In this document: in pieces, positions 1-64,000 of the stretch | Layout: every line of letters starts with the position of its first letter | Numbering within the stretch: position 1 is the first letter of the stretch | NCBI GenBank assembly: GCA_012729315.1 | Contig: JAAYDI010000112.1 | Span: forward strand, 1 to 64,000 | Length of the DNA stretch: 64,000 nt | Reading direction: 5' to 3' | Source: Planctomycetaceae bacterium | GTDB taxonomy: Bacteria; Planctomycetota; Planctomycetia; Pirellulales; Pirellulaceae | The notes under the pieces: model-generated | Told to the model about the DNA's origin: nothing | What the model saw: the letters and a program-made list of their open reading frames with translations, nothing else | Database searches by the model: none | Program-made: the position numbers and the translations under genes

Positions 1-186
1 CGGATGACGAGTGACGGAAGCACGAAGGAATAACGAATGATGGAAGCTGAAGCAACTGCCGCGACGCTGGACTATTGCGTGCGGATTTGGCTGATCGGTC
101 GCTGACAATCCCCAGTCATTCCCTCATGCCTCCATCATTCATCACTCGTCATCCGTCATTCCTTCGTGCTTCCGTCATTCGTCATT
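1..186. repeat. Degenerate ATGACGA-type intergenic repeats forming an inverted repeat
   Basis: This stretch consists mostly of short degenerate units built from ATGACGA, GACGGA, GAATGA and CACGAAGGAA. The two ends are inverted copies: bases 12-31 are an exact 20-base reverse complement of bases 158-177, and the similarity extends imperfectly on both sides. The composition is clearly less GC-rich than the coding DNA. The right arm abuts the 3' end of the response regulator gene, so a transcript reading out of that gene could fold here. Similar GTCATTC/GAATGAC arrays are, from memory, common between planctomycete genes. No open frame is supported. The left end may continue outside the window. 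Confidence 0.75.
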
Positions 187-910
187 AGTTATTCCCCCCG
201 GGTTCGGCGACGAAGCGGTAGCCGGCGTCGCGGATGGTGAGGAAGTGGCGCGGGTTGGCGGGATCGGGTTCGAACGCCTTGCGCAGCCGGCGGATGAACT
301 GATCCGGCGCGCGGGTTTGCACCTGGCCGTGCATCCCCCAGACGCTTTCGAGCAGTTCCTGGCGGGGAATGACCCGCCCCTCGTGCTGGATGAAGTACTG
401 CAGGAGCTTCATCTCCAGCTGTGTCATGCGGATCGGCGACCCGTCACAGGTGGCCTCGAAGGTTTCGAAGTTGACGCGGGCCTTGCCGAAGGAGTACTCG
501 ACGATCGGCTGTGGCGTGTTGACACGCGGTCGATGGTGCGTCAGCAGATTCCGTACACGGCTGATCAACTCGTCCAGGTCGAACGGCTTGCTCATGTACT
601 GGTTGGCGCCGACGTCGAATCCCTGGCGGCGGTCGTCGGGAAGCGTCCGGGCGCTGAGGATCAGCACGGGCCTGTCCCAGCCATGGCCGCGCAGCGTCTC
701 GCACACGTTGTAGCCGCTCATGCCGGGCAGCATCAGGTCGAGGATGAGCAGGTCGACGTCGTCGGGATGCGCCTGGATCAGCGCGAGGGCCGACACGCCG
801 TCCTTGAAGTTCGTGACGCGGTAGCCCTCGGCCTCCAGGTTGAATTTCAGGCCGATTGCCAGATGCTCTTCGTCCTCCACGATCACAATGTGATGGCTGT
901 CGGAAGTCAT
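185..910 (-). CDS. OmpR/PhoB-family DNA-binding response regulator
   Basis: The 241-residue protein has an N-terminal receiver domain (about residues 7-125) with the acidic pair in VEDEE (12-13), the phospho-acceptor in LLILDLMLPG (D58) and the conserved lysine in SKPF. A C-terminal winged-helix Trans_reg_C domain follows (about 140-235), with QLEMKLLQYF and GYRF typical of OmpR-family proteins. Its ATG overlaps the stop of the upstream histidine kinase as ATGA (907-910), so the two are translationally coupled and almost certainly cognate partners. Phosphorylation by that kinase should control DNA binding. The target genes cannot be told from sequence. Length and motifs are normal for the family. 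Confidence 0.93.
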   Translation of the reverse strand: MTSDSHHIVIVEDEEHLAIGLKFNLEAEGYRVTNFKDGVSALALIQAHPDDVDLLILDLMLPGMSGYNVCETLRGHGWDRPVLILSARTLPDDRRQGFDVGANQYMSKPFDLDELISRVRNLLTHHRPRVNTPQPIVEYSFGKARVNFETFEATCDGSPIRMTQLEMKLLQYFIQHEGRVIPRQELLESVWGMHGQVQTRAPDQFIRRLRKAFEPDPANPRHFLTIRDAGYRFVAEPGGNN

Positions 911-1884
911 ACGGTTTCCACCTCCGGAGACGAACTGATCCCCCGCGCCGCGATGCGGGGGCTGGCGCCGGGACTCACCACAGGCAGGGTTACCTCGAAG
1001 GTTGTGCCGGGGCCCCCCTCGCGATCCCGCACGCGGATCGTACCCTGCAGACGCCGGACCAGGATGCGGACGATATGCAAGCCCAGGCCCAGGCCGGCGG
1101 ATTCCCGTTCCAGTTCCATGCCGACGCGATAGAAACGGCCGAAGATCTTGCGGCGCAGATCGGCCGGTATCCCCTTACCGTTGTCGCTGATGAGGATCAC
1201 CCCCAGATCTTTGCCACCGCGCCGGGCGGTGATCTCCACGTGCGGCTGGTCGCTCGCGTACTTTACCGCATTGTCGATCAGGTTGCGGAACACCAGGTCG
1301 AGATCCACGGCGCGGGCCCGGACCCAGAGCGGTTCGGCCTCCAGCTGCACCGTGCCGGCCGGCATGCGATAGCGCAGGCAGACCGCCTTCACGCAGTCGG
1401 CCAGTACCTTGGCCAGATCCATCAGCTCCACGTCCGATCGCTCGATCCGGTGGTCGAGCAGCGCGGCGTCCAGCAGATGGTTGATCAGCATGTCCAGCCG
1501 CTCGACATCGTCGAGCATGAACCGCACGAAGCTCTCCTGCTCCCCGGGACTTACCCGGCACCGCTCGAGCGTCTGCAGGTAGAGTTTGAGCGACGCGAGC
1601 GGCGACTTCAGTTCGTGCGTCACGCTGTCAATGAAATTCGATTGCCGCCGGTTGAGATTGATCGTCTCGACCGACAACCGCAGGTACAGCACGACCCCTA
1701 CCAGCACGAAGACCAGGAACGTGGTGCCGACCGTCAGCAGAGTCCAGTAGAGCGGTGCCCGGCGGATGTTGGCCACCGCGCCAAAGGTCGACAACAGCAC
1801 CCAGCCGACCGTGAGGGCCACGACCGACACGATCATCATCACGCCGAGCGTGATCGGCAGCTTCAGGGACCGGCGTTCGAACAT
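907..1884 (-). CDS. Membrane sensor histidine kinase
   Basis: The 325-residue protein has two transmembrane helices (about 9-33 and 47-70) joined by a loop of only about a dozen residues, so there is no sizeable extracytoplasmic sensor domain. The HisKA dimerisation region carries the phospho-acceptor in SVTHELKSPL (H90). The HATPase_c domain shows the N box FRNLIDNAVKYA, the DNGKGIP motif and the glycine-rich GLGLGLHIV. It probably senses through the membrane helices or a partner protein and phosphorylates the response regulator that overlaps its 3' end by 4 bp. It starts 37 bp after the stop of the nitronate monooxygenase-like gene on the same strand, so the three may share a transcript. 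No strong ribosome binding site was seen before its ATG. Confidence 0.92.
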   Translation of the reverse strand: MFERRSLKLPITLGVMMIVSVVALTVGWVLLSTFGAVANIRRAPLYWTLLTVGTTFLVFVLVGVVLYLRLSVETINLNRRQSNFIDSVTHELKSPLASLKLYLQTLERCRVSPGEQESFVRFMLDDVERLDMLINHLLDAALLDHRIERSDVELMDLAKVLADCVKAVCLRYRMPAGTVQLEAEPLWVRARAVDLDLVFRNLIDNAVKYASDQPHVEITARRGGKDLGVILISDNGKGIPADLRRKIFGRFYRVGMELERESAGLGLGLHIVRILVRRLQGTIRVRDREGGPGTTFEVTLPVVSPGASPRIAARGISSSPEVETV

Positions 1885-1921
1885 CTTCGCGATACGGCAG
1901 GAGGAGGCGTATCCCGCGTTT

Positions 1922-3382
1922 TCACGCGCGGGTGGTTACCGTGCTAGTTTCCACTGCGGAGAGCAGATACGCAACCACGTCCTCGGCCGAGTAGCTGTCT
2001 GCGTCGGGTGCCGGTAGAAATTGCGCCACCTTCGCGACGTCATCGCCGCTGGTGACCAGCGCCTTCTCGGCGCCTGTGCCCGGCCGGATCTGAGCCAGGC
2101 TGATGTTCGCCATCAGGCCGTTGCACACGCACTTGCGACCCCGTGTGTCCTCCAGCTTGCCACCCTTCCGCACGTAGTGCTCGACCTTCTCGGACGGGCA
2201 GCGCCATCCGATCGTCCCATCCGGTTTCTTGTAGGCGTGACGCAGGTAACCCAGATCGCAGATCCGCTGCCGCTGCTGGTATGCATCCTCCTCGGAAATC
2301 GTTCCGGCCAGCTCCACCACCTTGAAGGGAAATCCAGTCGGCGAGGCCAGCGGATCGGTCTTGACCCGGGCTGAGGCCGTGCGACTCAGGGCTATCACCT
2401 GCCGTTGCAACGCGGGATCCAGGTCCGATTCCCGGCAGTAGGCGAACGCGGTGCCGACCTGCACGCCGGCCGCACCTGCCTCCAACGCCTCGACCACGCG
2501 CAGCGGGTCGCCATAGGACCCGGCCAACCAGAACGGCCGGCCCAGATCGGCGATCACCTTCAGGTCGGCAACGTCCCGCGGCCCGTAGATCGGTTCGCCG
2601 CGCGCGTTGAGCTGCAGATGGCCACGGGGTGGAGCGTTGTGTCCACCCGCCGTCGGGCCCTCCACGACAAAGCCATCCACGTGACCGGTCGATTTTCGCA
2701 CCAGCATGGTGGCGAGCGTGGCCGACGCAATGATGGCCAGGAACTTGGGACGCATCAGCCAAGGGAGCTGCCCGGCACAGAACTCCATCGGGTCAAACCG
2801 CGTCACATACTCCTCGTCCGGCCGGGCGCCTTCCACGTGATAGGGTGCCTCCACCGCGTTACCCCGGGCCAGACTGTCCAGAATCCCGGGAATCGTGCGC
2901 GGAATGCCGGCCCCCATCAGCACGTAATCTACACCGGCCAGCATGGCCCCGAAGAGCGACGGCAATGTCGGGAGCTGGATCTTCTCCAGGAAGTTCACTC
3001 CCACCAGCCCGTCGTGCCCCTCACGTGCCAGGTAGACCTCGACGAAGTTCGCCAGGACCAGCAACTCCAGCCGCTCCCGCGCCGGCTGCGGCGATAGCGG
3101 CGGTACGGCCTGAAATGGCGCGCCCGCAGCCTTGCCCCCCTCGATGAAATAGCGGTCCAGCACGCGCTCGGCCACCCCAGGCAGCGGGAACTCAGCCATC
3201 GCACGACGCATGTGCCCGGCCGGGTCCCCCAACTGCAGGTGCCGGGCCAGCACCATATCCAGTGCCGTCCCCGACACGACTCCCAGCTGTCCTGTCTCCG
3301 ATACGGCACGCGCCAGCCGCCACCCTGATACGCCAGCCCCCATCCCACCCTGAATGATGATGGGTTCGCGATTATCGAGCAT
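1922..3382 (-). CDS. Nitronate monooxygenase-like FMN-dependent protein
   Basis: The 486-residue protein resembles the nitronate monooxygenase/2-nitropropane dioxygenase family, flavin enzymes with a TIM-barrel fold. Supporting features are the N-terminal IIIQGGMGAGVSG, a segment resembling the family glycine/histidine loop (EGPTAGGHNAPPRG) and the phosphate-binding GAAGVQVGTAFAYC. At about 490 residues it is longer than typical NMO enzymes (about 320-380) and has a C-terminal extension with a Cys-rich KCVCNGLMANI motif, so it could be closer to PfaD-like enoyl reductases; the substrate is unknown. The ATG at 3382 is preferred because AAGGGAAG lies just upstream. A GTG nine codons earlier (3409) lacks such a site. 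The histidine kinase follows 37 bp downstream. Confidence 0.78.
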   Translation of the reverse strand: MLDNREPIIIQGGMGAGVSGWRLARAVSETGQLGVVSGTALDMVLARHLQLGDPAGHMRRAMAEFPLPGVAERVLDRYFIEGGKAAGAPFQAVPPLSPQPARERLELLVLANFVEVYLAREGHDGLVGVNFLEKIQLPTLPSLFGAMLAGVDYVLMGAGIPRTIPGILDSLARGNAVEAPYHVEGARPDEEYVTRFDPMEFCAGQLPWLMRPKFLAIIASATLATMLVRKSTGHVDGFVVEGPTAGGHNAPPRGHLQLNARGEPIYGPRDVADLKVIADLGRPFWLAGSYGDPLRVVEALEAGAAGVQVGTAFAYCRESDLDPALQRQVIALSRTASARVKTDPLASPTGFPFKVVELAGTISEEDAYQQRQRICDLGYLRHAYKKPDGTIGWRCPSEKVEHYVRKGGKLEDTRGRKCVCNGLMANISLAQIRPGTGAEKALVTSGDDVAKVAQFLPAPDADSYSAEDVVAYLLSAVETSTVTTRA

Positions 3383-3829
3383 GGGATCTTCCCTTAATGC
3401 TTCAAACACAGCGGGTCCGTCAACAGTCGGCTCTCGCCAGCGGCCCGCCAGCGGTCTACCGCCGGCGCACCTTTAGCAGAGATCCATGTTATGGATAACC
3501 TAGCCGAGTTGCCCACTGACACCATGGCCCGCGTGTAAATCTTGGGTAAAAGTCCTCCAATCGCTCCGCGTGGTCGGCAAAGTCACCCAGGCCTACTCAT
3601 GGCCCTCCTCCTGAGGTGGGGGGTTTGAGATATTTACTGCCGATGCCCCGGAGCTTTCTTAGCGGCAAGCTATGGTTTTCAGGGTCTCGGTCGATGTGCA
3701 CATTGCTGTGTGCATTGCCCTGTTGTCGGCCGGTGTAGCGGGGGCGGCCGGGGGGTGGATCGACAGGCAGTGTCTGGGTGTTGCAGGGCGCGACCGCAGG
3801 CGGGACCGCGTCGTGAGGCGAGGGGCAGG
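3383..3829. other. Divergent intergenic region (about 450 bp)
   Basis: This lies between the minus-strand nitronate monooxygenase-like gene and the plus-strand GGDEF gene and should hold promoters for both. I see no convincing -35/-10 pair, RNA gene or repeat. An in-frame extension of the GGDEF gene back to 3710 is open, but it encodes a Cys/Arg-rich stretch unlike the membrane anchor that follows and is not favoured. Confidence 0.6.
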
Positions 3830-5380
3830 ATGATGCAACTGCTGGTTTCCCATGTTCTGGTGGGTGTTGTGTTTGCCGTCGTCGGCCTGTGCGCAGGCTG
3901 GTGGCTGTGCCAGCACTGGCCGTCTGCTCAACTCCTGACGGGAGTTGATGATGCCCAACTGGCCCGAGAACTCATGACCAGCCTCCACCGCCTGTCGGTG
4001 CGCATGGCCGCCGACGTGGGTGAACACAGCGCCCGAGTGGGGGAGGTGGATCAGGAACTCACAACCCAGCCGCATGCGACCTCGGCCAGCCTCACTGCGT
4101 TGGCTGACCGGCTGCTGAAGGCCAACGAAGTGATGCAAACCAAGCTGTCCCAGGCGGAATCCAAACTGGACGAACTCCATGACCGGATGGAATTCCACGC
4201 AGCGGAAGCGCGCACGGATGTGCTGACCGGCATGCCGAACCGCCGGGCGTTCGAGGAAGCGGCGCGGCAGCTGTTAGCGTCTCAGGAGACCGGGACCGAA
4301 CTGTCGCTGGTCATGATCGACGTCGACCGGTTCAAACGGGTCAACGACCAACTCGGGCATCCGCAGGGCGACAAGGTTCTACGGCGCATCGGGTCCACCC
4401 TGCTGGCACACTCCCCGTGGCAACATCTCGTGTCGCGCTACGGTGGTGAGGAGTTCGCCATCCTGATGCCGAATACCACTTGGGAGGACGCTCGAGTCCA
4501 AGCCGAGCGGTTACGCATCGCGGTCCACGAGACGCAGTACCGGGTGGGCACCAGTGTGCTGAACATGACCATCAGCGCCGGGGTGGCGCAGCTGATGGAA
4601 GCGGAGACCATGGAGTCGCTGATCCAGCGGACGGACAGGGCCATGTACGGTGCCAAGCACGCTGGACGCGACTGCGTGTGCTGGCATGACGGATTCCGGG
4701 TGCGGGTGTGGAAGGCCGCGGCGCAGGGTGGGTCGGCCAGCGACGGGCAAACGCACCGGCCGGCATCGTCCGCGGCACCGCCGCCGACACCGATCGAGCT
4801 GTCGGAACAATGCGGAATGTCCATTGACGAGAGCGGACCGCACGCCATGGCCGACATCGACCTGTGCACGCCGGAGAACGTCGATCTGGACCTGCTCCAC
4901 AACCTGAACAACAAGACGATGTTCTGCCAGCAGGTGCATCGCCGCATTTGCGAATTCAACCGGGGAGGGGCTCCCTTCTCGACCATGCTGCTGAGCGTCG
5001 ACAACTACGCGCACCTGGTGCACGAGCATGGGGTGCCGACGGCCGAACTGGCGCTGGGCGTTGTCGTCCAGGCTATCCGCGACCGCGTGCGCAACATGGA
5101 CATGTTGGCCAAGTACGACGAGTCGACGTTCGGCCTGATCCTCCCCGGTGCCCTGCTCCGCCATGCCGTCTGTATCGGAGAACGGCTCCGCAAGGAAATT
5201 CACCAGGTGGGGATCATGGTCAATGGCCAGCCGGTGAGTTTCACGGTCAGTCTGGGCGTGGTCGAGGTACTGGACGGTGACGAAATGGCGGCGCACGTCG
5301 AACGCGCCTGTGCCCAACTGGCGCAGGCGTCCCGCAGGGGCGGGAACCGCACCGGTTTCACCCCCTCCATCGCCTCCTGA
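3830..5380 (+). CDS. Membrane-anchored diguanylate cyclase with a second, degenerate GGDEF domain
   Basis: The 516-residue protein begins with a single transmembrane helix (about residues 3-28, ending WWLCQHW), then a coiled-coil-like cytoplasmic linker. A GGDEF domain follows (about 125-285) with DVLTGMPNRRAFEE, the metal-binding DVDRFKRVND and an intact active-site GGEEF (205-209), so it should make cyclic di-GMP. After a low-complexity linker a second GGDEF-like fold (about 355-510) keeps the NLNNKTMF, VDNYAHL and FTVSLGVVEV segments but has KYDESTF (428-434) where the active site should be, so this copy is probably catalytically dead and regulatory. The ATG at 3830 has an AGGGG sequence just upstream and puts the membrane helix at the N-terminus. 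There are no same-strand operon partners. Confidence 0.88.
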   Translation: MMQLLVSHVLVGVVFAVVGLCAGWWLCQHWPSAQLLTGVDDAQLARELMTSLHRLSVRMAADVGEHSARVGEVDQELTTQPHATSASLTALADRLLKANEVMQTKLSQAESKLDELHDRMEFHAAEARTDVLTGMPNRRAFEEAARQLLASQETGTELSLVMIDVDRFKRVNDQLGHPQGDKVLRRIGSTLLAHSPWQHLVSRYGGEEFAILMPNTTWEDARVQAERLRIAVHETQYRVGTSVLNMTISAGVAQLMEAETMESLIQRTDRAMYGAKHAGRDCVCWHDGFRVRVWKAAAQGGSASDGQTHRPASSAAPPPTPIELSEQCGMSIDESGPHAMADIDLCTPENVDLDLLHNLNNKTMFCQQVHRRICEFNRGGAPFSTMLLSVDNYAHLVHEHGVPTAELALGVVVQAIRDRVRNMDMLAKYDESTFGLILPGALLRHAVCIGERLRKEIHQVGIMVNGQPVSFTVSLGVVEVLDGDEMAAHVERACAQLAQASRRGGNRTGFTPSIAS

Positions 5381-5889
5381 AACTCTCCCGGGCCCCCCCG
5401 ATCGCTCTCCCGAGCCCCACGTCACCGCAAGCGTCCCACGTGCGGTCGGTCCCGCGACGACGACCTCTCAGCAACGGCCTGACTGCGCCGTAAGTCGCTC
5501 CGTGAAGAACAGTTGGGATCAGAGGTAGAATCTCGCCGGAGCGGGGTCTACACGGTTGACGCGGTGTCGATCAGACGGGCTGCGCTCATCGTGCCACGCG
5601 GGGCAACGCGTTATCTGCGAACGACTTCCTACGACTCTTGAGAAGTCGCATTTTCGTTGCAATAGGTTTGGCCGTAATTACAATCCAACTTATGTGGCGT
5701 GCATGACGCGACAGAATTGCCTGATTTTCCTATAGCACCCAGTTGATGCTGCTGGCGTGTGGCAGTTTTGGTCTTTGCTCGCAGCCGTCGTGGGCCGGCT
5801 CCGGGTGCGGTGGGCGTTCATAAGCGGGTTTGTCGCCTCCAGTTGCTCTCTGAGAGAATTCGCACTGTCGTTTGTTGAGGGGTTGGTAT
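5381..5889. other. Intergenic region upstream of the giant surface protein gene
   Basis: About 510 bp without a supported gene. It is less GC-rich in its second half and contains the candidate promoter at 5657-5684, leaving an inferred untranslated leader of about 200 nt. No hairpin terminator for the GGDEF gene is obvious. Confidence 0.6.
5657..5684 (+). promoter_or_regulatory. Candidate sigma-70-type promoter for the giant surface protein gene
   Basis: TTGCAA at 5657-5662 and TACAAT at 5679-5684 are separated by 16 bp. The -10 hexamer matches the consensus in five of six positions. The site lies in a locally AT-rich patch about 205 bp before the start codon. It was recognised by eye only. 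Confidence 0.4.
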
Positions 5890-8800
5890 ATGGCCATCCG
5901 GCGTTCGCACAAGTTGTGGAAGTCAAGGAAGTTCCGTCGCAGTTCGAGCTTGCGGGCTCTTCGCCGCTCGGAGCGTGGTTTGCGGATCGAGACCCTTGAG
6001 GACCGCCGGCTGTTGGCGCTAGGGCCGCAGCTGATCGGAGTGCTGCCCAATGCCGGGTCGCTGCTTGTGGAGGGGGACATCCGCAACGTGGCGCCACAGG
6101 AGCTGCTGTTCAAGTTCGACGAGAGCCAGGTGTTTACCGACGACCCGGCAACGCTGCAGAGGGCGTTTCAGATCACGCGTGCCGGCGGGGACGGCGTGTT
6201 CGGGGACGTGGTGGACGGGATCGGCGACGACGTGGTGGTGACGCCCGGGTATGTGGGGCTGGTGACCGGCACGACGAACCAGCTTGTGTTGCGGTTCCAG
6301 GACCGGTTGGTGGACGATCACTATCGTCTGGTGGTCAAGGGGACGGGGGTCGATGCGCTGCGCAACGCGGACGGCATGGCGCTGAACGATCTGACGGACG
6401 ACAATGTAGACAACGGTGCGGACTATCGTCTGAACTTCGAACTGGATCTTGGTGCGCAGATTGTGGCGGTGGTTCCGCAGCCGATCCATCGCAACGCGAA
6501 TGGTACGCTGTCGCAGGACCGCAACAAGATCGTCGTGTACTTCAACGACGACGATCTGTTTGTCCAGAACGGCCCGGGGGGAGCCCCTACGGCCGCTTCG
6601 GCCGAGAATCCGGCTTTCTATCAGTTGATTCTGACGCGCGATACGGTCAGCAATCAGGACGACGTGAAGTTCAATCCGACGAAGGTGCAGTATGACCCGG
6701 TCACCGACCGGGCGGTGCTGACGTTTGGCCAGGCGGCGAGCCTGGAGGGGCTGGCCGGGCCCGGCACGTTCCGGCTGCGGATCGGGACCGACGAGTCGAT
6801 CCCGGCGGTGCCGGTGGAAGTGACGTTGACGCGCGAGCCGGGATCGAGTTTTGACACGGCGATTGACCTGTCGTCCGACTTCAACACCGATCATGCCAGC
6901 AGCGTGATCGTATCCCAGAAGATCGTGTCGACCGACTATCTGCTGGACTTCCCCGGTGCGGTGGATGAGCCGGGCAATCGTTCGATTCCGGTGCAGGGGC
7001 CGTACTATCCCTATCACGACGTGTGGGCCATGACGCTCTACGACGCCGACCTGCTGGGCAAGGACCCGCTGGGTGAAGGGATCACCACGGCCTATTACAA
7101 CTTCCAGACCTTCTACGGATTCGACCCGGAAGGGAACGCGCTGCGCAACCAGATCACGGAGAGTCAGAAGCAGCGGGCGCGTGAGATCTTCGAACTCTAT
7201 GGTGAGTACCTGGGGATCGACTTTGTCGAGACGGCCGCGCTGGGGATGACGATCGTCACGGGGGACCTGCGGGCGATCGAGCCGACGGTCGACACGCAGA
7301 CGGTGATTGGTTTGGCGGAGCCGAAAGACCTGGAAGGCCGCGCGATCATCAACGCGGGTGTGAACTGGAGTGATCGGTACGGGGACACCTGGTTCCAGGC
7401 CGCCATGCACGAAATCGGTCGGCTGCTGGGGCTCCATCTGACCGACGAGCTGCCGCCGATCACGATCATGAACGGCGAGGCGATCCTCAATTTCGACAAC
7501 GTGCCAGAACCGGACTTCCCGGGCCAGCATGACATCGTGCACGGCCAGCACCTGTTCCGCCCGGAGAACAAGGACATCGACCTGTACCGGTTCGAACTGC
7601 AGACGAGCGGCCTGTTCGTTGCTGAAACGCATGCCGAGCGGTTGCCCACCTCCAGCCTGCTCGACACGCACATCCGGGTCTACAAGCAGACGCTCACCGG
7701 CATCGAGGAAATTGCGCAGAACGACAACTATTTCAGCAAGGACTCCTATGTGTCCCTGTCGCTCGACGCGGGGGTCTACTTCGTTGGCGTCAGCGCCAGT
7801 GGCAATGACGACTATGATCCCGAGATCGAGGATTCCGGCATCGGCGGGACGAGCGAGGGAGACTATCAGTTGCGGCTGAGTTTCCGCCCCGGCGCCACGC
7901 GCAGTATCACGGACCAGGACAATCGGTCCCTGGGCGCGACACGGCTCGATGGCGATCTGGACGGGATCGCGGGGGGCGTGTACGACTTCTGGTTCCGCGC
8001 CGCGGCGCCCAAGGGCGAAGCCGCGCCCGGCCAGCCGCGGACGATCTATGTGGACAAGAGCGCGAACGTCGGAGTGGGAACGCTGCAGGCTCCCTACGGC
8101 AACCTGGCCTATGCCACCGCCAACGCCTTGCCGGGGGACATCATCCGGGTGGTCGGCAACGGGGGACTGGACAAAGACATCACGACGGTGGCGGACAATC
8201 GGGCGTATGAGATCGGTTTCGGCAACCTGCCCAACAACATCCTGTCCGACGGTGCCGAACTGGTCGTGCCCAAACTCGTCACGCTGATGATCGACGCGGG
8301 GGCCATTTTCAAGTTGAAGGATTCGCGGATCGGGGTTGGCAGTCCGAGCCTGTCGAAGGATCTGTCGGCCGGTGCGATCCAGGTGCTGGGTACGCCCGAT
8401 CTGAGCGTCATCTTCACCTCGTTCCAGGACCAGGAGACGGGGATCGACACGGATCCGCTCGTGACCACCCCGGCCGCCGGCGACTGGGGAGGCATTGTCA
8501 TCCGCAACGACCTGGATCGTGCTGAGAACCGCTTCCTGTGGGACGAGCACGGCATCTTCCTGGACTATATCAATCACGCCGACATCCGTTACGGCGGCGG
8601 CAATGTGAAAGTGGACGGTGTTCAGCAGATCGTCAATCCGATCACTCTGAGTGAAGCGGCGCCGACAATCTCGTTCAACCAGATCACCAAGAGCGCGGAC
8701 GCGGCGATCTCGGCCGACCCCAACAGCTTCCTGGAGTGGAACTATCACAGTCCGCGGTACCAGGGGGATGCCCCCTTCACGATTGACTACACGCGCGTCG

Positions 8801-11800
8801 GGCCCGACATCGATTTCAACAGGATCGTCGAGAACACGACCAACGGGTTGTTCATCCGCGTGACGACGCCGGCGGGCACCGCGACCAAACCACAGACGGT
8901 GACGGCCCGCTGGGACGACACCGATATCGTCCACGTGCTGGCTCAGACCCTGTTCATTCAGGGCACCCCTGGTGGTCCGATCCTGGAGGAGTCCCTGCCG
9001 CCGTCGGAATTGATCAGCTTGACCAGCCTGCCGGGCGGGAATCTCGCCGCCGGCCTCTACAACTACAAGCTCGTGTGGGTGGATGCCAACGGCAACGAGA
9101 GCCTTGCTTCCATCCCCACTCGGACGCTGCAGGTGGACGACGGCAGTCGGATCCAGCTGACGCAGTTGCCGCCGGCCCCCACGGGATTCATCGCCCGCCG
9201 GCTGTATCGCAGCGAGAGCAACGGGCTGCCGACCGGCGAGTACCGCCTGGTGGCGCAGCTCAACACGTCGTCCATCACCTACACGGATGTCGGCAACCCG
9301 GGAGGGATTCTGCTGGATCAGAGCGGCGCGGCGGCGAACCTGCGGCGGGCACGGCTGGATGCCAGCCTGGTGATCGATCCCAACATCATCGTCAAGCTGG
9401 TCGGGGCCCGAATTGAAGTCGGCATGGGCGCCCAACTGGTCGCCGAGGGACGCGATGGGCAACAGGTCATCTTCACCTCGAAGATGGACGACGAGTTTGG
9501 TGCGGGAGGCACCTTTGACACGGGGAACGACGGCGCTGCCGTGGCAGCGGCCCCGGGCAACTGGGGGGGCATCTTCGTGAGCCCGACGGGCAGTGCGAGC
9601 ATTGACTACGCGCTGTTCACGTTCGGCGGAGGAGAGGTGCCGGTCGAGGGTTCGTTCGCCGGATTCAACGTGCTGGAAGTGCACCAGGCGGATGTCCGCG
9701 TGACCCGCAGCATCTTCGAGAAGAACGATGACGGCGTGGGGGGACAGGCCCCATCGCACCGGTTTGGCCGCGGTTTCAACGACACCGGCACCATCTTCAT
9801 CCGCGGGGCGCAGCCGGTCATCGTCGACAATATCATTCGCGACAATCTGGGGGCCGTCGTCAACGTGAACGTCAATGCCCTCGATCATTCGCTGGTCAGC
9901 GACCCCGGACGCTCCACCGGCCTGCTGGATCGGGCAACGGAAGTGCGCGATAACCAGGGTCCGCTGGTAAAGTTGAACCAGCTCGAGAACAACGGCATCA
10001 ACGGCATGATCGTGCGCGGCGAGACGCTCACCACCCAGAGCGTCTGGGACGACACGGACATCACGCACGTCGTCTTGGACACGATCTACATCTCCGACTT
10101 CCATACCTATGGCGGACTGCGGCTCGAGAGCAATGCCACCGAGAGTCTGGTCGTCAAGCTGTTCGGGCCCACGGCCGGGTTCACCGCGACCGGGCGGCCG
10201 CTGGACATCGACGACCGGATCGGCGGCATCATCCAGGTAATCGGCCAGCCGGGCTCGCCGGTGGTCTTCACGTCGCTGCGCGACGACACCACGGGAGCCG
10301 GGTTCCGCGTGTCGGACGGCATGCCGCAGACCGACACGAACAACGACGGCAGCGCCACGCTGCCGGGACCAGGCGACTGGCGCAGCATCCTGATCGACCA
10401 GTACGCGCACGACCGCAACGTTGACGTGTACGTGGAATCCGAGGCGGCCAACGTCGTCGCGCCGGGCTCCAACGCCACCACCAGCCAGGCCGAGATCCTG
10501 GGGGCCCTGGCGTCGAGCGAGAAGAACGGCGACGAGAACCTGCGGCTGGGCTTCGAGGTCCACGGGTTGCTCAACGACCGCAATGACATCGACGTGTACA
10601 GTTTCCAGGCCCGCGCCGGGACGGAGATCTGGATCGACTTCGACCGGACCCGGCATTCGCTCGACACCGTCGTCGAACTGATCGGTTCCGACGGCCAGCT
10701 GATCGCCCGGTCGGACAATTCGTTCCAGGAGTCGAACCGCGCGGAATCGATCGTGAAGGCCAACCCCTCGATCGACGCCAACGTGCTGCAGAAGTCCCCC
10801 TACCTCCAGGGGCGTGATACCTACACGACCAACCCGCGCGATGCGGGCATGCGCGTCGTGCTGCCCGGTGCCGTGGGGAGCGCGTTGACATCGTTCTACA
10901 TCCGCGTCCGCAGCAGCAGCGACAACCTGGCCGACTTGAACGCCGGCCAGACGATGGGGCGGTACCAGTTCCAGGTGCGGCTGCGGGAAATCGATGAGGT
11001 GCCCGGTTGCACCATCCGCTACGCCGACATCCGCTACGGCACGTACGGCATTGAGGTCTACGGCCAGCCGATCCACTCGCCGCTGCTGGGTGAGGCCAGC
11101 GAGGCCAACAATTCGGCCAACGATGTGATCGCCAACGCGCAGGCATTGGGCAACATCCTCAACACGGATCGCGCGGCGCTGAGCATCGCGGGCGAGCTGA
11201 CGGCCGCCTCCGATGTGGACTTCTACCGCTTCGATATCAACTACGACTCCGTGCAGGGGTCCGGGATCGTCAATCCCTTCCTGTACCTGTCGACGATCTT
11301 CGACGTGGACTATTCCGATCAGCTGGGGCGCTCGGATGCATCCCTGGCCGTGTTTGACCGCAACTTCAACCTGATCCTGTCGTCCAGCGGGGTTCGCGGA
11401 CGGGATAACTCGAACATCGCCGAGGACCAGCCGGCACCGCTCAACGGCGCCGACATGGACGACACGTCGCGCGGGTCGGCCGGCACGCTCGATCCCTTCA
11501 TCGGCGCGCAGTCATTGCCCGAGGGCACCTACTACCTGGCGGTCACCAACAGCAGTCGGATGCCCAACGAACTGAGCCAGTTCACGCAGGCCAATCCGGC
11601 CAACCCGCTGGTCCGGCTCGAACCGATCAACTCGATCAGGCGGATCGCCGAAGAACGGGTGGAGCAGACCGGGGGCTCGAACATCGCCGGCTCGCCGACG
11701 GTCGACCTGCTGGACGACATCAGCATCGTGCCGTTCACGCTCGGGGACGTGACGCTGTTTGTGGCCACGTATCCGGGTGAGCAGCCCACCTACGGGGCGA

Positions 11801-14800
11801 AGATCCATACCGTGGACCCGTTCACCGGCGCGCTGGAAACGACGCTCGGTGATATTTCCGTGGGGGGCAGCTTGCCGTACATCGGCGATATCGCCATGCG
11901 GTACGACGGCCAGATGTTCTCGTTCTCGCAGTCGTACTTCGCTCAGCTCGGCACCGACGGGACCGTCGGGAACTTCCTGCATATCGACACCGGCACGGCT
12001 GCCGCCACCAACCTGGGCGACGATGGTCTGCTGACCTACGTCCCCAATCCGAACGGCCAGGGATCTGTGCGGGCGGGGGGTGGCCAAGGTGTCGGCGTGT
12101 TCTTCAACGCCATCACCTTCGCCGGTAACGGCCAGTACGATCTGTTTGCGGTGGGGGACCGGGGCGATGCCGGGTGGGGGCTGGTCACGCGGGAAACCAA
12201 TATCCTGTACCAGTTCGACGCGAACACCGGCGTCGGGAACAGCATGTACTCGCCCGGCAGCGACCGGACCGGCTGCCCGCCGGGCGGCAACGAGTGCCAG
12301 CACAACGGCGCCGGCACCCAGATTCGCGAACGCGGACAGATCATCACGACCGGGTCGACCATCACCACTGCCGACGCCACCGATCTGACGGGCCCGTTTG
12401 ACGCGTCGATCAGCATCCAGGATGGCGCTGGGTTCCAGATCGACTCCGAGAGCTTCGAGTTCGACACCGGACCGGAAGTCATGGTACTCATCGACCCAGC
12501 GACGGGCCGGGTGATCCGCGACGGCGACTTCATGATCCTCGACGGCGACTTCTTCCAGTTCGATACCGGGTCCACGCTGGTCATCCCGGCGGATACCGAG
12601 GACTATGCGGCCGGTGCGACGATCCCCGACGGCCTGGTGCTCACCTTCTATGCCACCAGCGGCGCGATGGTGCGTCTGGAATTCGAGGACACCGATGTAG
12701 GGGATGGGCGGGAGACGTCCGGCTCGGTCCTGGTCAATTACGACGCCACCACGACGCAGGCTCAACTGCAGGAACGGGTGGTGAGCAGCCTGAACGCGGT
12801 CACCGTCTTCCCGGTGCGGGCGGCGGCGGTCGGGCCGGACCTGGTGTCGTTCACCCGCGATGCGCGGATCCACATGGACGGCCGGTTTCTGATCGACACC
12901 TCCAACACGATTCTGTCGACGCTGAGCCAGCCGGCGGTGGCGCTGGTGGCGGAAGAAACGATCCTGATCCCCAACAGCGGCTATGCCGACGCCGAAACGC
13001 TGACCATCAGTGACGGCAACAAGACGGTGCTGTTTGAGTTTGAAGATGTCAGCCTCGGCAATGGGCTGGTCAACATCGAGGCGGTGCCGATCAATTTCGA
13101 CGCGACATCCGACGGATTTGATATCTTCACGCAGCTGGTGGCCGGGATCCTGGCGAACGATCTGCGCGTCTCGCCGCAGGGCGTCGCCCTGCGCCCGTCG
13201 GAGGACGTCTGGGGGCTGCACCTCGAGACGTCGCTGAAGCTGTCGGGCGAAAGGGGGGATGCCCCGATTGTCGCCGTGATCAACGGTGCTCGGTTCAACG
13301 ACGGCGAGACCTTCGTCGTCGTGACCACCGACGGCAGGACCACCTTCGAGATCGATCTGGGTGACGGCGTGGCGGCCGGGAACGTGCAGTTCTCGGTCAC
13401 CTCCTTCGACACGGCGGTAGAGCTGGCGGAGCGGCTGGCCAGTTACGTCAATCAGTACACGGCTGCCGAGTCGCGGGCGGTGTACGAGACGGTCGACGAC
13501 GACGTGGCCTATGTGCTGGTCAATTCCCAGCAGATCCCGCTGGGACGCGCTACACCCGAAACCCCTCACATCTTGTTCCAGGAAGCCAGCGCCGGCCTGT
13601 CGCTGGTGCCGATCTTCGATTACCTGGCGAATCCGGACCATCCTACGTTCAGCGACATCGAAGGACTGCTCATGGGGTTCGAAGAAACCATGACGCAGGC
13701 GCAGTTCCAGCAGCAGCTGGCGAACGAACTGAACGTGCGGCGGACCATCACCAACGCATCGAACCCCGCGGGGGCGCCGATCGTCATCACGTCCGATAAC
13801 CACGGACTGCGCACGGGCCAGTCGGTCATGATCCGGGACATGGTGGGGGACCTGGTGCGGTTCATGCCGGGGCAGGTGTTCGCCAACGGCCTGTTCGATA
13901 TCACCGTGGTGAATGCCAACACTTTCTCGCTCAACGGCACGCAGTTCCGGAACTTCAGCGGCAACACGCTCTTCAACTATCAGGATGGCGGGGGGTATTT
14001 CATCAACTATGAAGCCAGCTCGATGGGCGCCCGGACGAACTTCCTCGGCGGTAATGTGGGGCGGTTCAAGGGCGTACCGATCTTCGTGGATCAAGGGACG
14101 CGCGGTGGAGTCAGTGCGGGGAACGTTCGCGTGCCGTTGCGGGCGGCCGACACGGCCAATCAAGTTGCGGCCGTGGTGGCCCAGCACATTAACCGCGAGC
14201 TGTTTCCGGAAGTTGTGGCCCGCGCCGGAACGGGCGTGGTCAACATCGTCAACGGCCAGGCGTTTGCCGACGCACCGCTGATCGCCAGCAACAGCGGAGC
14301 CGGTGGCCAGGTGACCGGCATCGCAATCGTGAACAACAACATGTACGCCGTGGACGATCGGGGCGGCCTGTACCAGATCCGAAACTACCGCAGTTCCAGC
14401 CTGTCCACGCAGTACATCACGAACATCGAGGGCATCGAGTTCGCCGGGCTGTCGGTCGGTCCGCAGCAGCTGCAGAACGGCGCCTACGCCGATCTGCTGT
14501 TCGGCATCAGCCGCAGCGGTCGCCTGTACGCCTTCGATACCCTTGGCCAGCTCCAGCCCATCTTCGTCGATGGGCAGACGAGCGTGCAGACGGGGGCGGT
14601 CGGCGAAGTGACGGGGATGGCTTTCTCGAACCTCGACAGGAACCTGTGGCACGTCACCAATAATCGCGCCAATGATCCGGGGCACGGCATCACGGTGCCG
14701 GTGGACGGCAGCCGTCTCGCGCGGAACGGCGGGAACAGCTACTATTTCGGGTTCCAGGACGTCAGTGCGAACGGTTGGACCAGCCTCGATCCAACCAATC

Positions 14801-17800
14801 GCAACAACTACAACTTCCCGGGAGGCGCTCACGGCAGCCTCGAGACGAATGCCTTCAGCCTTCAGGGGTATTCGGCCAGCGATGATCCGGTGTTGTACTT
14901 CAACTACTTCCTCCAGACGGAGAATGCGCTGTACAATCCCCAGCCGCTCGATCCGATGCGGGACGCGTTCCGCGTCTTCATCAGTGCGGACGGAGGCGAA
15001 TGGCAGCTGCTGGCGACCAACAACTCGTTCCGCAGCAATAGACTCTTGGACGACGAGTATGAGTTGGGCGAAGGCGCCATTCCCCAGATGGATCAGGTCA
15101 ACGGGCGGCGCGGCGTGCAGGAGCTCTTCGACAACACGAACAGCTGGCGGCAGGCACGCATCCAGTTGGCGCCGTGGGCCGGCATGGAGAACCTGAGGTT
15201 GCGATTCGACTTCTCCACGGCAGCCAGCCTGGATATCGGCGGTACGGCCGGGGTCGACATCTGCGGGGTGGCGGCCAGCAGGGTCCGCGACGGCGAAACG
15301 CTGGTAATCGATGACGGGGTCGTCTTCGAGTTTGATTTCGGCCACATCCTGGTGGCCCCCAGCGCGGCTGTCTTCACCGACGGCACACGTTTCGAAGCCT
15401 ACGGTACGCGGTTTGAATTCGATCCGCTGCTCGACGGTGTCACCGATGGCATCCCGATCATGTTGCTGCCAACCGACAGCGCGACGGCTGTGGCAGAGCG
15501 GATCGAACAGGCCTTGTTGGCTCGGTCGATCGACGTCGTCCGCGATGGAAACCGGCTCAACCTGCCGGCCCCCGGGGTAGTGGACGTGCTGGATTCGGCA
15601 CTGATCCATGAAGCGGAGCCGGGTGTCGACGGCACGAACATTCCGATGGTGGTGACGGTGTCGATGTCCTCCGACCAGGTGGCCGCTGTGGTCCGCAAGG
15701 CGCTGGAAGACCGGTTTGCCGGCGGCGATTTCGGGCCCGGTGAGGATGGCTTCCAGAATATCACCATGTACAAGGACCGCGTCCGCTTGGTCGGCCATTC
15801 CGTGACCGACGCGGGGCCGCTGAGCGTGATCGGCCAGCTGCAGGGCGACGAATTCGGCAGCTTCTATGCCTCCGGACCGCCGGCGCTGCCGGGACGCTTC
15901 GCCGGTTCGCTGCGCGGCATGAACAACAACTATGAGGGGGTCTATATCGACGACATCATCATCGGGTTCGCCGAGCGGGGTGAACTGGTTACGGGTGCCG
16001 TCGGAGATGCCAGTTTCGTGGCCAACCCGCAGGTGCCGGACTTCTCGGAACTGCAGGGGATGTACCAGGTGGAAGTCCGCCGCGGTCCGGAATACGGCTA
16101 CATGACCAGCAGTGCGGCGATGCCCTTCTGCATCCTCGAAGGGATGCCTCCGTTCGGCTGTGGCGGCCGCTCTTTCGACACCAACGACCGGCTGGGACAG
16201 CACATTTCCCTGGTGGCCCCCTCGGCCGACCAGTTACGGGATGGGCAGACGTTCCAGATCAGCGACGGGGTGAACACGGTGGTGTTCGAGTTCGAGGATC
16301 TGGACGTCGGTGACGGCGTGGCGAGCGGCAACCTGATGGTGCCGTTTGACGCGACGGCCTACGACCCGGTCACCGGCTCCTACGCGGCTGAGCCCGCGTA
16401 TGTCATCGCGCGCCGCATTCGCGACGCGATCAACAGCAGCCAGTCGCAGGTGATCATCGACATCGTGGCCGCGCTCGCGGACGGCGAGGTCGTGACGCCC
16501 GCGGCGCCGCCGCGCCCCAGTGTGTTCACGCCGCTCTACGCGGCCCCCAGCACGAGCAACGTCATCAATCTCTTCGGCAACGCCACCGGGGACGTGTTCC
16601 CGACGTTCGACTTCGGCGAGATTGAAGTGATTACCTACGGGTACTCGGAGGCGCTGGGCGTCGAGCATCAGATGGTCGGCGACAGCAATGTGTTCCGCGA
16701 TCAGGGGCAGATCCTGATCCATTCGAACATCGTGCGCGACTCGGCGCGGTTCGGCATCGTGGCCGATGCCGGCGACCGCAGTCGCAGCGACCTGGTGCCA
16801 GCCGCCGGTGTGCTCCCGCACGCCGGTCCTGCCGCGAACCTGCGCGTGCGGAACGCCGAACGCCTGACGCCGGGCGTGGTCATCATCAACAACGTGATTG
16901 CCAACAGCGGGGTGGGGGGCATCCTGTTCAGCGGCGATCCGGCCACCACCGGCGAACTGGGGAGCGTGCCCTTTGGACGCATCGTCAACAATACGATCCA
17001 CGGCAACGGCGGTGGCGTGGGGATCCAGGTATCGGAAAATGCCAGCCCGACGATCCTCAACACAATCGTATCGAACGTGGCCACCGGGATCAGCATCGAT
17101 GCCACGTCGACAACGACGGAAATGGGCGGTCTGCTGTTCCAGAACGTCGGGACACTGTCCACGACGGGGGTGATCGGCGCCTACGCGATCGTGCTCGGCC
17201 CGGACGACCCGCTGTTCGTCGATGCGGCGAACTACAACTTCCTGCCGGCGGCGGGCTCAAAGGCCATCGACAGCTCGATCGATTCGCTGGATGACCGGCA
17301 GAACTTGTTCTTCGTGAAGGATCCGCTGGGCATCTCCAAGTCCCCGATTCTGGCGCCGGCGCGCGACGTCTATGGCCAATTGCGGCAGGACGATCCCAAC
17401 GTCAACCCGCCAGCGGGCCAGGGCGAGAACGTGTACAAGGACCGCGGTGCCGTGGACCGGGTCGACTTCATCGGCCCCTATGCCCAGTTGATCAACCCGC
17501 GCGACAATGACGGAGAGGGGCATGACGCCAACCCGCGCGACACGATCGTGAACGTCGCGACGACACTCACGCACTTCAGCATCCAGCTGATAGACATGGC
17601 CGCTGGTGGCGGCGAAGGCACCGGCCCGAATGACGCCTCCGTGCTCGCTTCGACCGTGATGCTGCTCCGCGACGGCAGGACGCTGGTACGCGGCGTGGAC
17701 TACTCGTTTGCCTACGACACCACGAGTAACACGATCCGTCTGTCACCGATTGCCGGCATCTGGGAGCGGGATCGGCAGTATGAGATCAACCTGGTGAACG

Positions 17801-19557
17801 CCGAGCGCCAAGTCGTCAACTTCCTGACGTCCACGCCGGCCGACGAAGACTCGTTCACCATTGAGGATCTTGCCACGCCCACCGCCAACAGTGTCACGTT
17901 CGAGTTCGACACCGGATACGTCATCCTGGTACCGGCGACGGGTGGCACGGCGCTGGTGGACGGTGAGACGTTCCTGCTCAGTCATGGTGCGGTGACCAAG
18001 TCGTTTGAACTCGATTCCAACGGCCAGGTCGCCACCGGCCGCGTGCGTGTCCCGTTCACGGAGACGTCCACCCAGGACGAAGTAGCCAATGCGCTGGTCC
18101 AGGCCATCCTGTCCAGCGGTATGTCTCTCGCGCCGCGGAACGCCGGCCAGGGACGCGTGCACATTGGCGGGAACGACAGCACGAATCTGGACACGTCGGC
18201 GACGACGCTCGACCAGACCGGCGAGCCCGGTACGCAGAACGAGGACGCCATCCCGATCGTGATTGCTCCGGGGCGCGGTGAAGACATCGCGCAGGCTGTC
18301 TCGGAGGCCATCGCTGCCGCGGTGGCGCAGGGCAAACTGGTGGGGGTCACCAGCGAGGCCTTCGGCGCCTACCTGTTCCTGGACGGCATGGACAGCGTGA
18401 CCGGACTGACCGTCGACACACTGACGTCGATCCACGATCTGGCTGGCAACGACCTGCGGCCGAATCGGCCGGACGGTACCACACGCTTCACCATCCTGAC
18501 CGGTCTGGGCACGGACTACGGCGATGCGCCGGCCGTGTACCCGGTCCTCCGCGAAAACAACGGGGCCGGGCACCGCATCGTGCCAGGATTCCACCTGGGC
18601 GCGTTCGTAGACGCGGAACCGGACGGTCAGCCGTCGGCGCTGGCCAGTGCCGATTTGAGTGATGACGGCGTGGTGTTCGCCGGTCCCATGACGGCCGGTC
18701 AGAACGCGGTCATGAACGTGGTCGCGTCGGCGCCCGGGTTCCTGGACGTGTGGTTCGACGCCAACGGTGACGGCGACTGGAACGACGTTGGGGAGAAGAT
18801 TTTCTCCAGCCACCGCCTCGCGGCTGGCAGCAACACGCTGACATTCAAGGTCGTTGCGACCGCCGTGAATGTGCCGACGTTCATGCGGTTCCGGTTCAGC
18901 AGTACTGGTGGCCTGGCACCGACCGGCATCGCGGAAGACGGCGAGGTGGAAGACTATGTCGTGACCGTCTCGGCCAACCCGTGGCAGAACCACGGTCTGG
19001 CGCGGGACGTCAACGGCGACGGCTACATCTCGCCGCTCGACGCGCTGCTCATCATCAACCTGCTGAACTTCAACCCAGGAATATCGCAGCAGCCGCTGCC
19101 GGTGCCGCCGCTGCCCGAATTCACGCCACCGCCGTATTACGACGTCAACGGTGACGGTTACGTCTCGCCGATCGACGCGCTGCTGATCATCAACTACCTC
19201 AATGGCGAGGGAGAAGGTGAAGGCGAAGTAGCGGGCGATCTGCTGGCCGCCGCTGACGACGCCGTCGCGCTGGTGGAGATCGGGCTCAACACAGGCCTGT
19301 CAGGCGGCCAGCTGCTGGTGAGCTCGGCCACCAGTACCGCCCCGGCCGCTCCGGCGATCGATGCGGCTGCCGCGCAGCCTGAGACCGGTTACCCGGACTC
19401 TGGCACCTTGCCGGCGGAGCTGCCACGGGAGCGGGGTCTGACCGATCTGCAGGCCGCGGATCTGGAGGACCTGCTCGAGGATCTGGCCGGGGAAGCAGCT
19501 GATCTGGTCAGCCTGGCCGACGCCCACGATTCCGTCTTCGCCCGGCTGGGCGCGTGA
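5890..19557 (+). CDS. Giant (4,555-aa) LEPR-xLL/dockerin surface protein with a broken matrixin-like motif
   Basis: A very large, probably exported multidomain protein. Its basic N-terminus carries the LEPR-xLL-type motif IETLEDRRLLAL (about residues 34-45). Then come Ig-like strands; a matrixin-like region with HEIGRLLGLH (H507), in which the second HEXXH histidine is arginine; several pre-peptidase C-terminal-like (PPC) sandwiches (about 557-667, 1517-1700 and 1733-1890); right-handed beta-helix segments with NWGGI repeats (about 717-970, 1150-1500 and 3600-3790); propeller-like stretches; at least seven copies of a DGxTFxI...FEFD module; a GEVED domain ending EDGEVEDYVVTV (about 4211-4360); and two dockerin repeats DVNGDGYISPLDALLIINLL and DVNGDGYVSPIDALLIINYL (about 4370-4440). 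An acidic GEGEGE linker and a Leu-rich tail ending DSVFARLGA close the protein. The ATG at 5890 is preferred over TTG 5872 because GAGGGG lies 7 nt upstream. Adhesin or matrix role inferred. Confidence 0.9.
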   Translation: MAIRRSHKLWKSRKFRRSSSLRALRRSERGLRIETLEDRRLLALGPQLIGVLPNAGSLLVEGDIRNVAPQELLFKFDESQVFTDDPATLQRAFQITRAGGDGVFGDVVDGIGDDVVVTPGYVGLVTGTTNQLVLRFQDRLVDDHYRLVVKGTGVDALRNADGMALNDLTDDNVDNGADYRLNFELDLGAQIVAVVPQPIHRNANGTLSQDRNKIVVYFNDDDLFVQNGPGGAPTAASAENPAFYQLILTRDTVSNQDDVKFNPTKVQYDPVTDRAVLTFGQAASLEGLAGPGTFRLRIGTDESIPAVPVEVTLTREPGSSFDTAIDLSSDFNTDHASSVIVSQKIVSTDYLLDFPGAVDEPGNRSIPVQGPYYPYHDVWAMTLYDADLLGKDPLGEGITTAYYNFQTFYGFDPEGNALRNQITESQKQRAREIFELYGEYLGIDFVETAALGMTIVTGDLRAIEPTVDTQTVIGLAEPKDLEGRAIINAGVNWSDRYGDTWFQAAMHEIGRLLGLHLTDELPPITIMNGEAILNFDNVPEPDFPGQHDIVHGQHLFRPENKDIDLYRFELQTSGLFVAETHAERLPTSSLLDTHIRVYKQTLTGIEEIAQNDNYFSKDSYVSLSLDAGVYFVGVSASGNDDYDPEIEDSGIGGTSEGDYQLRLSFRPGATRSITDQDNRSLGATRLDGDLDGIAGGVYDFWFRAAAPKGEAAPGQPRTIYVDKSANVGVGTLQAPYGNLAYATANALPGDIIRVVGNGGLDKDITTVADNRAYEIGFGNLPNNILSDGAELVVPKLVTLMIDAGAIFKLKDSRIGVGSPSLSKDLSAGAIQVLGTPDLSVIFTSFQDQETGIDTDPLVTTPAAGDWGGIVIRNDLDRAENRFLWDEHGIFLDYINHADIRYGGGNVKVDGVQQIVNPITLSEAAPTISFNQITKSADAAISADPNSFLEWNYHSPRYQGDAPFTIDYTRVGPDIDFNRIVENTTNGLFIRVTTPAGTATKPQTVTARWDDTDIVHVLAQTLFIQGTPGGPILEESLPPSELISLTSLPGGNLAAGLYNYKLVWVDANGNESLASIPTRTLQVDDGSRIQLTQLPPAPTGFIARRLYRSESNGLPTGEYRLVAQLNTSSITYTDVGNPGGILLDQSGAAANLRRARLDASLVIDPNIIVKLVGARIEVGMGAQLVAEGRDGQQVIFTSKMDDEFGAGGTFDTGNDGAAVAAAPGNWGGIFVSPTGSASIDYALFTFGGGEVPVEGSFAGFNVLEVHQADVRVTRSIFEKNDDGVGGQAPSHRFGRGFNDTGTIFIRGAQPVIVDNIIRDNLGAVVNVNVNALDHSLVSDPGRSTGLLDRATEVRDNQGPLVKLNQLENNGINGMIVRGETLTTQSVWDDTDITHVVLDTIYISDFHTYGGLRLESNATESLVVKLFGPTAGFTATGRPLDIDDRIGGIIQVIGQPGSPVVFTSLRDDTTGAGFRVSDGMPQTDTNNDGSATLPGPGDWRSILIDQYAHDRNVDVYVESEAANVVAPGSNATTSQAEILGALASSEKNGDENLRLGFEVHGLLNDRNDIDVYSFQARAGTEIWIDFDRTRHSLDTVVELIGSDGQLIARSDNSFQESNRAESIVKANPSIDANVLQKSPYLQGRDTYTTNPRDAGMRVVLPGAVGSALTSFYIRVRSSSDNLADLNAGQTMGRYQFQVRLREIDEVPGCTIRYADIRYGTYGIEVYGQPIHSPLLGEASEANNSANDVIANAQALGNILNTDRAALSIAGELTAASDVDFYRFDINYDSVQGSGIVNPFLYLSTIFDVDYSDQLGRSDASLAVFDRNFNLILSSSGVRGRDNSNIAEDQPAPLNGADMDDTSRGSAGTLDPFIGAQSLPEGTYYLAVTNSSRMPNELSQFTQANPANPLVRLEPINSIRRIAEERVEQTGGSNIAGSPTVDLLDDISIVPFTLGDVTLFVATYPGEQPTYGAKIHTVDPFTGALETTLGDISVGGSLPYIGDIAMRYDGQMFSFSQSYFAQLGTDGTVGNFLHIDTGTAAATNLGDDGLLTYVPNPNGQGSVRAGGGQGVGVFFNAITFAGNGQYDLFAVGDRGDAGWGLVTRETNILYQFDANTGVGNSMYSPGSDRTGCPPGGNECQHNGAGTQIRERGQIITTGSTITTADATDLTGPFDASISIQDGAGFQIDSESFEFDTGPEVMVLIDPATGRVIRDGDFMILDGDFFQFDTGSTLVIPADTEDYAAGATIPDGLVLTFYATSGAMVRLEFEDTDVGDGRETSGSVLVNYDATTTQAQLQERVVSSLNAVTVFPVRAAAVGPDLVSFTRDARIHMDGRFLIDTSNTILSTLSQPAVALVAEETILIPNSGYADAETLTISDGNKTVLFEFEDVSLGNGLVNIEAVPINFDATSDGFDIFTQLVAGILANDLRVSPQGVALRPSEDVWGLHLETSLKLSGERGDAPIVAVINGARFNDGETFVVVTTDGRTTFEIDLGDGVAAGNVQFSVTSFDTAVELAERLASYVNQYTAAESRAVYETVDDDVAYVLVNSQQIPLGRATPETPHILFQEASAGLSLVPIFDYLANPDHPTFSDIEGLLMGFEETMTQAQFQQQLANELNVRRTITNASNPAGAPIVITSDNHGLRTGQSVMIRDMVGDLVRFMPGQVFANGLFDITVVNANTFSLNGTQFRNFSGNTLFNYQDGGGYFINYEASSMGARTNFLGGNVGRFKGVPIFVDQGTRGGVSAGNVRVPLRAADTANQVAAVVAQHINRELFPEVVARAGTGVVNIVNGQAFADAPLIASNSGAGGQVTGIAIVNNNMYAVDDRGGLYQIRNYRSSSLSTQYITNIEGIEFAGLSVGPQQLQNGAYADLLFGISRSGRLYAFDTLGQLQPIFVDGQTSVQTGAVGEVTGMAFSNLDRNLWHVTNNRANDPGHGITVPVDGSRLARNGGNSYYFGFQDVSANGWTSLDPTNRNNYNFPGGAHGSLETNAFSLQGYSASDDPVLYFNYFLQTENALYNPQPLDPMRDAFRVFISADGGEWQLLATNNSFRSNRLLDDEYELGEGAIPQMDQVNGRRGVQELFDNTNSWRQARIQLAPWAGMENLRLRFDFSTAASLDIGGTAGVDICGVAASRVRDGETLVIDDGVVFEFDFGHILVAPSAAVFTDGTRFEAYGTRFEFDPLLDGVTDGIPIMLLPTDSATAVAERIEQALLARSIDVVRDGNRLNLPAPGVVDVLDSALIHEAEPGVDGTNIPMVVTVSMSSDQVAAVVRKALEDRFAGGDFGPGEDGFQNITMYKDRVRLVGHSVTDAGPLSVIGQLQGDEFGSFYASGPPALPGRFAGSLRGMNNNYEGVYIDDIIIGFAERGELVTGAVGDASFVANPQVPDFSELQGMYQVEVRRGPEYGYMTSSAAMPFCILEGMPPFGCGGRSFDTNDRLGQHISLVAPSADQLRDGQTFQISDGVNTVVFEFEDLDVGDGVASGNLMVPFDATAYDPVTGSYAAEPAYVIARRIRDAINSSQSQVIIDIVAALADGEVVTPAAPPRPSVFTPLYAAPSTSNVINLFGNATGDVFPTFDFGEIEVITYGYSEALGVEHQMVGDSNVFRDQGQILIHSNIVRDSARFGIVADAGDRSRSDLVPAAGVLPHAGPAANLRVRNAERLTPGVVIINNVIANSGVGGILFSGDPATTGELGSVPFGRIVNNTIHGNGGGVGIQVSENASPTILNTIVSNVATGISIDATSTTTEMGGLLFQNVGTLSTTGVIGAYAIVLGPDDPLFVDAANYNFLPAAGSKAIDSSIDSLDDRQNLFFVKDPLGISKSPILAPARDVYGQLRQDDPNVNPPAGQGENVYKDRGAVDRVDFIGPYAQLINPRDNDGEGHDANPRDTIVNVATTLTHFSIQLIDMAAGGGEGTGPNDASVLASTVMLLRDGRTLVRGVDYSFAYDTTSNTIRLSPIAGIWERDRQYEINLVNAERQVVNFLTSTPADEDSFTIEDLATPTANSVTFEFDTGYVILVPATGGTALVDGETFLLSHGAVTKSFELDSNGQVATGRVRVPFTETSTQDEVANALVQAILSSGMSLAPRNAGQGRVHIGGNDSTNLDTSATTLDQTGEPGTQNEDAIPIVIAPGRGEDIAQAVSEAIAAAVAQGKLVGVTSEAFGAYLFLDGMDSVTGLTVDTLTSIHDLAGNDLRPNRPDGTTRFTILTGLGTDYGDAPAVYPVLRENNGAGHRIVPGFHLGAFVDAEPDGQPSALASADLSDDGVVFAGPMTAGQNAVMNVVASAPGFLDVWFDANGDGDWNDVGEKIFSSHRLAAGSNTLTFKVVATAVNVPTFMRFRFSSTGGLAPTGIAEDGEVEDYVVTVSANPWQNHGLARDVNGDGYISPLDALLIINLLNFNPGISQQPLPVPPLPEFTPPPYYDVNGDGYVSPIDALLIINYLNGEGEGEGEVAGDLLAAADDAVALVEIGLNTGLSGGQLLVSSATSTAPAAPAIDAAAAQPETGYPDSGTLPAELPRERGLTDLQAADLEDLLEDLAGEAADLVSLADAHDSVFARLGA
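12397..18180 (+). repeat. Region encoding at least seven copies of a DGxTFxI...FEFD protein module
   Basis: Within the giant gene the pattern DG-x-[TF]-F-x-[IL]-x-[DG] followed by FEF[DE], a valine-rich strand (GNLMVPFDAT, GRVRVPFTET) and a short Ala/Ile helix recurs near 12410, 12510, 12960, 13290, 15290, 16230 and 17840. Copies are diverged at DNA level, so this is an old protein repeat rather than a recent tandem duplication. Beta-propeller-like and beta-helix-like segments interrupt the series. Confidence 0.6.
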
Positions 19558-19575
19558 CGGAAGACTCCGGAATCT

Positions 19576-19599
19576 GCCCCGCCGGAACCCCGGCGGGGC
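19576..19599 (+). terminator. GC-rich hairpin after the giant gene
   Basis: GCCCCGCCGG at 19576-19585 pairs perfectly with CCGGCGGGGC at 19590-19599 across a 4-nt AACC loop. It begins 19 nt after the stop codon. No T-tract follows, so it may act as a weak terminator or as an mRNA 3'-end stabiliser. Confidence 0.5.
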
Positions 19600-19779
19600 G
19601 CCGGGGCCCCGTGTGACACGCACGACTGCCACAACCGGCCCGCCGGCCGCGCTCCGGAGTGGGGGCGGCATGCCATTTCGTTGCCACTCCGTGGAACCAC
19701 GACTATGATCAAATTCTGGGGCTGAAGGTGCTACTCCAGACTGATCTCTTCGCCGCAACGACGTGAGTCGGGTTCTCCC

Positions 19780-22533
19780 ATGCGTGTACGGTCCAGTGAG
19801 CCGGGACATTGGCAGCCGCAACGGCGGCCGCAGCACCGCCGCGGCGCCAGCCGCGCGGTACGATTCGAACGACTCGAGCCACGCATGTTGCTGGCCAGCC
19901 TGCCGTTTGGCGCCGCCGGTGCGGACACGGCGGAGTACATGCTGGGCAATGTGGTGGCCACCGTCGTGTTCCTCGAATCCGATGGCAGCATCGACCCCAG
20001 CACGCAGGACTGGAACCCGCTCGTGCGGGACCAGTACGGCGAACCGGTGCTGGACGCGTTCGGCAATACGATCAGCGCCAGCGGCCCGAACTGGATCGAA
20101 CTCACAAAGGACCGCGTCGAGGAGGGGCTCCAGTGGTGGGAAGATGCGCTGGTCAACTTCTACGCGGAGCACTACGACGGTATCGATCCCATCCACGCGC
20201 TGAACTTCATCTGCGATTTCGAGTACGCGCACAACCCGGTGCCGACCGGCTACGAGCCGATCGACCGGATCTCCAATGACTACGCGTTATGGGTGCCGGA
20301 ATTCCTCCGCAATGTCGGCTACGACACCACCGGCGTGCTCGAGACCGACATCCGCGCGTTCAACCAGTCGCAGCGTCTGAAGCACGGAGCCGACTGGGCC
20401 TTCACGATCTTTGTCGTCAACGACTACAACGATGCCGACGGCCGGTTCAAGGCGGGGGGCAGTTTCTCGCAGGCGTTCGCCTTCTCCGGTGGACGTTTCT
20501 TCGTCGCGCCGTCGCGGCGGCCGGCCAGCACGTTCGCGCACGAGACCGGACACATCTTCTACGCGCTCGACGAATACACCGGGGCCGGCACCTACACCGG
20601 CCGCCGCGGATACTACAACACTCAGAACTTGAATGCCTGGGACAACCCGGACCCGGACTACGTCTTCCAGCCCAGCATCATGTATGCGGGCGAAGCGCTG
20701 AACACCGCGTGGCAGAACCATACCAGCTCCATGTCGTCACTGGCGATGATCGGCTGGCAGGACTCGGATGCCAACGGGGTCTTCGACGTGCTGGACGTGC
20801 CCCTGACGTTGACCGGGGCCGGCCGCTACGACCCAGTGGCTCAGGCCTATCGGTTCTCCGGGCATTCCGCCGTACAGACGCTGCCCAACTTCAACTCCTC
20901 CGGCCGCCGCAACGACATTACGATCAACCGCGTCAGCCAGGCGGTTTATTCGCTCGACGGCGGCGTCACGTGGACGGTGGCCCAGGACTACAACCTGTAC
21001 GAGACGGACATCAGCCTGTCTATTCCCATGCAATTGGGCCAGGAGATCCTGATCCGGACCCAGGCGGTGGATCCCTGGACGGGGCAGACGGTGGTGGTGT
21101 CGGAGGACGTGTTCTGGGGTACGACCGCCTTCCCCACCGCAGTGGCGCCGTCAGGTGTGCAGGGTTACGTCTGGTATGACCTGGATGCCGACGGTGTCTG
21201 GGACGTCACGGAACGCGGCATCCCCGGCTGGACGCTGCAGGTGGTCGACGAGTCCGGCCAGGCGGTCGCGATTCGCCAGACCCTGGAACCCGACCACTAT
21301 CCCCAGTACACGCTGCTCAATGGTGTGCTCAATGACGTAACCCTCGCCGCGACGGGATATGATGTCAAGGATGCACGCGTTGGGAGCGTGGCAGCGTCCG
21401 GTTCCCAGCTGTTCGGTGCAGTCCGCTATGGTGTGGCCGACGAATGGGTGACGGAGTGGACGTTTGAAAGCCGCAACCTGCGCATCGATCTGGACAGCCC
21501 GACTACGACGATCAGCCTGGATGCGGTGGGGCCGGCGACGGGGGGCTACGGGCGTCTGGAAGTCTATGACCAGGCCGGCGGACTCCTGGGAAGGTACACG
21601 ACGAAGTACCTGGCAGCGGGTGCTGTCGAGACCATGACCTGGAATACACCGACGCCGCAGATTGCCTACGCCATCGTGAAGTCCACATACGACTCCGTGA
21701 TTCAACTCGACAATCTGCGGGTCGGCGCGGCCACGGCGGCAACGACCGATGCATCGGGTGCCTATGCTCTGCCGCATCTGCCCCCGGGGGCATATCGGGT
21801 ACTGGCCATACCGCCAAGCGATTGGGAAGTGGCCGATCCGCTATCCGGAATCCGCGACGTGGTGGTCGATGCGCAGGGAACCATGGTGTGGGCTGCCGAC
21901 ACCGAACGGCCCAGCGATTTCGCCGGTCGAGTCAGCCCGTCAGCCCCGCCGTGGCGCAATCCGCTCGATCCGCTCGACGTGAACAATGACGGCCTGCTCA
22001 CCCCGATCGATGCGTTGTTGGTCATCAACGAGTTGAACCGTGTCGGTGGGCATGCCCTGTTGCCGCCGTCCGGCGATGCTGCCCCGCCCCCCTACCTGGA
22101 CACCACGGGGGACAACTTCGTCTCGCCAGTCGATGCGTTGCGGGTCATCAACGAGCTGAACCGGCGCGGCAGCGGCGGCTCCGGTGAACCCTCTGCCAGC
22201 GGTGCCAGCGGTGCCAGCGGTGTTGACGGCGGAGGCAAGACCGGGGGCGGCGAAGGCGAAGCGGGGTGGCCGGCACGTGACCATGAGTCCCTGCTGCGCG
22301 ACGTCGGCCAGCGCCGGGTGCCAGGGGAAGCCAGCGCCCCGGACACGGCCGATCCAGTCGGCGGCGATCTGCACCCGGCCGGACTCCTCCAACTGCGGCA
22401 CCAGGACGAGCTTCTCACGCTGCTCGCCCAGGACGTCACACAGGCACGTCGCAAGCTGGCCGACCTGGTGGCGGATGCCGTGACCGACGTGATGCACGCC
22501 GTGATCGACGACTGGCTGCCCGGTCTTCCCTAA
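19780..22533 (+). CDS. LEPR-xLL/dockerin protein with a HETGH zinc-metalloprotease domain
   Basis: A 917-residue, probably exported protein. A basic N-terminus leads into FERLEPRMLLAS (about 29-40). Residues about 100-330 form a putative metalloprotease: HETGHIFYALDEY (H254, E255, H258) supplies the HEXXH motif, and the following DEY resembles the peptidase M64 pattern, where an acidic residue closes the zinc site; the spacing is one residue shorter than the M64 form I remember. Residues from about 460 form an SdrD_B-like domain (GVQGYVWYDLDADGVWDVTE) that is interrupted by a roughly 130-residue sandwich-like insert before resuming at TDASGAYALPHLPPGAYRVL. Two dockerin repeats follow (DVNNDGLLTPIDALLVINEL and DTTGDNFVSPVDALRVINEL), then Gly/Ser tandem repeats and a Leu-rich tail containing LLTLLAQDV. 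It sits 222 bp after the giant gene, same strand. Confidence 0.85.
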   Translation: MRVRSSEPGHWQPQRRPQHRRGASRAVRFERLEPRMLLASLPFGAAGADTAEYMLGNVVATVVFLESDGSIDPSTQDWNPLVRDQYGEPVLDAFGNTISASGPNWIELTKDRVEEGLQWWEDALVNFYAEHYDGIDPIHALNFICDFEYAHNPVPTGYEPIDRISNDYALWVPEFLRNVGYDTTGVLETDIRAFNQSQRLKHGADWAFTIFVVNDYNDADGRFKAGGSFSQAFAFSGGRFFVAPSRRPASTFAHETGHIFYALDEYTGAGTYTGRRGYYNTQNLNAWDNPDPDYVFQPSIMYAGEALNTAWQNHTSSMSSLAMIGWQDSDANGVFDVLDVPLTLTGAGRYDPVAQAYRFSGHSAVQTLPNFNSSGRRNDITINRVSQAVYSLDGGVTWTVAQDYNLYETDISLSIPMQLGQEILIRTQAVDPWTGQTVVVSEDVFWGTTAFPTAVAPSGVQGYVWYDLDADGVWDVTERGIPGWTLQVVDESGQAVAIRQTLEPDHYPQYTLLNGVLNDVTLAATGYDVKDARVGSVAASGSQLFGAVRYGVADEWVTEWTFESRNLRIDLDSPTTTISLDAVGPATGGYGRLEVYDQAGGLLGRYTTKYLAAGAVETMTWNTPTPQIAYAIVKSTYDSVIQLDNLRVGAATAATTDASGAYALPHLPPGAYRVLAIPPSDWEVADPLSGIRDVVVDAQGTMVWAADTERPSDFAGRVSPSAPPWRNPLDPLDVNNDGLLTPIDALLVINELNRVGGHALLPPSGDAAPPPYLDTTGDNFVSPVDALRVINELNRRGSGGSGEPSASGASGASGVDGGGKTGGGEGEAGWPARDHESLLRDVGQRRVPGEASAPDTADPVGGDLHPAGLLQLRHQDELLTLLAQDVTQARRKLADLVADAVTDVMHAVIDDWLPGLP

Positions 22534-22706
22534 GCGTTGCCGGCGGATTCTGCTCGCCCCCTTCCGCGCCATCGTCTACAATATCCGGCGTGCTCAAGGC
22601 CGGATTGGCGACGCGTCCCGCGCCTCCCTGTGCGCGAGCGGAGCGGGCCGGTGCCGCGCGTTCTGGCACAGTGTCCATCGGGGGCGTGTGGGACGAGGGG
22701 GGGAAG

Positions 22707-25280
22707 TTGAGTCGTTCTTGGCAGCCATATCGATCTGCGCGGTCCGCAGCCTGCCGACCGCCGTCCAGCAGGCGCTTAGCACGCACCCGGCGGCGACTGG
22801 CCTTCGAACCGCTGGAAAGACGCCAGCTGTTGACGGGGGCTCTGTCTCTCGCGGAGATTCCGCCCGTGGAGGCTGAAGGTGAGTTGGCGAGTGCACAGGT
22901 CGCCTTTCGCCTGGCTGTGACCGACTTGCAGGGCGAACCGGTGGAGCAGGCGACGCCGGGTACTGACATCTACTTGAACGTCTATGTACAGGACGTGCGG
23001 GAGGGGGCCCGCATACCGGGCATCTTCGCTGCGTACCTGGACGTCAACTATCCTGCCGATCTCCTGTCGATCGTCCCGTCGTCTGCGAACCCGCGCGGGT
23101 TTGACATTGAATTCGGCCCGCACTATGCCAACGGTCCCTGGGGGGTGGCCAAGACCGCCGGACTGATCGATGAAGCGGGGGCGTTTCAGACCGGGTTTGC
23201 GCCGCTGGGATCGGCCGAATACCTGGTGTTTCGCGTGCGGTTCACGGCTGGCCGCATGACGCTGTGCAACGACGTGTTCACCGGGATTGCCGAAGACAGC
23301 CGCCACGTGCTGCTGGATGTGCTGGCCAACGACCAGTTCCGCGGAGGCGTGGCAGAATTCACCTCCAATCCAGCCGACATCAGTCCGGCCCATGACGTCC
23401 TGACCTACAGCCCGCCGGTCGTCGTGCCGGATGCGGAAGCGGTGTACGGTCAGACGACCCTCCAGGTCACGTTGCCCAGCGCCGGCGTGATTACGTCGGT
23501 GACGCAGCCGAGCTGCGGAGGCCAAGTACAGATTTCGGCCAACGGCCTGCATCTGCTCTATTCGCCGCCGGCGGACTTCTCGGGAACGGAACAGTTCACC
23601 TACACGGTGGGCGGTGTGCGGACAGCGTCAGTTACAGTCGACGTGTACGCTGTGAACGATGCCCCGGACGCTGTGGACGACCAGTACGAACTCGGCCGCA
23701 ACGAAGTGCTGCGCGTCGATGCCCTGCGAGGTGTGCTGCAGAATGACCACGACGCAGAGGGCGACCCGCTGCGCGCCCTGCTGGTCGAACCGCCACAGCA
23801 CGGCAGCCTGGAACTGCAACCCGATGGCAGCTTCGTCTATACCCCCGAGCCGGACTTCGTGGGGACCGACCGGTTCGTCTACGCGGCGCAGGATCCCTGG
23901 TTCGCCCAGAGCGAAGCGGAAGTGGTGCTCCAGGTGGGAGCACCACGCGTAGGCGTGCGTCTGGAACTGGTCGATGGAACGGGACAGCCTGTGGGGCGAG
24001 TGACCAGCGGCGATCCGCTGCGTTTGCGCGCCTGGGTGCGCGACCTGCGCAGCGACTTCTACCCGGAGCGCGGCGTGTACGCAGCCTACCTTGATGTGCT
24101 GTTCGACGAGATGCGCATGGCGCCGATGTTAAACGACCAGCTGCCGTTGGGGTTTGAAATCGACTTTGGAGAGGCCTTTCAGGAGCCCGGTGCCGGTGCT
24201 GTGCAGCCCGAGGGCCGCGTCCAGGGTGTGGGGTCGCAGCTTACGGACGATCGGCCGCCGGGTGACGGCGAGCAACTGCTGTTCGAAATGCCGTTTGAAG
24301 CAGGCGGGGCGAGCGCCCTGGATGACGAGTACACCGTGAGCTTCCAGAGCGTACGGAATGTGTTGAACGTGATGGCCAACGATGACCAGTTCACCTGGAA
24401 CACGGCGTTTGACGCCGTGGCGGCCACGGAGCCGTCGGCCGGCGAGGTGCAGTTGTGGGAGCCGCGCGCCGCGGTGCCCGCGGACGAGATTGTCTGGACC
24501 GGCACGAGCGTGGATGTGACTAACGGCGCCGCCGTGCAGATCGTGGCGGTTGGCCCGGCCAGCCACGGTGGCACAGTGACCATCGCGGCTGACGGGAAGC
24601 AGTTGGTCTACGCCCCTGCACCTGGTTTCACGGGTACCGAGACCTGGACCTACACGGTGGCTGATCCATCCGGTCGGAAGGTGGTCGCGACGGTCGTCGT
24701 GAATGTCATGCCCAGCTGGCAGAACCTGCATCATCCGCTGGACGTCAATAGTGACGGTGTTGTGTCACCGATCGATGCGCTGCTGGTGATCAACTACTTG
24801 AACAGCGGATTGCCGGCCAGGCTGGAGGGCGTACCGAGCGGCCCGCCGCTGCGGGATGTCAATGGGGACGGGTACATCTCTCCGCTCGACGCGCTGCTGG
24901 TGATCAACTACCTGCAGCTGCAGGCGGCCGGCGCAGGGGAAGGAGTGGCCGTGCCGCTGCGTTCAGCGTCTGCCGCCACCGCGGCCGGCAGGCCGGCGGA
25001 TCTGTCTGGCGCGTATGTCCCGCTCGCCCTGGCGGGCGCGGTCGGGCCTGGGGAACGTGCGCCGCAGCAGGCGGTCGAGACGCGCCGGGCGCCCGGCAGC
25101 CGGCCAGTGGCGCTCGAGTCGGCGGCGCTCGAATCAGCGGTGTTCGAGTCAGCGGTCCCCATAGACGCGTCGGTGGCCAGCTCGCCCGACGCCAGCATCG
25201 CAGCCGCGACGCTCTCGGGCGACGAACGCCTCCGCACACTGGAGGAGTTCCTGACGCTGCTGACACGCACGCTCGACTGA
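22707..25280 (+). CDS. LEPR-xLL/dockerin surface protein with two cohesin-like domains interleaved with Ig-like repeats
   Basis: About 857 residues from the preferred TTG start at 22707, which follows a G-rich purine run and gives the short basic N-terminus typical of the family; GTG at 22590 would add 39 residues. The motif FEPLERRQLLTG is near residue 33. Two cohesin-like sandwiches (from about 65 and 415) carry GIFAAYLDVNYP and GVYAAYLDVLFD. Each is split by the start of a cadherin-like/Big_9-type repeat (DVLANDQF, NVMANDDQF) before its C-terminal part resumes (NPADISPAHDVLTYSPP). A complete Ig-like repeat lies between them. Two dockerin repeats (DVNSDGVVSPIDALLVINYL and DVNGDGYISPLDALLVINYL, about 677-737) precede LESA-type tandem repeats and a tail ending FLTLLTRTLD. 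No catalytic domain is seen, so a scaffold role is inferred. Confidence 0.82.
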   Translation: MSRSWQPYRSARSAACRPPSSRRLARTRRRLAFEPLERRQLLTGALSLAEIPPVEAEGELASAQVAFRLAVTDLQGEPVEQATPGTDIYLNVYVQDVREGARIPGIFAAYLDVNYPADLLSIVPSSANPRGFDIEFGPHYANGPWGVAKTAGLIDEAGAFQTGFAPLGSAEYLVFRVRFTAGRMTLCNDVFTGIAEDSRHVLLDVLANDQFRGGVAEFTSNPADISPAHDVLTYSPPVVVPDAEAVYGQTTLQVTLPSAGVITSVTQPSCGGQVQISANGLHLLYSPPADFSGTEQFTYTVGGVRTASVTVDVYAVNDAPDAVDDQYELGRNEVLRVDALRGVLQNDHDAEGDPLRALLVEPPQHGSLELQPDGSFVYTPEPDFVGTDRFVYAAQDPWFAQSEAEVVLQVGAPRVGVRLELVDGTGQPVGRVTSGDPLRLRAWVRDLRSDFYPERGVYAAYLDVLFDEMRMAPMLNDQLPLGFEIDFGEAFQEPGAGAVQPEGRVQGVGSQLTDDRPPGDGEQLLFEMPFEAGGASALDDEYTVSFQSVRNVLNVMANDDQFTWNTAFDAVAATEPSAGEVQLWEPRAAVPADEIVWTGTSVDVTNGAAVQIVAVGPASHGGTVTIAADGKQLVYAPAPGFTGTETWTYTVADPSGRKVVATVVVNVMPSWQNLHHPLDVNSDGVVSPIDALLVINYLNSGLPARLEGVPSGPPLRDVNGDGYISPLDALLVINYLQLQAAGAGEGVAVPLRSASAATAAGRPADLSGAYVPLALAGAVGPGERAPQQAVETRRAPGSRPVALESAALESAVFESAVPIDASVASSPDASIAAATLSGDERLRTLEEFLTLLTRTLD

Positions 25281-25287
25281 TCTCGCA

Positions 25288-25377
25288 CCTGCGTCAGGAG
25301 GATGAGCGCCAAGTAGCAACGCGAAACGCGGGCAGGTCAACAACGCTCCGACGCGGCGCTCATCCTCCTGACGCAGG
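25288..25377. repeat. Perfect 23-bp inverted repeat with a 44-nt loop
   Basis: Bases 25288-25310 (beginning CCTGCGTCAGGAGG) are exactly complementary to 25355-25377, with no mismatch. The structure starts 7 nt after the stop codon of the surface protein gene and is followed by AAAAATC rather than a T-tract, so it is not a textbook terminator for that gene. It could be a readthrough-blocking hairpin, a mobile repeat or a processing site. Confidence 0.85.
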
Positions 25378-25502
25378 AAAAATCTCCGAAATTCTTGATG
25401 GCTGGCGATGCTCGTTTGCGATTCCCCGTTCGAGCGGTCGCGAACGTCAGCAGGATAATCACCAAAATGCGGCAGCACCCCTCACGGATTTTCTGGAATT
25501 TG

Positions 25503-25531
25503 TTGCGAGTCGGGAGCGCCCTTGGTATACA
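25503..25531 (+). promoter_or_regulatory. Candidate promoter for the sigma-kinase-CHAT operon
   Basis: TTGCGA at 25503-25508 and TATACA at 25526-25531 are exactly 17 bp apart, and the predicted start would be about 45 nt before the sigma factor ATG. The pattern is sigma-70-like. If the operon is autoregulated by its own ECF sigma factor, a different motif should exist, and I could not identify one. Confidence 0.45.
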
Positions 25532-25581
25532 AGCAAAGGCGACTTCGGCCCGCACCATGATTGCTGGCAGGAATTGAGCGC

Positions 25582-26178
25582 ATGAAGGAATCCGATTCGG
25601 TCAGTGAGTGGATCGAGAGTCTGCGCGCCGGCGATCGGAGGGCGGCGACTCCGTTGTGGAACCGCTTCTATACGCTCCTGCTGCAGGTCGCCCGCCGGCG
25701 TCTCAACGGCGCCGCGCGACGCGTGGTGGACGAAGAGGATCTGGTGACGGCCGCCTTCGCGTCGTTCTTCGCGCGGATGCAGGAGGGGCAGTTCCCCGAG
25801 CTGCGCTCGCGGACCGAATTGTGGGCGCTGCTGGTCACCATCACCGACCGCAAGGCGGTCAACTGCGTCCGCCGGCACATGTCGGTCAAACGCGGGGGTG
25901 GCCGCGTGCACAACGAGTCGACCTATGGTCCGCAGCGGGAAGATGAACGCGAGACGCTGCTGGCCCGCGTCGAGGGACACACGCCGTCCCCCGACCGGAT
26001 CGTGTCGATGTCCGAACTGCTGGAGCGGCTGGATGACGAACTCCGCCGGATCGTGCGTCTGAAGCTGGATGGATTCACCAACGAGGAGATCGCCCAGGTC
26101 GTCAACCGCTCCGTGGCGACCATCGAACGGCGTTTGCGTCTGCTGCGTGATACGTGGATCCAGGAGTTGCTGGGATGA
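25582..26178 (+). CDS. ECF-type RNA polymerase sigma factor (planctomycete ECF-like family)
   Basis: The 198-residue protein has region 2 (about residues 15-95: RRVVDEEDLVTAAFASFF with recognition-type ITDRKAVNCVRRH) and region 4 (about 135-195: ELLERLDDELRRIVRLKLDG then FTNEEIAQVVNRSVATIERRL, a helix-turn-helix). It matches the ECF-like group common in planctomycetes, often encoded next to protein kinases. The ATG at 25582 is chosen because CAGGAA lies about 8 nt upstream; a TTG seven codons earlier is less likely. Its stop overlaps the kinase start as ATGA (26175-26178), indicating translational coupling. No anti-sigma factor is present, so the adjacent kinase is the likely controller, as in other sigma-kinase pairs. 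Confidence 0.92.
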   Translation: MKESDSVSEWIESLRAGDRRAATPLWNRFYTLLLQVARRRLNGAARRVVDEEDLVTAAFASFFARMQEGQFPELRSRTELWALLVTITDRKAVNCVRRHMSVKRGGGRVHNESTYGPQREDERETLLARVEGHTPSPDRIVSMSELLERLDDELRRIVRLKLDGFTNEEIAQVVNRSVATIERRLRLLRDTWIQELLG

Positions 26179-28019
26179 GTCTGCTGCGACGCGACGAGTC
26201 GCTCACCCTGACAGACCGCCAGGAGCTGGACGGGATCTGTCTCGCGTTTGAGGACGAGTGGCTCGCGGGACGCCGCCCGGTGGTGGAGGGGTACCTGCGG
26301 CAGGTTCCGCCGGCCCGGCGGTCCGCGCTGCTCAAGGAACTGCTGCTGCTGGAACTCGACTACCGGCGCAGCCTGCACGAGGAGCCGTGCCGGGAGGATT
26401 ATGTGGCGCGGTTTCCGGACGCGGTGGCCAGCGTGGAGGCGGCGTTCCAGGAGGCCTGTGCGCGGGCGGTGCCGGTGCGGTTCCTGCCGGGCAGCTGGAT
26501 CGGCCGTTACCGCGTGCGGCGCAGATTGGGCAGTGGCGCTTTCGCGGCCGTCTATCTGGCCTGGGACGAACAGCTACAGCGGGAGGTCGCGGTCAAGGTA
26601 CCACACCCGGCCCGCCTGGCCCGCCTGGGCAGCGCCGACCAGCGGCAGCGGCTCGTCGACGAGGCGCGGGCCGTGGCCAGTCTCAAACACCCGCACATCG
26701 TGGCGCTCTACGACGCCGCTGAACTGCCTGACGGGACGGTCTACCAGGTGATGCAGTACGTGCCGGGCCAGTCGCTGCGGGAGTTGCTCGACCGTGGGGC
26801 CGTCCCGCCCGATCAGGGCTGCCGCATCCTGGCCGATGTGTCGGACGCCATCGCGGTGGCTCACCGCGCCGGGATCATCCACCGCGATCTGAAGCCGAGC
26901 AACATCGTGCTGGACGACCTGCTCCAGCCGCATGTCTGCGACTTCGGATTGGCGCTGAGCGAGAGCCAGCAGTGCGAACGGCGGGGCGAGTATGCCGGGA
27001 CCCTCTCCTACATGGCGCCGGAGCAGTTGCGGGGCGAAGCACACCAGCTGGATGGTCGCGCCGACATCTGGGCCGTGGGCGTCATGCTCTACGAACTGCT
27101 GACCGGGCGGCAGCCGTTCCAGGGACGCGACCGCCAGGAACTCACCGAACAGATTCTCTCGCGCGACCCGCGTCCGCCGCGCCAGATCGACCCCCGCATC
27201 GGGCGCTCCGTCGAACGCGTCTGTCTCCGCTGCCTGGCACGCCAGCCGGCGGACCGCTATGCCACGGCGGCGGACGTGGCCGAGGACCTGCGCAGGGCCC
27301 TGGACCACTCCGCCTGCCGCAGATCGCCGGCGCTCTACGGCGGTCTCCTGCTGTTGGCGCTGCTGCTCGTGTCGGCGGCCGTGGCTCTGTGGCTGCACTA
27401 CGCTCATCCGGCCGGCGCCCGGATCCTGCCCCTGCACGGGTCGCTCGAGCTGACCGTCTGGCATCCGGCCCACTGGCAGCGGCAGGGGGTGCGTCTGGAC
27501 GATCCGCAGGCCATGCCCCTGCGCCCCGGCGACCAGGTGCGGCTGGCCATCGAACTCAACCACCCGGCCTACGCCTACATCGTGTGGCTCGACGCGCAGG
27601 GGAGGCCGGCACCGGTCCATCCGTGGCGCGGCGGGAACTGGCAGGACCTGCCGGCCGAGAGCCTGCCCGTGAGCGGCCTGACGCTGCCGTCCGAGCCGGA
27701 TACCGGTTGGGAGATGCGCGCGCCGCAGAGCGGTATGGAGACGCTCCTGTTACTGGCCCGCCACTCTCCCCTGCCGGCCGACGTCTCCTTGCGCGAACTG
27801 CTCTCCACCCTGCCCCACACCACAATTGCGTGCCGGCCCCACGCGGTGCGGTTCCACGCCGGACGGTTGCTGCCCGTCGCGCAGTCGCGCGACGCCCTGC
27901 TCGACCGCCCGCGGGAGATCCATGATCCGCTGCTCCAGCTGCATCAGGAACTCGCCACCCGCCTGCGCCCGCACTTCGAACTGATTCATGCGGTGAGCTT
28001 CCCCGTACAAGGAGACTGA
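26175..28019 (+). CDS. Transmembrane Ser/Thr protein kinase paired with the ECF sigma factor
   Basis: The 614-residue protein has a roughly 110-residue N-terminal region. A complete Hanks-type kinase domain follows (about 112-375): glycine loop LGSGAFAAVYLA, catalytic lysine in VAVKVPHP (K141), HRDLKPSN (H236, D238), DFGLALSE (D256), GTLSYMAPEQLRG and DIWAVGVMLYELLTG. One transmembrane helix (about 385-410) leads to an extracytoplasmic region of about 200 residues whose LRPGDQVRLAIELN...AYIVWL segment resembles DUF4384-type sandwiches. The likely role is to sense an envelope signal and phosphorylate the co-encoded sigma factor and/or CHAT protein. The ATG at 26175 overlaps the sigma stop. The stop is 3 nt before the CHAT gene, so all three are tightly coupled. 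Confidence 0.93.
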   Translation: MSLLRRDESLTLTDRQELDGICLAFEDEWLAGRRPVVEGYLRQVPPARRSALLKELLLLELDYRRSLHEEPCREDYVARFPDAVASVEAAFQEACARAVPVRFLPGSWIGRYRVRRRLGSGAFAAVYLAWDEQLQREVAVKVPHPARLARLGSADQRQRLVDEARAVASLKHPHIVALYDAAELPDGTVYQVMQYVPGQSLRELLDRGAVPPDQGCRILADVSDAIAVAHRAGIIHRDLKPSNIVLDDLLQPHVCDFGLALSESQQCERRGEYAGTLSYMAPEQLRGEAHQLDGRADIWAVGVMLYELLTGRQPFQGRDRQELTEQILSRDPRPPRQIDPRIGRSVERVCLRCLARQPADRYATAADVAEDLRRALDHSACRRSPALYGGLLLLALLLVSAAVALWLHYAHPAGARILPLHGSLELTVWHPAHWQRQGVRLDDPQAMPLRPGDQVRLAIELNHPAYAYIVWLDAQGRPAPVHPWRGGNWQDLPAESLPVSGLTLPSEPDTGWEMRAPQSGMETLLLLARHSPLPADVSLRELLSTLPHTTIACRPHAVRFHAGRLLPVAQSRDALLDRPREIHDPLLQLHQELATRLRPHFELIHAVSFPVQGD

Positions 28020-28022
28020 CGC

Positions 28023-31000
28023 ATGCTCTGTGGCTGCCCCACCGGATGCCGGACCGACCGGCGCACGCCATGCCATGGCCCCCGCTGGCCTCGGCCCACC
28101 ATGCTGGCCGGCCTGCTTGCCGCCCTGACGTTGACATGCTGCGAGGTTCCCCCGCCGGTCGGCGCGGGAGAGCCCCAGCAGAAGGTTCCCGGCCCAACGC
28201 AAGAGAAACCACCGCTCGACGCTCGGCAGACGGCACTGATGGCTGAACGCGACCGGTTGATCCTCAGCGCAAATCACGCCTATCAGACCAGACAGTACGA
28301 AGAGGCCATGGAACACCTCCGGCAACTCGTGGCCCTGTACGAGGCAATGTATCCCGTGTCGCAGTATCCCACCGGGCATATCGACATCATCCGAGTCTAT
28401 TTGAGTATGTGCAACGTCGCCGAAGCGTGCCAGGATTATGCTCAGCTCGCGAGTCTGGGCGAGATAGGGTTGCAGGCCTGCCGTGCGCTGTGCCCGCATC
28501 ATGACCAGGCCGAGGCCAACGCCGTCGAAGCGCTTCTGCATCAGTACATTGGTAAGGCGTTCCATGCCCGCCACGACCGTGTGAAGTCGCGCGAGCACTA
28601 CACGCACGCCGTAGATATCTGCCGCGCGTGTCTGGACCAGGATCCAAATGGTGCCATGCACGTGCTGATCGCCGAAGTCTATGACGCGCTGGCCCAGATC
28701 TGCATGAGCGAGGGTGACCTGCGGGCGGCCGATGACTACTGGTCGCGCGCGGTATCGGAATTCGAGTACCGCGTTCGCTTGGCCTACACGCTCCATGAGC
28801 AACGACAGTATGCCAAATATCTGGTCGCGCGCAGTAACGTTTTGCGCCACCTCGGAAGGTACGAAAACGCCCTGACCTACGCGCAACATGCCTATGATGT
28901 CAGCCTGCGCCTGGTGCTGATCACCCGTTCAGATGAAGATTACGTGAATACGATGCGGATGCTTTTCGAGAAAGGTGCACTGCATCGGGATGTTGGCAAT
29001 AATCAGCAGGCACTCAGTGCGTTGGAGAACGTCCGAGACAAGCTGCTGAGTGATGGCAATCACGATGTTCGCTTCCCCGGTATGTTGGATGCGGTTCTGT
29101 GCAATCTGCTGGTGTTGGCGGTGTCACAGGAAGATCAGCGGGCGTTGGAGATCTGCCGTCATGCACTACTTTCTCGACATGCTGCACGTATAGGTCGGTC
29201 TCCACTTGATGGCGACGCAGTTGAGTGCGCTGAACTGATGCGCAATTTGGCGTACGCGTTTGGAGAAAGTGACGACTACGCACTTGCTGAGCACTACTAT
29301 GGGCAAGCGGTAGATCTTCTATCTACAGATAACACGACAATGTCCAGTAGATCGAAGCTCCTGGAGATGGCTGTTTTACGCCATGATCGCGCGCTTCTTT
29401 TTGATCGCATGGGACGTTACCAAGAGGCCCAAGACGAGTACGTTGAGGCACTTTGGACCGTGAATAAACTGTATCCGGCCGAACTATATCCCAGTGGTCA
29501 TCCGCTGCTCAGTCGTGTGATGCAGAATATGGCGACCCACTGCTGGATGGTCGGGGAGACGGACAGGGCGGCGGACCTCTATCACCAGGTCGTGGTGATG
29601 AATGAGTCTTTCTTCCCCACAGCGGACTACCCCGATGGACATCCGCGGTTGCAGGAAGCGTATGCGGCCTGGTCCGACGTGCTGACTCGCGAGAAGAGAT
29701 TCGATGAAGCGGAGACTTATGCAGTCAAGTCGCACGAGATGATCGTGAAGCGGACGGGCGGTCACGCAGCGACCACCGCACGGTGCAGCGGCGAGCTGGC
29801 GGATTCCTGGGTCCGGCTCGGCAGATTGAAACGTGCACGTGGTGACTATGCGGCGGCAGATGAGTTATTTCAGCAGGTGCTGAGGATGCACGAGCGCGCT
29901 GGCTCAGGCGATGCGGGCAACCGCCTGGAGATCGCACTGGTGCTCGCCGAACTGGGCCGAACAGCGGCTGCAGGCGGTCGTTCTGCCGCGGCGCTGGAGT
30001 ACCATCAGCGATCGCTGGCGATACGCCGAGCCCTGTTTCCTGCCGAGGCGTTCCCCAACGGGCATCCGACACTTGCCAACGCGCTTCGCGACCTGGGAGT
30101 TACATATCTGGATGCAGGCCAGCCAGTCGAGGCGTTTGGTCTGCTGGCCGAGTCTGCCGGGATGGAGCACGCGATCGGTGAGGCATTCTTCGGCGGAGGT
30201 TCCGAGGCGCAGTTGCTGAATCTGGCCGCCCGCAAGTTCCAATCACTCGGGCCGCTGCTCGAGGCATGGCGACAGACACAGCTTCCGGCGGAGGATGTCT
30301 ACCAGTACGTCTGGATGCGGCACGGCTTCGTCCCCCGCCTGATTGCGGATCGACAGCGCGCCTTGCGCGCACTGGCACGCGATTCCGAACCGACTCGCTA
30401 TGAGAAGTACACAGCTGCCAGGCAGGATCTGGCGCGGGCCCTGCTCGTGTCCGTGACCGATCAGGGACAAAGCAATACCCCATGCATCGAGAGAATCCGA
30501 GAGCTGAATGTGACCAAGGAACACCTGGAGGAGGAACTGACACGGAGTCTGGAGTCAACACAGCCTGCCTATCCACCCGCAGAGCAGATCAACATGCTGG
30601 CCAGGTTGCTACCCGCGAAGTCGGTTTTCGTAGACTTCTTCTCCTCTGCGCGGCTGTCCTTTGACGCGACGTTGCCGCATCGTTCAGAACACGATGCACC
30701 AGACAGGTTCTTGGCCTTTGTCGTCAGTGGGGATCGTCCGGTTGCCTGCGTTGATGTGGGTGATTCCAGTGAGATTGCGACCCTTGTCGAAGCGGGGAAG
30801 AAGGAGTGGTCAACCGGCGATACTGGAACTGCCGCCTGGACGCTGCGAGAAAGAGTCTGGGATCCAGTCTGCCGCTGCTTCGCCGCCGACGTCGACACTG
30901 TCTATATCGCCCCTGACGGGATCCTGGCCGAAGTCGCCTGGAACGCACTCCCCGGCCCCGGAGAGTCGGGAGTGCTGTTGGAGCAATTCGCGATCGCCAC

Positions 31001-31931
31001 CGTGCCCCACGGTTCGTTCCTGCTCGATCGGCTGCGTGAACCGGAGTCCGATCAACGATCACTCGCTCCTGTTCTGGCGGTCGGAGATGTGGACTATGGA
31101 CACCCGGAACAGGTCGCTCCGGTCGCATCCCAAGGACTCAAGCAACTGAGATGGGAACCCCTCCCGGCGAGCCGCCGTGAACTGGAGGCCATCGTTGCCC
31201 GCATCGCACCCGATCAGCTGATGCTCCTCACAGAAGACCAGGCGACCCCTGAGAACGTGCTCGCAGGGTTGCGCACGGCTCACGCTGCCCATTTTGCGAC
31301 ACACGGTTTCTTCGTGGACCAGGATGTCAGCGTCGCCTTGGACCTGGCTGGCACGGAAAACGGACCAACGCACCTGACGATCAATCGGACCCGAGCATCG
31401 GTCCTGGGACGCAGTCCTCTGCTGCGCTCGGGGCTCGCCCTGGCCGGGGCGAACACTCCGGCGCCGAATGACGAATCAGGCGTCCCGATCAGCGCGCCAG
31501 GGATCCTGACCGCTGAATCGATCGCGACGGTCGATGGGCAGCATCTGCAACTGGTCGTGCTCAGCGCGTGTGATACATCGCGCGGCGACGTCGCCCTGGG
31601 CGACGGCATACTGGGAATCCAGAACGCTTTTCACATCGCCGGCGCACGCAACGTGATCGCGGGACTCTGGAAAGTACCAGACGAACCCACAGCCGAGCTG
31701 ATGAGTGATTTCTATAGGCTCCTCTGGGTAGAACACCAAACACCACTGGCTGCGCTCCGCAAGGCACAGCTGAACATGCTGCATCGCGAACGCACCACCT
31801 CGGCCAGTCTCCGCAGCCCAGGGCCGGAATTGAGCAAGACGGTCCGGCTCAACAACACCTTCGGATCCCGTGCACGCAACTGCCGCACCCGGGAATGGGC
31901 GGGGTTCGTCCTGTCGGGCCCCGGATTCTGA
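28023..31931 (+). CDS. TPR-repeat CHAT-domain (caspase-like) protease candidate
   Basis: The 1,302-residue protein has an export-like N-terminus: a Pro/Arg-rich lead, then the hydrophobic MLAGLLAALTLTCCEVPPP, possibly a signal or lipoprotein-like segment although the initial stretch is atypical. A long helical array of TPR-like units follows (about 75-830; for example AEDYWSRAV-type and ALEYHQRSLAIRRALFP helices). A C-terminal CHAT domain (about 860-1270) carries the predicted catalytic dyad in HFATHGFFVD (H1094) and VLSACDTSRG (C1183), followed by GARNVIAGLWKVPDEPTAEL, the usual CHAT ending. CHAT proteins are caspase/separase-like cysteine peptidases. AAGGAG lies 9 nt before the ATG. Tight linkage to the sigma factor and kinase suggests it is an effector of, or a target in, that signalling module. 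A stretch around 29230-29440 is visibly less GC-rich than its surroundings. Confidence 0.9.
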   Translation: MLCGCPTGCRTDRRTPCHGPRWPRPTMLAGLLAALTLTCCEVPPPVGAGEPQQKVPGPTQEKPPLDARQTALMAERDRLILSANHAYQTRQYEEAMEHLRQLVALYEAMYPVSQYPTGHIDIIRVYLSMCNVAEACQDYAQLASLGEIGLQACRALCPHHDQAEANAVEALLHQYIGKAFHARHDRVKSREHYTHAVDICRACLDQDPNGAMHVLIAEVYDALAQICMSEGDLRAADDYWSRAVSEFEYRVRLAYTLHEQRQYAKYLVARSNVLRHLGRYENALTYAQHAYDVSLRLVLITRSDEDYVNTMRMLFEKGALHRDVGNNQQALSALENVRDKLLSDGNHDVRFPGMLDAVLCNLLVLAVSQEDQRALEICRHALLSRHAARIGRSPLDGDAVECAELMRNLAYAFGESDDYALAEHYYGQAVDLLSTDNTTMSSRSKLLEMAVLRHDRALLFDRMGRYQEAQDEYVEALWTVNKLYPAELYPSGHPLLSRVMQNMATHCWMVGETDRAADLYHQVVVMNESFFPTADYPDGHPRLQEAYAAWSDVLTREKRFDEAETYAVKSHEMIVKRTGGHAATTARCSGELADSWVRLGRLKRARGDYAAADELFQQVLRMHERAGSGDAGNRLEIALVLAELGRTAAAGGRSAAALEYHQRSLAIRRALFPAEAFPNGHPTLANALRDLGVTYLDAGQPVEAFGLLAESAGMEHAIGEAFFGGGSEAQLLNLAARKFQSLGPLLEAWRQTQLPAEDVYQYVWMRHGFVPRLIADRQRALRALARDSEPTRYEKYTAARQDLARALLVSVTDQGQSNTPCIERIRELNVTKEHLEEELTRSLESTQPAYPPAEQINMLARLLPAKSVFVDFFSSARLSFDATLPHRSEHDAPDRFLAFVVSGDRPVACVDVGDSSEIATLVEAGKKEWSTGDTGTAAWTLRERVWDPVCRCFAADVDTVYIAPDGILAEVAWNALPGPGESGVLLEQFAIATVPHGSFLLDRLREPESDQRSLAPVLAVGDVDYGHPEQVAPVASQGLKQLRWEPLPASRRELEAIVARIAPDQLMLLTEDQATPENVLAGLRTAHAAHFATHGFFVDQDVSVALDLAGTENGPTHLTINRTRASVLGRSPLLRSGLALAGANTPAPNDESGVPISAPGILTAESIATVDGQHLQLVVLSACDTSRGDVALGDGILGIQNAFHIAGARNVIAGLWKVPDEPTAELMSDFYRLLWVEHQTPLAALRKAQLNMLHRERTTSASLRSPGPELSKTVRLNNTFGSRARNCRTREWAGFVLSGPGF

Positions 31932-32426
31932 TTCGGCGTGCAATAATGCCCCGGCACGGGCTGCCAGACGTGCGTCACAGTGCCTCTTTCTCACCCTGGC
32001 CATGCATGCCTGTCGGCCGACAGGTCACGCCTGTGAGGCCGCCAATTTTGGCGGACCCACATGACGCGCCGTCCCTCGGCCACGCTGGCGACTCGAGCCA
32101 CAAGAACATCGCCCCCCCTATGCTGGGAGTAATGTCGTGCTCCATATGGCCGGCCTTGAACGGAGTAATCAGTCCAAAAACACGGAATTAAAAGGAGTTA
32201 TCACGTTTTGAGCAAATTGTTTGCAGCCTTCCCAGGCCGTGATTATTGTGGAAGATGCATGTCCGCCCCAGACGGACTGGCTCTGCGTAGGTTTTCTAGA
32301 TTGCGCAGATTGTCTTCTGGATTGCAGGTCTAACAGGAGTTCTTCTGTGCCATCCGAACGGGTGGGGTCGGATTGCCCGCTTGAACCGGAACGAGTCACG
32401 ACTGTGATAGGGGTATGCCGTAAGCC
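31932..32426. other. Intergenic leader region upstream of the fourth surface protein
   Basis: About 495 bp, AT-richer than its surroundings in the second half. It contains two short open frames with good Shine-Dalgarno sites. A TTG-initiated frame runs 32208-32333 (AAAGGAG at 32191-32197). A GTG-initiated frame at 32347 (AGGAG just upstream) ends at TGA 32440-32442, overlapping an ATG of the main gene. Whether either is translated is unknown. No convincing promoter was seen. Confidence 0.5.
32208..32333 (+). CDS. Possible 41-residue upstream leader peptide
   Basis: A TTG start at 32208 lies 10 nt after AAAGGAG and opens a frame of 41 codons that begins MSKLFAAFPGRDYCGRC and has an Arg/Leu-rich second half. 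I recognise no family. It could be a chance frame, but the strong ribosome binding site in an otherwise gene-free stretch makes a small leader peptide conceivable. Confidence 0.2.
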   Translation: MSKLFAAFPGRDYCGRCMSAPDGLALRRFSRLRRLSSGLQV

Positions 32427-35400
32427 ATGGGTAACGCAATGAAATCGCATCGCCGCATTACGAACCACCGAGGTAACCAATTGAGTCGCCGTCGCACATT
32501 GCAGGCACGGCGATCCGCGTCACGAAGCCTGCTGGCCGAACGGCTGGAGGATCGTCGACTCCTGTCCGGGGTCGAGACCCCCTATCACAATTCCATGGCC
32601 CCCATAGACGTCACACGCGACTGGATGATCACACCGCGAGATGCGCTGGTGGTCATCAACGCATTGAACGACGGTGGTTCCCGCGACCTCGATCCCAGTT
32701 TGGCGTCTAACGAATTCGATCGTGTGTTCATCGACACCAATGGCGACAACAAGCTCACGCCGGTTGATGCCCTGCTTGTGATCAATGCGCTGAACAGGGG
32801 TGAGGGGCTGGACTCGGTAGTAGGATTCCGGTTGGAACTGCAGGACGAGACAGGCGCGGCGATCGAGCCGGTCAAAGACAACGACGGGAACGTGATTCTG
32901 GACGGCGACGGGGACCCGATCTACGCGGTGAACGTGGGTGACGAGTTCCGCGTGCAGATCTACATCAACGACCTGCGATCGTCGGTGGGTGCGAATGGTG
33001 GTGTTTTTGCGGCGGCGCTCGATGTCGGCTATAACGATCCGTCCCTGTTCTCGCTGGGTGGTACCAAGCCCGATGCGTTCACCGATTTGGCGCTGTTCGA
33101 GAGCTACTTCAAGGCCAGCAGTTTCTATTCGCAGTCGGGCTTGAGCGTCTACCCGTCGGCCATGAACATGGACGGTGATGGGGTGGCGAACGAGTACGAC
33201 GAACTCAAGACTTTTGCGCCGACACTCACACCGTTTGGCGTGGGGGAGAAACCGTTCGTCTATGTGACGATGACGGCCGACAGTGTGGGCAAGCTGACGC
33301 TGGCGGCGAACCAGTCGGATGAAGATCCGCCGTTGGGTGACATCCTGCTGTTTGGGGAAGACGACGCGGTGGATGTGAGCGTGGTGGACTTCGGGCTGCC
33401 CCTGCACATCACGATCGTCCAGCCGGTCAATGCGGAGGATGACGCGTTCACCGTGGCCGAGGACAGTGGAGCCACGATGTTGAACGTCCTGGCCAACGAC
33501 TACCTGCAGAGCGGGTCGACCGGGACGCTGGCGCTGGACGAGGCCGGATTGATTCAGCCGGCTAACGGTGTGGTGGCCGTCGTTGGCTCGCAGATCCAGT
33601 ACACTCCCAACGCCGACTTCTTCGGCATCGACACGTTTGTCTACCGGGCGATCGACGGGCTGGGTAACTCCGACACTGCCACAGTGACGGTGACGGTAAC
33701 CAGCGTGAATGACCCTCCCGTGGCTGTGAACGACATCATCACGGGCATCCAGGAAGACAGCGTCAACAACGTCCTGGACGTGCTGGCCAACGACAACGGT
33801 GGCCCGGCCAACGAAGACCAGACGCTGACCATCGATCCGGATACTCTCACGCAGCCGTCGCACGGCACCGTGACGCTGATCAACGGCAACACCCAGATCC
33901 AGTACACGCCGGTCGCCAACTACTTTGGCAGCGATTCGTTCCAGTACTCCGTGATCGACAGCGATGGGCTCAAGAGCGGCATGGCGACGGTGAACATCGC
34001 GATCGAGAACGTGAACGACGCGCCGACGGTCCAGAACGACCAGGCGACGGGTATTCTGGAGGACAGTGTCGACAACGTGATCAACGTGCTGGCCAACGAC
34101 AAGCCGGGGCCCATCGGAGTAGGCGACGAGAGCAGTGTCGACTCGCTGACGATCATCAGCGTGCAGGATTTCAGCCAGGGTGGATCGGCCACGATCTCCG
34201 GCGACAATATCCTGTATACGCCGGCTCCCGACTTCTTCGGCACGGAGACCTTCACCTACACCGTAGAGGACAGCGGCGGCCTGACGGCGACCGCTACGGT
34301 GACGGTCACTGTCGACAACGTGAACGATCCGGTCGAGGCCCTGGACGATGTCGTGTTCGTGGACGAAATGACCGCGGACAACCCGCTGATGGTGCTGGAC
34401 AACGACAGCCCTGGTCCGGCCAACGAGGTCGGCCTTGACGACCTGGTCATTACGGACGTGACCACGCCCGATCTGGGTGGCACCGTCACGATTGCGGCCG
34501 ACGGCAAGAGCATCCTGTACACACCGGATCCCGAGGCGTTGGGACCGTATACGGAAACGTTCGAATATACGATGACTGATGGCGAGTTCACCGACACCGC
34601 GACGGTGACGGTCAACGTCGAGCCGGTCGTGCGCCCGCGGGCACGCGACGACAAGTACACGGTGAACGAGGACAGCAGTGACAACGTGTTGGCCGTCCTG
34701 GTGAACGACCTGTTCAACGAAGGCGCTACCCGGACGCTGTTCGAGATCATCACCCCGCCGATGCACGGGACCGCCGTGATTGACGGCGACAGCATCGTGT
34801 ACACGCCGGCTCCCGACTTCTTCGGCACCGATACGCTCGAGTACCGCATCGACGATGATTATGTCGATGAGGACGAGCAGGAGAGCGTGCCGAGCACGGG
34901 CGTGGTCACCATCACCGTGTTGGGGGTGAACGACCCGCCGGTGGCGAACGACGATACCTTCACTGGTATTCTCGAGGACAGCGTCGCCAACCCGTTGGAC
35001 GTGCTGGCCAATGACTCGATCCTGCCCGATGCGGACGAGATATTGACGATCACTAAGGTTGGAGCGAACGTGGACGGTGATGACGGCCAGACGGCGCAGG
35101 GCGGCACCGTGACGATCTCGGGGGGCAAGGTCCTCTACACGCCGGCTCCCGACTTCTTCGGCACCGACACGTTCTTCTACACCATCACGGACGGCAACGG
35201 GGGCTTTGCCACCGCGACCGTGACGGTGGAAGTGGACAACGTCAACGATGATCCGACGGCCAATCCGGACGCCTTCGACGTCCTGGAAGACAGCGTCGAT
35301 CACGAACTGGACGTGCTGGCCAATGACTCGATTGCTCCTGACGTCGGCGAAACGCTGACGATCATCAGTGTCGGCGCCAACGCGGCCAGCAACGACGGAC

Positions 35401-36686
35401 TGACCGCGCAAGGCGGGACGGTAACGATTTCCGGCGACAAGGTGCTCTATACACCACCGGCCGATTTCTTCGGCACGGACTCGTTTACCTACATCATCTC
35501 GGACGGCAACGGCGGCACCTCCAAGGCCACCGTGACCCTCACCGTCCATGACGTGAACGACGATCCGACGGCCGTCGACGATCATCTGATGGCGCTCAAG
35601 GACTTCACCAATCAGGAACTGGACGTGCTGGCCAACGATTCGATCGCGCCGGACGTCAACGAGACGCTGACCATCAGCGGGCTCGGGCCGGCCAACGAGA
35701 CGACGCTCGACACGCCGCACGGCACGGCCACGATCTCCGCCGACGGCAAGAAGATCATCTACACGCCCGATCCGGGCTTTGAAACGGTCGGAGACGACTT
35801 CGACACCTTCACCTATACGATCAGCGATGGCCGCGGCGGCACGGCGGTCGGCAACGTCGTGGTGGACGTGATCGACGCGGTTCCGAGCGACATCTCGGGT
35901 GTGGTGTATCTGGACGTCAACAACAACGGCATCCGTGATCCGCAGGAGGTCAAGCTGGCGGGAGTCGAGGTGACGCTCACCGGCACGAACGTGCGTGGAG
36001 TGCCGCTCAACATCACGGTCAAGACCGACGTGAACGGCGTGTTCCTGTTCGAGAACATCCTGCCGAATGCGGAAGGTGATACGGTCGGCTACACGATCAC
36101 GTCGGCCACGGCCAAGTTCCTGATCGACGGCAAGGACAGCATCGTGGATCCCGCGACTGGCGACGATCTCAATCCGGGCACGGCCGGCGACGATGTCTTC
36201 ACCGGTATCGATCTCGGACTGTGGGGAACCGAGCGGTCGGTAGGCAACTACCTGTTCGGCGAGCGCGGCTTGCAGAGCAAGTACATCACGATCGCTCAGT
36301 ATCTGTCGTCGACCCGCAAGGGGCTGGCCCTGGCCACCAACATGCAGGGAGAGGACTACTGGTTCACCCTGCTGCAGGGCTGGGAAGGGGTACGGACGGC
36401 CCACGCGCAGCTGGCCAGCGACCTGGCCAGCTGCCAGTTGACCATTGTGGATGTCAACGGCCAGACCCACACCCGGACGATCAACTACAAGCATTACCAC
36501 GTGGCGGGCGACCGCACGACCGGCGAGTACATGATCTACTTCAATGGCTCGGCGGCCGATCTGGGATTCCACCTGGCGGCGGTCCAGAACGGTGAGGCGG
36601 GTGCCGAAGGAGAAGCGGTGGAGATGTACGACGCCGATTTCGCCCAGGGGGCGGATGAGGTGTTCGCGGCGGATGCCTGGGCCTAG
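32427..36686 (+). CDS. LEPR-xLL surface protein: N-terminal dockerins, cohesin-like domain, eight cadherin-like repeats
   Basis: A 1,419-residue, probably exported protein. The basic N-terminus contains AERLEDRRLLSG (about 37-48). Unlike its relatives it places the dockerin pair directly after this motif (DVTRDWMITPRDALVVINAL and DTNGDNKLTPVDALLVINAL, about 60-130). A cohesin-like sandwich follows (about 132-332; VGDEFRVQIYINDLR, GVFAAALDVGYND). Eight Big_9/cadherin-like repeats (about 335-1154) each start with an EDS...LDVLAND strand and end near YTPAPDFFGTDTFTY. An SdrD_B-like domain (GVVYLDVNNNGIRDPQE, about 1155-1263) and an unrecognised C-terminal domain (about 1264-1400) finish it, ending DEVFAADAWA. 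ATG 32439 is an alternative start, because an upstream mini-frame ends there in an ATGA overlap. No enzyme domain is seen; an adhesive or structural role is inferred. Confidence 0.87.
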   Translation: MGNAMKSHRRITNHRGNQLSRRRTLQARRSASRSLLAERLEDRRLLSGVETPYHNSMAPIDVTRDWMITPRDALVVINALNDGGSRDLDPSLASNEFDRVFIDTNGDNKLTPVDALLVINALNRGEGLDSVVGFRLELQDETGAAIEPVKDNDGNVILDGDGDPIYAVNVGDEFRVQIYINDLRSSVGANGGVFAAALDVGYNDPSLFSLGGTKPDAFTDLALFESYFKASSFYSQSGLSVYPSAMNMDGDGVANEYDELKTFAPTLTPFGVGEKPFVYVTMTADSVGKLTLAANQSDEDPPLGDILLFGEDDAVDVSVVDFGLPLHITIVQPVNAEDDAFTVAEDSGATMLNVLANDYLQSGSTGTLALDEAGLIQPANGVVAVVGSQIQYTPNADFFGIDTFVYRAIDGLGNSDTATVTVTVTSVNDPPVAVNDIITGIQEDSVNNVLDVLANDNGGPANEDQTLTIDPDTLTQPSHGTVTLINGNTQIQYTPVANYFGSDSFQYSVIDSDGLKSGMATVNIAIENVNDAPTVQNDQATGILEDSVDNVINVLANDKPGPIGVGDESSVDSLTIISVQDFSQGGSATISGDNILYTPAPDFFGTETFTYTVEDSGGLTATATVTVTVDNVNDPVEALDDVVFVDEMTADNPLMVLDNDSPGPANEVGLDDLVITDVTTPDLGGTVTIAADGKSILYTPDPEALGPYTETFEYTMTDGEFTDTATVTVNVEPVVRPRARDDKYTVNEDSSDNVLAVLVNDLFNEGATRTLFEIITPPMHGTAVIDGDSIVYTPAPDFFGTDTLEYRIDDDYVDEDEQESVPSTGVVTITVLGVNDPPVANDDTFTGILEDSVANPLDVLANDSILPDADEILTITKVGANVDGDDGQTAQGGTVTISGGKVLYTPAPDFFGTDTFFYTITDGNGGFATATVTVEVDNVNDDPTANPDAFDVLEDSVDHELDVLANDSIAPDVGETLTIISVGANAASNDGLTAQGGTVTISGDKVLYTPPADFFGTDSFTYIISDGNGGTSKATVTLTVHDVNDDPTAVDDHLMALKDFTNQELDVLANDSIAPDVNETLTISGLGPANETTLDTPHGTATISADGKKIIYTPDPGFETVGDDFDTFTYTISDGRGGTAVGNVVVDVIDAVPSDISGVVYLDVNNNGIRDPQEVKLAGVEVTLTGTNVRGVPLNITVKTDVNGVFLFENILPNAEGDTVGYTITSATAKFLIDGKDSIVDPATGDDLNPGTAGDDVFTGIDLGLWGTERSVGNYLFGERGLQSKYITIAQYLSSTRKGLALATNMQGEDYWFTLLQGWEGVRTAHAQLASDLASCQLTIVDVNGQTHTRTINYKHYHVAGDRTTGEYMIYFNGSAADLGFHLAAVQNGEAGAEGEAVEMYDADFAQGADEVFAADAWA
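34201..35490 (+). repeat. Near-identical DNA segments in the cadherin-like repeats
   Basis: The segment encoding YTPAPDFFGT is almost the same at DNA level in the copies near 34216, 34801 and 35137 (each contains GCCGGCTCCCGACTTCTTCG). The LDVLAND-coding segment also recurs with few changes. Sequence this uniform suggests recent duplication or gene conversion among repeats and could support copy-number change by recombination. Confidence 0.7.
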
Positions 36687-36719
36687 AGCTTTGCTCAGCA
36701 CCTACGGCCGGAAATGCCA

Positions 36720-36751
36720 GCGACCCGGCTTCCCTCAGGAAGCCGGGTCGC
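36720..36751. terminator. Perfect bidirectional hairpin between convergent genes
   Basis: GCGACCCGGCTTCC (36720-36733) and GGAAGCCGGGTCGC (36738-36751) pair perfectly across a 4-nt CTCA loop. It lies 33 nt after the stop of the surface protein gene and 48 nt after the stop of the opposing barrel gene, so it most likely terminates both. There is no strong T-tract on either side. Confidence 0.75.
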
Positions 36752-36799
36752 GCCATTCCTTGAATCTGGAACGTTCCGCCGGCCGTGTGCCGGGTCGCG

Positions 36800-38089
36800 T
36801 CAGTAGAGGATGGTCAGCCCGAGCGTGAGGCCGTGCAGCCAGTACTCGGTGTTGTTGAAGTCGTCGAAGGCGGCGGGACGCGCTTCCCCGATCAACGGAT
36901 TGCCGTGGAACTGGGTGGTGTTCACCACCCGGTCCACCTGATCGCCGCTCAACGCCACGTTGGAGATCCACAGGAAGTTGTAGCCGGCCGTCAGCCGCAG
37001 CCAGTTGCGGACGTCATAGCCGGCCGTGATGCTGAACTCGGGAATCCAGGCAGTCACGTCGCGCGAGTAGCTGCTGCCCATGTTCGTGGGCTGTGCCAGG
37101 ATACCGCCCGGCCAGACGGCAGGTACGTCGCTCGGTGCCGTGATGACCTGGGATCCGTTGATGTGCAGACTCTGGTGCATGTTGCCTACGCTGAACTTGG
37201 CCAGCCCGCTCACGGTCCATTTGCCGTGCCGGATCTCGCCCGAGAGCCCGACCGTACCGCCGTGGAACTCGTTCTTGGCGCCGAATTCATCGAGTACGTC
37301 GATGAGCGTGCCGATGGCGACCGCCCCCGCCGGATCGATCGATACCGAACTGCTGAAGACTGACAGGTCGTCGTCCAGTCGCAGGAAATGATAGCCGCCG
37401 ACCAGATCCAGGTTATAGCCGCGGCCCGCCAGGACGCTCGAACGCAGATAGGCCTCCGCCGACAACACGCTGCTGGAAGTGTCGGCTGTCACGCCCCCTG
37501 CGATCAGGCCCGGACTCGAGACCAGGAACGAGTCCTCCTGGTCCAAGACGATGTTGTAGAACGGCCGCGCCAGCACGGTGCTGCCGTCGGGCGACGACAG
37601 GTAGCTTCCCTCGGAATCCCCGTGCAGGCCCCAGACCTTGGCACCCATGCCCAGCGTTTCGCACTCGTCAAACCAGAAGCCGAAATCGGCCCGCGCCCCG
37701 GGAGCCATGCCACCGCCCACGGTGCCCCCACCAAAGGCGATCGTGGCGTCCGGCAGCGCACCATTGGCACCCGATGTGACCAGCGGTGGTACCGTACGTC
37801 CCTTGCCCCACCACATCAACGCATCAAAGCTGGCCCATGCGTGCCGCGGATGGCACAGCGGACAGCAACAGTTGGGATGGTGCTGCCGGCCGAACAGCCC
37901 CGGCGACAACCAGCCGTCCGCACACCCGACATCGGCACAGCTCGTGCATCTGGCGTCCGCACAAGCCTGGTCGCCCAGACAACCGGCCGACACCGTAGAG
38001 TATTGCGGACTGCCCTGGGCCTGCACCCGCCCCGGGACGAGACCCAGCAGGGCGACTGCCGCCGTGAAGAGAGTGATTCGTGAAATCAT
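36800..38089 (-). CDS. BBP7-like outer-membrane beta-barrel protein
   Basis: The 429-residue protein begins with a signal peptide (MISRITLFTAAVALLGLVPG, cleavage probably after VQAQ). The mature N-terminus is remarkably Cys-rich (DQACADARCTSCADVGCADG, then HHPNCCCPLCHPRHAW). The rest is alternating amphipathic strands consistent with a large beta-barrel. Features such as FDALMWWGKGRTVPPLVTS, FGFWFDECETLGMGAKVW and the end GLTLGLTILY match the planctomycete BBP7 family of outer-membrane proteins. Function unknown; porin or structural envelope protein is plausible. It converges with the surface protein gene at the 36720 hairpin and is transcribed divergently from the SecA-like gene. Confidence 0.85.
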   Translation of the reverse strand: MISRITLFTAAVALLGLVPGRVQAQGSPQYSTVSAGCLGDQACADARCTSCADVGCADGWLSPGLFGRQHHPNCCCPLCHPRHAWASFDALMWWGKGRTVPPLVTSGANGALPDATIAFGGGTVGGGMAPGARADFGFWFDECETLGMGAKVWGLHGDSEGSYLSSPDGSTVLARPFYNIVLDQEDSFLVSSPGLIAGGVTADTSSSVLSAEAYLRSSVLAGRGYNLDLVGGYHFLRLDDDLSVFSSSVSIDPAGAVAIGTLIDVLDEFGAKNEFHGGTVGLSGEIRHGKWTVSGLAKFSVGNMHQSLHINGSQVITAPSDVPAVWPGGILAQPTNMGSSYSRDVTAWIPEFSITAGYDVRNWLRLTAGYNFLWISNVALSGDQVDRVVNTTQFHGNPLIGEARPAAFDDFNNTEYWLHGLTLGLTILY

Positions 38090-38513
38090 GGTCTATGCTC
38101 GCCGGCATGAAACAAACGGGTTTCTAGTCTGTAGACATCGGTCAGCACAGCTGAAAAGACTAGGAGGACCGCTAAGGCCCCTAAAGGCTGTGCAGGTGTT
38201 GCGTCTCTCTTGGGGCGGTCTATCTTGTGCAGCTTCCCAAGAACTCCGATTTTCGCTCCTCTTTCGGAGGTCTGTCGTATGGTTATTTCGGCGTTTGATG
38301 TGGGGCATGTCCATGAATTCACTTCAGACGGCTCGCAGCGTAAATGCCGGTTGCGCGGCACGACGACACCATCCCAAAAATGACCAATCCTGTTAGAGTG
38401 GATGGGAGGTTGGCGAGTTCGGGAAGTCAGGTTGCTGCGCTGAGCGCACCGCCGGGCTGCCGCACCGGGAGGGCGGCACGGAGACCAGTCAATGGACGTG
38501 AGCGTATGAGCAC
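38090..38513. other. Divergent intergenic region between barrel and SecA-like genes
   Basis: About 425 bp, likely holding promoters for both flanking genes. AT-richer than the coding DNA. I could not pick out a convincing hexamer pair, repeat or RNA gene. Confidence 0.6.
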
Positions 38514-40472
38514 ATGAGTACAGGCATCGTGGTGGGATCAATTGCGGCAGCGGCAGCGGTATTTGGACGCTCGTGGCACAAGCCGCCTGCGCGGTGGTGG
38601 AGGCTGGTGGACGAAGTCACCAGTTACGAGAGCGATCTACAGCGGTTGGACGATCGCGCGCTCAGGAAACGGAGTTTGTCGCTGCGTTTTCGCGCCAAGA
38701 GCGGGGAGCCGCTGACCCGGCTGCTGCCGGAAGCGTTTGCGCTGGTGCGTGAAGCGGCTTCGCGGGTGATTCACCTGCGGCATTTCGACGTGCAGATTCT
38801 GGGCGGGATCGCGCTCTTTCACGGCCGCATTGCGGAGATGGACACGGGTGAAGGCAAGACGCTGACCGCCACTTTGCCCATGTACCTGCATGCGCTGGTC
38901 GGTAAAGGCGCCCACCTGGCCACCGTGAACGACTATCTGGCCGCACGCGACGCTCAGGAGATGGGTCCGATCTACGAGTTGTTGGGGCTGAGCGTGGGGG
39001 TCATTCAGACGCCCGATCGGCAGGACCAGCGGCGGCGCGCCTACGCGTGCGACATCACTTATGGCACGGCCAAGGAATTCGGATTCGATTTCCTGCGCGA
39101 CCGGCTCCTGCTGCGGAGAATGGGCAGGACCAACGACGATTTCCTGGGGGACGGCAGCAGTCAGCGGTGGGACGATTCGGGCGAGCAACCGGTGCAACGG
39201 CAGGCTCACCTCGCGTTGGTGGACGAGGCGGACAGCATCCTGATTGACGAGGCGCGGACCCCCTTGATCATTGGATCACTGGGGGACAAGGCGCGGGACC
39301 AGGTGGTGGCGACCTACAATTGGGCGGCCGAACACGCGCCGGCGTTCGTGGAGGACGAAGACTACGACTACGACCACGACACGCGGAAGGTGGAGCTGAC
39401 TGCCCAGGGCCGCCAGATGATGCGCGCCCTGCCGGCCCCCGACATCCTGCGCGGCGTCGGGCTGATCGATCTCTACGAGTACACCGAGCGGGCGATCAAA
39501 GTGCACCGTGATTTCCACCTGGCGCGGCAGTATGTCGTCCGGGACGGCGAGATCGTGATTGTCGACGAGTTCACCGGGCGGTTGGCCGAAGGACGCAAGT
39601 GGCGCGATGGGATCCATCAGGCGATCGAGGCCAAGGAGCGGGTGGAGGTGACGGTGCCCACCGGGCAGGCGGCTCGGATCACGATCCAGGATCTGTTCCT
39701 CCGCTATCGGTTCCTGGCCGGCATGACAGGTACGGCCCTGACGTCGGCGCGGGAATTCCGCAAGATCTACCGGACGCGCGTGATCCGCGTGCCCACGAAT
39801 CGCCCGGTGAAACGCCAGCGGCTTCCCACCCGCGTGTTCGGTACCAGCGACCGGAAGTGGGCGGCCGTCGTGCAGGAAGTGCAGGAACTGCACGCCAAGG
39901 GCCAGCCGGTGCTCATCGGCACGCGATCGATCGACAAGTCTGAGACGCTGTCCCGAATGCTGACGGAGGCGGGCATCGAGCACTGCGTGCTCAACGCCAA
40001 TGAGATCGCCAAGGAAGCGGAGATCGTGGCCCTGGCCGGTCAGCGCGGGAAGGTGACGGTGGCAACCAATATGGCGGGGCGCGGCACCGACATCAAGCTG
40101 GGCTCGGATGTGACACAGCTGGGGGGGCTATGCGTCATCGGCACCGAGATGCACGATGCCGCCCGCATCGACCGGCAGCTCTACGGCCGCTGTGGCCGGC
40201 AAGGCGATCCGGGTGAGCATCGGCAGTACCTGGCGCTGGATGACGAGATCATCCGCAACGGGCTGGGGCCGGACTACGCTGATAAAATGGAGCGGTTCGG
40301 AGTGCAGACCGATGGGCAGCTGGACCGTTACGTGAGGGTCTTTCAGCGCGCCCAGCGCAAGGTGGAACGCAAGCATCTGCGCGACCGCAAAATGCTGCTG
40401 CACCACGAGAAGGAACGCAAGAAAATGCAGCGGGAGATGGGGCAGGATCCGTTTCTCGATACGGCCGAGTAA
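38514..40472 (+). CDS. SecA-family ATPase paralogue lacking the two-helix finger and C-terminal domains
   Basis: The 652-residue protein has both SecA motor halves: Walker A MDTGEGKTLTA (109-119), VNDYLAARDAQEMGPIYELL, TYGTAKEFGFDFLRD, Walker B region LVDEADSILIDEARTPLIIG (about 235-254), then a preprotein-binding-like domain with VIVDEFTGRLAEGRKW, GMTGTA, TNMAGRGTDIKLG and YGRCGRQGDPGE. Family-standard SecA is 800-950 residues. Here the chain stops in the long helix of the scaffold domain (RAQRKVERKHLRDRKMLLHHEKE), before the two-helix finger, the wing domain and the zinc tail. A normal translocation role is therefore doubtful. The asparagine-rich linker around 200-225 (FLGDGSSQRWDDSG) is an insertion relative to canonical SecA. 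No canonical SecA is in the window. Confidence 0.85.
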   Translation: MSTGIVVGSIAAAAAVFGRSWHKPPARWWRLVDEVTSYESDLQRLDDRALRKRSLSLRFRAKSGEPLTRLLPEAFALVREAASRVIHLRHFDVQILGGIALFHGRIAEMDTGEGKTLTATLPMYLHALVGKGAHLATVNDYLAARDAQEMGPIYELLGLSVGVIQTPDRQDQRRRAYACDITYGTAKEFGFDFLRDRLLLRRMGRTNDDFLGDGSSQRWDDSGEQPVQRQAHLALVDEADSILIDEARTPLIIGSLGDKARDQVVATYNWAAEHAPAFVEDEDYDYDHDTRKVELTAQGRQMMRALPAPDILRGVGLIDLYEYTERAIKVHRDFHLARQYVVRDGEIVIVDEFTGRLAEGRKWRDGIHQAIEAKERVEVTVPTGQAARITIQDLFLRYRFLAGMTGTALTSAREFRKIYRTRVIRVPTNRPVKRQRLPTRVFGTSDRKWAAVVQEVQELHAKGQPVLIGTRSIDKSETLSRMLTEAGIEHCVLNANEIAKEAEIVALAGQRGKVTVATNMAGRGTDIKLGSDVTQLGGLCVIGTEMHDAARIDRQLYGRCGRQGDPGEHRQYLALDDEIIRNGLGPDYADKMERFGVQTDGQLDRYVRVFQRAQRKVERKHLRDRKMLLHHEKERKKMQREMGQDPFLDTAE

Positions 40473-40607
40473 GCAGAATTCCAGGAAATTTCGCCAGGAA
40501 ACTTCGTCAGATCGCGTGCCTCGATTCCATATTGTGTCTGTGAGGGAGGACGTGTGGCAGGCTGCGGCAGCGACCGTCGCAGCGCCAGCAGGTGTCACCC
40601 GAGGGCC

Positions 40608-41231
40608 ATGGACCGACCGAGCGAAGCACAGGACCAGCAGATCGCCCGGTGGATGCGTCAGGGGGAATCCCGCGGATTCACGCTCCTGATGCAGCACTAC
40701 GGTGGTCGGGTGGCCGGGTTCCTCCGCCAGCGGTTCCCGTCGTTCGATGAGCAGGCCATCCACGACGTGCTGGCGGACGCCATGCTGGCGCTGGGGGACA
40801 GCTTCGATCCGACCCGCGGCTCGCTGGCAGCCTGGTTCCTGCTGCTGGCCCACCAGCGGGCGGTGAGCCGGTTACGTGCTGACCGCTCGCAGCCGCAGTG
40901 GGGGGCGTGGACGAGCGGCTGCGAGCCCGCGGCCTCGGATGCGACGCCGCTGGAGCATCTGACGACACACGAGCGATTGCTGGAGGTGGAGAAGATCGTG
41001 CGGTCTTTGCCGGCGCTGGAACAGGCGGTGGTCGAGGCCGATTGGGAGGAGGGACGGGCCGTGTCTGCTCGAGAGTTGGCGATCAGACTGCAGACGACAG
41101 CAGGCTCGATTTATGCCGCGCGCCGACGAGCCCGGCAGAAGTTGCTGGCCCGTTGCCCGTGGATCAACCGAATGCTCCAACAACAGCAACAGAAAGGTCC
41201 CACCGATGACCCGCGCGCGTCAGGGGGATGA
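40608..41231 (+). CDS. ECF-type RNA polymerase sigma factor
   Basis: The 207-residue protein has region 2 (about residues 15-95: QQIARWMRQGESRGFTLLMQ, FDEQAIHDVLADAMLALGD, WFLLLAHQRAVSRLRADR) and region 4 (about 125-190: RSLPALEQAVVEADWEEGRA, then a helix-turn-helix SARELAIRLQTTAGSIYAARRR). The C-terminus has a short glutamine run (LQQQQQK). ATG 40608 gives the expected short lead before region 2; GTG 40554, just 3 nt after GGGAGGA, is an alternative that adds 18 residues. The next gene starts inside its 3' end, so the two are translationally coupled and that gene may encode its regulator. Confidence 0.85.
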   Translation: MDRPSEAQDQQIARWMRQGESRGFTLLMQHYGGRVAGFLRQRFPSFDEQAIHDVLADAMLALGDSFDPTRGSLAAWFLLLAHQRAVSRLRADRSQPQWGAWTSGCEPAASDATPLEHLTTHERLLEVEKIVRSLPALEQAVVEADWEEGRAVSARELAIRLQTTAGSIYAARRRARQKLLARCPWINRMLQQQQQKGPTDDPRASGG

Positions 41232-41832
41232 ACTGTGGCACCGATTGGTGACCCTGCTGCAGCACGACCGCCGCGCCCTGGCCGCGTCTCTGGCAGAGTC
41301 CCAGGAGCTGTTCGACGCGGCGCCAGACGTGCGGCTGTCCCCCCTGTTTGCCCAGTCGGTCGTGGCGCAGGTGGTACACAGGCAGTGCGAGCAGCACGAT
41401 CGCGGTGTCTGCCGCTGGCTGGGGCACCTGGTGTTCTCATCCAGTACGCACTCAGGACTGAGTTCGCGGTGGGAGGAGCTGGCCGGGGTGGTCGGGCTTT
41501 GCAGCCCCAGCGCGCCGCTCGAGGGTACCCTGGTCGTGCGTACCGATGATGTGGACGCCAGCCAGCTGAACTGGCCGCGGCCGGACCGGCGAGACCATGG
41601 GGGTGAGGCCACGATCGATACGGTGGTTTATGACGTTTCGCCCAGGTTTCACGAATGGAGCCGTTGGGAGCTTGGCAGGGTCTGCCACGGCACGGTGCGC
41701 TCGGAAGTCTATCTCGACGGCCGCGGCCTGGAGTCGTGCCAGATCGGATCCCAGCAGCAGTTCCAGCAGCAGTTGTGGTGCGATGGTGCCGATCGTGAGT
41801 GGAACAGCAGGGGGAACGCCCATGACAACTGA
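41206..41832 (+). CDS. Unknown protein overlapping the ECF sigma factor; possible sigma regulator
   Basis: A 208-residue protein with no family I recognise. AAAGG about 8 nt before ATG 41206 supports the start, which overlaps the sigma gene by 26 bp in another frame. The N-terminal third is helical and contains RHR-type and VVHRQCEQHDRGVCRWLGHL segments that could bind metal (a His/Cys cluster similar in spirit to ZAS anti-sigma domains, though without the exact HX3CX2C pattern). The C-terminal half is beta-rich (LEGTLVVRTDDVDASQLNWP, GTVRSEVYLDGRGLESCQIG) with a glutamine run. There is no transmembrane helix. Position suggests an anti-sigma factor or cofactor; that is inference only. Confidence 0.7.
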   Translation: MTRARQGDELWHRLVTLLQHDRRALAASLAESQELFDAAPDVRLSPLFAQSVVAQVVHRQCEQHDRGVCRWLGHLVFSSSTHSGLSSRWEELAGVVGLCSPSAPLEGTLVVRTDDVDASQLNWPRPDRRDHGGEATIDTVVYDVSPRFHEWSRWELGRVCHGTVRSEVYLDGRGLESCQIGSQQQFQQQLWCDGADREWNSRGNAHDN

Positions 41833-42051
41833 TCCGCGGCGGCGCGGACGATAACGTTGGGAGAATGGGGCGGACGACGGTCCGAAAACCCAGCTGGCAA
41901 CCAGCTTGGGGTAAGCTAGGCTTCATTGCATCGTGCGTTCAGGTGGCCCAGCGTCAGACGATACAGGCGACAAAATTGATTCAGTGGTCGACGGCGCGCC
42001 GCCCACCGGGTGGCGACCGCGCGACATAATCCGGAGCCGGGGCTTCTGTCC

Positions 42052-44106
42052 ATGTCATCAGACCAATCCAGCGTGAATGCCCAGACGGTCGAACAGACGA
42101 AACAGCAGATTCGCAGTCTGGTCGGCGAGATCGCGCAGCTCTCCAAGAGCGACGTGAATGCGGAGGAGTACTACGCAGCATTCATGCAGCGCATCGTGTC
42201 CGCCCTGGCGGCCGTGGGGGGCGCGGTGTGGCTGGTCGGCGAGGCACGCCGTCCCGAACTGGCCTATCAGATCAACCTCAGCGAGTCGCTGTTGTTACCG
42301 GGCTCGGCGGACGCCAAGCGTCACCTGCGTCTGCTGAACTACATCGTGCAGACGCGGGAACCGCAGCTGGTGCCGCCAATGTCGGGAGGCGAAGGGGAAG
42401 AGGCGGGGGGCAATCCGACCGCCTACCTGCTGGTGCTGGCACCGCTGGTCGGCGACGGCGTGGTGGAAGGGGTCATCGAGGTCTTTCAGCGACCCGATTC
42501 GCAGCCGGCCACGCAGCGCGGGTACCTGCGGTTCCTGATCCAGATGTGCGAACTGGCCGGGGAATGGCTGAAATCCCGCAAGCTGCGGCACTTCAGCAAC
42601 CGCCACTCGTTGTGGGCGCAGGCCGACCAGTTTGCCCGCATGGTTCACGAGAGTCTGGATGTGCGGGAGACGGCGTACACGATCGTCAACGAAGGACGCC
42701 GACTCATCGGCTGTGATCGCGTCAGTGTCGCGATCAAGCGGGGCCGGACCTGTAAGGTCGAGGCCGTCAGCGGGCAGGACACAATCGAGAGCCGCTCCAA
42801 CGTCGTCAATGCCCTGGGACACGTGGCCACGCGGGTGGTCGCCACCGGGGAATCCCTCTGGTACGAAGGTGCGTCGGAGGATCTGCCGCCGCAGGTCGAA
42901 GAGGCACTCGAGGCCTACGTCGACGAGTCCTACTCCAAGAACGTGATTGTCCTGCCGCTGCGCAAGCCGGGCCATCCGGATGATGCGCCCGGCGGCGGGA
43001 GCAACGCGGCCATGTTGGGCGAAGCGCACTTCGAACGCGAGATCCTCGGCGCGCTGATCGTGGAGCAGATCGAGACCGACCTGCCGCGCGAGATCCTGGA
43101 GCCACGCGTTGACCTCGTGTACGAGCACAGCACGCGGGCGCTGGCCAATGCCCTGGACCATCACAGTGTCTTCCTGATGCCGCTGTGGCGGGCCATCGGC
43201 CGCTCCACCCTGCTGGTCAAAGGGCGCAACCTCCCGAAGACCCTGACCGTCGGCGGCCTCATCCTGGCCGTCCTCCTCTCCCTCTTCCTGGTCCGCAGGG
43301 ATTTTCAGCTCAAGGCAGACGGCACGCTGCAGCCGGTCACCCGGCAGGACGTCTTTATCGACAGTAATGGAACGGTCGTCGAGTTGTTCGTGAAGGGGGA
43401 TCAGCTGGTCAAGAAGGGGGAGCCCCTGGTGCGGCTCGAGAACCACGAGCTGGAACAGGAATGGTCGCAGGTCCTCGGCCAGATCCGGGAGACCATGGAG
43501 CGTCTGGACAGTCTGCAGCAGGCGAAGAAGAACAGCCGCGGCCTGACCGACGCCCAGCTGGCCCAGATCTCCGGCGAATATGTGCAGCTGACGGAGCGGG
43601 CCAAGCATCTGCAGGAACAGAAGGAGCTGGTGGAACTCAAACGCCGGAACCTGATCGTCCGCAGCCCGATCGACGGGCAGGTCATGTTACCGTGGGACGC
43701 CGAGCAGTCGCTGATGCACCGGCCGGTCCTGACAGGCCAACGCGTGATGACGATCGCCGATCCCAGCCAGGACTGGGAGCTGGAGCTGGCCATGCCGGAA
43801 CGCCGGATGGGGCATGTCACCCGCGCTGTGGACCAGTTCGGTTCCGACCTCGATGTCAGCTACATTTCGGCGGGCGACCCGCGTTCGCCCAAGTTCGGCA
43901 AGGTCAAGGAGATTTACGGAGCGACGCAGGTCCGGGGTGAAGAGGGGCCGACCGTCAAGATCACGGTGGATATCGACCCCCGCGACCTGTTCCAGCCGAG
44001 TCCGGGCACCACGGTCACCGCGAAACTGAAATGCGGGCGTTGTTCGCTCGGCTATGCGTGGTTTCACGAGGCCATCGAATGGGTCCAGAAACACATCCTC
44101 TTCTGA
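42052..44106 (+). CDS. GAF-domain/HlyD-type membrane fusion hybrid protein
   Basis: A 684-residue protein that joins a cytoplasmic sensory half to a periplasmic adaptor half. Residues about 30-170 and 200-370 look like two GAF domains (GGAVWLVGEARRPELAYQI; REVAYTIVNEGRRLIGCDRV-like segment followed by VSVAIKRGRTCKVEAVSGQD). A transmembrane helix (about 392-416, LTVGGLILAVLLSLFLV) follows. The C-terminal part is HlyD/RND-adaptor-like: a biotinyl-lipoyl half-motif (FIDSNGTVVELFVKGDQLVK), a coiled-coil hairpin (about 465-530), the second half (LIVRSPIDGQVMLPWDAEQS) and a beta-barrel. ATG 42052 is chosen; GTG 42010 would add 14 residues. It heads three adaptor-type genes on the plus strand, suggesting a ligand- or redox-gated export apparatus. 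Confidence 0.83.
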   Translation: MSSDQSSVNAQTVEQTKQQIRSLVGEIAQLSKSDVNAEEYYAAFMQRIVSALAAVGGAVWLVGEARRPELAYQINLSESLLLPGSADAKRHLRLLNYIVQTREPQLVPPMSGGEGEEAGGNPTAYLLVLAPLVGDGVVEGVIEVFQRPDSQPATQRGYLRFLIQMCELAGEWLKSRKLRHFSNRHSLWAQADQFARMVHESLDVRETAYTIVNEGRRLIGCDRVSVAIKRGRTCKVEAVSGQDTIESRSNVVNALGHVATRVVATGESLWYEGASEDLPPQVEEALEAYVDESYSKNVIVLPLRKPGHPDDAPGGGSNAAMLGEAHFEREILGALIVEQIETDLPREILEPRVDLVYEHSTRALANALDHHSVFLMPLWRAIGRSTLLVKGRNLPKTLTVGGLILAVLLSLFLVRRDFQLKADGTLQPVTRQDVFIDSNGTVVELFVKGDQLVKKGEPLVRLENHELEQEWSQVLGQIRETMERLDSLQQAKKNSRGLTDAQLAQISGEYVQLTERAKHLQEQKELVELKRRNLIVRSPIDGQVMLPWDAEQSLMHRPVLTGQRVMTIADPSQDWELELAMPERRMGHVTRAVDQFGSDLDVSYISAGDPRSPKFGKVKEIYGATQVRGEEGPTVKITVDIDPRDLFQPSPGTTVTAKLKCGRCSLGYAWFHEAIEWVQKHILF

Positions 44107-44179
44107 CGACCGCCGCGCGGAGCACGCCGCATCCTGGCGCGACCCGCTGCAGCATGCCGCACAGGGAACGATTTCGTAG

Positions 44180-45103
44180 ATGGGAGTGAATGCAACGATG
44201 AACATGACGGCTGCCGTACTCGCCTCGCTGCTCCTGCTGGGGCCGCAAGCAGCACAACCGCCACGGTCTCAGCGCGCCACCGAAGGGCGACTCGACAAGT
44301 TCGTGGTCACCCTGATCGAGGATGTGCAGGTGCCGGCCCGCGAGCCGGGTGTGCTGGTGGCGCTGGATGCCAGGAAGGGGCAGTTGGTCCGGAAGGACGA
44401 GGTGCTCGGACACGTCGACGATTCGGACGCCCAGATCCGCAAGCTGATCGCCACCAGCGAGTTGAAGGCGGCCGAGACACAGGCGGCCAGCGACGCCAAC
44501 CTGAAGGCGGCGGAGAAGACGGTGGGGGTGGCGCTCGCGGAGTACGAAGGGAATCGCCGCATCAAGGAGCGGTCGGAGAATGCGGTCAGCGAATTTGAAC
44601 TGCGGCGGACCCTGTTGACCCACGAACGGTCGGTGTTCCAGGCCGAAACCGCGCGCGTGGAATATGAGGTCGCGCAGCACACGCGGAGCAAGGCGGCAGC
44701 CCAGCTCCAGGCCGTCGAAAATGAAATCTCGCGCCGCGCCATCACCTCGCCCGTCGATGGCGTGGTGGTGGATAAGTATCACAACGTGGGAGAATGGGCC
44801 CAGGCGGGTGAGCCGGTGTACCGCATCGTGCAGATGGATCGGCTCCGCGTGGAAGGCATGCTCCGCGCCGCCGACTACCTCCCCGAAGACGTGGCCGGCA
44901 ACCCCGTGCGGATCATCGTCACGACGTCCGAGGGGAGCCAGGAGGAATTCACGGGCACCGTCGATTTCGTCAACCCGGTGGTGGATCCCAGCGGCGAGTT
45001 TCTGATTCACGCGGATTTCGACAATCCGCGCAAACCCAACGGCCAGTGGCGGGTCCGCCCCGGGCTCGATGCCGAGATCGTGATCATGCCGTCGGCTAAG
45101 TAA
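44180..45103 (+). CDS. HlyD/RND-type periplasmic adaptor (membrane fusion protein)
   Basis: The 307-residue protein has an N-terminal signal or anchor (MTAAVLASLLLLGPQAAQP). A biotinyl-lipoyl half-motif (EDVQVPAREPGVLVALDARK) is followed by a long alpha-hairpin (about 75-175, with SELKAAETQAASDANLKAAE) and the returning lipoyl strand (RAITSPVDGVVVDKYHNVGE). A beta-barrel segment (LRVEGMLRAADYLPEDVAGN) completes it. Such adaptors link an inner-membrane pump to an outer-membrane channel. No pump or TolC-like gene lies in the window. It is 73 bp after the GAF-HlyD gene and 91 bp before the M50 fusion gene. ATG 44180 or the later ATG 44198 could start it. Confidence 0.86.
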   Translation: MGVNATMNMTAAVLASLLLLGPQAAQPPRSQRATEGRLDKFVVTLIEDVQVPAREPGVLVALDARKGQLVRKDEVLGHVDDSDAQIRKLIATSELKAAETQAASDANLKAAEKTVGVALAEYEGNRRIKERSENAVSEFELRRTLLTHERSVFQAETARVEYEVAQHTRSKAAAQLQAVENEISRRAITSPVDGVVVDKYHNVGEWAQAGEPVYRIVQMDRLRVEGMLRAADYLPEDVAGNPVRIIVTTSEGSQEEFTGTVDFVNPVVDPSGEFLIHADFDNPRKPNGQWRVRPGLDAEIVIMPSAK

Positions 45104-45194
45104 GGTGACGATGACCGCGGGGATCGTCCGACGCTGGCGGAGCCGGTGTCACCTGCGAAGGAACGCTGCACTTGATGTCTGAGTCTTGAACCTG

Positions 45195-47471
45195 ATGGCC
45201 ACCCTTGCCGATAGCCTGGTCAGCAGCGCGTCGCGTCCGTTGGCATTGCGGATGCGTCCGGATCTGCAGGCGCGCCGGCAGCGCTACCATGGCCAGTCGT
45301 TCTGGGTGGTGAAGGAGCCGATCGGGCTGAACTACTTCCGGTTCCACGAAGAGGAATACGCGATCCTGTGCATGCTCGACGGCCGCAGCAGTCTGGAGAG
45401 CATCAAGGAGCGGTTCGAACAGGAGTTCATGCCGCAGAAGATCACCTTCCACGATCTCCAGCAGTTCGTCGGCATGCTGCACCGCAGCGGCCTGGTGATC
45501 GCCACGGCGATCGGCCAGGGGCACCAGCTGCGCAAGCGGCGGGACGAGAAGAAGCGGCGCGAGCTGATCGGCAAGCTCTCCAACGTCTTCGCTCTCCGCT
45601 GGCGCGGCATCGACCCCGAGCGGATCCTGAACAGACTCTATCCCTTCACCTTCTGGTTCTTCACACGCCCGGTCGTGATCTTCAACGTGCTGCTGGCCTT
45701 GCTGGCCCTGCTGCTGATCACGGTCCAGTTCGATGTCTTCCGCTCCCGGCTCCCGTCGTTCCACCAGTTTTTCGGCAACTGGGAGAACTGGCTGGTCATG
45801 GGGCTGGTCCTGGCCATCGCCAAGGTGCTGCACGAGTTCGGGCACGGCCTGTCCTGCAAGCACTTCGGCGGCGAATGCCATGAACTGGGATTCATGCTCC
45901 TGGTCTTCACCCCCGCGCTCTACTGCAACGTCTCCGACTCCTGGATGCTGCCCAGCAAGTGGCATCGGGCGGCGATCGGGGTGGCCGGCATGTATGTGGA
46001 GATGGTCCTGGCCGCGAGCGCCACGTTCATCTGGTGGTTCACCGACCGCACGACCCTGCTGAACCAGGTCTGCCTGAGCCTGATGTTCATCTGCTCGGTC
46101 AGCACCCTCCTGTTCAATGGCAACCCGCTGCTGCGATTCGACGGCTACTACATTCTGATGGACCTGATCGAGATCCCCAACCTGCGCCAGAAATCGACCG
46201 AGGTGCTCAAACGCTTCATGGTGCAGTTGTGTCTGGGGATCGAACAGCCGGAGAACCCGTTTCTGCCCCAGCGCAACCGGTTCCTGTTCGGCCTGTACAC
46301 GATCGCCGCCGTGTGCTACCGCTGGATCGTCGTGCTCTCCATCCTGCTTTTCCTGAACAAGGTCTTGGAGCCGTACGGACTGAAGATCATCGGGCGTATG
46401 ATCGGCCTGATGGGCGTGTTCGGTCTGGTGGTACAGCCGGTGTGGCAATTGGGCAAGTTCTTCTACATGCCGGGGAGGATGCACAAAGTGAAGCGTTACC
46501 GGGCGATGGCGTCGCTGGCAGTTGTGGCTGCCTTGGTCGCGGTGTTCCTGTTCGTGCCGCTGCCCTTCCATATCACCTGCAGTTTCGGTGTCAAACCGCG
46601 CGATGCCAAGACCGTCTACGCGGCGGTGGATGGGCGGATCGAGCAGGTGGATGTCGTGCCGGGGCAGGCGGTAGCGCAGGGCGAGCGGCTGGCGCTGCTG
46701 GAGAACGTCGAGCTGCGGCTGAATCTGGCCCGGCTGGACGGGGAACTGCGGGAACTGCAGGCCCGCAAGGACGTGCTGAAGAAACAACAGCGGTTCGACG
46801 AAACCGCCGGCATGACCATCAACGAGCTGGTGGAGCAGGAGCAGGCGCTGCTGGAAGTGATCGCCGAACGCCAGCGGGAGCTGGACAACCTGACGGTGAA
46901 GGCGCCGATCGCCGGGATCGTGCTGCCGGTGGTGGACAAGCCCGATCAGGAGCCGCCCGACGGGCAGCTGCCCGGCTGGACCGGCAGCGCGCTGCACCCC
47001 AAGAACCGGGGCGCCTCGCTCTCGGCGAGCGACCGGATCTGCCAGATCGGCGACCCGCAGCAGCTGGTGGCTGAGATCATCGTCGACCAGTCGGATGTGG
47101 AGCTGGTGCGCGCTGCTGACGCCCGCCGCGCGCGGGAGGGCCTGCCGCGGGTGCCGGTGGTGCTCATGCTCGATTCGCTGCCCGGCCGGAACTTCGACAG
47201 TGAGATCGAAGCGGTGGCCACGGCCGAACTGAAAGAAACACCGCTCGGCCTGTCCACGCATGCCGGCGGCGACGTCGATTCGGTGGCCGATCCCCAGACC
47301 GGCGTGCCGCGTCCGCTGAGCACGTCCTATCCCGCCATCGCCGCGCTGCCGGATGTGGGCAGCCCGCTGCAGCTGGGCATGCGCGGCAAGGCCAAGATCT
47401 ATACCGGGTGGCAGCCCCTGAGCCACCGCGTCTATCGTTTCCTGACCCGCACCTTCCATTTCGAACTGTGA
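45195..47471 (+). CDS. PqqD-like/site-2-protease (M50)/adaptor fusion membrane protein
   Basis: A 758-residue polytopic protein. Residues about 25-95 resemble a PqqD/peptide-chaperone-type winged helix (GLNYFRFHEEEYAILCMLDG). A multi-helix M50 metalloprotease core follows with zinc motif VLHEFGHGLSCKHFGG (H213, E214, H217) and a second ligand in NPLLRFDGYYILMD (D316), which is the expected S2P arrangement. After about six further helices, a biotinyl-lipoyl/coiled-coil adaptor region (about 470-650; VYAAVDGRIEQVDVVPGQAV, NLTVKAPIAGIVLPVV) and a beta-barrel end the protein. Proteins of this build occur with HlyD partners in peptide export or maturation loci. An upstream TTG (45186) is possible, but ATG 45195 is favoured. 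The role is probably intramembrane processing or export of a peptide substrate not found here. Confidence 0.86.
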   Translation: MATLADSLVSSASRPLALRMRPDLQARRQRYHGQSFWVVKEPIGLNYFRFHEEEYAILCMLDGRSSLESIKERFEQEFMPQKITFHDLQQFVGMLHRSGLVIATAIGQGHQLRKRRDEKKRRELIGKLSNVFALRWRGIDPERILNRLYPFTFWFFTRPVVIFNVLLALLALLLITVQFDVFRSRLPSFHQFFGNWENWLVMGLVLAIAKVLHEFGHGLSCKHFGGECHELGFMLLVFTPALYCNVSDSWMLPSKWHRAAIGVAGMYVEMVLAASATFIWWFTDRTTLLNQVCLSLMFICSVSTLLFNGNPLLRFDGYYILMDLIEIPNLRQKSTEVLKRFMVQLCLGIEQPENPFLPQRNRFLFGLYTIAAVCYRWIVVLSILLFLNKVLEPYGLKIIGRMIGLMGVFGLVVQPVWQLGKFFYMPGRMHKVKRYRAMASLAVVAALVAVFLFVPLPFHITCSFGVKPRDAKTVYAAVDGRIEQVDVVPGQAVAQGERLALLENVELRLNLARLDGELRELQARKDVLKKQQRFDETAGMTINELVEQEQALLEVIAERQRELDNLTVKAPIAGIVLPVVDKPDQEPPDGQLPGWTGSALHPKNRGASLSASDRICQIGDPQQLVAEIIVDQSDVELVRAADARRAREGLPRVPVVLMLDSLPGRNFDSEIEAVATAELKETPLGLSTHAGGDVDSVADPQTGVPRPLSTSYPAIAALPDVGSPLQLGMRGKAKIYTGWQPLSHRVYRFLTRTFHFEL

Positions 47472-47591
47472 AAGGGCAAACAAGCCGAGAAGTTCCGACT
47501 CGAGTCACGAGTCACTTGATTCTCCGTAGCGTTTATGCAGAGACCTAGTTCCTCAACCACACGCTGATTACCAGCAAAAGGAGACCGTTGC

Positions 47592-47990
47592 ATGGCTAAG
47601 ACTGAAACGACCGAAGGATTGGCAGAGGCTCCCCAGGGCGAACAGCCGGAAGCACAGCGCCAAGTCGCTCAACTGCAGGTGAATGACGCCAACGCTATAG
47701 CTTGTTACGCGAATTTCTGCCGCGTTACCGGCTCACCGGAAGAACTGATCATCGACTTCGGCCTGAACCCTCAGCCGGTGGGCATGCCCAAGGATCCGAT
47801 CGAAGTCAAACAGCGCATCATCGTGAACTTCTACACCGCGAAGCGGTTGCTGGCCGCTCTGCAGTTGTCCGTCCAGCGGCATGAAGCGGTCTTCGGTGTG
47901 CTGGAGACAGACATCCAGAAACGGCTCCGGCCGCAAGCCGTCGCCCAGATGCAGCAGCAACAACAACAGCAGCAGCAACAGCATCCGTAG
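47592..47990 (+). CDS. DUF3467-family protein with a polyglutamine tail
   Basis: The 132-residue protein matches DUF3467: ANFCRVTGSPEELIIDFGLN is followed by IIVNFYTAKRLLAALQLSVQ and HEAVFGVLETDIQKR. The family is small, cytosolic and of unknown function, found in planctomycetes and many other bacteria. The N-terminal 35 residues are a charged, glutamine-rich lead. The C-terminus is a run of ten glutamines encoded by mixed CAG/CAA codons (about 47952-47984). AAAGGAG lies 8 nt before the ATG. A hairpin with a T-tract follows at 48075. It sits 120 bp after the M50 fusion gene. Confidence 0.9.
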   Translation: MAKTETTEGLAEAPQGEQPEAQRQVAQLQVNDANAIACYANFCRVTGSPEELIIDFGLNPQPVGMPKDPIEVKQRIIVNFYTAKRLLAALQLSVQRHEAVFGVLETDIQKRLRPQAVAQMQQQQQQQQQQHP

Positions 47991-48074
47991 CCGCCGCGGA
48001 GGTGACACACAGCTGACACGCCGTCCCCAGGCGGACAGGCGGACGGCTGTGCAGAAGCTGTCGCGCGACCAGCA

Positions 48075-48113
48075 CGGCTGCGCCCGCTTCGGTGAGCGCA
48101 GCCGTGGTCTTTT
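48075..48113 (+). terminator. Rho-independent-type terminator after the DUF3467 gene
   Basis: CGGCTGCGC (48075-48083) pairs with GCGCAGCCG (48096-48104) around a 12-nt loop, followed by TGG and TCTTTT at 48108-48113. It ends 18 nt before the next start codon, so it may also attenuate that gene. Confidence 0.65.
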
Positions 48114-48131
48114 CCCCGGAGTACTACTGCA

Positions 48132-48815
48132 ATGACCGTACAGCTGACCATGGATCCGGCGGTAGTCGACTTGGCGGTGGGCCTGGTCGAAGCGTCCGAC
48201 ATGACGATCGCCCCTCCCGATGCCGCGCTGATTGAGTACTGCCAGACGTGTGTGGCACGTGTACGGGAGTCGGAACCTGAAGGGGGCGAGTCGCGGCGGC
48301 AGGCCGTCCGCAACCTGCTGCGTGCCGGCGGCTTCAAGCCGTCGGGCCGGAACAAGCCCGCCCAGGAGTACCTGCTGCGCACGGCGGCCGACGCGCAGCA
48401 ATGGCCGGCGATCCTCAACGCCGTCGACGTGCTCAACGTCGTCTCACTCGGCAGCGGACTGCCGATCTCGCTCGTGGCCCTCGCCCGCGCCGGGATGTCC
48501 CTGCTGATCCGGTACGGGGCGCCGGGGGAGGCGTTCATCTTCAATCAGGCGGGGCAGGAGCTGGACGTGGCCGGGCTCCTGAGCATCTGCCGGTACGATG
48601 GAGACCGCACCATCCCCGTCGGCACGCCGGTCAAGGATTCGCAGTTCACCAAGGTGACGGCGGCCGACACGCAGGTGTTGGCCTGCATTTTCGCGCCGCG
48701 TTCGGCCGTGCCTGCAGACACACTGCGCCATTGGGCGGACGAACTGGCCGCTGGATTCCGGAACTGGTGCGCGGCCCGGCAGGTGTGCGTGAGCCTGGAA
48801 CCGGCCGCGTGGTGA
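48132..48815 (+). CDS. B3/B4 tRNA-binding-domain protein
   Basis: The 227-residue protein resembles stand-alone B3/B4 domains, the editing-type module of phenylalanyl-tRNA synthetase beta. Supporting segments are ILNAVDVLNVVSLGSGLPIS, ALARAGMSLLIRYGAPGEAF, and the C-terminal CRYDGDRTIPVGTPVKDSQF followed by TKVTAADTQVLACIFAPRS. Such free-standing proteins are thought to bind or edit mischarged tRNA or free amino acid adducts, but a specific substrate cannot be named. GGAG lies 10 nt before the ATG. It follows the DUF3467 gene after a terminator-like hairpin and converges on the subtilase gene. Confidence 0.72.
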   Translation: MTVQLTMDPAVVDLAVGLVEASDMTIAPPDAALIEYCQTCVARVRESEPEGGESRRQAVRNLLRAGGFKPSGRNKPAQEYLLRTAADAQQWPAILNAVDVLNVVSLGSGLPISLVALARAGMSLLIRYGAPGEAFIFNQAGQELDVAGLLSICRYDGDRTIPVGTPVKDSQFTKVTAADTQVLACIFAPRSAVPADTLRHWADELAAGFRNWCAARQVCVSLEPAAW

Positions 48816-48843
48816 GCCGCGTGGTGACGAGCGGCGGGACGCA

Positions 48844-48872
48844 CAAAAAAAGGCCCGCCAGAGCGGCGGGCC
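48844..48872 (-). terminator. Rho-independent terminator of the subtilase gene
   Basis: Read on the minus strand, GGCCCGCC and GGCGGGCC form a perfect 8-bp stem with a 5-nt loop (48852-48872) followed immediately by a run of seven T (48845-48851). It is 38 nt past the subtilase stop codon. This is the clearest textbook terminator in the window. Confidence 0.9.
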
Positions 48873-48910
48873 GTGGGGTTGTCTTACCCCGGCAACGTAT
48901 TGGTCAGGCG

Positions 48911-51900
48911 TTACTCTCCGTCGAGCCAGGCGGCCAGGACGTCCTCGGCCAGCAAGTCGAGCAGCGATTCCCACTGCTCATTGGCGACATCCACGAGCGA
49001 CGAAAGCTGGCCGCTCGTCGGAGCCTGTCCGATCCGCGCCTGCCAGTCAGCCGCCGCATCGGGTACTCCTGGCACCGCGGCCGCGCTGGCCGGCGACGCC
49101 GCGACCATGGCAACTGTCGTGCCCTGCACAGCGCCTGCCAGGTTGCCGACCGCGAAGCCCTCGCTCGCCGTCCCCGCCACCGCGTCAAGGGCCTCGCCCT
49201 CGCCAGCACTCTCGCCGGCACCCTCGCCCAGGCCGTCGCGACGGTTGAGATAATTCACGATCAGCAGGGCGTCAAGCGGTGACACGTGCTTGTCACGATT
49301 CACGTCCAGCCGCACGCCGGGCGTACCTCCCCGGTTCAGATGATTGATCACCAGCAGCGCGTCGATCGGGGAGATGAAACCGTCGAAGTTCACATCGAGC
49401 GGTTCCCCCAACGGTGTGCCGCCCCCGGTGCCCGCCCCACTGGCGTGCGGATCCACGATCGTGAGCGACTTGAGCCCGTATTGGATGTCGGCTGGCGAGA
49501 CGACATCGGGCGGATGGTAGTACAGGACGTCGTGCGACGGGCTCACATCGGCCGGATCGCCAACGAACTCCACCGTGCCCGTGTCGACCGCCGTGAATAC
49601 GATGCGGAAGACCTCGTACAGGTCCGGGCCGAGCGGATCGAAACCGGTCTGGATCGCGCCGACTTCGTTCACGATACCCGGGGTATCCACGTCGCCCGAA
49701 AGTGCGTTGGAGTACTCGTCCGTGAACGAGATGGCGAATCCCAGGCTGTTGGCGGCATCGTAGTTGGCCGTCACCAGCGTGCGATCGTACAGCACGTCCA
49801 TGTACACCGCATAGATGCCGGCCGTGTTGGCCGCCACGTCCCGGGTGTCCTGCACAGAGGCGACCAGAACGAACTCGTCACCCACGTTGACCTGGGAGAT
49901 CGGGGTCCCGTTAAGGTCCACAATGTCAAAGACCAGGTCCACCGTCTGCTCGCCGGCCGGATCCTTGATAATCGTGACCGTGGCGGTGCTGCTGCCGTTG
50001 GCGTTGCTGATCGTGTACTGGAACTTGTCGATGCCGTCGAAGGACGCGTCCGGAGTGTAGATAATGACGTCATCGAGCGGGTCGTCGGGCGTTCCATTGT
50101 TGTCAATGACCGCCGTGCCCATGGTCGGGTTGGTCACCGACGTGAGCTGCATCGTACCGAGCACGCCAGGCAGGTCGTTACGCAGCACGTCCAGGATCTG
50201 CGCCCCGGTGGCCAGACGGTAGGAATCGTCCACCGCGATGGGAGTCAGCACCTGCGGACGGACGAACACCGTGACCTCCGCGGTCGAGACCGCGCCCGTG
50301 CCATCACTGATCGTGTAGGTGAACGTCTCCACCGGCGGGCTGACGGCGCTCTGGGCGGAGTACAACAGGGACTTGCGATCGGGGGAGATCTGCACGTTGC
50401 CCCGCGCGGGCTGCGTCACCGAGACGATGGCGAGCACGCCAGTGGAACTGGCGAAGTCGTTGGCCAGTACGTTCAGCTCTTGGCGGATGGCGCCTTCGGG
50501 TACTTCGTAACTGTCCGGGTTGGCCACCGGTTCGTTCGACAGGACCAGCAGCCGATAGTCTTCCACTTCACCAGCCGTGGCACGGCCGGAAGGCGCCAGA
50601 TTGGCGTCCGACGAGAAGCGGAAGCGGGCGTAGGTGTGTCCGACCACCGCATTGGACGGCACCGTGATGGGGATCTGGTAGACGCCGGTTCCCAGCACGC
50701 GGTCACAAATCACGTGCTCCCCGGCATCGGTCCAGTCGCCGTCCTGATTGAAGTCGATCCAGCCCTGCAGGAATCCTTGGGGATAGGAGGTCGACGTGAC
50801 GGTCACCCCCAGTGTGGCGGTCGTTCCGGCGTATAGCGCCGCCGGAAAAACGATACCATCTTCATCGGCGAGATTCAGAAGGTCGTCTCCGTCAGCGAGG
50901 GGGCTGGGCAATCCGTTCGGTTCGGCGTCAATGAGTGTTCCGAGCATGAATCCGGGAAGGATGCCGTGCGCCGCGCCTCCCTGGCTGCTGAGCGTGAGGT
51001 AGGGGGCCGGGGCATCGCCATAGTCGAACGCCGCCACGTTGCCGAAGTTCACGTTCGGCACGGTCCCATTGGCCACCACATCCACCACGTGGTAGCCCAG
51101 CGCCGGGGAGGTCAGCGACCAGCCGGGGCTCGGTACTTCGCGGATGGTGATCTGTCCGGCGGGGATGCCACTGATGCTGTACGAGCCGTCTGCGCCGGTC
51201 ACGGCGGCCGGCTCACCCAGCGCGATCTGACCGTCGTTGTTCAGGTCCGCGTAGATGTACACCCCCGGTATGCCCGGTTCCTTCGGATCCTTGATGCCAT
51301 CGCCGTCCAGGTCGTGCCATTTGACGCCCGACACGACGCCTGGCAGCGGCATGTTGCCGAAGTTCACGCCGCTCACGACATCGCCTCGTCGGGTGATCGT
51401 AACGGTCTGCTTGCCGCTGGCCGGGTTGATGGCGGTCCAACTGGGTTGCAGCACCTGGCCGACGGTGTACGTACCGGGCACGGCTGTCGTGATGATCGTG
51501 TAAGCACCGGTCGCGTCCGTGACGGCGTACGGGTCGCGGGAGTCCATCACGCCGTTGCGGTTCACGTCCAGGTAGACCGTCCAGCCGGCGATGCCTGCCT
51601 CGGCAGGGTCCCGCACGCCGTTGCCGTTGCGGTCCATGTAGACGACTCCACTGACGCCGGTCGTCTTGATCTGCGAGACGGCGTTGTTCACGTTCAGCCG
51701 TCCACCGGTGACTACGTACGGGGCATATTGCGGGAACTGGTCGACGCTGTTCAGGAGCAACTGCCGCGTCTCCGCCACACTCAGTTCGGGTGCCAAGGCC
51801 CGCAGCAGCGCGGCGGCACCGGTCACGTGTGGCGAGGCCATCGACGTGCCGGACAGGTACTGATATCCGGCCCCTTCAAACATCATCAGGTCCGTGCTCG

Positions 51901-53164
51901 TGATGTACGGCGGGGCTGTGCTCAGAATCTGACTGCCCGGCGCGAACAGATCGACCGAGAGTTTGCCGTAGTTGCTGTAATCGGCCGGCATTTCCGCATA
52001 GGTGCTGGCCGCCACGGTGATCATCCCGGGAATGTCGTAGGAAGCGGGGAAGGCCGGTACCGTGTCGTTGTTCTCGCTGTCGTTACCCGCGGCACATACG
52101 TACGAGATCCCGGCGGCAATGTGAGCTTCGATGGCCGCACGTTCGGCATTCGATTCGCCCGCCCCGCCATAGCTGTGGTTGCTGGCGACGATGTTCACAC
52201 CATACTGCTGCTTCATCATCGTCACGTAGGAGAGCCCGGCGACGATGACGGCCGAGGTGCCGGACAATGCCCCCGCGCTGTCGAACAGGACATTGAGGGC
52301 CATGATCTGGACGTCCCAGTTGACGCCGGTGACGCCGATCCCGTTGTTGCCGACCGCGCCAATCGTGCCCGCCACGTGGGTTCCGTGCCCCGAATCCCGG
52401 TCCCGGTCCAGCGGGTCGCCGTTGGTGGCGCCGACGCCGGGGGCGATGCCGTAGACGTCGTCAATCCAGCCGTTGCCGTCGTCGTCAATGCCGTTGCCGG
52501 GGATTTCGCCCGGATTGATCCACATGTTGCCGGCCAGATCGGGATGCGTGTAATCCACGCCGGAGTCCAGCACGGCGACCACCACCGATTCGGAACCGGT
52601 GTACAAGTCCCAGGCCTCCGCCGCATCGATGTCCGCGTCGGGCACCGTGCCGATTAATGTGCCGTTATTGTTCAGGCCCCACAACCATGGATAGAGAGGA
52701 TCGTTTGGGATCGCGGTTGGTTGCCGGTAGAAGTTCGGTTCCGCAAACTCGATCTGCGGTTTCATGTCCCAGTTCTGCGCCGCCACCCAGGTCACATAGT
52801 GCGGCGTCGGGTTCGACTGGTCCGGTGTATACCACGGCAGATTCACCAAGGCCATGTTGTCCAACCCGTAGAACGTCTGCGCAACCGTGGCGTTTTCGGC
52901 CGCCAGGATCTCCTGGATCTGTTCCTGCGTCGTGCCCGGTTTGAACTGCACGAGCAACTGGCCATTGACGAAGTTGTTGCCGGCCGATTCACCCTCCGCC
53001 GTGCCGTCAAGCAGAAACGAACTCTCCAACGCATCGACCGCCGTCAGTAACCGGCGCTCTTCCAGGGGCTCACCGCAAAGGGCCCGAAAACGCGAGGCCA
53101 ACAAGCTCCGACGATGCGGATTGCCGCGGCTTCTTCGCAACTTACTCGATAGTCTTGACTTCAC
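48911..53164 (-). CDS. LEPR-xLL/dockerin subtilisin-like (S8) protease
   Basis: About 1,417 residues from the preferred GTG at 53164, which has a GGGG-containing sequence upstream and lies downstream of a candidate promoter; the frame stays open back to 53473. The motif PLEERRLLTA is near residue 35. A propeptide (about 62-115; GQLLVQFKPGTTQEQIQEIL) precedes the S8 domain with a complete triad: VLDSGVDYTHPDL (D200), HGTHVAGTIG (H260), SGTSMASPHVTGAA (S441). Then come two SdrD_B-like domains (GVVYMDRNGNGVRDPAEAG; GVKWHDLDGDGIKDPKEPG), a GEVED domain, two Big_9-like repeats, a cohesin-like sandwich (about 1075-1239; GIYAVYMDVLYDR), two dockerin repeats (DVNFDGFISPIDALLVINHL, DVNRDKHVSPLDALLIVNYL) and a tail with SLLDLLAEDVLAAWLDGE. 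It is probably an exported processing or degradative protease attached to the surface assembly. Confidence 0.9.
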   Translation of the reverse strand: MKSRLSSKLRRSRGNPHRRSLLASRFRALCGEPLEERRLLTAVDALESSFLLDGTAEGESAGNNFVNGQLLVQFKPGTTQEQIQEILAAENATVAQTFYGLDNMALVNLPWYTPDQSNPTPHYVTWVAAQNWDMKPQIEFAEPNFYRQPTAIPNDPLYPWLWGLNNNGTLIGTVPDADIDAAEAWDLYTGSESVVVAVLDSGVDYTHPDLAGNMWINPGEIPGNGIDDDGNGWIDDVYGIAPGVGATNGDPLDRDRDSGHGTHVAGTIGAVGNNGIGVTGVNWDVQIMALNVLFDSAGALSGTSAVIVAGLSYVTMMKQQYGVNIVASNHSYGGAGESNAERAAIEAHIAAGISYVCAAGNDSENNDTVPAFPASYDIPGMITVAASTYAEMPADYSNYGKLSVDLFAPGSQILSTAPPYITSTDLMMFEGAGYQYLSGTSMASPHVTGAAALLRALAPELSVAETRQLLLNSVDQFPQYAPYVVTGGRLNVNNAVSQIKTTGVSGVVYMDRNGNGVRDPAEAGIAGWTVYLDVNRNGVMDSRDPYAVTDATGAYTIITTAVPGTYTVGQVLQPSWTAINPASGKQTVTITRRGDVVSGVNFGNMPLPGVVSGVKWHDLDGDGIKDPKEPGIPGVYIYADLNNDGQIALGEPAAVTGADGSYSISGIPAGQITIREVPSPGWSLTSPALGYHVVDVVANGTVPNVNFGNVAAFDYGDAPAPYLTLSSQGGAAHGILPGFMLGTLIDAEPNGLPSPLADGDDLLNLADEDGIVFPAALYAGTTATLGVTVTSTSYPQGFLQGWIDFNQDGDWTDAGEHVICDRVLGTGVYQIPITVPSNAVVGHTYARFRFSSDANLAPSGRATAGEVEDYRLLVLSNEPVANPDSYEVPEGAIRQELNVLANDFASSTGVLAIVSVTQPARGNVQISPDRKSLLYSAQSAVSPPVETFTYTISDGTGAVSTAEVTVFVRPQVLTPIAVDDSYRLATGAQILDVLRNDLPGVLGTMQLTSVTNPTMGTAVIDNNGTPDDPLDDVIIYTPDASFDGIDKFQYTISNANGSSTATVTIIKDPAGEQTVDLVFDIVDLNGTPISQVNVGDEFVLVASVQDTRDVAANTAGIYAVYMDVLYDRTLVTANYDAANSLGFAISFTDEYSNALSGDVDTPGIVNEVGAIQTGFDPLGPDLYEVFRIVFTAVDTGTVEFVGDPADVSPSHDVLYYHPPDVVSPADIQYGLKSLTIVDPHASGAGTGGGTPLGEPLDVNFDGFISPIDALLVINHLNRGGTPGVRLDVNRDKHVSPLDALLIVNYLNRRDGLGEGAGESAGEGEALDAVAGTASEGFAVGNLAGAVQGTTVAMVAASPASAAAVPGVPDAAADWQARIGQAPTSGQLSSLVDVANEQWESLLDLLAEDVLAAWLDGE

Positions 53165-53795
53165 GGTCTTAACCCCACTTGCAGTTGGATGATGCGACGA
53201 AAATGACGTGCTTCGCTCGAACAAACTCGGACAACCGCTCCCGGTGACGACAACACACAGCCACCGCACACTGCCACCGCCCGCGCGCGAGGCAGCAGAA
53301 TTACCACGGAACCGGCCCCGTCCAAACGCCAAGTGCCTGCGTGTCAAACGATATACGTCCGGCGCCTGGGATATTTCGCATAGTCCCGTCATTTCGATCG
53401 TAATTACCAGAAATCCCGTGTCAACAAAATTGCCGGCCCCTCCCGGAGAGTAGAGCCAGATCGGCCAACCCACAGAACCGACACCGGAAACACGGACCGA
53501 TCAGACGCTGGACCGGCAATTGCCGTCCGCTCAATAGAGGGGGGGGGGTGTGCGGCGCATGCGGAACGCTCGAACCGCCTGCGGCAGAGAGGCCGCCCGT
53601 CTCACCGATGGGGACGCGCGGGGGCCGGGAGAAGTCCGTCGTCAGGACGGATGCGCTGGGGGCGGGAGCGGTCAGGAGGCTGCGGAGCGGTTTCGGCCGG
53701 GCGGTCGCAGCGGCCGCTCCAAGCAACACGAGCGTCGACCGCTCGGGAGCGATCGACGCCCGTGAGTGTTCACGTGGGCGTCCGTGACGATGGGT
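53165..53795. other. Intergenic region upstream of the subtilase gene
   Basis: About 630 bp between two minus-strand genes. It holds the candidate subtilase promoter (53397-53424) and a run of ten G (53539-53548). The remainder (53550-53795) is very GC-rich with short open frames that show no recognisable protein. Confidence 0.6.
53397..53424 (-). promoter_or_regulatory. Candidate sigma-70-type promoter of the subtilase gene
   Basis: On the minus strand, a perfect TTGACA (53419-53424) is followed after 16 bp by TACGAT (53397-53402), which matches four of six -10 positions. A start near 53390 would leave a leader of about 225 nt before GTG 53164 and would exclude translation starts further upstream. 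Confidence 0.45.
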
Positions 53796-55118
53796 TTACC
53801 ACATGTACTCCAAGCCTGCGGTGAAACCGCCGTAAAACACGTCGCTGCTGTTGTCGATGAAGCTGACTCGCTGCCCCCCCACAAACGGCGCGCCCGCGTT
53901 GAAGTTGTCGGAAGCCAGCGCCACCTGGTCGGCCCACAGGAACATATAGCTGGTCTTGAACGTCCAGTTCTGGGTGATGCGCCAGAGGAGCGAGACGTTG
54001 AAGTCACCCTGGAATGCTACGGCGTCTTCCCGTTCGCGTTCCACGAGTGGTTCCACGAACGAGTAGGCATTGATTACGGTCCGCTGCATCGCATGGTTGC
54101 CGTAGATGCCCAGCTTCAGTTCCGTGCCGACGTGTACTCCTGGTACGATGCAGACCCACAGATCGCCGCCGATCTGGGCCCCGGTCATGGAGTTAATCGT
54201 CCCTACCAGGTAGTTCATCTCGCCAGGATTAATGGGGGCGAACGTCAGGTAGCGGAAGTCTTCAGCCAGTTCGATGAAGCGGACGCCTGCCAGCCAGGAT
54301 CCCTGCACGCGGACATTGGGCCCCATCCACCGCTGGCGGAAGTTGAGTTCCACCGAGTTGAGTTCGGACGAGTACTCGATGCGCTGGACGTGCGCTCGGT
54401 CGGTATCCGTATAACCCAGGAACGGACCTGAGCCGTAGTTGCTCATGATCGAGTACAACTGATGGTCTTCACTGCGGGCTTCGGCCTGGGACGCCCAGTT
54501 GAACCCGCCCAGCCAGGTGGCCTCGATATTGTTGCCAGCGCCTAACTGGATGGCGGCGCTGATCCGTGCCCCGGATCGGTCGGAAAAATTGAGCTGCTCG
54601 GTGCCGAGTACGGGTGTGCCGCCCACGCCCTCGGTGGCGAAGATGGTCGGCTCGCCGATCTCGTCGCGCTGCAACGTGACCCATTCGGCCGAGAAGTCGT
54701 ACCAGCGCTGGGCGGCGCAGCCACCGGCACCGTAGGGGAGCAACCAGTGCAGTATCCGGAAGTCGAAGTCGTCGTCATAGGCCCCCGTGCACTGCTCGCA
54801 GCCGTAACCGCCACACGCCGGACACCAGGGTTGCCCCATCATCTCGCCGTTGGCCATGGCACCCTGCATGGGGGCACCCTGCATGGGCATCGGAGCCGTT
54901 CCGGTGAACTGCTGCGGCGCGGCGCCCTGGGTGGGGTCATAATATGCGGTTGGCTGGTATCCGTTCGGGGCCGGCGCCGGCATGCCCGGATAGCTGGCCA
55001 CCATCGGCGCATTGCCCGGATACGGATATGGATACGACTGGGCATGCGCCCTGTGCACGGCAATCACCAGGACCATGATTGTCAACACGCACAGTACCCA
55101 CGACCTTTGGATTCTCAT
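53796..55118 (-). CDS. Planctomycete outer-membrane beta-barrel protein (BBP7-like)
   Basis: The 440-residue protein has a signal peptide (VLCVLTIMVLVIAVHRAHAQ), then a Pro/Tyr/Met/Gln-rich low-complexity segment (about 25-90) and a Cys-rich motif WCPACGGYGCEQC. From about residue 125 it is a series of amphipathic strands (WYDFSAEWVTLQRDE, NIEATWLGGFNWAS, WRITQNWTFKTSYMFLWADQ) ending in an aromatic residue, GFTAGLEYMW, as expected for BAM-assembled barrels. It is related in layout to the barrel at 36800. GGAG 9 nt before ATG 55118 supports this start over 55160. Function unknown; it is divergent from the kinase-like gene. Confidence 0.78.
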   Translation of the reverse strand: MRIQRSWVLCVLTIMVLVIAVHRAHAQSYPYPYPGNAPMVASYPGMPAPAPNGYQPTAYYDPTQGAAPQQFTGTAPMPMQGAPMQGAMANGEMMGQPWCPACGGYGCEQCTGAYDDDFDFRILHWLLPYGAGGCAAQRWYDFSAEWVTLQRDEIGEPTIFATEGVGGTPVLGTEQLNFSDRSGARISAAIQLGAGNNIEATWLGGFNWASQAEARSEDHQLYSIMSNYGSGPFLGYTDTDRAHVQRIEYSSELNSVELNFRQRWMGPNVRVQGSWLAGVRFIELAEDFRYLTFAPINPGEMNYLVGTINSMTGAQIGGDLWVCIVPGVHVGTELKLGIYGNHAMQRTVINAYSFVEPLVEREREDAVAFQGDFNVSLLWRITQNWTFKTSYMFLWADQVALASDNFNAGAPFVGGQRVSFIDNSSDVFYGGFTAGLEYMW

Positions 55119-55601
55119 TGGTAATTCTCCGCGGCACGAATGCGATTTGTCCGGGCGCAACCCTCAGGCTGCCTGGCCGCCTTCCCGTGGCTATTTCCGA
55201 CTCGCTATTGATCCGTTGACAACGCCGGGTCGGCGCAATGCAGGCGTGCCCCTGGCGATGTATGGTGTACCTGTCGTTTCCTATCGGCCTCGCGCAGAAA
55301 TCAGAACCAACACTTCCGGTGCTCCCTGAATACCTTGGATAATCGGCAAACTTGCGGCCGAAAATTGGGGGTTTCCTGAGATTCATGTGAGAAACGCAGC
55401 AAATCATTCCGGACCATCGCCCGCCCTCGCAGCGACTCGATAGAATGGGTGACATGGGGCGACGTGGTGGAGTTGCCAGCGACGTTACTTGCGACCACGC
55501 ACGTGGGACGCAAGAATGAATTCCAGGTTCGCCTGGCACGCGCCGCCGGGGCGCACGTGCTGGACGACCAGCGATCAGGTGCCTGCATGTGGAGGCGGGG
55601 G
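55119..55601. other. Divergent intergenic region between barrel and kinase-like genes
   Basis: About 480 bp that should hold promoters for both genes. A TTGACA occurs near 55216 on the plus strand but has no acceptable -10 partner at normal spacing. No repeat or RNA gene was recognised. The kinase frame is open back to 55449, but no good ribosome binding site supports that start. Confidence 0.55.
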
Positions 55602-58289
55602 ATGGCCAAACTGAGGGAAGTCGCGACGACCGCCGAGCTGATGAAGCTGTTGGAGGAAAGCGGCATACTCAGCGCGGAACAATTGCGCACCGCGCAGGCC
55701 ACGGCGGCCGAAACCAACAACTGCCGGCTGCTGGCCCGCCGGCTGGTCGCGCAGGACATCGTCACCCGCTGGCAGGCAGGCCAGTTACTGGTGGGCTGGA
55801 CGCGGCTGTGCCTCGGCAAGTACGTGCTGCAGAGTCAGATCGGACGCGGTGATTTCGGTCGCCTGTTCGTCGCGCGGCACCCGCAGCTGGACCGTGAAGT
55901 CGCCATCAAGACGCTGTCCCGCCGGTTCACGCGGTATCCGAAAATGGTGGATCAGTTCCTGGCCGACGCGCGGGACGTTGCGGCGCTGGATCACCGCAAC
56001 ATCGTCCACGTGTTCGATGTCGACAGCTGCGATGACCAGTTCTACATGGTGATGGAGCATGTGCGGGGCATCAACCTGCGGCAGCAGGTGGAACAGGCGG
56101 GACCGCTGGACATGCGGGCGGTGGGGGATTATCTGAGCCAGGCCGCCGACGGCCTGACACACGCGCACCACCGGGGGGTCGTACATCGCGATCTGCGTCC
56201 CGGGAATCTGATGGTCGATGACAAAGGTGTCGTCAAAATCGTCGGCTGGGGAGTCGGGCGACTGGTCGGCATGCGCCGCACACTCGACTCCGCCGCCGCC
56301 GAGCGGGCGGATCCGCGCGACTCGGGTTATGCAGCGCCGGAACTGTGCGAGGGCCGGGAGGCGGGGGACGCGCGCAGTGACGTCTATGCCTTGGGATGTA
56401 TTGCCGGCTACCTGCTGACCGGCCAGGACCCGCCGGCGAACGCGGTGCGCGGCGCGCATGCCGCTGAGCCGACGGCGAATGCCGCGAAGTGTACGGAATT
56501 GCCCGCGGACGTTCCGGACGACTTCGCGGCCATCGTCCGCCGTATGCTGGCGGCCGACCCGGCCGAGCGTTTTCCGTCGGCTGCCGAACTGGCGCAGGCG
56601 CTGCAGCCGTGGACTCGCCCAGGCGCGGAGACCGCCCCGCCACCTGCGCTGCCAGCCAGCACGCCGCCGAGCGAATCGTTCGACTGGACGCCCGAAAAGC
56701 GGGTGGTCGCGCGGACGGCCAAGCCCCCTGAGGCGACCGCAGACGCTGCGGGCCGGTCACTGCTGCCACTGCGCCGTGTGCCATGGTGGGCGGTGATGGC
56801 CGCCTTGGCCGCGGCTGTAACGGTCATTGTGGGATTCGCCGCCGTGCTGGTCATGCGCGGGTCGTCCCAACCAGAAGCCGCCGTGGATAGGCACGCGCCG
56901 GAGCATCCGGAGCACGTTGTTTCCACACCGCCACGCGTCCGCAAACGTGACGACAGCCGGCCGCCGCGCATGGATGTCGATCCGGAACCCCCAATGCCGG
57001 AGGGCAGCCCACCGGCGGCCACCACGCCACCGGAAGTCGACGCTCTGCCGGCCGAGCCGGCGCCAGCCACCCCCGAGTCTGCACCGCAGGCCGCATCGGA
57101 GCCCGCTCCCCTGCCCGACCCGAACGCCGATGATGCCCCACCGCCGCCCGCTGACGCAGACGCGGATACGCAAACGCCAGCCACCACGCCGCCAGCCACC
57201 ACGCCGCCGGCGGATGAACCGCTTGGCAATCCATGGCGCGACCTGCCGGCGGCCGTGGATCTGCCGCCCGTGACCGACACGGCTGACACGGCCGCGCCGC
57301 TGGAGCCACTCGTGTTGGGGTCGCTTGCCGCGCCCTGGACGGACGCCTGCCGGGTGACGCTGCTTGGCGGCCAGACGGCCGGCACGCGGCGGGGTACGCA
57401 GTTCGCCTTGACGCCAACGGCTCGGGGCAGCGGCCCGTCGTGGCAGATCACGCTGGTGGACGACAAGACGCCCTCCGCGGCGCCGCACAACGTGGCCCGC
57501 GTGTGGGTGGACCAGGATCATCTGCGGTTCGAGTGGGACGCGGCCGCGGTGGAACTGGACAGTGCCGGCCAGCTCTGCAACTGTGTGCTGCGCTGGACCT
57601 GCGACGCCCAGACGCACGACCTGCGGCTGCGCACTTCGCAGCCAGCAGAACCGCTGCGGATCGATCTCAAGAAACAGGCGACTGTGGCGAACACGCGGGT
57701 CCCGGCTTCACCCGATGCGAAGCAAGTACGCTTCCAGGTAACCCTGGTGGAAGACCCCCTGCCGCGCTACTACACCCTCAGCCCGACTGAGCCGATCGCG
57801 GTGGGCTCCGACGCGAAACTGCAGATCAGTCTGGGGCCCGATGCCGAGTCGCAGGTGCTGGTCTTGGAACTGATGCCTGAGTTGAAGACCGTCTTCCGCC
57901 TGAAGTGTGAGGCGTATTTCCGGGTCAGTCCGGACGCCAGCTTGGAAGTCTTGACCACCAAACGCGTTGCCGGTGCGGAGTTGCAGGTGGCGCAGAATCA
58001 GGAACTGGCCAACCAGCTGGCACAGCAGAAGCGAAACGCCGTGATCAACACGGCGTCGACCGACCCGTTGTACAAGGGCCGCCAGGAGGAGATGCAGAAG
58101 GCCGCCGCGCTGCTGGCCGAATGCACCAGGATGACCGAGAACATGGCGGCGCTGGCGGAAATCCGCACCGCCGTCGCCGTGGGTGCCGCCATCCACTACC
58201 GCGCGTTCTTCCTGGTGGATGACTGCGAAGTCGAGTTGCTCCGCACCGGTCCGGAGGCCGCGCCGGATCAGCCAGAAACGCGGCAATAA
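55602..58289 (+). CDS. Transmembrane Ser/Thr kinase-like protein lacking the DFG aspartate (probable pseudokinase)
   Basis: The 895-residue protein starts at ATG 55602, 6 nt after GGAGG. A short helical lead (LMKLLEESGILSAEQLRTAQ) precedes a kinase-like domain (about 72-335): IGRGDFGRLFVARH, catalytic-type lysine in VAIKTLSRR (K103), VVHRDLRPGNLMVDD (H195, D197). However, where DFG is expected the sequence is KIVGWGVGRL, with glycine (G215) in place of the metal-binding aspartate, and the activation segment is SGYAAPELCEG. After a transmembrane helix (about 395-425, WWAVMAALAAAVTVIVGFAA) comes a long Pro/Ala/Asp-rich linker (about 430-560) and an unrecognised, beta-rich extracytoplasmic domain of about 300 residues ending in a helical stretch. 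It may signal by scaffolding rather than by catalysis. No sigma partner is adjacent. Confidence 0.85.
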   Translation: MAKLREVATTAELMKLLEESGILSAEQLRTAQATAAETNNCRLLARRLVAQDIVTRWQAGQLLVGWTRLCLGKYVLQSQIGRGDFGRLFVARHPQLDREVAIKTLSRRFTRYPKMVDQFLADARDVAALDHRNIVHVFDVDSCDDQFYMVMEHVRGINLRQQVEQAGPLDMRAVGDYLSQAADGLTHAHHRGVVHRDLRPGNLMVDDKGVVKIVGWGVGRLVGMRRTLDSAAAERADPRDSGYAAPELCEGREAGDARSDVYALGCIAGYLLTGQDPPANAVRGAHAAEPTANAAKCTELPADVPDDFAAIVRRMLAADPAERFPSAAELAQALQPWTRPGAETAPPPALPASTPPSESFDWTPEKRVVARTAKPPEATADAAGRSLLPLRRVPWWAVMAALAAAVTVIVGFAAVLVMRGSSQPEAAVDRHAPEHPEHVVSTPPRVRKRDDSRPPRMDVDPEPPMPEGSPPAATTPPEVDALPAEPAPATPESAPQAASEPAPLPDPNADDAPPPPADADADTQTPATTPPATTPPADEPLGNPWRDLPAAVDLPPVTDTADTAAPLEPLVLGSLAAPWTDACRVTLLGGQTAGTRRGTQFALTPTARGSGPSWQITLVDDKTPSAAPHNVARVWVDQDHLRFEWDAAAVELDSAGQLCNCVLRWTCDAQTHDLRLRTSQPAEPLRIDLKKQATVANTRVPASPDAKQVRFQVTLVEDPLPRYYTLSPTEPIAVGSDAKLQISLGPDAESQVLVLELMPELKTVFRLKCEAYFRVSPDASLEVLTTKRVAGAELQVAQNQELANQLAQQKRNAVINTASTDPLYKGRQEEMQKAAALLAECTRMTENMAALAEIRTAVAVGAAIHYRAFFLVDDCEVELLRTGPEAAPDQPETRQ

Positions 58290-58294
58290 TGAGC

Positions 58295-58336
58295 ACTGGC
58301 CATCCCTCCTGGGGTTGGACAGGGAGGATGGCCAGT
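58295..58336. terminator. Hairpin between convergent kinase-like and Cys-rich genes
   Basis: ACTGGCCATCC (58295-58305) pairs with GGATGGCCAGT (58326-58336), starting 5 nt after the kinase-like stop codon. The 20-nt loop can itself pair partly. No long T-tract is present. Confidence 0.6.
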
Positions 58337-58357
58337 CTATTGAGCAGATGCCGTGAC

Positions 58358-58387
58358 TTCGTTTCGGCACGATTCGTTTCGGCACGA
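58358..58387. repeat. 15-bp tandem duplication abutting a stop codon
   Basis: The unit TTCGTTTCGGCACGA occurs twice in direct succession (58358-58372 and 58373-58387), ending exactly at the stop codon of the Cys-rich protein gene. It is a recent-looking duplication of the 3' flank. Confidence 0.8.
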
Positions 58388-59056
58388 TTACGGCCGGTCG
58401 GACAGCTGCTGGCGGGCCGTCACCGGCTGGGCGTCGGTCAGCCGGCCGCGCGCGTCATTGCTGACCGGGATCGCGGGCACGCTCAACACCTCGATGCCGT
58501 CCTGGTAGGCCACAGCGGGCACGGGCGGCACCACCGTGCCCGGCGGCACCGAGCTGGTCTCGCAGACCGCCCGGCACTTGCCGCACAAGTCCTCCAGGAC
58601 CCATTTGTAGGTCTTGACCTTCTTCTTCTCCACTTTTTTGAGCAGTTTCTTCTGCGTGAAGATACGGGGGCAGCCTGGAATGGTGTCGCGCCACACGAAT
58701 TTCTGGGCGCATGGACCTTTCTGGGCGCACGGGCCCCCAGCCCCCGGGCCGCTGCGGCACGCGTCACACTGGGCGTTGCAGGCCCCGTCCACGCAGCCTG
58801 TGCAGCCGTCGCTGCAGGCGGGAGCGGAGTGCTTGCAGCCGAGCTTGCAGTGGCCCGGCACGCAGAACTCCTCACACCGCGAGTCCCAGCAGTTGACCTC
58901 CAGCTCCCGTTCGTCGCACACCAGGCGGCAGATGCGCTGGCAGCCCTCGCAGCCGCACCGGTCGCAACGTCCGTCGGCGGCGCGCACCGCGGAGGCGGCC
59001 ATTGCCAACACGGCCAGGGCCAGCACGAGAATGGCGAATCGATATACGGTGTTCAT
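58388..59056 (-). CDS. Exported cysteine-rich protein of unknown function
   Basis: The 222-residue protein begins with a signal peptide (YRFAILVLALAVLAMAASAV, cleavage near RAAD). The mature part carries 23 cysteines, most of them in the first 110 residues as CXXC, CXC and CX3C patterns (RCDRCGCEGCQRICRLVC and CKLGCKHSAPACSDGCTGC). A Lys-rich stretch (KKLLKKVEKKKVKTYKWVLE), a further CGKCRAVC and a Pro/Val-rich tail follow. It could be a disulfide-cross-linked envelope protein or a metal-binding protein; I do not recognise a named family. AGGAGG lies about 12 nt before the ATG. It is 98 bp downstream of the porin gene on the same strand and may share its transcript. Confidence 0.8.
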   Translation of the reverse strand: MNTVYRFAILVLALAVLAMAASAVRAADGRCDRCGCEGCQRICRLVCDERELEVNCWDSRCEEFCVPGHCKLGCKHSAPACSDGCTGCVDGACNAQCDACRSGPGAGGPCAQKGPCAQKFVWRDTIPGCPRIFTQKKLLKKVEKKKVKTYKWVLEDLCGKCRAVCETSSVPPGTVVPPVPAVAYQDGIEVLSVPAIPVSNDARGRLTDAQPVTARQQLSDRP

Positions 59057-59154
59057 GAGAATCGTTTTCCTCCTGTTGGTTTGTCAGCGGGCGGAGCGGC
59101 GATCGGCCCCAGCCAGGATCGTGTTCCACCCGGTTGAGGTCGGGGATGGTCGTC

Positions 59155-60555
59155 CTAGAAATCCAACTGCCCCCGCACGGCGAGGATGTCCGCCTGGCCG
59201 TCGGTGTATCCCCCGGCCGCCACGTCGTAGTCGTTCCAGGTGTGGATCCAGTTGACCATCCAGCGAACGTTCGGGTTCCAGTACCAGTTGACGCCCACTG
59301 ACATGTCGTGCTGGATCCCGCGGTTAGCGCCCTGGAATGCCGCATCGCTGAGGTCTACTGCCGACCAGCGGGCGGCAAGTTGCCAGGCCCCCCAGCCCAT
59401 GTCCAGACCGTCGCTGCCACGTACCAGCCAGAAGTTGGTGTGGGGCTTGAGCCGTTCGAAGACGCCCCGCGACCGGCTGTAGGGACGCGACTCGCCAGTC
59501 AGGAACCAGCTGGCCTCGGCGTAGGCGCCGTACAGATCGATATCGTCGGCCATTGCCTTGTTACGGTTGTAGTACACTTCACTCTGTAGCGAAAACGCGC
59601 CCCAGTTCAATGCCGACTCGAGATTCAGCGTGTAGAGACTCCCGGAGTCGAACGTGCCGGAGTCGATGAAATACGGGCCCTCGTGCACCTCCGGCCGCGA
59701 ACGCCACCGCCACCTGTTGTCCTCGCCTACCGTCTGCCAGGCGCCACCCAGCCCCACATGGACGAAATGCCGCCCCCCTTCACAGTAGTACGGCGTCGTC
59801 ACCACGCGTCCGACCAGCCGCACGCCGGGGTCGTCGCTGATCACCTCGTGGTCTTCCTCCACCGGTTTGGCCAGGAAGATTCCGTAGTCCCAGGTCAACG
59901 CCTCGCTCGGAATGTGGTTCGCGGCATGGACACCGAGTCGGCGCTCCTCGACCAGGAACATCCGCGGCAGCGACCGCTCCATGAAAGATATGTAGTTGCT
60001 GCTATTGAGAATCTCGAGGCTGATCGGCTGCTTGCTGTTGCCGATTGTCACGGTGCCCAGCCAGGGGACTTCTTTGATGCCGACATAGCAATCGCGTGTC
60101 ACCACGCCCGAATCGCCCAGCCCAGTGGCCCCCTCAGGCTCAAACTCGAGCTCGAGTTTGTAGAAGTAGACGCCGTACCCCTCGCCATCAGCCTTCAATC
60201 GCAGCCGGCGCCACTCGAAATAGTTGTCGATGTCGCCGAAACGCGCCTGATTGCCAGCGTCCTGGTCCGCGAACATCACATAGTCGGCCAAGGCACGCCC
60301 ACCCAGCTTGATGGTCCATTTCTCGGCCGACACATCCTGCCACTCGTCCGTCTCCGACGACTTCTGCTTCCCGCTGACCTTCTGGGCTTCCAACGCCTCG
60401 AGTCGCTGCATGATTGCGTCCAACTGGGCGCTGGGGAGCGTGACCGTTTCCTGCGAGGTGCCGGGAAGTGTGTCACTCTGCCCCAGGACGGGACACGCTA
60501 TGACCAACAGGACGACGAACGTGCCCGGCACCGAACTGCTAATCCACGTGCGCAT
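59155..60555 (-). CDS. Phosphate-selective porin O/P-like outer-membrane protein
   Basis: The 466-residue protein has a signal peptide (VPGTFVVLLVIACPVLGQSD), a short coiled-coil region (LPSAQLDAIMQRLEALEAQK) and a 16-strand-type barrel. Family hallmarks are FEWRRLRLKADGEGYGVYFY, VTIGNSKQPISLE, a conserved SYISFMERSLP-like segment, and the C-terminal VGVNWYWNPNVRWMVNWIHT ending RGQLDF. OprO/OprP relatives transport phosphate or polyphosphate; specificity here is unproven. AAGGAG lies 9 nt before ATG 60555, which I prefer to the longer frame. The nearby CHAD protein, a possible polyphosphate binder, is consistent with a phosphate theme. The Cys-rich gene follows downstream. Confidence 0.85.
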   Translation of the reverse strand: MRTWISSSVPGTFVVLLVIACPVLGQSDTLPGTSQETVTLPSAQLDAIMQRLEALEAQKVSGKQKSSETDEWQDVSAEKWTIKLGGRALADYVMFADQDAGNQARFGDIDNYFEWRRLRLKADGEGYGVYFYKLELEFEPEGATGLGDSGVVTRDCYVGIKEVPWLGTVTIGNSKQPISLEILNSSNYISFMERSLPRMFLVEERRLGVHAANHIPSEALTWDYGIFLAKPVEEDHEVISDDPGVRLVGRVVTTPYYCEGGRHFVHVGLGGAWQTVGEDNRWRWRSRPEVHEGPYFIDSGTFDSGSLYTLNLESALNWGAFSLQSEVYYNRNKAMADDIDLYGAYAEASWFLTGESRPYSRSRGVFERLKPHTNFWLVRGSDGLDMGWGAWQLAARWSAVDLSDAAFQGANRGIQHDMSVGVNWYWNPNVRWMVNWIHTWNDYDVAAGGYTDGQADILAVRGQLDF

Positions 60556-60999
60556 TGCGATCGGCTCCTTCTCCGATATATGAATCCAGCCGGCCCGCAG
60601 AGGCCAACCATGCACTACAACTGTTACAGACGGGATTTCAGGCATAACCGCCACTCTTTGCTTCGGCTATCCAATGCACAGATGCTTATTGACAGGCACA
60701 GTATCTCGAACTTTCTGGAGCAGTATTGCCGGTACAGCCGTTACAACCGGCAAACTCAGCCAGGGCGTCCACGCCGCACCAGCTCCGACGCAGGTCCTGT
60801 CGGCAACGGACTGCTAGCAACGACTGCACACTCGATATTGCCAGTGACACTTGCCATGTCGGCAAGGAGCGGAAGAGGCGGGGTTGGCGAGATCTGTGGC
60901 AAGTGGCTCGACAACAGCGCGGCTTGACCCGTCCGTCCGGGCCGCCGGCGTATCCTGCCCATCAGGTGCTTATCCCCCAAGCGCCCATCTGTCAGTGCG
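60556..60999. other. Intergenic region upstream of the porin gene
   Basis: About 445 bp between two minus-strand genes. It contains an 8-bp inverted repeat, TTGCCGGT (60726-60733) and ACCGGCAA (60746-60753), which could be an operator or terminator stem. TTGACA occurs near 60690 on the plus strand without a partner -10. No gene is supported. Confidence 0.5.
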
Positions 61000-61908
61000 T
61001 CAGGTGTAGCGGCGGAAGCGCCGCTGCACCTGTTTGCTACGTCCGGGGTTCCACCAGTAGGCGAAACGCAGTACAGATCGGCGTAGTCGTTTCCGCTCGC
61101 GGCGCACCAGCTGTTGCAGGTACTTGCGCAGCGCGGGATTCTCGGTTTCGGTGATCCAGCTTCTGAATCGTTTACAGGCGACCGCATGGTCGTTGATTTC
61201 TCCCAGCCGGTCCTGCACGCGTTCGATGAGCGGATAGAGGCGGGTCTGGAAGGAGGATGGGAAAGCGGCCACCAGGAGTTCCATGGCGTACCGCAGCTTC
61301 TTGCCGCGGATACGGAACTGGTGCAGCGCATCGAGATCCTTGAGTCGGGTGGGCTCCGCGGCGAAAAACGCCTTGACGCTCTTGCTCAGCTGCCGTCTGG
61401 CCCAGGGGCCGAACGGTTGTGCCCCTGCGGCCGCCTCCGGCTCTGGTTCCGGGGCACAGAGCGCCTGAGGCAGCTGCTGCAGCTGCTGGTTGGCCACCAG
61501 CAACCGGTAGATCGCCCGCAGCGGTTCCTGCACTTCCTGACGCTTCTTGCGGATCTCCTCCAGGAGCCGTTGCGTGTTGGCGTCCGCGGCGTCGGCGGTG
61601 TAGTGCAGGATGAGCACATCGTAGTCGCGTGCGCGGCCGGCCGCCTGACGGATCCGCTTGAGTTCAGCGCACAGCGCTTTGCGGGGGGCCTTGGGCAGAA
61701 TCTTGCGGTACAAGTGCAACGCGGCCACACACCGCCGTGTGGCCACGCGCAGCTGATGCACGTACTCAACGTCCTCGTCTGGGTGTTCGGCGGCCAGTGG
61801 CAGGAAGTGCTGCACCGCCGCCAGTCGTATCGCCAGTGTGCGCGCCGCCACTGCACGGACCGGATCGTCGGCCGTTGCCGCCAACATCCACTTGCTGAAC
61901 TCAGTCAT
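61000..61908 (-). CDS. CHAD-domain protein
   Basis: The 302-residue protein is a nearly pure CHAD (conserved histidine alpha-helical) domain. It has the signature VEYVHQLRVATRRCVAALHL in the first half and its internal repeat LHQFRIRGKKLRYAMELLVA in the second, plus further Arg/His/Lys-rich helices (RKYLQQLVRRERKRLRRSVL). CHAD domains bind polyphosphate through basic helices and sometimes accompany CYTH phosphatases or polyphosphate kinases. No CYTH domain is fused here. ATG 61908 is chosen by domain boundary; the frame is open to 61995. It is divergent from the UbiB-like kinase gene and next to the porin gene upstream region. Confidence 0.9.
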   Translation of the reverse strand: MTEFSKWMLAATADDPVRAVAARTLAIRLAAVQHFLPLAAEHPDEDVEYVHQLRVATRRCVAALHLYRKILPKAPRKALCAELKRIRQAAGRARDYDVLILHYTADAADANTQRLLEEIRKKRQEVQEPLRAIYRLLVANQQLQQLPQALCAPEPEPEAAAGAQPFGPWARRQLSKSVKAFFAAEPTRLKDLDALHQFRIRGKKLRYAMELLVAAFPSSFQTRLYPLIERVQDRLGEINDHAVACKRFRSWITETENPALRKYLQQLVRRERKRLRRSVLRFAYWWNPGRSKQVQRRFRRYT

Positions 61909-62097
61909 GGTTACCGGGTCATCCCCCCTCGCATGGCGCGGCCTGCGTGGCAGGCGACAGTGTTGAATGTACTCTGGCCCCGCCGCGTATGCCACTCCAG
62001 CCGCTCCTGCTATTTGTTAGATTTGCGTGAGCTGCACGGGGTCGGCCCCCCTGCCCGGCCCCCGCCCACCGCCGCCCGGATCCCATGTTGCCGCAGC

Positions 62098-62122
62098 GTT
62101 GGACTATAGTTGTTGGACTATA
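62098..62122. repeat. Short direct repeat upstream of the UbiB-like gene
   Basis: GTTGGACTATA occurs at 62098-62108 and again at 62112-62122, a 14-bp period, about 70 bp before the preferred start codon. It is AT-richer than the surroundings and could be a duplicated operator or -10-like element. Confidence 0.5.
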
Positions 62123-62188
62123 TTGGATGGAGAGCGTCCGCGCGGGGCACCGGCGGAGACGCCGCAGGCCGAGTGGATCCATACGACG

Positions 62189-63877
62189 ATGAGAATCAGC
62201 ACGATTCCCCACATCTACCGCAATGTCCGGCGCTGGACGGAGATCCTCTCGGTGCTGAGCAAATACGGCCTGGCCGACTGGCTGAGCCGGCTGAACATCG
62301 ACATGTTCAAGACGCAGCTCAAGGGGAGTCAAGGTGAAGCGCTGGCGCTGCAGACGCCGGAACGACGCATTCGCCTCGCGCTGACCGAACTCGGACCGAC
62401 GTACATCAAGCTGGGGCAGCTGCTGAGCACGCGTCCGGATCTCGTCGGTACCTCGCTGGCCGAAGAACTCAAGCAGTTGCGGGACGACGTGCCGGCCGAT
62501 GATCCGGCGGCCGTGCAGCGGACGATCGAAATCGAGTTGGGTCAGCCGGCTCACGAGTTGTTTGCCGAGTTCGAGGACGTGCCGGTGGCGTCGGCGTCGA
62601 TCGGCCAGGTGCACCGCGCGCGTCTGAAGTCGGGTGAGCGGGTCGCGGTGAAGATTCAGCATGCGGGCATCGAGAAGATCGTCCGCGAAGACCTCGATGT
62701 ACTGGCCGGCTTGGCATTGCTGGCCGAACGCATCCCCGAGTTCGCGTCGTATCGTCCGCGCGAAACGCTCGCGGAAATCGCCCGCATCCTGCGCCGGGAG
62801 CTGGATTTCGGGCGCGAAGAACGGAATCTGCAGCAGTTCACGCTGCTGTTCGAACACGACCCGACCATCTGTATTCCGCAGCCTTTCACCGAACTCTGCA
62901 CTTCACGCGTGCTGACCATGGAGTGGATCGACGGCGTGAAGATGGTCAATCGGGAGCAACTGGTGGCCGCCGGCTTTGACCTGGACGAGATTGCGCGGCG
63001 CGGAGCGCAGCTCTACCTGCAGATGATCTTCAGCAACGGCTATTACCACGCCGATCCGCATCCGGGCAACATCGCGATTCTGCCCGGCAACGTGATCGCC
63101 TTGCTGGATTTCGGCATGGTCGGACGCATCCAGGAACGGCTGCGGGAAGACATCGAGGAGATACTGCTGGCCATCGTCCAGAACGACGTGGCACTGCTCA
63201 CGTCGCTCATCAAGCGAGTCGGTACGGTCCCGGCCGACCTCGACGACGCCGGACTGGCCGCCGACATCGCCGACTTCGTCGGCACCTACTCCACGCAGGC
63301 GCTGAGCAAATTCGATCTGGCCGGGGCGCTGACCGACATGATCGAGATCATACGGCGCAATCGCATCGTCCTCCCGCCGCAGGCCGCTGTGCTCATCAAG
63401 GTGCTCGTCACGCTCGAAGGCACCACGCGGATGCTCAGCCCACAGTTCAGCCTGATGGAGATCATGCAGCCGTTTCATCGCCGGATGCTGCTCGAACGCC
63501 TTTCGCCCGCCCGGCAATGGCGGAAGTTCCGCCGCCTCCGGCTGGAACTGGAACAGCTGATCGAGATACTCCCTCGCCGCCTCATCGATATCCTCGAACA
63601 GGTCCAGACCGGCACGTTCCATGTCCACCTCGACCACCGCGGACTGGGACCCTCTGTCAACCGCCTCGTGCTGGGCATGCTCGCCAGCGCCCTGTTCCTG
63701 GGCTCCGCGGTGCTGCTCGGCCAGGAGGTCCCCCCCCTGCTCTTCCCCACCACCAGCTTCCTCGGGCTGCACAGACTGTCCCTCTTCGGCCTCTCGGGCT
63801 GCTTCGTCGCCGTCCTGCTCGGGCTCCGACTGCTGCACGCGATCGGCAAGTCGGGACATCTGGATCAGCGCGATTAG
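62189..63877 (+). CDS. UbiB/ABC1/AarF-family atypical kinase
   Basis: The 562-residue protein has the family signatures: [20 protein letters not shown] (the KxGQ motif), an alanine-rich nucleotide loop [12 protein letters not shown], the lysine in [21 protein letters not shown] and [10 protein letters not shown]. Two C-terminal transmembrane helices (about 490-512 and 525-550; [17 protein letters not shown] and [20 protein letters not shown]) anchor it, as in UbiB and COQ8-type proteins linked to quinone or isoprenoid lipid metabolism. ATG 62189 is chosen because the upstream open frame (to 62027) is Pro-rich and unlike the family. No strong ribosome binding site was seen. It is divergent from the CHAD gene. 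Confidence 0.92.
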
Positions 63878-64000
63878 CCGCCTGGCCGCCGGCGAGCGTG
63901 AGGCGACTGGCCCGGGCGAGACGTTCACGCAAGCGGGGCCTGCAGGACCGCGCCAGCGTCAGCCATCTGCGGCGGCGGCACGCACGCACAAGACGCTGAC
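63878..64000. other. Right-edge non-coding or truncated region
   Basis: The last 123 bases after the UbiB-like stop are GC-rich with no recognisable start, stem or motif. A gene may begin just outside the window. Confidence 0.5.

Follow-up and report, generated by a model that had tools for sequence, protein, structure and literature searches.

Probable self-nesting of a tail-sheath-like domain in giant planctomycete proteins

Recursive insertion of domains of a single family has been described in cyanobacteria: in the Si3 region of RpoC2, HABAS domains are reported to be inserted into one another down to six levels of nesting (PMC13114784, PMC11515920). Phage tail sheaths, according to PMC9230969, carry additional domains away from the tube, on a core built of both chain ends, and from this outer position these domains are thought to stabilise or adhere; the head domain of FliD is stated to be common to FlgK and FliC (PMC5072837). 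Planctomycetes, for their part, are a phylum known for giant genes, most of which, it has been suggested, code for surface proteins (PMC5177795).

The stretch of 64,000 nucleotides from a Planctomycetaceae bacterium that was analysed here (the window) encodes a giant protein with a recurring module, which is probably a domain of the sheath exterior type plugged both into the loops of host domains and into itself. Its likeness to RpoC2 Si3 lies in units of the same family interrupting each other in the order A1-B1-C-B2-A2, here at the level of sequence. Si3 differs in belonging to another protein, in having another named fold (the hybrid motif) and in lying inside the cell; unlike it, the planctomycete array occupies several sites per protein, with a depth and copy number that vary between genomes. 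The HABAS fold is not among the structural matches listed for our two models, a listing that excludes nothing. Same-family recursive insertion being already known from RpoC2 Si3, what is new is the fold, the protein, the several sites and the variation in depth; no prior account of nesting in planctomycetes was found among the open-access matches listed.

The unit and its fold

Iteration of an HMM seeded with a single copy (aa 3450-3540) led to exactly seven places in the giant protein (aa 2248-2321, 2369-2438, 2472-2544, 2733-2786, 3165-3228, 3452-3538 and 4025-4089). An independent HMM of 189 rows, from which the window and its sister genome were left out, recovered all seven, with E-values in that order of 1.1e-10, 2.7e-14, 1.5e-13, 1.2e-8, 1.3e-7, 2.3e-18 and 8.9e-30 (18-89 bits); the top domain in 200 residue shuffles reached 4.7 bits (E 0.0021). 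One of the seven (aa 2744-2794) is the C-terminal half of a unit only. The same HMM yielded extra half-copies at aa 3249-3284 (E 2.7e-5), 3990-4016 (1.4e-4) and 4125-4166 (0.004), and weaker ones at aa 2181-2203 (0.038), 2603-2648 (0.059) and 2212-2233 (0.79). Only aa 3249-3284 and 3990-4016 beat the best shuffle by themselves and the four others fail to, an unrelated stretch (aa 178-229, E 0.38) scoring at the level of the weakest half-copies.

The full unit, defined from 201 matches in 22 ORFs (20 stretches: 19 from genomes of relatives, plus the window), spans about 97 positions: a hairpin (DGeTFtisDG..vtFEFD), a loop, a strand (vpIpf), a helix (tadeiAaaIvaaIn), further strands and a closing L...G.pG. 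Its strongest columns in alignment A3 (D6, F21 and E22) are structural. The module may thus be pictured as a domain of ~100 residues with a two-stranded hairpin, a third strand, a helix, at least two more strands and an L-x-x-x-G-x-P-G motif.

AlphaFold2 models aa 3984-4190 with confidence (pLDDT 92.2, pTM 0.83), and by VIA the inner unit of this model (model residues ~31-137) lies nearest to the PhiTE tail sheath (Z 10.3, 85 residues aligned, 2.1 Å). The domains aligned to it are exterior domains of sheaths, namely those of PhiTE (9cba/9cb9, residues 87-177), Sf14 (9c3b) and A-1(L) (8kee), with Z 10.3, 9.6 and 9.4 over 84-88 residues at 2.1-2.2 Å; their identity to the unit is 11-20%, and the corresponding profile matches are not significant (E 0.1-3.8). 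The next sheaths follow at Z 8.5-9.7, and beyond them a T7-type nozzle (7.5), FliD (7.2) and FliC (7.0), the FliD and FliC values falling in a range (7.0-7.5) that unrelated folds also attain. We rely on the sheath match because a Z below 8 may reflect a mere common arrangement. In the second model (aa 3865-4214) a sheath domain aligns to model residues 151-254 with Z 10.9. Foldseek gave eight matches at E ≤ 0.001 against viral models (best 1e-7), those with names including baseplate J-like and tail sheath proteins, and none at that cut-off against the PDB (best 0.1). Thus, as modelled, the unit shares its fold with the exterior domain of phage tail sheaths, so that the fold itself is not new, and it bears a weaker and more distant resemblance to the exterior domains of flagellin and FliD. 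No sheath family that would mark a sheath core was found in the giant protein (Pfam, E ≤ 10).

The search for a named family was negative: neither Pfam (E ≤ 10 for the window protein) nor NCBIfam placed any model over its cut-off on the module. The first-pass annotation had described at least seven diverged copies without a tie to any named repeat, and both statements hold: the seven recur with the independent HMM at E 1.3e-7 to 8.9e-30, and in the profile search that it had proposed no library matched the window's copies above its cut-off. The other check that it had proposed, a fold prediction for a single copy, gave a confident fold (pLDDT 92.2), the structure models of the copies covering a single region, aa 3865-4214; for the seven together a common fold rests on homology. 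As for its reading of the module as a repeat, the copies are real and diverged, but the fold is already known and the array is more than a simple repeat.

A named repeat family was likewise set aside, Pfam, NCBIfam and PHROGs having given no match over cut-off for the module. The low matches that do appear are scattered over many families (at E ≤ 1, 47 Pfam families over 54 members and 52 over 61; at E ≤ 0.1, 14 PHROGs, including one tail sheath at 0.022) and are mostly chance. A direct profile link to solved structures was also rejected, since the unit profile matches these only weakly, with de novo designed proteins ranking level with sheaths and flagellins among the matches listed. Among PDB sequences a flagellin (4nx9, E 0.012) matches the profile best, and the Pfam family that matches most members is the flagellin IN motif, PF07196 (4 of 54, best 1.7e-4; 3 of 61 in a second set). 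When unit and PF07196 are compared by hhalign, strand 3, the helix and the next strands fall in the same register, with a probability of 22-28 and an E of about 1e-3 (controls 0.2). PF07196 (cut-off 22.7 bits) is absent from the Pfam matches of the window protein at E ≤ 10, as is any flagellin domain from its Pfam matches; in two unit-bearing giant ORFs of relatives it does score over that cut-off, with 23.8 bits (G012, 6365 aa) and 22.5 bits, or 22.9 with neighbours (G011, 6121 aa), each score applying to a stretch somewhere in the ORF. A sequence link between the unit and the flagellin IN motif is suggestive only. The unit differs from that motif, and from the D2/D3-type domains of FliC and FliD, in its extra N-terminal hairpin and in not being part of a flagellar protein.

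These comparisons would place the module in a kind of domain that decorates the exterior of phage tail sheaths and tail tubes and, more distantly, of flagellin and FliD. By analogy, a structural function can be proposed tentatively: as decoration, the module would thicken or roughen a giant protein that is secreted or exposed at the surface, in the manner of the exterior domains of sheaths and flagellins, and its copy number and depth could vary freely. Decoration is proposed because the ends of the domain lie together and its own loops tolerate insertion, which would give a thicker scaffold of unchanged length. That the module instead binds a ligand or acts as an enzyme is unlikely: a domain of the chitin- or cell-binding proteins GbpA and CbpD does align to the model, yet with low Z (4.5 and 5.7), while the top columns of the unit are structural and no catalytic signature was seen. 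By its fold, the module links the giant proteins to the exterior domains of phage tails and perhaps of flagella.

Layout of the arrays in the window

The giant ORF (5872..19557, +) has 4561 codons from a TTG, or 4555 from an in-frame ATG at codon 7, and codes for GEVED and dockerin domains at its C-terminus and for a PPC domain (Pfam, all over cut-off). When the ORFs of relatives are aligned by the flanks of their arrays, the arrays sit at four conserved places, S1 to S4. With an N-half written as an opening bracket, a C-half as a closing one and U for a unit, the window is parsed by the independent HMM as ((UUU)) at S1, (U) at S2, U at S3 and (U) at S4, a total of ten unit-equivalents of which four are split. 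Among the halves, the C-half at S2 and the N-half at S4 are significant alone, and the outer C-half at S1 strongly so; the remaining ones become significant only with the support of relatives.

S1 (all coordinates that follow are on the forward strand) is preceded by a left flank (12136..12348, aa 2089-2159) that is beta-propeller-like by sequence impression only. Two outer N-halves follow: hairpin 1 (12412..12480, aa 2181-2203), weak alone at E 0.038, and hairpin 2 (12505..12600, aa 2212-2243), not significant alone at E 0.79. When aligned from the window and five relatives, they match unit columns 3-29 with probabilities of 96.1 and 94.5, respectively. Within them lie units A (12613..12876, aa 2248-2335, E 1.1e-10), B (12979..13182, aa 2370-2437, E 2.7e-14) and C (13285..13500, aa 2472-2543, E 1.5e-13), followed by a possible outer C-half (13678..13815, aa 2603-2648; weak, E 0.059) and by the strong one (14101..14253, aa 2744-2794, unit positions 26-77, E 1.2e-8), which the first-pass annotation had taken as its fourth copy. 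The right flank of S1 is at 14266..14463 (aa 2799-2864). A sub-threshold E1_FCCH-like stretch (13786..13956; PF16190, E 0.0045, 17.5 bits against a cut-off of 29.5) sits between the two C-halves of S1.

At S2, the left flank (14899..15240, aa 3010-3123), jelly-roll-like by sequence impression only, leads to an outer N-half (15277..15342, aa 3136-3157), which the scan with the independent HMM fuses with unit E and the N-half model scores at E 1e-6. Unit E itself (15367..15624, aa 3166-3251) has an E of 1.3e-7 with the independent HMM; the outer C-half follows (15625..15807, aa 3252-3312; E 2.7e-5 over aa 3249-3284), and then the right flank (15808..15996, aa 3313-3375, ...VYIDDIIIGFAERGE). S3 holds the single unit F (16231..16485, aa 3454-3538, E 2.3e-18), around which no half-units were seen. 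At S4, the first part of an Ig-like host domain (17464..17808, aa 3865-3979) precedes an outer N-half (17839..17919, aa 3990-4016, E 1.4e-4), unit G (17944..18231, aa 4025-4120, E 8.9e-30), which is the most canonical copy and the inner unit of the model, and an outer C-half (18244..18390, aa 4125-4173, E 0.004); the last strand of the host (18430..18507, aa 4187-4212, DLAGN..TTRFTI) comes after these.

The first-pass annotation had given the length of the protein as 4,555 residues, which is the count from the ATG, and had placed the module at 12397-18180 (aa 2176-4103), a span that fits except that the last half-copy ends about 210 bases further on. It had also let the module account for much of the protein; module-bearing stretches, four in number, together come to 1184 of 4561 aa, a share of 26%.

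Split units and bracket order

Masking of the full units leaves 26 N-halves and 45 C-halves. Most of the former end between unit positions 26 and 32, most of the latter begin between 24 and 31, and in both kinds a second group lies near 39-45. At S4, leads from 15 ORFs match unit columns 1-29 (hhalign probability 96.7, E 3.8e-10) and the tails from the same number of ORFs match columns 30-80 (96.3, E 1.6e-9), against a unit profile built without S4 units and with the halves cut by position. The halves at S1 (seven ORFs) give 93.8 for the lead and 96.7 for the tail, and those at S2 (six ORFs) 96.6 for the lead against unit columns 1-32 and 94.1 for the tail against 26-77. Controls against Ig and jelly-roll flanks stay at or below 1.1, with one exception of 9.5 (S1 hairpin 1 against Ig). 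Since leads and tails match complementary columns of the unit, they can be read as one unit that has been split, with the enclosed units lying inside it. Lead and tail at S4 together average 123 aa (109-156), more than the 97-position unit.

These observations bear on a rival account, a plain tandem array in which full units lie beside decayed or partly duplicated halves, or small independent repeats, without any nesting. It draws on the 148 neighbouring pairs of tokens, of which 73 are full-full (FF; the others being FC 30, NF 22, CF 8, CC 6, NN 4, FN 3 and CN 2), and on the many half-units that are without a partner in their cluster. N directly before C occurs in 0 of the 148 pairs, which argues against it, though partly by construction, as close neighbours would score as one unit. 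Decay, moreover, predicts no order among the halves, whereas clusters with both kinds begin with N and end with C in 32 of 33 cases in the training ORFs and in 31 of 35 in genomes outside the HMM (4 of the 35 end with N); and the leads and tails at three sites are complementary (columns 1-32 and 26-80).

The order was also put to a bracket test, in which an N-half counts as opening and a C-half as closing, and the matched pairs are compared with those in 2000 shuffles. The training ORFs show 44 of 44 possible matches, a number reached in none of the 2000 shuffles (27.0, sd 3.2); tightening the cut-off to E ≤ 0.01 leaves 28 of 31, reached in 1 of 2000 shuffles, and to E ≤ 1e-4 leaves 16 of 18, reached in 12. 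In 33 ORFs from genomes outside the HMM there are 58 of 60 matches against a shuffled 38.7 (sd 3.7; 0 of 2000); here E ≤ 0.01 leaves 39 of 42, which again none of the 2000 shuffles reached. These genomes hold 79 N- and 88 C-halves, joined in 58 matches, so that partnerless halves are common in the clusters. Half-unit matches are weak by nature, and cluster counts represent non-independent events, with L051/L128 and L061/L064 (the latter on contigs PBSM01000166.1 and JACNKX010000149.1) looking like the same nest in related genomes. The deepest clusters include L130, parsed as (((((U))))(UUUU)UU), which is six levels deep under the loose cut-off and four under the strict; L128, with five levels at both; and L051 and L043, with five at E ≤ 0.01.

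What distinguishes nesting from every other order is the matching of split points, which fall near 29/30 in some units and near 40/42 in others. After deduplication, 109 ORFs supply 103 bracket pairs, and in 71 of these the halves complement each other to within 5 positions (median offset 0, r 0.50); permuted partners give 50.1 (sd 4.3), with 0 of 5000 permutations reaching 71; the other 32 of the 103 are not complementary within that distance. In the 14 clusters with at least two pairs, pairing last-in-first-out makes 42 of 57 pairs complementary versus 23 of 57 for first-in-first-out (at E ≤ 0.05, 27 of 41 versus 10 of 41); some of these multi-pair clusters hold successive and not nested pairs, and there the two orders agree, while others are orthologous nests, so that these counts too are of non-independent events. 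The last-in-first-out match disfavours the tandem array, which in sum appears distinctly unlikely.

Nesting itself is, on the evidence of the sequences, very likely. The unit would receive its own kind at either of two points, the loop between strands 2 and 3 (~29/30) or the stretch between strand 3 and the helix (~40/42); the outer unit would thereby be cut, leaving its N-half before and its C-half after the enclosed units, and the step would be repeatable, leading to five or six levels. In light of this, we lean towards a more general statement, namely that the arrays obey a context-free (balanced-bracket) rule, with two fixed self-insertion loops, no hard limit at the depths reached here and a branched tree of domains in each host loop. 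Should this be true, the giant planctomycete proteins would form a family of evolving, branched, tree-like proteins; they would be the second known example of one domain nested deeply in itself, and the first to lie outside the cell.

Host sites, their filling and their distribution

The module would also plug into the loops of conserved host domains, as is best shown by the Ig-like domain at S4, where the array lies between 'YEINLVN' and 'DLAGN...TTRFTI'. In the AlphaFold2 model of aa 3865-4214 (pLDDT 90.1, pTM 0.80), CopC (2c9r) aligns over 94 of 97 residues (Z 9.4, 2.1 Å) to model residues 4-348, on both sides of the insert; 6nfs (95 of 97 residues, Z 9.1) also spans it, and the S-layer protein SbsC (2ra1) aligns with Z 8.6. 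Ig-type matches (CopC, SbsC and others) thus cover the model range ~3-348 across the insert, and the model shows S4 to be an Ig-like host domain that closes across an insert of ~205 residues. It is these ~205 residues, carried between its last strands, by which the host differs from a Big_5/CopC-like Ig domain. In the window protein the S4 region drew no match from any Pfam Ig model, and no Pfam family was found for the hosts at S2 and S3.

In the folded protein, the N-half and C-half of an outer unit would pair within one chain. They might instead pair between neighbouring units or between molecules, the nesting then being one of gene order and not of fold; the recursive HABAS domains of RNA polymerase are indeed reported to exchange secondary-structure elements in part (PMC11515920). 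Such domain swapping is nonetheless unlikely, as S4 is modelled confidently with one chain only (pLDDT 90.1, pTM 0.80) and the Ig-like host closes across the insert in this model.

The insert at S4 measures 87 + 118 n residues for n inner units (r 0.993), so that the outer halves contribute about one unit; this regression covers 33 of the 42 filled sites, picked by hand for a clean parse with nine odd parses left out, and one point at n = 5 has leverage.

Sites are found both filled and empty. In a first survey of S4 (training ORFs), the right flank was found for 17 of 20 left flanks, and two of these sites are empty (L052, gap 1 aa; L053, gap 4 aa), the other 15 holding 207-806 aa. Another survey, partly of the same genomes and including the window, gave 51 sites with a left flank, 45 with both flanks, three empty (4, 13 and 18 aa) and 42 filled (205-974 aa). 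None of the S4 sites surveyed carried just one unit free of nesting. The genome of the window has a further giant ORF (L144), in which S4 is empty (gap 4) and a single unit lies elsewhere. The gap at S1 is 12 aa in 1 of 16 ORFs, two further ORFs having 111 (L041) and 119 aa (L044) there without a detected unit, and at S2 two of 21 ORFs have short gaps, one of -9 and one of 18 aa. S3 is never empty (at least one unit in 19 of 19 ORFs), and the evidence for insertion is therefore confined to S1, S2 and S4.

Large proteins are usually pictured as beads on a string; here growth would also proceed by nesting. Closely related giant proteins differ in nesting depth at fixed sites, with empty and intermediate states in living species, which would open to direct test how nested domains evolve and fold, and a stretch of planctomycete giant proteins that lacks a name in the libraries would gain both a fold and a rule.

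Of 60 related genomes, 28 match a single window copy used as query (E ≤ 0.01), the open frames concerned being 1075-9456 aa long. Alignment A3 has matches in at least 30 of 392 genomes of the phylum (E ≤ 1e-5), spread over several families, a lower bound since only 13 candidates per genome were scored; the Ig-like host domain of S4 is present in 180 of 241 genomes of the family. An artefact of assembly or of chimeric frames is scarcely credible: many of the genomes are drafts of hundreds of contigs, yet the arrays lie in single open frames without internal stops at the listed matches and occur also in one-contig genomes (G007, G012, G029 and G052). A search of named contigs, for which a consensus was used because alignment A1 was too diverged, returned 11 loci, ten of them bearing names of Planctomycetota type (Pirellulaceae, Planctomycetaceae, Rhodopirellula and others). 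The eleventh (L065), in a MAG labelled Candidatus Dependentiae, has weak unit-like stretches in a frame of 1034 aa.

Units beyond the window

In distant planctomycetes, four loci (L136-L139) each have a frame of 961-1821 aa with one unnested unit, which, as judged by eye, appears to lie inside an Ig-like domain; a single, unnested unit of this kind is possibly the ancestral state. Weak unit-like stretches are also seen in a metagenome-assembled genome labeled as Candidatus Dependentiae (L065, JAJCZB010000071.1), where they may reflect either transfer or misbinning. The window's own genome codes for a second giant ORF of 4601 aa (L144, on G000:C130), in which the S4 site, i.e., the loop of the Ig-like host domain, is empty and one unit is detected.

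A possible further domain in the S1 nest

Between the two C-halves of the nested array at S1, a sub-threshold match to E1_FCCH (PF16190; E 0.0045) spans 13786-13956 and is a further, putative domain inserted into the nest.

Surroundings of the giant gene

The adjoining region (19780-36686) encodes a protein kinase, a TPR-CHAT protein and three further dockerin proteins, one with SdrD_B (19780-22533) and two with Big_9/cadherin-like repeats (22590-25280 and 32427-36686). A SecA-like protein of 652 aa lies at 38514-40472 (SecA_DEAD, E 4e-104). Opposite the giant gene, the minus strand has open frames of 1685 aa (6019-11076) and 1563 aa (11512-16203), which are probably shadows of its codon composition.

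Follow-up and report, generated by a model that had tools for sequence, protein, structure and literature searches.

Domains that occupy several separate parts of a protein chain are usually put down to the insertion of one domain into another. A stretch of 64,000 nucleotides from a Planctomycetaceae bacterium (here called the window) raises the question of whether two unrelated domains can instead interrupt each other. The protein concerned is encoded on the plus strand at 22590..25280 (896 aa), and a preliminary description of the sequence had claimed that cohesin-like and Big_9-type Ig-like domains are interleaved in it, twice. The frame starts with a GTG at 22590; the same description started the product at 22707, where a TTG is a possible alternative start. 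A planctomycete export signal region, RLAFEPLERRQLLTG (22794-22838, +), lies within the frame, and a pair of type I dockerin repeats (PF00404; 24735..24917, +) follows the domains in question. The product is probably exported and, with its dockerins, part of the cell surface or matrix. A Pfam scan of the frame returned Big_9 three times and cohesin not at all.

The claimed arrangement was found in both copies, each of which can be divided into four blocks in the order N-L-C-R, all on the plus strand. In copy 1, the N block (22899..23252; VAFRLAVTDL...FRVRFTAG) carries cohesin-like strands 1-7 and has an ordinary homologue in the subtilase of the window. The L block (23253..23342; RMTLCNDVF...LANDQFR), which is set between cohesin-like strands 7 and 8, in their turn, is the start of a Big_9 domain, with its A and B strands and the LAND turn. 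The C block (23343..23468; GGVAEFTS...TTLQV) supplies cohesin-like strands 8-9, and the R block (23469..23660; TLPSAGVITSV...VTVDVYAVND) supplies the remainder of Big_9. In copy 2, the corresponding blocks are N (23949..24308, strands 1-7), L (24309..24392; ASALDDEYTV...NDDQF), C (24393..24524, strands 8-9) and R (24525..24716). The two interleaved units are separated by an uninterrupted, ordinary Big_9 domain (23661..23945, +; PF17963, best stretch aa 356-446). The block edges were located where the preliminary description had placed them, except that the cohesin-like part restarts slightly earlier than claimed, at GGVAEFTS..., which is a strand, and ends at TTLQV; the refined restart of the Big_9 part is VITSVTQP. 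The subtilase (ORF 48911-53473, -) serves as an internal control: its cohesin-like domain (49454..49942, -) is indeed uninterrupted, with a gap of 2 aa between N and C.

Excision of the intruding blocks provides sequence evidence for this order. With the C block excised, coverage of the Pfam Big_9 model rose from positions 37-88 to 9-88 of 89 in copy 1 (33.7 to 42.2 bits) and from 32-89 to 8-89 of 89 in copy 2 (46.2 to 55.1 bits); both copies match PF17963 at full length above the curated cut-off only in this excised form. For a broader comparison, 22 interleaved units were scored with profiles made from uninterrupted domains of the retrieved loci, 62 of them Big_9 and 46 cohesin-like. These profiles contained no interleaved sequence, the ordinary domains having first been located with block models made from interleaved units. 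Excising the intruder raised the Big_9 score by ∼13-33 bits and the cohesin score by 6-46 bits, and in uncut interleaved proteins both scores fell to about the level of R alone or N alone. In 21 of the 22 units, none of 200 shuffled versions of C reached the real cohesin score; in the remaining unit, the most divergent, 2 of 200 did. Interleaved units have 26-33 aa between N and C, ordinary ones mostly 2-8 aa. Since a full-length cohesin-like domain is restored by removal of L, and a full-length Big_9 domain by removal of C, the order N-L-C-R is confirmed. The outcome that would have spoken for two sequential domains, with the LAND strand belonging to the cohesin-like fold itself, was not observed: the LAND segment is absent from ordinary cohesin-like relatives and is homologous to the Big_9 start. 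Every block thus has its homologue in an ordinary domain, and at the sequence level the units form pairs of the type A1-B1-A2-B2 whose parents both occur intact elsewhere. Reciprocal interleaving of the cohesin-like and Big_9-type domains is therefore supported by sequence, and the predicted structures are consistent with it.

A simpler reading is that L merely decorates the cohesin-like 7/8 loop and that the Big_9 domain following strand 9 does not need it, being either complete already or supplied with another strand as a substitute. The L block is, after all, only ∼30 aa long, and the R block by itself already scores above the Pfam Big_9 cut-off. Yet the match of R alone begins at position 32-37 of the 89 in Big_9 and lacks the A-B strands, and L fits this missing start: L plus R scored above R alone in all 22 interleaved units, and in none of them did any of 200 shuffled L segments equal the real Big_9 score. 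In addition, the two strands of L match those of the ordinary unit in the predicted models. We consider mere decoration improbable.

The structural comparison was made with AlphaFold2 models of the interleaved unit of copy 1 (ORF residues 102-359) and of an ordinary unit, from only 14 sequences each and at equal alignment depth. The pLDDT and pTM were 92 and 0.78 for the interleaved unit and 94 and 0.81 for the ordinary control. In the interleaved model, the strands of the N block are followed by strands at 127-133 and 139-141, then by strands at 152-160 and 187-192, and finally by five Big_9 strands; the main secondary-structure elements of the ordinary model correspond to these but are permuted to the order N-C-L-R. 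Structure prediction, which the preliminary description had proposed as a check, thus returned strand elements shared by the two forms and differing in their order along the chain. The suggestion that interleaving locks the domains into a single rigid unit finds no support in the models, as the pTM is no higher than that of the ordinary tandem form at equal depth. Foldseek matched both models to solved cohesins, the interleaved one nearly as closely as the ordinary one. With 5nrm (141 residues), the interleaved model gave TM 0.68 over 197 columns and the ordinary model 0.70 over 161; with 2jh2_B, the values were 0.68 over 200 and 0.75 over 153. The interleaved model uses ∼36-47 more alignment columns than the ordinary one to match cohesins, an excess that approximates the length of L plus gaps and indicates that the cohesin fold carries on past the insert to its end. 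The root mean square deviation was larger for the interleaved matches, being 5.9 Å to 5nrm compared with 3.7 Å for the ordinary model. From homology and the strand pattern of the models, we infer that the L hairpin pairs with the R strands of Big_9.

The well-defined overall arrangement of the interleaved model (by its pTM) could also be taken as a sign that the two domains have fused into a single new composite β-sandwich in which the identity of the parents is gone. This is very improbable: both profiles are recovered at full length after excision, and the interleaved model still matches solved cohesins as a whole, its TM values of 0.64-0.68 (by target length) to 5nrm, 4ums and 2jh2 placing the predicted fold among the nine-stranded jelly rolls, as do those of up to 0.75 for the ordinary paralogue model. 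The Pfam cohesin model did not match even with L excised, and the domain is for that reason called cohesin-like. That misjoined repeats created the arrangement during assembly or annotation is scarcely credible, because, although the window comes from a draft assembly of 213 contigs with genes rich in repeats, the same boundaries recur in assemblies made independently, in each of the two copies and across divergent proteins, and the homologues refute an artefact. The interleaved arrangement is real and conserved, and it is consistent with a true strand exchange.

How might a chain accomplish such an exchange? In published cohesins, one sheet has the strand order 9-1-2-7-4 and the other 8-3-6-5; strands 1 and 9 are parallel, whereas all others run antiparallel (PMC5429695). 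It follows that strand 7 runs parallel to strand 9 and hence that the strand 7/8 turn and the C terminus lie at the same pole. As a tandem Big_9 domain begins at this pole too, the exchange of C and L amounts to a local rewiring that displaces neither fold. The chain would first build strands 1-7 of the cohesin-like jelly roll, exit at the strand 7/8 turn and form the first Big_9 hairpin (A strand, B strand and LAND turn). It would then come back to add strands 8 and 9 to the cohesin-like domain and, on leaving strand 9, would resume and complete the Ig-like domain. With the 7/8 turn and the cohesin C terminus at the pole where the next domain docks, this exchange would be sterically easy. The dockerin-binding face of cohesins (8-3-6-5) includes strand 8, which adjoins the insert, and a putative effect of the insert on partner binding is possible. 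The interleaved units themselves probably act as stalk or partner-binding modules.

The orthologues of the protein (L057-L061) indicate where the interleaved order may have come from. They read N-C-L-R, N-C-L-R, N-L-C-R, Big_9, N-L-C-R and dockerins, i.e., both block orders coexist inside one protein, with two ordinary copies upstream of the interleaved pair. The tandem order N-C-L-R is also the commoner one in other proteins, and the interleaved order would most simply be its derivative. The most likely origin of the interleaved form is therefore in ordinary tandem cohesin-Big_9 repeats. Because N-C-L-R cannot be converted to N-L-C-R by one insertion, more than a single insertion event is needed. 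One possible route would be duplication of C-L to give N-C-L-C-L-R, after which the first C and the second L would be lost; neither of the intermediate orders N-C-L-C-R and N-L-C-L-R was seen. In a quick tree of 93 cohesin-like units, the interleaved domains did not form one clade and required 7 changes. A single clade was not rejected by the AU test (p 0.54), and the tree constrained to one clade scored 3 log units better, or 10 better for the core orthologues. Overall, we consider it probable that the units consist of two unrelated β-sandwich domains with exchanged chain segments, derived from tandem repeats.

The preliminary description called such interleaving rare, which is true of its range, confined to one family in our searches, but not of its frequency within that family, where 25 of the 93 cohesin-like units of the tree are interleaved. 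When 149 genomes from the family were searched, 13 of them, belonging to 7 genera, had the unit in a continuous reading with the same boundaries. Profiles run against 397 genomes from the order contributed two divergent cases, each in a further genus. Altogether, the arrangement is known from ∼15 genomes and 9 genera within the family and from one “Candidatus Anammoximicrobium” MAG (L097). Assignment as interleaved was by eye for four loci (L063, L097, L144 and L145). A scan of contigs, from which the interleaved unit of L097 came, gave 43 named loci, all planctomycete or unclassified by label except L093, which is labeled Thermodesulfobacteriota and whose cohesin-like domain is uninterrupted. 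Phylum-wide draws, with only ∼10 candidates scored per genome, yielded no further interleaved cases at strict thresholds, and no relatives were found among viral contigs. One match from a different family within the order (G669) looked strong but proved to be a Big_9 domain with a long loop and not a cohesin. Some other proteins have large insertions elsewhere in the cohesin-like domain, for example of at least 100 aa between early strands in L058 ORF 7594 and L110 ORF 2757; these are ordinary insertions of a different kind, unlike L. In L064 and L065 (ORFs of 1,768 and 1,741 aa), an interleaved unit at the start is followed, as judged by eye, by a cyclophilin-like stretch and Big_9 repeats.

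Other features of the window and the related loci were noted in passing. Type I dockerin repeats occur in the interleaved protein and in neighboring proteins of the window (Pfam). Of 48 distinct proteins, 36 have a short [AG]EGE motif at most 70 aa beyond their final dockerin-like motif, compared with 0.4 expected from shuffles, in a sample biased to loci near cohesin-like genes. Examples are the region 24917-25130, where the interleaved protein itself retains only a relic AGEG, other dockerin proteins of the window (5872-19557 and 48911-53473) and loci L055-L145; the motif may serve exported proteins of planctomycetes as a signal for sorting or processing. Many dockerin proteins also have a similar tail, approximately L..LA.DV...W, in their last 35 residues, as in the C terminus of the subtilase (LLDLLAEDVLAAWLDGE, 48911-48970) and at loci such as L058, L059, L077, L096 and L101. 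Directly downstream of the interleaved protein (25561-31931), an ECF sigma factor, a Ser/Thr kinase and a TPR-CHAT protein are encoded in a row. A SecA-like protein of 652 aa (38514-40472), shorter than the usual SecA and with matches to the DEAD, cross-linking and P-loop domains, is encoded near several exported giant proteins. The long minus-strand frames opposite large genes (11512-16203, 6019-11076 and 32520-36701) are probably shadow frames of GC-rich coding sequence.

Several known systems can be compared with these units. The predicted N-plus-C jelly roll resembles the cohesins of cellulosomal scaffoldins and of Clostridium perfringens glycosidases (5nrm, 4ums and 2jh2), and type I dockerins occur in the same proteins, but here the strand 7/8 turn holds a hairpin of another domain, Pfam cohesin does not match, and dockerin binding is putative. 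L plus R resembles the Big_9 (PF17963) or tandem-95 repeats in its full-length match after excision, except that, once past the LAND turn, the chain quits Big_9 to complete another domain. The RTX adhesins FrhA and MpIBP contain split Ig-like domains in which one β-sandwich is interrupted by another domain (PMC10865825); theirs is a nested A-B-A arrangement, whereas in A-B-A-B both domains are interrupted. Domain dislocation in periplasmic binding proteins swaps elements between two lobes, with multiple chain crossings (PMC9815098), but those lobes duplicate one fold, whereas here the domains are unrelated and the unexchanged form is kept in the same protein. Composite, sequence-discontinuous domains cannot be accounted for by a single insertion event (PMC2662426); they are defined geometrically, whereas both parents here are mobile families that are intact elsewhere. 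Cohesin/dockerin modules are shared with the non-cellulosomal “Planctosome” of freshwater planctomycetes (PMC6461901), and interleaving is not mentioned in the consulted passages of that source. A limited search of the open-licence literature found no described reciprocal interleaving of the cohesin and Big_9 families.

An A-B-A-B order is beyond the reach of a single insertion, and the value of the present example is that it is a clear case, in unrelated domains, with the unrearranged form in the same protein. It is tempting, if doubtful, to go further and propose that local segment transposition can rewire neighboring unrelated domains that have their free ends and a loop at a common pole and that it has occurred more than once in planctomycete cohesin-Big_9 proteins, decoupling chain order from fold as a regular mode of evolution. 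Standard domain annotation splits the interleaved units, truncating the Big_9 match and missing the cohesin-like part. The ordinary and interleaved versions constitute a side-by-side pair for the study of folding, stability under pulling and partner binding.
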